From: Paracamarosporium sp. OC-R06-R3
Taxonomy: Eukaryota; Ascomycota; Dothideomycetes; Pleosporales; Didymosphaeriaceae
Reading direction: 5' to 3'
Length of the DNA: 26,306 bases
NCBI GenBank assembly: GCA_019828545.1
Contig: JACVRA010000408.1
Location: 1 to 26,306, forward strand
The position numbers and the translations under genes were made by a program. Below the pieces are notes generated by a model. It ran no database searches. It worked only from the letters and a program-made list of their open reading frames with translations, and was not told where the DNA came from. Positions 1 through 26,306 of this stretch are shown here, in pieces. Numbering within the stretch: position 1 is the first letter of the stretch; each line of letters opens with the position of its first letter.

Positions 1-73
1 GTTCTAGCTCTGCAAGCGCTTCATCAATTGGATCCATATTGGTGGAGTTATCGCGTGCTGAAGTTAGGGTGTT

Positions 74-520
74 TTGGTGTTGCGCGGGCATTACGCGAAT
101 CCGGGCATTACGCGCACGGACACGTTAGCTCGCGCAGTTTTCTGTATGCCTCAGCTATGCAGTTTCAGCCTAGACTTCGGCTTGTATTTTAACAAGCACC
201 CGAATGGATACGGTATTACTAGTTTCCACTTCCGATCAGACAGTAAACCACAACTGACCCGGTGGCATGATCGCTTTCCAGGTATTGATCGATACCCTGA
301 AAAGCTACAAGGTCCTAGGTCTGAATGGTGCTTTCGGTGTCATTGTCAACAGGTCCAATGGAACGAACCCGACGAGGCAAAAGACATTTGGAGAAAGAGG
401 TTTCCGGATATTGACTTCAGCATGGTGACTTTTGAAGATGGTGATCATTTGGATCGGAGGCAAGATTGGGGGCGTTGGAGGAACGGGAAATGTATTGAGG
501 CTATGAAATTTGGGCTATGA
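74..520 (+). CDS. Hypothetical protein or C-terminal gene remnant
   Basis: Open frame of 148 codons with no recognised family. The C-terminal two thirds is rich in Trp, Arg, Asp and His and has one CxC-type pair (WCFRCHC, about residue 86-92), which reads like real protein. The first 25 residues overlap a short direct repeat and look less convincing. It may be the last exon of a gene that starts outside the window, with the true reading frame entering by an intron, or a relic. No signal peptide or membrane segment is evident. Gene deserts and another orphan ORF lie downstream, so context does not help. Confidence 0.3.
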   Translation: MVLRGHYANPGITRTDTLARAVFCMPQLCSFSLDFGLYFNKHPNGYGITSFHFRSDSKPQLTRWHDRFPGIDRYPEKLQGPRSEWCFRCHCQQVQWNEPDEAKDIWRKRFPDIDFSMVTFEDGDHLDRRQDWGRWRNGKCIEAMKFGL

Positions 521-562
521 AGACACGGTTACACAGCGTTACAATTATGTCAGCCCTGAACC

Positions 563-586
563 TACGAACTTACGAACTTACGAACT
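563..586. repeat. Three tandem copies of an octamer
   Basis: The octamer TACGAACT occurs three times head to tail just downstream of the first orphan ORF. It is a simple short tandem repeat, probably from slippage, and no function is suggested. Confidence 0.8.
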
Positions 587-758
587 CTGTACGGGCGGTC
601 CTTTATTAGTATTTCCGTAGAATTTATGCTTGTTCGGATATCGTCCTATCTAAAGTTGATTTTGTTTGACAAACTTCGGCATAGATAAAAAAGAAAAGAG
701 GTTCTTCCCCTAGAAACTGGCACAACAAAGGGCGTAGTTAAAAAGAAGAGTAAAAGAT

Positions 759-1577
759 TTGACTGGACCACGGTTCGACTGCGCAAGCCGTAGACTTGGC
801 TGGGGCAGGCGAAAAGGCCCAGACGATGGAAACATCGGCTACAGTTTGAGTGTAGTTCTCGGTAATGAGGGTACGCTCCTCACCGCGCAGACCAAATCGC
901 GTAGTCCCCGCCGCCGCCACCGCAGCCTCGAAAGCCAGGACGGTACCTCACAAACACTCTTGTTGGCGGATACTGATGAGGAGAGCGACGAGGAGGATGA
1001 GACTGAAGAGGACACTAAGGGCGAAACCGAGCATGACCAGCGTGCGGCCGAGGAGGAGCAACTCTCGGCAATTACGGAAGAGACAATCATAGAGGGCCAC
1101 ATCAAGAAACTCGGAATGGTGACAATAGCGATCGACGGGGTTGCACTAACCAAACCCCGGTTAGAAAGCACCCGCAACACCTACTTCCGTAAGCTCGCAT
1201 CCGGGGTTCACTTCCGTCTGGGGCAGGGCCGAAGCAAGGAGTACGGTACCATCTCTGGCGAAGATGCTGTTGCCATCACCCGGGTGTTCTTCACAAGTAT
1301 CCTTAGATACCGCGGCTTTCTCCAGCTAGCCACCCACCAGCTCTACCGCCACCGGCACAATCAGCAATTTCGCCCGCTCAATGCCGTCTTTTTGCTGTCT
1401 TCCCAGATGGGCGACGTGGCACCGCGTCCTGATCGACGCCCCAAGAGCCCCGTCGAGACGACACTCTATTGTGTGCAATGCGCCATGCTGCACATCGCCA
1501 TGACCGAGCTCGAGAACGTGATGCAGCGTGGTGATGCTGATCGATCTAACAATGCAAAAATGTTGCAGGGTCTGTAA
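759..1577 (+). CDS. Orphan acidic hypothetical protein
   Basis: Open frame of 272 codons, family not recognised. Residues about 45-65 are basic and Ser/Arg-rich. Residues about 70-105 are a strongly acidic stretch of Asp/Glu with Ser and Thr, likely disordered. Residues about 105-272 look like a folded domain with mixed hydrophobic and basic content, including the run ISGEDAVAITRVFF. Its base composition is clearly richer in G and C than the TA-rich flanks, which supports past or present coding. The start is uncertain: the first 40 residues are low quality and an upstream exon is possible. It may be a fragment of a larger gene or a repeat-associated protein. Confidence 0.4.
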   Translation: MTGPRFDCASRRLGWGRRKGPDDGNIGYSLSVVLGNEGTLLTAQTKSRSPRRRHRSLESQDGTSQTLLLADTDEESDEEDETEEDTKGETEHDQRAAEEEQLSAITEETIIEGHIKKLGMVTIAIDGVALTKPRLESTRNTYFRKLASGVHFRLGQGRSKEYGTISGEDAVAITRVFFTSILRYRGFLQLATHQLYRHRHNQQFRPLNAVFLLSSQMGDVAPRPDRRPKSPVETTLYCVQCAMLHIAMTELENVMQRGDADRSNNAKMLQGL

Positions 1578-4399
1578 TTTGCTAATTTTGCAGATATTTG
1601 ACAACTTCCCTTGTCATTAGACTTCGATTTCAGTCCTGTTGTAGTCACTTCCTCTAAAACCTCAACTCAGCCACCCGTAGTGCCTCGATTATCGCCATGT
1701 CTTGGACAAACTCTCCGATCTGGTTACAAATAAGATCATCCCTGTCCGATCAAACGTATGCAAAGTTGTAAGCACGTTGCAAGCCTAGCGTAGAACTTGA
1801 AGTGGATCCCCTATAGTTTGAAAAACAGATAGGTGAGATGAAAATGGATGCGATGGGCCTCCACCGCAGCGGCTTAGCGAAAGTGGACGAAATCTTAGTC
1901 TTAACAGAAACGAGACGGTGAAGTGAAGAGACGCAAGCACGTTGACAGTTAGACCCAAAGTTTAGAAAGACGGAAGACCTCGATAGCCGGAGGAAAGACT
2001 ACTATATAAGCAGGATAGCAGTAGCAGGCAGATATAGACAGAATTGCGGATTTCCTGACCCTATAAACTAAACCATGCCTATAATAGTATAGAGAAGGGT
2101 CTGATTATCTAAAAAAGTATAGAGTCTTAGATATCTATTGGAGCTATACAGAATAATCATATTGTCATAGCTGCCGTGAATAATAATATCACATGAAAAG
2201 GTGACGATAAAGGTCTCTTTTACCTGGATGTTCCACTAGTCCCCATGGGGTGATGATGAACGATATTCTGATATTCTAGCACCTGACTTATTGAGCCCAT
2301 CTATTTAGCCTCGTCCTACCTCTCTAAGTGCTCACACTAGCCCTCTCAAAAGTATCAAACTCGGGCGATTTAGACAAAGTTCATACGTAGGTACTTTAAT
2401 TTAATACAACTATTATCGTGAGGGTAGAAAGACTGGTGATGAGGAGGATAACAAAGGATAAGGACGAGGGTGTGGATGTATAGAGAACCTAGAACACTAT
2501 CCTAAAGCTTCTATTCACTCTACTCAATCCCAGAGACCTCTCCGTAGCAAATAGTACAGAAGCTTCTATGCATTATTCAAACAGTATAGAATGCCTATAC
2601 GATAGTAATATACCCAATGGTCTGTAGAGGATAGGATAGATTGCGCAGAAGAGAAAAGCGACGCGGTGCTGGGCCAACTTATGGCAATCAGGGCAGCTCT
2701 CGAAAATATGGCGGATCAGACCATATCAGTGTTTAGAAGAACAACTAGGAAAACTACCAGTTCATCAAATAGCAATATAAGCAGGTCCGAGTCTGCCTGT
2801 TAAACTCGTCTAGATCTAATCGGTCAACAGGGAAGAATACTGCACTAAGAAAAGCTCTCGACATATACCCAGCTGACCGGGTACTTTTCGAGTACATAGT
2901 CGCAAGAAATGTCTTCCCTAGACATGCTAGGGTGGACGGTGCAAAAAACGTTGCGCACTGACGGGGGTTTATTCCGTAAGCATGTTCACATAGAGAATTC
3001 TCCAGCAAAAAGTACCCAGAAAGGCGACGAGCTCAAGTTGAAGTTAATGCACGAATCGCGTTTGTTTACATTTTCTGTCATTCTATCGTCGCGTTATGTG
3101 CCAATCTGAGAGTTAAAATGAATAAGATGTGTTCTCCATTATTGTGTATGCCCCACCTGTTGATTGCTATGATCGGAAACTTGGGTGTATGATCTTGAGT
3201 AGCGTATTCATAACTGTCTACTTGTGCAACCCGAATCGAGTTATGTGTCTGCCAAGCGCAGGTCTCTGCTAACAATTTTTCAGATATCTCTCGCATCTCA
3301 CATATTCTCCAATGCTATTTCAACAGCATGTTCATAGATCTATTTAGCTCTTCTTTCGAGTCGGGTTAGAACCCCCTTTGAAATGATGTTAGTGTGACTA
3401 GCAGCTGTATCAACCATCCAAGATCCTTACCAAGCGGCTTATCGAGGGTCGCAATCAACGATTTGCTGATAAGTCTGCGGTGGGAGCCTCCGCCCTGGCA
3501 AGGAACATGATTTGAGGCTTGGAACCAGGATCCAATGGCATGTACCCTTCATCTCAGAGGATTCTTTGGGTAAGCTTGGGTGGGCGGTCTGAGGGGCTAC
3601 ACCACGCCGTAGTTGCCATTCTTGGAACTGTGATTTGAGCGCGTGATTGGAGAAAATGGCCGTCTTATACGTTAGTGTGAGTGCTATGTCATGTTCAGTA
3701 TGTGACACACGTCGCTTTTCTGCTAGACCGATCCGAACAGCTCGAATCTCTTACTAATAGTCCTTGAGTTTCTGTGACTCTCAGTAGCTATCATCTTGAT
3801 CGCCAAACTTGCTCGCTCCTTCCTTCAAAAGGTCAGTTTGCAAGAACTATACATTTATTCTCCCCCATCGGTGTTCTTGCTGGAGAAAATTGTTTTGTAA
3901 ATGGATGGGAGATGGCTATATTCGCTAGCCGCGCCGAAAGAGATGGTACGCGGATGGAACATGGAGAACGGTGCACAGGCCGTGAAAGCCTTTGAGTCGT
4001 TGGCTGTTACCGTGGGAACGATAACGCGTTGCTGGTAACAAACCAGAATTGGGTCGAGGCGGCTCGTGATGATTTGCAGATTAGATGTGAACAAGAGGGA
4101 AAGCAACAATGGACTCGCAACATAACAGGCCACTACCAGAGGATCACCCGGACTGGCAGGCAGGCGCTAGGCTTTGGCTCCTACAGGGCCAACTCGTCAA
4201 AGATTTTTCGGCCTTCTTCAGTCGCGATCTAACCCTTTTCTCTACATACCCATTATTGAGTATATGCGCCAGGGTCACCACGTTCGCCAAAACCTTCCAC
4301 GCACCGCACAGCAAACGACACAAATTTGTGTAGCACGACGCTTGAGTAGATAAAACCTCCTCTTCGAACTTCACACTTCTCTCTTATATAACAACCCAC
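1578..4399. other. TA-rich gene desert, probably RIP-decayed repeat DNA
   Basis: No ORF here has recognisable protein character. Between about 1780 and 2650 the sequence is full of TA-containing words such as TATAG and ATATAG, on both strands, the pattern expected when CpA is turned into TpA by repeat-induced point mutation. A few short frames (for example around 2660-3010) give hydrophilic peptides interrupted by stops and may be relics of a repeat. The last 400 bases must contain the promoter of the MpaB-like gene. A TATATAA word sits at 4385-4391, only about 9 bases before the ATG, so it may not be the functional TATA box. Confidence 0.6.
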
Positions 4400-5754
4400 A
4401 TGTCAGTAACCATCATAGGTGCGACTACGGCGGCAACCGCCGCCTCGTGTATCCTTATCTACTTACTACTCGTGCGTAGACCCCGTTTCCGACGAGCCCA
4501 AAGACACAACAGGTTTCTGGTTGGCCAAAACTTGACGTTAGGTGAAGCATGGACAGTACATCAGAGGTTGCAATCCCTTTCTTCCTCCCTACAAAACTTG
4601 ACCACACTGACGATGTACAAAGTCTCGTCGAGTACGAGTTTCCATCCGTATTCTCTAAGGCAACTGTATTTGCTCTATTCCGTGCCTACGGCATCCCGAA
4701 AATGTCATCTGCCCTGTGCAGCACTGGTCAGTTTTTTTCTTCCGTCAAGACCGACAAGCGGATGACGGACACTGGGCTGCTGCTGATGGAAGCAATTCTG
4801 AACCCATCGGGACACGAACGTAGCCTTGCCGCCATGGCTCGGATAATCTACCTCCATGCGCCATATCGCCGCGCTGGAAGGATCGCAAACGAGCATATGC
4901 TGTATACGCTGAGCCTATTTGTACTTGAACCCACACACTGGGTGCGACGTTACGAATGGCTTCAGCTAACTGATAAGGAGAAATGCGCGATTGGGGTAGT
5001 CTGGTACCAGGTCGGTGTCGCTCTAGATATCGATTACGGGACCCTTTCAACCGAGCAGCATGGGTGGGTGGATGGCCTGCGGTGGTTGCGAGCGCTAGAG
5101 GCGTGGAGCGTCCGGTTTGAAGTAGACAACATGCAACCATCGAAAGCCAGTGAAGCCATCGCGAAAGCCACCCTGGACGAAATGATGGCCAAGGTTCCAC
5201 ATCCCATTCGTCGATATATCATTAGGTTCGCCAGTACGCTGCTAGACGAACGGCTACGGTTTGCAATGGGGTTTGTCATGCTTAGATTCGAATACGTATG
5301 TTCTCGGCTAACACCAGACGGCATACCACATCCTTCGAAACCTTACACCTTTCTTACAGGCGTTGTTGTTTCGGCACGTAGGTTATTCCTCCTCCACGCG
5401 TGCCTTCCGCGTATATGCCCGAAGCAACGACTGCCTGGGCTAATCCTCGGAACTGACCGCTTTCGCCCCCGCAGCTACCGAGTGCGACCGTGGTACATGC
5501 CAACGACTCCTACGCGCGGTTTCACTTTCATGACGTCTATCTGCAAATGGTGGAGAGGTGCTGCCCCTCACGACGAAACAGAAAGTTATTCTCCCTCTGG
5601 ATTTCGACATGTCGATCTGGGCCCGGAGGAACAGGTAGGACATGGCCTGGAAATAATAAAGGCCGAGCGAGATCGCTTAGCTAGTATCCTTAACTGGGAC
5701 GTTGTCATCTTTTATGGCAGCCACACCTCTGCAACGAACTTCGCGCCCACGTAA
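4400..5754 (+). CDS. MpaB-like ER-bound oxygenase (DUF2236 / rubber-oxygenase fold)
   Basis: Model join(4400..4566, 4623..5754), 432 aa. Exon 1 encodes a membrane anchor at residues about 3-25 followed by a basic stretch, then the LTLGEAW segment. The 56-nt intron ends in AAG, and joining restores GEAWTVHQ-SLVEYEFPSVF, which aligns without gaps to the MpaB-family region ending EFP..F. Family hallmarks follow: ALFRAYGIP, YLHAPYRRAG, MLYTLSLF, YEWLQLTDKEKCAIG and LLDERLRFAM. The family acts on the ER membrane, and in mycophenolic acid biosynthesis MpaB cleaves the farnesyl chain oxidatively. A prenyl chain made by the UbiA enzyme of this cluster is therefore a plausible substrate (inference). 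About 17 extra residues follow FAMG compared with relatives as I remember them. The C-terminus lacks the usual short CPF-like end. Confidence 0.85.
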
Positions 5755-6233
5755 GGTGACGACAAGTTGGTAGGCAAACAAGGTCGAGATGATTAATCAT
5801 ACCTGTACGGCAAATGCAGGCCCCCGAACTAGAACTCTATAGTGTAAAAACACGGAGCCATCCAATCCTCGACCATGTACACTGCACTCGGTCACATCAG
5901 TAATGAAAATGCTCATCAAGTTCGATTGAAAGCTCCAAATTGACTTTCTCTGTAAGTGTTATGGTTAGCGATCGCTAAATCTGGAAGATCCAATTGATAT
6001 GACCTCTTCTCTGGCCGACTCGCCAATTTCTTGATCATGTAGTTCAGTTCTAGTAACATATATGCATGGAGAGCTGGAACTAATGTCGCATTCACATATG
6101 AGCGCTTCTTCCTGTAAATATTTGTGATCAAGAAAGCAAAGGGATCAAGCTCATCACGTACGCCAGGGCGTCACGATCAATTACGAGGTATTTATTCTTG
6201 GATTTTATGAATTAATATAGAGCTAACAGAAAA
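5755..6233. other. Convergent 3' intergenic region
   Basis: Lies between the stop codons of the MpaB-like gene and the P450. Only short AT-rich sequence is seen, presumably the two 3' UTRs. No gene found. Confidence 0.6.
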
Positions 6234-7940
6234 CTATGAAGCGGACCGTTCGATGAGATCCACATGCGCTTGGCTCCTCGGTAGGATACGCAAAGGAAAC
6301 GGAGCCTCTTGCAGGTGATGATTGAGTCTGTGGCTATCAACAGGCCCGTCTTGCACTATGTCAAAGCAGTAGATCATCTTAGCCAATGCAAGGAACAGCT
6401 CTTGATGTGCGATCTTGTATCCAACGCAAACTCTCCTTCCTCCGCCAAATGCCCACAGATCCTCAGTGATGTTGAGCTCCTTCCCTTGCCATCGTTCAGG
6501 AAGGAACTCTTCCGGACGATCAACCTCGTTCGCAACGATGAGTGAGTTGATGACAAAATCAGTCCCCTTTGGGAATGTATATCCTTCGAAGTGTATTGGT
6601 TTCGTTGAGTGATGCGATGGGATCAAAGGTACAACTGGCCTCCAGCGCATAGCCTCTTTGATGATGGCCGAGAGATATGACAGTGACTCCATGTCGGCAA
6701 TATTGGGAAGTCGGCCTGCTGTACCCAGCACAGAGTCAAGCTCTTTGCGAGCCTTTTCCACAACGCGAGGATGGCAGAGTGTGGCCATCATCAGCACGTT
6801 GTGCGCTCGACGAACATTGTCACTGCCGGCAGCGACGATTGATGTGGCAAGATACATTGCCTCCTCGTCGTTAGTAGCAAACTTGCTGTCCGACTTCAGG
6901 AGGACGTCGCGTACAAAAGATGGCGGAGTGTTACCGCTTGCGGTGTCTTTCTTTACGGGTGCCCACCAGGCTTTGAAAACGCTGTTATGATCGACACCCA
7001 TTTGCCGCCAGAACTTGCGGTATGGCTGGAAAATGCCCATGCTGGGAAAGAAGTCGAAGATACTGGAGTAGATGCTGAGGATGAACTCAACAGTAACACG
7101 ACGGAACTCATCGAGCTCGTTCTTGGTCTGTTTCGGTTTTCCGCCAACCACAACGCGATGAATAACGGAATACGCATAGTCGTAGTGGTGGCGGAACCAT
7201 TGTTCGGGTGCTTGGAGATAGCTCTTCAGCAGCCTTGTGCTCTCCTCTTCCTGGATGTGGCCATATGTTCTTGTGGCTGTGCCACTGAGCAAGTGATGCA
7301 TGAGTTGGCGTCCCTCTTTCCATTGCGCAGTTTTCTTGAGCACCGTTCTGTTGTTGCGGCTGACAAGTCCGGCGGAGACTGGGAAATCGGGTCGCTCGCC
7401 AGTGACTGCAGCTTGCTTCGCGATGATCTCCTTGACAACCCGATTACTGTTTAGGAACACCCAAGTGCGTGTTCCCATTTTCAATGTGGTCATCTCGCCA
7501 TAAGAGGCCACTTCTCTCGCCTAGGAAAGTTAGGTAAGTGTCTCAGGTGCATGAATTAAACCTACAAAATGCGCGAACTTGGCAGGGTTCTGCTTCGCTT
7601 CGAAGAACCATGGGACACTTCCAACAATTGGCCAACCTTTTGGCCCTGGTGGTAATCTTCTGGGACTAGAGAGCCCTAACGCGGGGATCGGTAGAGATTT
7701 ACCAGCGATCGTCAGGCATATAGCGACGATCGGGACAATAGAAAGCAAAATGTAGCTCAATAGAGCGCTGCCCTGGATGATTTCAAACCCATAGTTTCGG
7801 GTGCCATACTGCAATGTCTGATTTGATGAAATCGTTACGTTGGCCAGAGATGTCGCCATTGCGGCGATTGACCGAAAGGGTAGGATCTTGCTCGCCACGG
7901 TAACAAAATGCGATGTCGCAATGATCTTGCAGGTCAACAA
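6234..7940 (-). CDS. Cytochrome P450 monooxygenase
   Basis: Model complement(join(6234..7520, 7566..7940)), 553 aa. The 45-nt intron joins AKFAHF to AREVASYGEM in frame. Visible features are a membrane anchor at about residues 55-80, the proline hinge RRLPPGPKGWP, the I-helix AAGSDN (about 355-360), the ExxR motif EAMR (414-417), FLPERW, and the heme loop FGGGRRVCVG with the cysteine ligand near residue 490. In the I-helix Asn stands where many P450s have the second Thr-region residue (AGxDTT); I recall a related SDN form in several fungal tailoring P450s. It is an ER-membrane oxidase needing a P450 reductase. The start may instead be the Met 27 codons downstream (MATSLAN). It shares a 1.1-kb divergent promoter with the NTF2-like gene, so it probably oxidises a cluster intermediate; its substrate cannot be read. 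Confidence 0.93.
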
Positions 7941-9027
7941 GCCTATAAAGTTTCACAGAAATATATAATCACCGGGAACACAAGATGGACTGCCACATCA
8001 CGGATAAACTAACTTCAATGAATACTCAATCAATGCAAGGGGCAAAGTCAAGATACACGGAGGGAACCGAGGTCGTTTCATCTCACGCGAGAGTAAAGAC
8101 GGAGTTCTACACGGTGTTCCCATAGCGGTCTAGTAATTCGATGCCTATCAGTTCGTATGTCTCCAGCTTCAGGTGATAGGATGTGTCCTCGCCACATCCT
8201 CATCCGACGCTGAGCGCCAATGTGACGGTGCCCACGGATATCTGCGCGGCACGCAAGAAGCGCCCCGGTGGAGCCCAAGGAGCTAGTAACGTGGCGGGTA
8301 CATGAAGGCAGTGTTTTGGAAACGAATATTGCCCGATCCTTCCGAATAAGCATTGTAACAACAGCTTGCGGGGTCGTTGGGATCATGGTAGAAACGATAG
8401 CTAGCCACAGAATACTAAGATCGACGATTCCTGGTTATCGGAGATGCCGCAGATACACTGCAAGGAGCGGATCCTTGGTCTATGCTTGAGACGTTTCGAT
8501 TTTACCTTTACAAGCCCGGTGGCGTAGCTTGATAATGAGGGGTACAGTGTGAAGTGGGTCTTTACCAAGTGCTGTCAATTTTGAGATCGCCTAGTTCCTG
8601 ATCAGGTAGGTCATGCATGACGGTTGTGGATTTGCTGACTCCGTGATTTAAGCGAAATGTGCCTCACACGATGACAGGGATGGCGGATGCTAGCAAGTCC
8701 ATGTGCCTAGCGTGGCCAGGGGTATTTATCTTTTACCAAAGTGAAAACGAAACCTAACGCATCTAGGCACTGGACAGTGCACCCTTGTCTGCCATACCTA
8801 GAGCCGCCTGCGAACCGGGCTCAATCCCCCGCACACATCCTCAGCGGAAGCCGACGCTTTGTCCGGCGTTTGAACAGTTAAGATTCCTTCCCGTGGACCG
8901 CCTCGTCGATCCAAGAGTGCCTTCACTAAGCCGACATACGGACTGTTGAGACCAGACAAACCAAATACTACGACGCCATTTCCGACCGCACGAAACTTCA
9001 CCAATTCCAAATAGCCTCCTATACACT
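7941..9027. promoter_or_regulatory. Divergent promoter region, P450 / NTF2-like gene
   Basis: About 1.1 kb between the start codons of the P450 and the NTF2-like gene, with no convincing ORF. It must carry both promoters. A CGG-N3-CCG word lies at 8845-8853, about 175 bases before the NTF2-like ATG. Confidence 0.6.
8845..8853. promoter_or_regulatory. CGG-N3-CCG candidate Zn2Cys6 site
   Basis: CGGAAGCCG, an inverted pair of CGG triplets with a 3-base spacer, the type of site bound by dimeric fungal Zn(II)2Cys6 regulators. A site with the same spacing (CGGACTCCG) occurs in the aminotransferase/prenyltransferase promoter. Short words like this arise by chance, so support is weak. Confidence 0.3.
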
Positions 9028-9618
9028 ATGTCTACCGACAAAACCAATCTTTATCGCAAGAAGCTCGATGAACTTTACGTCATCATTCAACGTCTACGTC
9101 CCTCCTCTTCTCCCGAAGAGTTCGAAGCTTTTGCTTCATGCTTTACTTCAGACTGCACTGTGTACCTGAAGAGCATGAATATGCACAGAATGCCAGGCAT
9201 CTCACGTCACGAAGCGATCGAGGACATGAGGGAGGTGCTCGAAAAAGCCCATGTTGAGGAGCGTGAAGTGCTCCATTTCTCTCTCTCCGCGGATGGACAC
9301 ACTGTCTTCTGCGAAACTAAGCAGCGCATCAATTGCATGGGCGAGATAATCGAACCATTCTTCGAAACCGAAGTGGTAACTTTCGATGAAGATGGCCTGA
9401 TTAAGGTGCTGAAATTGTATAATTGTTGGAGCCCGATTGTGCGCATAGTGCAGGACAAGACCGGCAAAGGACCGTATGCTGAAGGCGAGCGACGGGAGCA
9501 ATTCGAAGCATATGTCAAACAGGTAGCGATGACGAAGATACAAAAGCGAAAAGCAAGGATGGATGCTGTGACCCCAGATCAAGCACAAAACGGCGTAAAT
9601 GCGGGCTGTTGTAATTGA
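9028..9618 (+). CDS. NTF2-like / SnoaL-fold small protein
   Basis: Single-exon ORF of 196 aa, no signal peptide or membrane segment. Layout fits the cone-shaped NTF2-like fold: an N-terminal helix (YRKKLDELYVIIQRL), then FASCFTSDCTVYLKS, ISRHEAIEDM, and beta-rich stretches ending EVVTFDEDGLIKVLKLYN. In ascomycete clusters proteins of this fold act as isomerases or cyclases (for example Trt14 and AusH in meroterpenoid pathways), but many have no known activity. The C-terminal 50 residues are charged and extend past the fold, with CC near the end. Its stop codon lies only 17 bases from that of the PLP enzyme on the other strand. The fold call is by pattern and moderate; the reaction is unknown. 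Confidence 0.6.
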   Translation: MSTDKTNLYRKKLDELYVIIQRLRPSSSPEEFEAFASCFTSDCTVYLKSMNMHRMPGISRHEAIEDMREVLEKAHVEEREVLHFSLSADGHTVFCETKQRINCMGEIIEPFFETEVVTFDEDGLIKVLKLYNCWSPIVRIVQDKTGKGPYAEGERREQFEAYVKQVAMTKIQKRKARMDAVTPDQAQNGVNAGCCN

Positions 9619-9635
9619 GAGCTTCATAATTATCA

Positions 9636-11020
9636 TCAAAGACTTCGATAGACAGACTCGATACGTGACAGGCCCCTCTGAAGATCTGCTTGATTCACAG
9701 CAAACGATATCCGCATCCAACCCTTCTGGCTTGCATTAACATGGTACGCTACTCCCGGAGCGACCATTACACCAGCTTCGATGTACCGATGAAACGCTGC
9801 CATTTCTTCTTCAACTGTCGTTGCTTTTGGGGCTAATCTGCAAAACACAGCTACTGCTGCGTTGCAAGGAAAATACGCAATGCCTACACGATTGAGGAAT
9901 TTCGTTGTTTCCACGAAGGCATCTCTAAGCCTCTCTTTGTTGGCTTGGATAAGGCTCGGCAAAGTCGGTGATGCTAGCAGCTCTTTTGCAAAAAGCGTTG
10001 ACAAAACAGAAACATGAACTGAAGAGATGAGAGCGATTGAATCTGCGACCTCCTTGCGTTGCGTCAACACACATCCCTGCATATGATTAGACAGGCTGAT
10101 CAACAGACTCGGCACATACCAATCGAACACCACTCGCTGCCAGATCTTTGCTTAAGCTCCAGATGACATGAATACGACCAGAGTCAGCACCCAAAGCTCC
10201 TGGATCTAGCCCAAGTACAGAAGTAAATTTTGGCACTTCGGTCATATCAGGTGAGTCAAATTCGCTCAAGGCGAAGACCTCGTCCGAAACAAGGTGGATA
10301 TCATGCTTTTGGCAGAATCGGATGCAGCTTTTGAGCACATCTACTGAATAGCATCTGCCCAGCGGGTTGTGTGGGTTCGAAAGTACCAAGGCCCGGACTC
10401 GTCTCTGCGAAGTAACGAGCGCATGTTCAAGCGCATCGATGAGAGGTAGCCCTAAGGAGTCTTGGAAGTCAGGCACGTCGACGCCGAGTGGCATCACTCC
10501 AGAGTGACTAGTGAAGAAGGCATCATAGCCAGCTGTGATATTTCAATCATAGTCGTTAGGCTTTGTATGGTCTTACTTACACCAGTATGGTGTTGGGACA
10601 AGGACCGCGTCTCCATCATCACAAAGAGTGTATAAAATGGAGTCTAAGCATGCGGCCGCACCTGCTGTAACCGCCAAGTGTTTCGGCTCTACCTTGAAGT
10701 AAGGTTGAAAATAGTCGTTGAATAATTTTGCGAGCAACTTCAGGAGTTGCTCGTCGCCCCAGAAGCCTTTCGGCCAGTCAAGATGCTGTTCATTTCAGAG
10801 AGGATCGATACATATGCTGAATTCAGAGGCATACTTCAGCTTGTAATGATTTGGAGACTGCAGATTTGACGAATTGAGACACCTCGTCACGAATTAGATG
10901 ATTTTCAGCCATTGACAGGTTCACCCAGTTTGGGTCAACAGTCGGCTCAAGAATGGCCCGAGGTATCTTGGCAATGATTTGGGAGACATTGAATTGACCT
11001 CTGACGGAGAGGGAGCTCAT
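9636..11020 (-). CDS. ACC-synthase-like PLP-dependent enzyme (aminotransferase class I/II)
   Basis: Model complement(join(9636..10076, 10120..10532, 10581..10785, 10835..11020)), 414 aa. Introns of 49, 48 and 43 nt join in frame with good GTATG/GTAAGT donors. Fold-type I signatures are LSMAENHLI near the N-terminus, WGDEQLLKLL, the AGAAACLD cofactor loop (103-110), SNPHNPLG (182-189), VSDEVFALSEF (212-222; Phe216 where many have Tyr), the Schiff-base lysine in SLSKDLAASGVRLG (Lys259) and GWMRISFAV with the carboxylate-binding Arg390. Length fits the family. The ATG at 11020 starts MSSLSVRG; an in-frame upstream ATG at 11116 adds 32 less likely residues. Fungal cluster members of this family do transamination, beta/gamma elimination or substitution rather than make ACC, so the reaction is open. 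It shares a divergent promoter with the prenyltransferase. Confidence 0.9.
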
Positions 11021-11119
11021 CGTGGGTGCGGATGGTGAGAGACGGATGCTCGTAGTCTCCGTAACGTAACGTGAACGTGTCCCATAAAGCAGGTACCTTC
11101 TGTTCTTGCTAAGCAACTA

Positions 11120-11138
11120 GATCCGTACTTCACGGATC
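11120..11138. promoter_or_regulatory. Inverted repeat with CCG-N7-CGG core
   Basis: Perfect 7-base arms GATCCGT / ACGGATC around ACTTC. The core reads CCG-N7-CGG, a plausible binding site for a Zn(II)2Cys6 dimer. It lies 100 bases upstream of the PLP-enzyme start. Confidence 0.4.
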
Positions 11139-11196
11139 ACAGTTCCTTCCGCAAGCCGGGACCTGCTCTTAGCCCCCATTGTAGGCTTAAGTTTGA

Positions 11197-11216
11197 CCTG
11201 CATATGCGTATGCAGG
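11197..11216. promoter_or_regulatory. 20-bp inverted repeat
   Basis: Perfect 8-base arms CCTGCATA / TATGCAGG around TGCG, in the middle of the divergent promoter. No known regulator is assigned to it. Confidence 0.4.
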
Positions 11217-11317
11217 CATCGTATGGCGCTAATTTAGCTTACACTTGCTTTCCTAAAGCAGGAAAATCCTCCGAAAAGCCCAAAACGTACCCAGTTACCC
11301 ATTAGTGCCAGGGAGCG

Positions 11318-11350
11318 CGGACTCCGAAAGGCGAATCATTTCGGACTTCG
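11318..11350. promoter_or_regulatory. CGGACTCCG and CGGACTTCG pair
   Basis: CGGACTCCG at 11318-11326 (CGG-N3-CCG) is followed 15 bases later by the near-identical CGGACTTCG at 11342-11350. The second form recurs at 16152-16160 in the A-T/methyltransferase promoter. A shared regulator is possible but unproven. Confidence 0.3.
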
Positions 11351-11654
11351 CACGGGCATAGTTCTGTGTCAACCTTTGGATCCAATCTTCCACTATCGCA
11401 CTGCTTTGAACAAGGCAGCCCTATTGCCGTTGCACCCGTGGTCAACGTGGCGTGGCAACAGATGCTCGGCTAGGTAGTGCTGGAAGTAAGTAGCGGGGAT
11501 GAATCGAGCGGAGGCGAAACAATAAATCTGTTGCTGAGTGGATACCTGTTCCCTGTGTCCATTATATCTCGTCTTGCCCTCGCTCGTCATTTGGGCCTGC
11601 CATCACCTCTTCGCCAACCCCTGCTGTTGGTACCTCGTTCTTACATCCACCACA

Positions 11655-12743
11655 ATGGTACAGAAATCTTCCTATGCTTCGACTGGGTCGTACACGAGTA
11701 CGCACGCCACCAACCGTAAACCAACGGGCCGGGCCGCAAAGGCAAAGCCTGCAGACGACCCATCAACGCTCTGGTCTCATCTACCGCCCTACATGCCACC
11801 TCAAACCACTCTTTTTAAAGTGATACCTGAGTACCTGATTCCTTACGCCGAGTTGATGCGACTCCATAAACCTGCTGGATACTACGCTTTCTTCTTTCCG
11901 CATCTTACGGGTACACTATTGGCAGCTGCCCAGGGCCCTATCACGCCAACACCCGAGACGCTCGCGAGGATCATTTTGTCACATGCTGCAGCAAATCTCT
12001 TCCTACGAGGCTCAGCATGTGCATACAATGATGCCTTAGACGGGCCGTTCGATCGGCTAGTGGAGCGGTGCAGACACAGGCCGGTCGCCAGAGGCGCAGT
12101 GAGCCCATTTGGCGCTTATGTGTTTGCGTTTGCGCAGGCTTTGGTTTGGATTGCCATTCTTGCAACACTACCGCGAGAAACAGTGAAGCCTGCCATCTGG
12201 CTCGGCTTAACTATGCTTCTCTATCCTTGGTGCAAACGCTTCACCAACTATCCACAGGTAGTCTTAGGCTTCTCACTCGCCTTGGGGCAAGGTATCGGCG
12301 CTGGAGTGGTAGGATGGGATGTCCTTGCGGAGCAAGACGCTTGGAAGCGACTTGGAGTGGTGGCGATTTATCTCGGTGCAGTTCTCAACGCGATCGTTTA
12401 TGACACCGTCTATGCCTACCAAGATCTGAAAGATGATCTCAAAGCCGGAGTTATGAGCATGGCAATCGCTTGCATGGGCTGGACAAAGCAGTGGCTGAGC
12501 TTGTTGAGTTTCTTCGAAGTCGTCTTGTTGGCTGCGGCGGGGTACGCCATGGGGTTTGAAGGCGCGTATTGGGTTTTGTCGGTGGGGGGAACAGCAGCAG
12601 TACTAACCTGGATGCTGCTCACCTGGAAGATTGATAACAGTGCAGACTGCTGGTATTGGTTCTGCCATCTGATTTGGTTCACTGGCGGTACCGTTTGCGG
12701 TGGGCTGGCTGGCGAGTATGTGCAGAAGTTGTTGGTACTGTAG
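11655..12743 (+). CDS. UbiA-family membrane prenyltransferase
   Basis: Single-exon ORF, 362 aa from the ATG at 11655, which has a good context (CACAATGG). The frame is open further upstream to an ATG at 11538, but those 39 residues are Cys-rich and unlike the family. Both UbiA aspartate motifs are intact: NDALDGPFD (about residues 125-133, followed by the R..RP pattern in RHRPVARG) and YDTVYAYQDLKDD (about 249-261). These bind Mg2+ and the prenyl diphosphate. About eight hydrophobic helices are visible, as expected, and LMRLHKPAGYY opens the domain. Relatives in fungal clusters prenylate phenolic or 4-hydroxybenzoate-type acceptors (MpaA, AscA/StbC, Trt2, AusN). Chain length and acceptor cannot be read. 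UbiA-type terpene cyclases such as Fma-TC are the alternative; the canonical motifs favour prenyl transfer. Confidence 0.92.
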   Translation: MVQKSSYASTGSYTSTHATNRKPTGRAAKAKPADDPSTLWSHLPPYMPPQTTLFKVIPEYLIPYAELMRLHKPAGYYAFFFPHLTGTLLAAAQGPITPTPETLARIILSHAAANLFLRGSACAYNDALDGPFDRLVERCRHRPVARGAVSPFGAYVFAFAQALVWIAILATLPRETVKPAIWLGLTMLLYPWCKRFTNYPQVVLGFSLALGQGIGAGVVGWDVLAEQDAWKRLGVVAIYLGAVLNAIVYDTVYAYQDLKDDLKAGVMSMAIACMGWTKQWLSLLSFFEVVLLAAAGYAMGFEGAYWVLSVGGTAAVLTWMLLTWKIDNSADCWYWFCHLIWFTGGTVCGGLAGEYVQKLLVL

Positions 12744-13172
12744 AGGATTCAAGCAAGGAAATAGCCCCGGTTTAATAGTTTAGTACGTGATTATTGTTTT
12801 ACCAATCATTCAGTAACCACACGACATGCTATCTATGAATGAGCAACCCAACTGTGACATGCTCATTTGATACAAGAGAGCTGCGTGAAGCGATGACTGG
12901 AAAAAGAACACATGATGATTAGACCTCTTTCTCAATCGGGTTTTGCACAGAGAGACGAGTGCGAACTGCTAGAGTAACCAACTCATTCTCAATTGCCCCA
13001 GGACTAAATGTAACTATTCGGTAAGTGATAGAAGCCGGATAACATGGACACAGCAAGATGAATATCCGAGCACTCAAGCGAAAACGCCTCGTGAGAGAGG
13101 GAAAATAGTTTGAAAGATACCTATCAACGACTATAAAACAGAACTATACAGAGTTGACGCCTGGAGAACTTT
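12744..13172. other. Convergent 3' intergenic region
   Basis: 430 bases between the stop codons of the prenyltransferase and the A-T enzyme. AT-rich, presumably 3' UTRs. No gene seen. Confidence 0.6.
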
Positions 13173-15395
13173 CTACACGTTGATCATAGCCAAAATTTCT
13201 CGCACAGTCGGTTTCTCGTACACACTTTTTACCTCAAGTTCATCCGTACCAGGATGCGACTTAGTCAAATGCTCATTCAAGACGCTTACCAAGCTTGTGA
13301 CCTGAATGGAGTCTAAGCCTGCGTCGAACAGATTGCTATCATCGGAAATGCCATCAACGTCAAGGTTTTCAGCCAATTCTTCGTAGATCAAGGACCGAAT
13401 CCGTTGGATAGCGGTGACCAGTGAGCCATTGGTGAGTCTTTTGCCGGGAGTGTTATTCGAGAGACCGTCGGGCAGAAGACTCTCTGCAGGCGGAGATGGG
13501 GGAGCCGCGCCGCTCAATCCAAGAAGCATTCGGGAGAACGCTTTCTGGACAGCTACATCTAGTAATCCCGGGAGAACCTTTGCAAGCGCTTTCTCGATGC
13601 GTGCATCGAGATCTTCGATTTTAATGGTCGGTACAGCAGATACAGCAGGCTTTTGCGTGGATGCCTTCGGAACAGCGACAGGTGCGGTCTCCTTGACAGT
13701 TGGCTGAACTCTCTCATAGAGCTCTTCGAACTCAGCCTTGTATAGCTTTAACGCTCCCTGCCGCTGTACTGTCCCCTTTCCTGCCCTAGGGATCGGCTTC
13801 TCTGGCTTCGCCAATATAACAAATTGTTTCATGATCCGACCGTGAGCTGGGCAAGCACGATTGGCCTCGAGTACAGTTGGCCAGACATCCTTAATGAACT
13901 GTTCTTCTTCCTCCACAGTACTGGGATAGACATGTGGCTCGATGAGAAGTGATGCCTGGAACTTTCCTTGCCCGCCAATGAGAGCAGACTTAACTTTGGG
14001 ATTTGTAGAAATGGTGCTCTCCATTGTGATCGGATTCAATTTCTCCGCAGTGGTGAAAGCAATGATGTCATCTGTCCGAGCTCGGAAGGCCCATGATTGC
14101 GGCCTGGTAGGGTGTTGTTCGAAAAGGTCACCAGAGTTGAAGCTCTGTTTCTCTGGGAAGGTAGAAAAGACGCCCTGAAGAAGTTTGCGCTCTGGGTCTC
14201 GATTTATCACGAGTTCGTAGTATCCTGACTCCTCGTGTTCAACAAACGAGTGGCCCAAAGATTCACTGATCGTCAGGTACGACCAGTCAGCGGGGTCGTC
14301 ATTGATCTCAAGTGGGTGGAGTGCTGTCTCGCAAGAGCCCATCAAAGTCATCAGTTTGATTCTCTTGGTCACTTCATTTCCAACTTCTGATGGTAGGGCA
14401 CCGCCGACGTATGACAGGAATTTGATGTTCGTAAGCATGGTTTCGTAGTATTCCGGGTTATTGAAGCAGTCGACAATCAATGAAGGCGCGAGTAGCGCTC
14501 CATCTAGGTTGGCGTATTTGTAGACTTCATTCATCAAATCTGCCGTGAGTGGTTCAGGTGGTGGGACGACAGATGTGACTCCAGCGAAGATATTGTACCC
14601 GATAGCAAAGGTCAAGCAGGCTGCATGGAAGAGTGGAAGAGCGAGAAAGTAGCGCTTGCCCTTGAGGAAGTTGACGAGCGTGGGTTTTCCGCTGAGCGAG
14701 GGAATGAGCTGATGCGCATCATTGCAGGCAAATGTGCCATATGTAACGAAGACTGGCTTGGGGATACCGGTCGAGCCCGAAGTGTGTAGCACGCAAAACG
14801 GTTTGTCTTTTGCTTCCTCCCAGGTCAGCTCGAAAGGAACGTGCTTCACCTTGTCCAGGTCCTCGAAGAAGTACTTCAGTGGTGGGAAGGGGATCTGTTT
14901 CTTCATGGGCAATGTCTTTAGAATCTGACCCAACATGGTCGGTGCCTCCTCGGGTACTAGGATGGTCTCACATCCTGCCTTCTCCGCAATAGATTGATGG
15001 GCCTCGATGCTGTTACGGTGAGAGCTAAAGAAAGGCTACATGGCGAGTTAGATTTAAGTTCCAGGCGAAAGGTAGGTAGAGAATCTCACAATGTGTCCTG
15101 CTTTTGGTGTACCCAAGATGACCAACAGATAGCGAATATCTAAAGGCCCAAAGTAGAGAATTGTTTTCTGTTCGTTTTTCTCGTCGAATTGTGAACGCAG
15201 CCAATTTGCATACTTGTCGACAGCTTTAGCGAATGTACCATAATCTATATCTTTCCATCCTTGCGACAAATCTGTAGACTTTGGCACACATATGAAAGTT
15301 CGTTCAGGGTCGTTGACAGCAATCTCATCAAGCACAGCAGGCAACAACCGCTTTCCGCAGTTTGCGGGGACACTCAGATCTGGGGTAAATTCCAT
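13173..15395 (-). CDS. NRPS-like adenylation-thiolation (A-T) didomain enzyme
   Basis: Model complement(join(13173..15035, 15090..15395)), 722 aa. A 54-nt intron joins GHI to PFFSSHRNSIEAH in frame. The adenylation domain (about 20-540) shows the P-loop HTSGSTGIPK (186-195), GSCET (335-339), SGD (403-405), RTDD (422-425) and GKGTVQR with the catalytic Lys near 522. After a Pro/Ala-rich linker (about 545-640) comes a carrier domain with NLFDAGLDSIQVTSL; the phosphopantetheine serine is near 678. The protein ends soon after the carrier helix with no reductase, thioesterase or condensation domain. The N-terminal half resembles fungal aryl- and amino-acid adenylating reductases. It should load a carboxylic or amino acid as thioester. 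How the product is released is unknown. It shares a 1.2-kb divergent region with the methyltransferase. Confidence 0.92.
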
Positions 15396-16602
15396 TGGTT
15401 TAGATTGCGAAGAAGGGACGATGCAGGCTGGTGATCAATGGAAAATGGGAATTTTTGACACGCTCGCTCAATATCATGACGGACAAGGCCCACCCTAGCC
15501 GACTTGGACTATCATCAGTCACTGCACGTTGTCGATGCATCGATTGATCCCCGAATCCTCGGTCACGCTACAACAACAGCTATCAGCCTGACGGCCCATG
15601 CGTGCCAATCAATATCTCAAAGGGGGTTTTGGTCCGATTCCCGACGTTGCAGCGTGCTCTTCAGGGTGGCGTAACAAGCATATGTCGACCATCCTTTTCC
15701 CGAGACCAGGATATCTATCTCCTACACAATTGTTGAGCATGGCTACCCATGCGCCTAGGTGGTGAAGACCGTGCCTTCTAGCGAATGCAAGACAAGCCAC
15801 GGGGTGGCGTACTCGCTCTAGAGGTCGAATCACGTATCCAACGAGTATCTGGCCACCGTGCGGTGAGTCTAGTAACCGTAGAACATGGGTCCTTCCGAAG
15901 GCAACCGGAAGACAATGCGTAGGCACTCCATGGCACAAACTCGACGGGCGTAAATTGCACCAATGGAAATTTCAATCCGAAGCGCCGACCCCAGTAATCC
16001 TTCAGCAGGCGGATGTCTCCAAATGTACCTTTACCTTCCCGATCGACTAGACTTGGCCCCCAGTTTCCACAAAAAGTATTGCATGCGGATCTGGCTAGTA
16101 GTATTTAGCGCCAAGGAACGAGCCTCAAACGGCGCAGCCGACAGCCGGCAGCGGACTTCGGGCTTTGGTGGACCAGAAGCCGTCTTTAGCGCAGACGGGC
16201 TGCAATAGCGGCCCCTCTACAAGTGTTTCTGACCCCACTTTTTTGGAATCCTACGAACGTGTACCGGAACTTTGCGCGACCACTGCGCAACCAGGGCACA
16301 GTCGACCAGTGTGCATGCAGGTTTCGAGTGACCCATCATCATGATCATCAAGGTTGCCCTGTCGGGCTCTATTGGTAAGGTGGCAAGAAACCGGACAAAC
16401 ACCCATCCGTGTGATTAGTTACACCACGGTATACTACTGTGTGGTGGCACAGCTTCGTACGCTCTCATTGCGCTGGATATAACCTCGTGAGCAATCCTTC
16501 GGTTTGTTTTCTTAGGCTGAACAACCATCAGCTCATTCATCGTGCTAGCAAGTTTGCACCCTTCATCTACGCGAACACCTGGGCAAAGTCATCTTCCACA
16601 CA
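15396..16602. promoter_or_regulatory. Divergent promoter region, A-T enzyme / methyltransferase
   Basis: 1.2 kb between two start codons without a convincing ORF. It contains an inverted repeat CACCG-TG-CGGTG (15854-15865), TTCCG-N8-CGGAA (15893-15910), CGG-N5-CCG (16130-16140) and CGGACTTCG (16152-16160). All are candidates only. Confidence 0.55.
15893..15910. promoter_or_regulatory. TTCCG-N8-CGGAA inverted repeat
   Basis: Five-base arms TTCCG and CGGAA separated by eight bases give a CCG-N8-CGG arrangement, compatible with a Zn(II)2Cys6 site. Chance occurrence cannot be excluded. Confidence 0.3.
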
Positions 16603-17448
16603 ATGTCCGCCCCACCCACCGCTCAAGAAGGTCTTGCAGCTTTTGCGTCGGTAATTGACGTCTACGAGCATCGTGTTGGCCATGCATGCCGCGCAGTCGC
16701 CTCCCATCTCCCGGCGCTTCTCCAATCCTTCCCGGCCTCTGGCGGCACCGTGCTCGACAACGCATGCGGCACAGGTGCTGCATCGGAAGAATTCTTGAAG
16801 AAGTTCCCCACGGCGGAGGTATATGCCGCCGATGCGGTACCACCTATGGTTAATGGTTTCAAAGCGGTCATTGCGCAAAAACCAGAACTGCAGCAGCAGA
16901 TCAAAGAAGTGCGGATAGAGGACGCCCAGGCCCTCACGTTCGCAGACAACACCTTCGATGCGAGCATTACCAACTTCGGCATATTCTTCCTTCCTCAACC
17001 TGTCGAGGGCGCCAAACAGATATATCGCACACTGAAGCCGGGTGGTACTGCATTAGTCACGTTGTGGAAGACTTTCGGCTTCAAGCCGATCCTCTGGGAG
17101 ATTCAAGAGCAGCTCAAGCCTGCGAACCCCCTCACGGAGCTTCCCCTCATGGAGCCGTGGTGTGACTCTGCTTTGACGGAGAAAGTGCTGAAAGAGGGGG
17201 GATTCCAGAATGTAGAATTTACCGTAGTTAAGGAGGGCCTGTGGGGAAAAGACAAGGAGGACCTTAAGACTGTTCTACTCGAGAACCTTGGTACTTTGAC
17301 GCAACGGAACTGGACCGAGGAGGAGAGGGCTCAACTACCAGCTTACATTTCGAAAGTAGTCGACGAGCAGCAGGACAAGTTTTGCATCACTGACGGCCCG
17401 AAGGTTGGTGTGCAAATGGAGGCATGGGTTGCTCTTGCCACCAAGTAG
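16603..17448 (+). CDS. Class I SAM-dependent methyltransferase
   Basis: Single-exon ORF of 281 aa. The SAM-binding motif I is VLDNACGTGAAS (about residues 50-61), followed by VYAADAVPPMV with the acidic residue that binds the ribose, the EDAQALTFADNTFDASITNFGIFF segment (motifs II-III) and RTLKPGGTALVTLWKT. This is the UbiE/methyltransferase-11 style of fungal cluster methyltransferases. No signal peptide or membrane segment, so probably cytosolic. The ATG has good context (CACAATGTCC). It may O-, N- or C-methylate a cluster intermediate; the acceptor atom cannot be told from sequence. Confidence 0.9.
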   Translation: MSAPPTAQEGLAAFASVIDVYEHRVGHACRAVASHLPALLQSFPASGGTVLDNACGTGAASEEFLKKFPTAEVYAADAVPPMVNGFKAVIAQKPELQQQIKEVRIEDAQALTFADNTFDASITNFGIFFLPQPVEGAKQIYRTLKPGGTALVTLWKTFGFKPILWEIQEQLKPANPLTELPLMEPWCDSALTEKVLKEGGFQNVEFTVVKEGLWGKDKEDLKTVLLENLGTLTQRNWTEEERAQLPAYISKVVDEQQDKFCITDGPKVGVQMEAWVALATK

Positions 17449-17822
17449 ACTGTGTAAGGCGAGCCTATGCTGTGTAGTTAGATCTTCAACAATACTTAGA
17501 GATAAGATAAACCTTTTCCCCTCATTTGTAAGATCAGCATTTGATGATGCCAAAGCCATGATACAGGAACAGCAACAGTCCTTGATTGGACTAGCGCAAT
17601 TGCGTGTGTGAGATGAATTTGGGAGAAGCCTCATGATACTTCCACCACTGATAGAATACACCTATACTCCTGAGGTTTTGACACGCTCAAAGAACTGCAA
17701 CAATTGTTCAATGCCTGAACGGTGATCTGGAGGTCGAAAATCTCATAGTTATTTGCTACCTATACCCGATCCTTCCATACATTGTGCCAATTATACTCTT
17801 ACAATGCAAATCATAATACCGT
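17449..17822. other. Convergent 3' intergenic region
   Basis: 374 bases between the stop codons of the methyltransferase and the membrane protein. AT-rich, no gene seen. Confidence 0.6.
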
Positions 17823-19067
17823 CTATACAGTCTGGTGCGTTTGCGTCGGAGGGAGAATGCCTTCCCGGCTAGAGTTCGACGGCAGCCTCTGCGGCTTTCC
17901 TGTCTGGTCGATGCTGTGAACAGTACTAGTTGCCACTTTCCTTGACGGTTTGCTACCGATAGTACCCAGAGAGCCTTTCATAGCGTAACTGTCGCCCTGA
18001 GAGCCCTTGGATGAGCCATAGGTCTGGCCCGTTACGCGCGACCAAGTTGCTTTTGTGTAGTTGGCGACCGGTAAGACGAGCGGTCGACATTGCGGAATGC
18101 TACCAAGCAAGATTGCAATGTTGCGCTCCATGCCTGCCCACACCAGACCCGATATGGACGTGTAGGAGTTGTCTGGTACCGTCATGTGGAGACCAGCCGA
18201 GGATTCCTTCGTGCGGATGATACCGAAAATTGCGGTGCTAGTCTCATTAGCTATGCTTGCATAGCATAAGTTAGGGCTAGAGGCTTACACTAAACCAAAC
18301 ATCATGATTGTCAACAGAATGGCCTTGCTTCTCTTGCCCACTTGGATCAAGTCTTTGAGTAGGAAAAGCGGGATGATGCAGAGTGCCAGGTCCGTAAGTG
18401 AAGAGAACGAGCCTTGCAAAAGGACAAAGCCCATGAGAAACTTGCGGTCGTAGCAGGTCCCGGGAATAGACGGGTTCCATGCCTTTGCGTTCGGAATGCA
18501 TTGCGCATAGAACGAAATTATGACCATGGTGTTGACCAGGAACACGCTCACGGAGATGAAGTAACATAGGTATCTGAGCCAGTTGTTGTAGGAGCCTTTG
18601 AGGATGCGCACGTAGGTGAGGGATATGCTGATCTTGCAAAACGTCAAAGAATGGATGCAGAAGACTTGCGCCAGTAGTGAATAGTACTGTTGCTTGACTC
18701 GCTGCTCCGGAGTGAGATAGTAGAGATGCCGACCGAGGCCCCAGTGAGTTGCGACAAAATCGATGATTGTGGCAATGATTGCTTGTATCTTGACATTGTT
18801 AGCAGCATGCACTCATTCCACGGAGGGGAAACCAACCAAGGCGCCACCCATGAGGTAGTCGTCCCATCCAAGTCTTGCATATTTGAAACGAGCCTGGAAG
18901 CGAAGCAGAACCACGACCGCCGCCGCTGCGCAAGTCACAGTAGCTGCGATCTCGATTCTGTATCCTATGTTGACGTCTCCGCCAGATGGTTTGGGTAGTT
19001 TCATGGCCCCTCCACTACTGACGGGAGAGCCCATGAAGTTTCCTGGTGAGCTGCCGGTTCCAGACAT
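17823..19067 (-). CDS. Fungal integral membrane protein, PTH11/rhodopsin-like 7-TM
   Basis: Model complement(join(17823..18237, 18289..18788, 18837..19067)), 381 aa. The introns are 51 and 48 nt; the first one transcribed ends in AAG. Joins keep frame: GGAL-IQAIIATI and MFGLV-TAIFGIIRT. The N-terminal 30 residues are Gly/Ser/Pro-rich. Then come TM1 (about 38-56), the family signature LGWDDYLM (67-73), WGLGRHLYYLTPEQ, several further hydrophobic helices, a loop with Cys (QCIP and GTCYDRKFL) and the typical TKESSAGLHMTVPDNSYTSISGLVW segment near the end. The tail is hydrophilic and Ser-rich. Members of this family are orphan plasma-membrane proteins with a receptor-like fold; PTH11 has a role in surface sensing. 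Ligand unknown. Whether it belongs to the cluster is unclear. Confidence 0.85.
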
Positions 19068-20352
19068 GGTTGCTCGAGTCGATTTGTCGTTGAAGAAAGT
19101 AAAGAACAATGACGTGAACAACGTGCACAAATTCTGCACACGGTGTGTGAACGGCGAAAAAGAGTACTGAGCGAAATCAGGCTGAGGTGCTATCCTGCAT
19201 TTTGATGGGTCCAAATGCTCTGTATTACTTCGAAAAACTGCACTACCACCCTGCCACAATTTCCATTAATACCTTAACAAGGTCCGAGAAACCGTTGTCT
19301 CCAGTAACTTGCTGCATACAGCTTCCCACTCGGGCAATACTAGACCATTCTCCGTAACTTCTCAATTGTGTATAGTGTTGTCCGTAGCCACCAAAACCGC
19401 ATATTGTTAGCAAATCAGCAGGTGTGTCTCTTCAAGCACATGATTCGCTGACTCGCAAGAGAGTTCCCTACAGTCTCCACCGAAGTCTCATATCCATGCT
19501 AGCTCCATGTGGCAACAAGCATACCAGCGCGGGGCAATGCTTTGCAGGTAATAAGTGATGAACGATCCCCGAACCCTGCACGCCACGCCACGCGCGATGG
19601 AACCGGGCGCCTGGCCTAGTTCTGGCCACAGCAGCTTTAGTGCAATCTCTGCGCTCCGTGCGCATGGGTTTCTGTTCCATGCACGTTGCACTCGTGGCGT
19701 TGTCGCTTGCAGTCAGATCCCGTAAGAACGATTGGTCCGCGGTACTGTCTTAACAACACCCTTGTTTTGGACCCCACCAGTGCTTGTCACATGTATTGGC
19801 CGCGGCCAATTCCCAGAAACTAATATCCGTCGACCAGTATTGCATGTAGCTGCAAGGGATCCCTCTAAGTACTTGTTTCATCTTCGGGAGCCGCCGAATC
19901 AGCGCCTCTCCCGCGCGAAAGCCGTCAGAAACGTGCAATCCTGATCTTGTCCGGTACTCGGTAAGTCGTAGGGATCTTGGCATCGTAGAGGTCTCAAACA
20001 CAAAGTGTCTAGATGACCCTTGGCACCCTGCAAGCCCGAAGAATCAATCATCAGGTGTCTGCTTGACTAACGCGTATACACAAGACTATCCCAAAATGTA
20101 GTTCCCGAGATCAAGTTTGCCTTGCACCAAGAACATCTGGGGCGTGGCGGCCTTGGAGCTATCCACGGCTTTCTCCAGCCGCGCGTGCCTGCATCGCGGC
20201 TCGGAAATTGCCACTGGCGACATGTTGATGGCATGTTCGGCTTGTTGTAAGGTCTCTCCGCTGTAGTCTTTAAGTCTTCAAAGATCCCGTCATACTTGTG
20301 AAAGCCGGTACTCGAACCCTCTTCACAAAGCAATTGGTCACGGAAATCTCTC
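19068..20352. promoter_or_regulatory. Divergent promoter region, membrane protein / secreted protein
   Basis: 1.3 kb between two start codons with no convincing ORF. It contains a perfect 16-bp palindrome of two facing CCAAT boxes (19795-19810). Confidence 0.55.
19795..19810. promoter_or_regulatory. 16-bp perfect palindrome with facing CCAAT boxes
   Basis: ATTGGCCGCGGCCAAT is its own reverse complement. It contains CCAAT on both strands, the site of the CBC/HAP complex, around a GCCGCGGC core. It lies about 540 bases upstream of the secreted-protein start and 730 from the membrane-protein start. Confidence 0.45.
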
Positions 20353-21092
20353 ATGATGAAGTTTTTCACCATCCTGTCTACCGCACTCTTTGCTCTGCGC
20401 AGCGCCGCAGCGCCATGCGCTGCTAATGCCACACTTCCCTGCGACTGTCCCGCAGGAACTGAATACCTGGAATCAGGAACATACATCATCGCCGGTGTCT
20501 CAGGCTCATTCGTGAGGGAAGTCACTGGAGACTTCTTCAACACAACCTGGCAAAAGCGCCCAGTAATCTCTACGGTGGGCACTACCAACACTGTCGGTGC
20601 CAAGCGGACTATTCGAGTGGCCACCAAAATTGGAACATATGATTTCCCCCAGCAGGTTAGTACTCCTTGCATACTACTTCCCTCTTCTATTTGCCAACTG
20701 TGTAATGTTCATACTCACACGCGTACCCTAGCTGACATACTACGCGCTCGCTCCGGACGGCTCCTTCAAATCCCTATATGAGCTCGCTGCTCCAGTCAAA
20801 TTCAAGAACGGCAAGGGTCAATTTGCCGGCTGGTGGGAAGATCTGCAAGGTGAAGCTGCTTTCCCATACCAAACGCCGATGAGGTGGTCGCTCTTTGCTT
20901 GCTTCACTGGAACCCCCATTGGTAAGTCCTCCTGCAAAGTGTTTCTCAGCTTTGACAATCGGTTTACTGATTCGTATCACAGATTTTGCCACGTATGCTG
21001 AAGCTCGCATGAATGAATTGGTCACTTCTGCGAAAAAGGTTGGGCAGGCTCAGGGCGATACTCTTGGGCCGCTCTCACACCAAAGATTTTGA
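20353..21092 (+). CDS. Small secreted protein of unknown function
   Basis: Model join(20353..20655, 20732..20921, 20983..21092), 200 aa. Introns of 76 and 61 nt join in frame: DFPQQ-LTYYALAP and GTPI-DFATYAEA. A signal peptide is clear (MMKFFTILSTALFALRSAAA, probable cut near residue 20). The mature part has four cysteines (about 22, 30, 32, 158), two N-glycosylation sequons (Asn25, Asn63), the run CDCPAGTEY and an aromatic segment FAGWWEDLQ. I do not recognise a family. Met 2 could also be the start. Secretion and size fit an effector-like or cell-wall protein, but nothing more can be claimed. It is separated from the methyltransferase by the membrane protein, so cluster membership is doubtful. 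Confidence 0.72.
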
Positions 21093-24000
21093 GGTGCCTG
21101 CGTGAACCAATAAGATTACGGTACGAGTCTAATAATATCGCTTCAGTCATGGTCGCGGAGCATATCATCTTACTCTTTTTCCATATATGCGTGATGTCTA
21201 AACATGCCTTCTTTCTGCTGTGATGCAGTGCGATGTATCAACCAACGAACCAATCATCCCATCGTTTCCTTAGTGCGAAATGATCATTATACCACTATTT
21301 GGGATGGCATATCCGTAAAACTGGTCCTCTTCTGGAGCACCTTGGCCCCCGCATTGGATTTTTCAAGCTTTGAAAGGATTAGCCTACCTGAACTAGAAGG
21401 TAGGTTTATTTTAATCGCACCGAGTGACGTCTAAAGAACAAAGAAATATATCGTCAGAAAGGAGTACTACGTTTCCACTTGCTGAGGGAAAGGCCCTATT
21501 CCTTTATATTTTTAGCGCGCCTCCAAAACTAGTCACATACTTTAATTTCTTATAGAATGACGATTCACATAGCAAAAATGATGTAACACTTGATAAAATG
21601 AGTTTCGTTGCATACATCAAAAGGCAGACGAAGCTATCCTAAACACCAAGAACAGTATATCGGGATGCCCGGATTAAACGAAGCGTCGTTCCTATAAGAA
21701 TACGAATTTAGGATACAATGCACACATAAGGGACTAGCACTGACTGACATTTACGAACCAAGATTCTCTTCAATTATCACTACGCATAAGGTGCAGGCCA
21801 TCCGGAGCAGCAACTATCAGTTTCAATTATCATAAATATTGCGTGATTGGCTCATCCAATATCCAAGTCTTATTGATGCTAGAGTTAAGACGAATGTGTC
21901 GAAGTAGACGGCCTTGATCGAGACCCCAGGCAAGGCTTCGGGTATTACAGTCAGCAAAATCGCGCAGTACTGCCAGAACCGAATCAGCATGTTGGTAATC
22001 AGGAGTTCTGGTGACTGAATAGAGGTAAGACGACTTAAGACGTGCTTCTTGTATGGGAAAAGACCAAGACCTTACGCTCCTGACGTTGCGGCAGGCCTAG
22101 AGCGCATGTGACCTCAGCCTTTTGTCCGGTTGATGACACTCGGCAAGTTATATACTTCCGTAAGTTTCTGTGTCATATAGTAGCAGTAATAAGAGAAGGT
22201 ATAGCAGAGAGCAGACTCTTAGAGTTCTATAAATCCTTACAATACTGGCTTCCTGTGATCGTGCACTCCGTTCATCTTGACAGAAGCAATCAACAAGAGT
22301 TATTTGTGCTGCCTAATTTTAACTAACACAAGCAAGTGCGTATTATACTTTTTCTACTTGCAGTATTGGACTTTCTTCACAACCTAGGGATGACTTGATG
22401 ATGAAATAAGGGTGTCCGCAGACACTAGCGACGGTATTCGCTCGTTGATATCATGGGGGGCATAGACCGTGGCGGTGACATACACACTCCACGTAAAGTT
22501 TCCCTGAAACGGAATTCTCTAATAAGGTTAAAGGTTAAGCGAATATATACAGGGAAACCTTATTGTGGGCTAGATCTATAAGCAGGACCCTTATCACTAT
22601 ACAATCACGTGACTAGTACTAACAGTATCCCGGAAACTGTATTACGGACGGATGGAAGCGCGGAATGTTTCGGGGGAATTTGAGAGAGGATATACAGAGA
22701 TGAGTTGATAGAAATATCACTGCGCTTACATGATCATTTTGCATGTTTTGCATATGAAGTTTAGACAGCTAATGCCATCGACTTTGCGGATACTCATGTA
22801 TTTGCAAGCATGGACTCTAACAAAGCAGCGTGTATAAGTTTAAGAAGATGTTGAAGTCGTACTACGGCTGTATGTGACGATAATCGAACGATGAAGAGGA
22901 ACAGGAGGCCAGCCGATGCATACAATAGGATATTTAAAAAGAAGAACTTATATCGCTATGAGCACCAGGATGGCTCTATATGCGTTCGCCAGAGAATAGA
23001 GCCTCCACATTCCTATGCGCCTAATTTTGGGGCAAGAGTCTTCAAGGTAAGCGTGATCAATGTAAAGGTATTTGCTACCCCTTCTTTATCTTTCAACGAA
23101 ATATTTTACTAATCTTTCTGGTAGCTCTTAGCGCATAGAGTAGTTAGTAGAGATGACCCTACAAAAACTGCTCCATATGCATCGTGCTTGCAAATTTTCT
23201 TCCTGGGTCTGAATGTAATTTCTTCATGGTAGCTTGCAAATGTTTCCAAGGAATTGTTTCACCGCGTCCGGGCGCCCACGACCCTTCTTCGTCGATGATG
23301 CTTTATAAAATACCAAGCTAGGCTTGCGCAAACTCAAGCATATTCGTGATACTCATCATTTCTGCGATGTCGCAATTTGCAACTTTTGGTCGGACACTCT
23401 TCCGAAAGCCGCGATTCGTTCTCGAAAACTCACTTCCATAGGCATCGAGGCTGATCATCGTTGGAATAATGAGTCGTTTCTTCGCCGAGAGTATAACTTT
23501 GTCTGCAGCCGAGTTCCGATTCTTTACTAAAAGTTTCTTCGATACATGCTGGGGTTTATCCACAGACTGAGTTTATGATTGAACCTTGCAACGAACAAAC
23601 ACAGTCGTCCAGCACGTGGCAGTTGTAAATTTTATCTTTACTCCAATCCATACGTCCAGTGCGCGGTATGATATAGGAATGGCCAGCGTAATTTTGTTGA
23701 GCCTGAATGCGAAGTAAAAAAAGCACGCAACTTTCAAGGGGCTTGACGACTTCATATGCGTACGCGCACGACCAGATGGCGAGAGTGGGGCTAAATTGCA
23801 AATGGACCAATCATCATCTGGCTATTCCCATGTTCGGCCTGCTGCCGAACCAAGACCACCGAAATCGAAGCAATGCCCGGCAGTTGCTTGTCGAGACGCT
23901 CGGTTACTCGCCCACGCAGCCTCGATCACGGCAAGGCGCCGTTGGTAGACTAAGACTTGATCAGAGAGATCGCCGGTTGAACAATGTCGCTACACGCCAC

Positions 24001-24161
24001 GCGATGGCGCGTGCAGATTCAACATATAACAGTGGACCTTCTAGGCGCCTTATATTAAGGCTTCGACTCTTGTGCTGAAGCTTATCGGAAAGCGTCTTTT
24101 CGACAATAGGTTGCAGGCTTCGTCCGCCGGTACTTGAGTGTCAAGTATAATTTTCGGTACC
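21093..24161. other. AT-rich gene desert
   Basis: About 3 kb without a recognisable gene. Short frames (for example 22108-22326 and 22891-23112) have no family character. TA-rich words are frequent between about 21430 and 22900, suggesting RIP-decayed repeat DNA. Small inverted repeats occur at 22498-22564 and an 8-bp palindrome TCACGTGA at 22605-22612. The last few hundred bases should hold the transporter promoter. Confidence 0.55.
22498..22564. repeat. Overlapping short inverted repeats
   Basis: GTTTCCCTG (22498-22506) pairs with CAGGGAAAC (22550-22558), and AATAAGGTT (22521-22529) pairs with AACCTTATT (22556-22564). The two pairings share three bases and cannot both form fully. It may be the end of a decayed element. 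Confidence 0.4.
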
Positions 24162-26062
24162 ATGGGTAAGTCGACGGTCCCGTCTGGATGACCATATCAT
24201 GTTTAACATCCCACAGCTGCCGTGCAAGAGGCCGCTCGTACAGGCGATGAGAAGCATGATCTCGAAGCTGCGTCTGACGCACCGCTAGAGGAATACATTG
24301 CGCCTACGGAGGAAGAAAGTACTACGTTGAGGAAGGTCGCTGGTCGCATCCCACCTATCGCATACCTCATTTGTGCTGTCGAGGTAGCTGAGCGTGCATC
24401 ATACTATGGCGTTAAAGGTGTCTTCAACAACTACATGCAGTTCCCTCTACCTGCCGGTGGAAACGGAACTGGTGCCGTTCCAAAAAACAAACCCAACGGA
24501 CACGCTGGAGCCCTGTAGGTTACCTGAACGCGTATGCGATATCGAAAGCGTGAGCTGACGAAGTACCGTAGTAACCAAGGCCTCCAGTTCGCATCTGCAA
24601 TGGGTCTATTGTTCACGTTCCTCTCATACACCGTGCCTATCTTCGGGGCATGGCTTGCCGATGCCAAAATTGGTAGGTTCAAGGCTATTGTCTGGGGTGT
24701 GATCATCGGTGGAGTCTCACACGTTATCATGATTGGTGGTGCGGCTCCATCGCTTCTGAAAGCTGGCAAAGGCCTGGCACCGTTCATGGTCAGCTTCATT
24801 TTGCTCGCTCTCGGTGCTGGCATCTTCAAACCAAACGTGTCACCCATACTACTTGATCAGTATCAACACCAGAAGCCGTACGTGAAGACGCTATTAGGAG
24901 GAGAGCGAGTCATTGTTGACCCCGAAACCACGGTCCAGCGCATCTGCCTCTACTTCTATGCATTCATCAATATCGGGGCCTTTTTCGCCATCGCGTGCGT
25001 CTACACGGAGAAGTACGTCGGTTTCTGGGCCGCATTCCTACTGCCGGGAATTGTTTACTTCCTCCTCCCCATCCTTTTGGTTTTTATGAATAAGAGATTG
25101 GTCAAGCAGCCACCTTCCGGGTCAGACCTCCCGCAGTTCTTCAAGATCATCGGCACAGCAATCAAACATAACAAGTACAGACTATGGGGTAAGAACTACT
25201 GGGATGTCGCGAAGCCATCCGCACTATCCGCTAAAGGCATCACTGTTCCCTGGACGGACAAGGATGTCGTTGATGTCCACCGCACCCTCGTCGCTTGCCA
25301 GATTTTCCTCTACATGCCCGTCTGGTACATGAACGACGGTGGTATCGGCGCTGTAGGTTCCAACCAGGGCGCTGCAATGACAACCAACGGAGCGCCCAAT
25401 GATCTCCTGGCCAAACTCAACCCTCTTACCATTCTTATCGTTACGCCCATCCTTGGCCACGGTCTTTATCCTTTACTTCGCCGCTATAACATCAAATTCG
25501 GTCGCATAAGCCGCATTACTACCGGATTCCTCCTCGCAGCCATCTCCGGTGTGATAGGCGCTATTATCCAGTATCGCGTATACAAAACGTCACCCTGCGG
25601 CTACGCAGCCTCGACGTGTGATGATGTTAGCCCCATAAGCATCTGGTGGCAGCTCCCCAACGTCAGTCTGGGTGCCATATCCGAAGTCTTTGTCAATGTT
25701 ACAGGATACGAATTGGCATATGCCCGTGCACCGCCGCGCATGAAGAGTATTGTTGTTGCCTTGTTCTTGTTCAACACGGCACTGAGCGTTGCGTTGAGCG
25801 AGATTTTAATCCCAGCGATCGTGGACCCACATTTGATTGTAAGTTTCAATACATTCCATTTATACTCAATAATCGGTGACAACCTGCTAACACAAAGGTC
25901 TAGTGGGTATGGGCCGGGCCCGCGATTGCGCTGTTTGCCCAGACTGCGATTTTCTGGTGGAGACACCACGACTTGAATAACGACGAGTTCCTTGTCCATG
26001 AGGTTCCGACGGAGATAGAGAGACAGTTGAGCTTGGTTGTGGATGCAGAGAGAAAGGCTTGA
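24162..26062 (+). CDS. PTR2: PTR2-type proton-dependent oligopeptide transporter (POT/NPF family)
   Basis: Model join(24162..24165, 24217..24514, 24572..25838, 25904..26062), 575 aa. The first exon is only four bases (ATGG); introns are 51, 57 and 65 nt and all joins keep frame (GHAGAL-NQGLQFASAMG; DPHLI-WVWAGPA). The proton-coupling motif EVAER (57-61) leads into ASYYGVKGVFNNY. The family signature FYAFINIGAFFA follows, then LPQFFKIIGTAIKHN at the central loop, WYMNDGGIGAVGSNQGAAM and WWQLPNVSLGAISEVFVNVTGYELAYARAP. About twelve hydrophobic helices are visible. It takes up di- and tripeptides or related small substrates with protons across the plasma membrane. Length is typical. A 3-kb desert separates it from the cluster, so it is more likely a nutritional transporter than an exporter of the cluster product. 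Confidence 0.92.
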
Positions 26063-26306
26063 GTAACTTAAAAATTCGAGGCAGATGTGGGTAGTTAGCT
26101 AGTGAGCCAAATGTACTATTGTCGTTTCCGAAATACCGTCCCGCCCCACTTTGGCGGATTTTTCTGTCAGCACTTAGTAATCGATTCCTCACCAACACTT
26201 TCGTACACCTGTTTTGTGAGCGATAAAATGATTACATAGAACATTCACCCCAGATAAATAATGCCGCAGGATCCAGGGAGACCTACTGGGTACCGCCTGC
26301 AGCCAT
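26063..26306. other. Terminal flank
   Basis: The presumed 3' UTR of the transporter and 5' flank of whatever follows. No gene recognised. Confidence 0.5.

Follow-up and report, generated by a model that had tools for sequence, protein, structure and literature searches.

The window analysed here, a stretch of 26,306 nucleotides from Paracamarosporium sp. OC-R06-R3, is the entire contig C196 of an assembly of 337 contigs. Between positions 4400 and 17448 it carries seven intact genes, on strands that alternate strictly from one gene to the next; they encode an MpaB-like oxygenase, a cytochrome P450, a SnoaL-like protein, an ACC-synthase-like PLP enzyme, a UbiA prenyltransferase, an A-T didomain protein and a methyltransferase. 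In the gene models, all seven frames are open, and the six introns are all of the GT-AG type and 43-56 nt long. The genes are separated by 17-1,207 bp and include three divergent promoter regions, delimited below from the distances between genes.

4400..5754, forward strand, exons 4400-4566 and 4623-5754: MpaB-like putative haem oxygenase, 432 aa (gene model; residue motifs)
6234..7859, reverse strand, exons 7859-7566 and 7520-6234: cytochrome P450, 526 aa (PF00067, main exon)
7860..9027: divergent intergenic region between the P450 and SnoaL-like genes
9028..9618, forward strand, one exon: SnoaL/NTF2-fold protein, 196 aa, C-terminus Cys-Cys-Asn
9636..11020, reverse strand, four exons (11020-10835, 10785-10581, 10532-10120, 10076-9636): PLP enzyme of the ACC-synthase-like/aminotransferase family, 414 aa (PF00155; PDB)
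11021..11654: divergent intergenic region between the PLP enzyme and UbiA genes
11655..12743, forward strand, one exon: UbiA prenyltransferase, 362 aa (PF01040)
13173..15395, reverse strand, exons 15395-15090 and 15035-13173: NRPS-like A-T didomain protein, 722 aa (PF00501, PF23562, PF00550)
15396..16602: divergent intergenic region between the A-T and methyltransferase genes
16603..17448, forward strand, one exon: class I SAM methyltransferase, 281 aa (PF08241, 7.3e-15)
about 17823-19067, reverse strand: flanking gene with a Fung_rhodopsin domain (PF20684)
about 20353-21092: small ORF with a hydrophobic start, right flank
about 24162-26062, forward strand: flanking POT-family transporter (PF00854, 4.1e-53, main exon)

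A preliminary description of this DNA had proposed a complete, PKS-free cluster between two gene deserts. Its family calls for UbiA, P450, A-T, methyltransferase and PLP enzyme agree with Pfam, the MpaB-type call stands at residue level only, and the seventh protein, which it had left unnamed, is the 196-aa SnoaL/NTF2-fold protein. The absence of PKS and terpene synthase domains is borne out by a Pfam scan that covered 26 stretches of the window, though not every short ORF. The left 4.4 kb is without recognised genes apart from one ORF, of which the genome has partial copies at other sites. The right flank is no desert: it carries the rhodopsin-domain gene, the small ORF and the transporter. 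The rhodopsin-domain gene (PF20684, 2.6e-26; a further exon at 9.9e-4, under the cut-off) is probably not part of the cluster. The gene-poor stretches 1600-4300 and 21150-24150 match only themselves in the genome and therefore yield no evidence of repeat borders.

The A-T protein consists of AMP-binding, AMP-binding_C_3 and PP-binding domains, and neither Pfam nor the alignment reveals a reductase (PF07993), thioesterase or condensation domain; only 45 residues separate the carrier serine from the C-terminus. In an alignment of the window protein with 28 homologues, picked among 120 listed of 333 found, His239, the A10 Lys522 and the T-domain Ser678 are kept in all 29 sequences, as is the Phe-His pair (F238-H239) at the A4 position. 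The strict PxFH pattern occurs in 87 of the 120 listed homologues, a list that includes fragments. Where Phe-His stands here, A domains for amino acids have Asp, and for this reason the substrate, as judged from sequence, is more likely an aryl acid, or another acid of a different kind, than an amino acid. The NCBIfam matches of the A domain, all far under cut-off, comprise fatty-acyl as well as benzoate ligases. Against the PDB, the single sequence gave five matches, DltA and a feruloyl-CoA synthetase among them, and the alignment profile gave nothing at E <= 1e-10. The release-less form appears to be common, since among the 120 listed homologues 111 have a carrier-like serine motif in the second half, 105 end within 70 residues beyond it, and a reductase is given for two in the precomputed Pfam column.

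These features bear on an amino-acid or alpha-keto-acid route of the terrequinone type, in which the PLP enzyme would transaminate an aromatic amino acid, the A-T protein would activate it and UbiA would prenylate. The aminotransferase family of the PLP enzyme would suit such a route, and the combination of PLP enzyme, A-T, prenyltransferase and methyltransferase recalls the tdi set. The invariant Phe-His pair and the lack of a thioesterase domain, which sets the window protein apart from A-T-TE enzymes of the TdiA type, speak against it, and the tdi prenyltransferase is not known to be UbiA-type. This route is considered very improbable.

The A-T gene has probably a conserved partner in the SnoaL-like gene. 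When 32 SnoaL-like homologues were compared with the 120 listed A-T homologues of 333 found, contigs of identical size turned up in four cases (9,176; 12,512; 49,541; 170,771), a number reached in none of 20,000 jittered draws; in the 49,541 case, both homologues come from Melanomma pulvis-pyrius. These coincidences point indirectly to a conserved core. The intact gene set and the apparent co-occurrence of relatives of these two genes in other fungi make the locus look like a real, undescribed small-molecule pathway. The pair also offers a searchable signature for a set of fungal pathways that are perhaps undescribed.

The predicted model of the SnoaL-like protein matches epoxide hydrolase and cyclase folds of the SnoaL/NTF2-like type and resembles limonene epoxide hydrolase, the catalytic set of which is Arg-Asp-Asp, and SalBIII, in a VIA fold listing from which a family may be absent without thereby being excluded. 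In profile searches, the protein has no Pfam match at E <= 1, four homologues gave a single SnoaL_4 match at just 0.14, and the alignment profile found six PDB entries at E 0.25-2, none of the SnoaL type. The alignment found no relative among viral contigs, and PADLOC returned no result for the protein. The C-terminal Cys-Cys is kept in 28 of the 29 sequences that reach the end, and the protein is perhaps tethered to a membrane through lipidation of these residues. Why a small enzyme of this kind keeps such an end is a question for enzymology.

The MpaB-like protein, by contrast with this pair, appears to have few relatives. Two relatives at E <= 1e-10 were found among 7,997 candidates scored, the best with 34% identity, although Melanomma, with close A-T (73%) and SnoaL-like (77%) homologues, is present in the searched database. 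The protein has no match at E <= 1 in Pfam or NCBIfam, and the AF2 model of its exon, built from four sequences, is unusable for judging a globin-like fold (pLDDT 42.7). Its assignment comes from Lys101 (codon 4756-4758) and His134 (codon 4855-4857), which are invariant in all four aligned sequences and 33 residues apart, as are K71 and H104 of Nro1, and thus form a haem-ligand motif at the spacing of the MpaB/trans-anethole oxygenase/Lcp family. The top PDB match of the four-sequence profile is trans-anethole oxygenase (8s1j), a weak match (E 0.041) the alignment of which covers the KR..DT and His motifs. Given how few and distant its relatives are, the gene may be a local addition and is likely accessory to the cluster, and chain cleavage may be peculiar to Paracamarosporium sp. 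OC-R06-R3.

Such an addition weakens the parallel with mycophenolic acid drawn in the preliminary description. The mycophenolic acid (mpa) cluster is built on a non-reducing PKS and includes UbiA, MpaB-type oxygenase, P450 and methyltransferase classes, and the route also needs a CoA ligase and peroxisomal beta-oxidation. The window shares these four classes of tailoring enzyme, but its MpaB is at best a distant relative, no PKS lies in the scanned stretches, and it has A-T, PLP and SnoaL-like proteins besides. If the central step were nevertheless the oxidative cutting of a chain, farnesyl or geranylgeranyl, by the MpaB-like oxygenase, the A-T protein would activate the resulting chain acid in place of an acyl-CoA ligase. 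The haem motif, the trans-anethole oxygenase match, the presence of UbiA and an A domain unlike those for amino acids fit this scheme; the scarcity of MpaB relatives and the weakness of the profile match do not, the mixed ligase matches of the A domain do not decide the matter, and the scheme is judged unlikely. MpaB itself has been described (PMC12724181).

The locus may instead combine a smaller core (A-T, SnoaL-like and perhaps UbiA and PLP enzymes) with unrelated neighbours (for example MpaB, P450 or methyltransferase), or be a fragment of a larger cluster that extends onto another contig. The window being a whole contig, the apparent lack of MpaB conservation and linkage evidence limited to the A-T/SnoaL pair are compatible with this, as are the promoters, which show a weak hint of a common motif at most. 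Ten 7-mers are common to the four promoter regions with strands counted apart (shuffle mean 1.7), but with strands collapsed there are five, and as many occur in 60 of 2,000 sets of stretches drawn at random from the window; no 8-mer is common to all four regions, and CGG-Nx-CCG is not spread across them, the three copies of CGG-N12-CCG lying in the A-T/methyltransferase region only. The short gaps and alternating strands argue for a single unit, and no biosynthetic domain was found in the Pfam-scanned stretches left of 4.4 kb or right of 17.5 kb. A composite or truncated locus is considered unlikely.

For the prenyltransferase, the assignment is clear (PF01040, E 2.3e-33; 116 bits against a cut-off of 34.2). 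The protein has two Asp-rich motifs, beginning at residues 125 (NDALDGPFD) and 249 (YDTVYAYQD), aligns to 4od4 (9.5e-9) and has TIGR01474 as its best NCBIfam model, with 181.6 bits, short of the equivalog cut-off of 275.45. A distinct COQ2-like protein on contig C234 exceeds that cut-off with 292.5 bits. By these sequence criteria, the window UbiA is of the COQ2/4-hydroxybenzoate type and separate from the genome's COQ2-like copy. The P450 matches PF00067 on its main exon (9.3e-53), and its closest paralogue in the genome is 35% identical across residues 109-395.

The spliced PLP protein matches PF00155 (5.1e-39), where the scan of the unspliced ORF had given an Aminotran_1_2 fragment, and its best solved relatives are plant ACC synthases (1iax, 2.5e-36). 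The PLP-binding residues of the ACC synthase fold are kept (Lys259, Asp214, Asn186, Arg390), and Phe217 stands where five compared paralogues have the usual Tyr. The closest paralogue in the genome (40.9% across 350 sites; branch support 0.67 in a six-sequence tree) is on contig C68, where five of ten submitted ORFs gave Pfam matches to P450, methyltransferases, an ABC transporter and an NRPS condensation domain, and which also has the top-scoring M19 dipeptidase match of the genome. Such a make-up is that of an epipolythiodiketopiperazine (ETP) cluster, and our guess is that C68 is one. A role of the window PLP enzyme as a C-S lyase is possible on account of this neighbourhood of its nearest paralogue.

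Such a role would be central to a sulfur route, in which a cysteine-type thiol traps an electrophilic epoxide or quinone intermediate, the PLP enzyme serves as a C-S lyase of the GliI type, and S-methylation gives a methylthio prenylated aromatic. Besides the C68 paralogue, the methyltransferase is consistent with it, matching 5jgj/5egp, presumably the thiol methyltransferase GtmA. The best of its 14 PDB matches is 3mgg, a plain 'Methyltransferase' (3.9e-8); RoqN and OxaG, both O-methylation enzymes, align over about residues 38-252 like 5jgj/5egp, and they and other solved methyltransferases match better than 5jgj. Moreover, the pairing with C68 is modestly supported, the methyltransferase in the window has closer relatives within the genome than the two on C68, and glutathione transferase, dipeptidase and thiol oxidase domains are absent from the scanned window stretches. 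The sulfur route is therefore regarded as quite unlikely.

The reading favoured here, with a little less than even confidence, is a PKS-free cluster for a prenylated aromatic acid, the carboxyl of which is activated rather than removed. UbiA would put an isoprenyl chain on a 4-hydroxybenzoate-type acid, and the P450 would oxidise the chain, one C=C bond of which would in this fungus perhaps be cleaved as well, by the MpaB-like haem oxygenase. The SnoaL-like protein could then guide the oxidised chain through the closing or opening of a ring. The A-T protein would load the carboxylate as a thioester and, as it is devoid of a release domain, pass the acid to an outside nucleophile, made or freed by the PLP enzyme as C-S lyase or transaminase; the methyltransferase would cap an O, N or S atom. 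Of the tailoring line proposed earlier for an aryl acid or amino acid, PKS-free prenylation and modification of a non-polyketide acid is retained, with an amino acid less likely. A long shot is a narrower version, in which the release-less aryl-acid A-T protein and a lipid-anchored SnoaL-like cyclase form the core and a GliI-like C-S lyase supplies the sulfur or amine nucleophile that releases the acid. If true, it would define a previously undescribed class of PKS-free pathway in fungi, with a sulfur- or nitrogen-bearing prenylated aromatic as product, and a Rab-like or acylated Cys-Cys anchor would hold the cyclase at the site of UbiA. How an A-T protein of this form unloads its acid is of enzymological interest, and mining for backbone genes can easily overlook UbiA clusters that lack a PKS.

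Among the papers listed in a literature search, none describes a cluster with this gene set, in keeping with the earlier impression of an unfamiliar combination, although UbiA clusters lacking a PKS have themselves been described. The asperpentyn (aty) and biscognienyne (bis) clusters are, in the published portions considered, PKS-free fungal systems with UbiA and P450 acting on 4-hydroxybenzoate (PMC12356543, PMC8998291). The aty cluster has a phenylalanine ammonia-lyase, a decarboxylating FMO, a cupin epoxidase and ketoreductases, none of which, the aty/bis-type markers FMO decarboxylase and cupin epoxidase included, was detected in the Pfam-scanned stretches of the window; conversely, that portion of the aty account does not name A-T, PLP, SnoaL-like or MpaB proteins (PMC12356543). 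Moserinol (mos) also derives from 4-hydroxybenzoate through a PKS-free UbiA cluster, but its six genes, as given in the text consulted, include a cyclase of the Pyr4 type and an FMO for which decarboxylation is proposed, and no A-T, PLP or MpaB (PMC11109268). The lack of an FMO in the scanned stretches, unlike in the decarboxylating aty, bis and mos systems, would favour a retained carboxyl. The UbiA/NRPS neighbourhood SNOG_07120/07126 of P. nodorum is no parallel either, given the A-T-R-R architecture listed for SNOG_07126. In its A and carrier domain types, the window A-T protein is similar to A-T-R carboxylic acid reductases such as the fungal PnlA, described in the available sections as preferring 4-hydroxylated benzoic acids, but it has no reductase domain and hence no built-in release (PMC9605436). 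Xiamenmycin (xim) of Streptomyces, according to the sections of the source used, differs in being a bacterial five-gene system in which XimC provides 4-hydroxybenzoate, XimD is an epoxidase in place of the P450, and XimA is an amide synthetase that joins threonine, with no carrier domain mentioned and without PLP enzyme, MpaB or methyltransferase (PMC4053376). It shares with the window a UbiA enzyme, on 4-hydroxybenzoate, a SnoaL-like protein proposed for ring closure, and adenylation of the carboxyl (PMC4053376), and by analogy the acid held by the A-T protein may be transferred to an outside nucleophile as in xiamenmycin.

The window spans the whole of contig C196, 26,306 bases of a 43.1 Mb assembly in 337 contigs, and holds seven cluster genes, each with an open frame in its predicted model, beside a left-flank open reading frame (ORF):

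738-1577, left flank: ORF of 279 aa without a convincing Pfam domain
4400-5754, + strand: MpaB-like protein, 432 aa (intron-aware model)
7859-6234, - strand: P450, 526 aa (intron-aware model and Pfam)
9028-9618, + strand: SnoaL-like protein, 196 aa (intron-aware model)
11020-9636, - strand: PLP enzyme, 414 aa in four exons (intron-aware model and Pfam)
11655-12743, + strand: UbiA prenyltransferase, 362 aa (intron-aware model and Pfam)
15395-13173, - strand: A-T (adenylation and carrier) didomain protein, 722 aa (intron-aware model and Pfam)
16603-17448, + strand: methyltransferase, 281 aa (intron-aware model and Pfam)

The six introns of the cluster genes, whose predicted positions were set by eye from reading frames and family resemblance, all have GT-AG borders (6/6) and measure 43-56 nt. 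Neither the MpaB-like nor the SnoaL-like protein has a Pfam match at E <= 1. The preliminary description had named a cluster without polyketide synthase (PKS) or terpene synthase, and this is borne out in the 26 window stretches scanned with Pfam (10 + 6 + 10, covering part of the 49 ORFs of at least 100 aa), which contain no PKS, terpene synthase, flavin monooxygenase (FMO), cupin or transcription-factor domain. The gene deserts that it placed on both sides are found, roughly, on the left, where there is one ORF, and not on the right, where a fungal-rhodopsin gene is followed by a small ORF whose N-terminus is hydrophobic and by a POT-family transporter. ORF 738-1577 has four partial relatives elsewhere in the same genome (47-68% identity) and is therefore likely to be left over from a repeated sequence or element. 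The transporter (24162-26062) adjoins the contig end; it may work for the cluster or have nothing to do with it. Two stretches poor in genes, 1600-4300 and 21150-24150, give only self-matches in the genome.

The strongest support for a non-chance cluster is indirect and comes from other fungi, in which the A-T and SnoaL-like genes appear to be linked. The homologue searches returned 333 A-T proteins, 120 of them listed, and 32 SnoaL-like proteins. Among the matches listed, the nearest named-organism homologues of the two window proteins include those of Melanomma pulvis-pyrius, Lentithecium fluviatile, Massarina eburnea and a Phaeosphaeriaceae strain; these belong to the Pleosporales, so the window probably comes from a dothideomycete. 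Contigs of exactly equal size (9,176; 12,512; 49,541 and 170,771 bases) occur in the SnoaL-like set and among the 120 listed A-T matches, and the 49,541-base contig is from Melanomma in both; the remaining 28 SnoaL-like rows have no size in common with the listed A-T rows. When the SnoaL-like contig sizes are jittered (sd 0.2 on a log scale), a mean of 0.05 sizes is shared, and four are reached in 0 of 20,000 draws. The Melanomma A-T record in this linkage is marked partial and has no carrier motif. The Lentithecium A-T homologue has 678 aa, against 722 aa in the window; gene decay or faulty annotation may lie behind both cases. Within the window, the genes run + - + - + - +, a strict alternation expected by itself once in 64 by chance, and the three intergenic regions between divergent genes measure 1,168, 634 and 1,207 bp. 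The four promoter regions have no 8-mer in common and share five strand-collapsed 7-mers, a weak hint at best, since stretches drawn at random from the window reach that number in 60 of 2,000 sets.

The A-T protein was aligned with 28 hand-picked, mostly carrier-annotated rows from the 120 listed of 333. Lys522 of motif A10 and the carrier Ser678 are kept in 29/29 proteins, and the carrier serine lies 44-60 residues from the C-terminus in 27, the other two being reductase-annotated. A carrier-like serine motif is present in the second half of 111 of the 120 rows listed of 333, and 105 of these 111 stop at most 70 residues past it. Judged by these short tails, the form without a release domain is widespread; among the matches listed it extends over Dothideomycetes, Aspergillus, Penicillium, Xylariales, Leotiomycetes and lichen fungi. 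At the A4 position, where amino-acid-activating domains have Asp, all 29 aligned proteins have Phe238-His239, and the strict PxFH pattern is satisfied by 87 of the 120 rows listed of 333, the misses including fragments. Of the two substrates first proposed, an aryl acid or an amino acid, the latter is therefore disfavoured, a non-amino acid being likelier. PnlA, a related enzyme with an additional C-terminal reductase, is described as preferring 4-hydroxylated benzoic acids (PMC9605436).

The UbiA protein best matches the 4-hydroxybenzoate octaprenyltransferase model (181.6 bits, below the cut-off of 275.45). A copy on contig C234 exceeds this cut-off with 292.5 bits and is presumably COQ2, so the window gene is an additional, diverged copy. 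A further UbiA gene, matched in two pieces on C167 (11974-12949), has about 40% identity to the window's. The P450 I-helix (gene part 6234-7520) reads AAGSDNVRR, with Asn after the acidic residue where Thr is usual, which may be a subfamily trait or reflect atypical oxygen activation. The SnoaL-like protein ends in Cys-Cys and one small residue (last three codons of 9028-9618), as do 28 of the 29 rows that reach the end; the tail ahead of it is variable and of low prediction confidence, and the cysteines are a possible lipid anchor.

The PLP enzyme retains Lys259, Asp214, Asn186 and Arg390. After a conserved Asp-Glu, residue 217 (exon 10120-10532) is Phe, against Tyr in 5/5 compared paralogues of the same genome, and may alter the PLP chemistry. 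The closest paralogue in the genome (40.9% over 350 sites, support 0.67) lies on contig C68, where five of ten submitted ORFs have a Pfam match. At about 21.7-62.7 kb this ACC-synthase-like enzyme is accompanied by a P450, an ABC transporter, methyltransferases and an NRPS condensation domain, together with the best of the genome's M19 dipeptidase matches. Gliotoxin-like clusters share this make-up, GliI being an ACC-synthase-like C-S lyase, and C68 looks like an epipolythiodiketopiperazine-type cluster. The window methyltransferase has other nearest relatives in the genome than those on C68; its 14 solved relatives, plain methyltransferases on top, include RoqN, whose title points to an O-methyltransferase, OxaG and 5jgj/5egp, together presumably O- and S-methyltransferases.

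In the preliminary description the tailoring was likened to that of mycophenolic acid. Four aligned MpaB-like proteins (the window's, two database matches and one paralogue of the same genome) have in common a Lys and a His that are unchanged in 4/4 and separated by 33 residues. K71 and H104 of the nitrile-rubber oxygenase Nro1 have the same spacing and are described as the counterparts of the Lcp haem ligands (PMC12724181), which in LcpK30 are His198 and Lys167 (PMC5522427). The best PDB profile match is trans-anethole oxygenase 8s1j, in which the KR..DT and His motifs line up, but it is weak (E 0.041). Against the analogy, 7,997 scored candidates include two relatives at E <= 1e-10, the better at 34% identity, in a search estimated from shared 5-mers to reveal homologues of at least ~50% identity unless introns broke gene prediction. 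The AF2 model is too poor for use. With relatives so few and distant and so weak a match, the reaction and role of this protein are the weakest link of the analogy.

Domains, open frames, a fold prediction, conservation counts and the indirect A-T/SnoaL-like linkage are the observed part of this picture; for the pathway, we infer substrates, step order and product. The asperpentyn (aty) cluster uses a decarboxylating FMO (PMC12356543), and one is proposed for the moserinol (mos) cluster (PMC11109268), whereas the scanned window stretches hold none; together with the A-T protein, this points to a carboxyl group that is retained and activated. In xiamenmycin biosynthesis, as in the window, a UbiA enzyme, a SnoaL-like protein and an adenylating enzyme occur together, acting there on 4-hydroxybenzoate (PMC4053376). 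By this logic and with the carboxyl retained, prenylation would come first, followed by oxidation of the chain, ring chemistry guided by the SnoaL-like protein, and activation of the carboxyl on the carrier; a nucleophile linked to the PLP enzyme would then receive the activated acid, and methylation would end the sequence. The gene combination had not been recognised from a described pathway, and the titles and abstract openings searched, with most subscription journals outside the search, gave no description of A-T, SnoaL-like, PLP and UbiA proteins together. The wider kind is already known from aty, biscognienyne (bis) and mos, and one genome-mining study counts seven PKS-free UbiA clusters with a Pyr4-type cyclase (PMC11109268).
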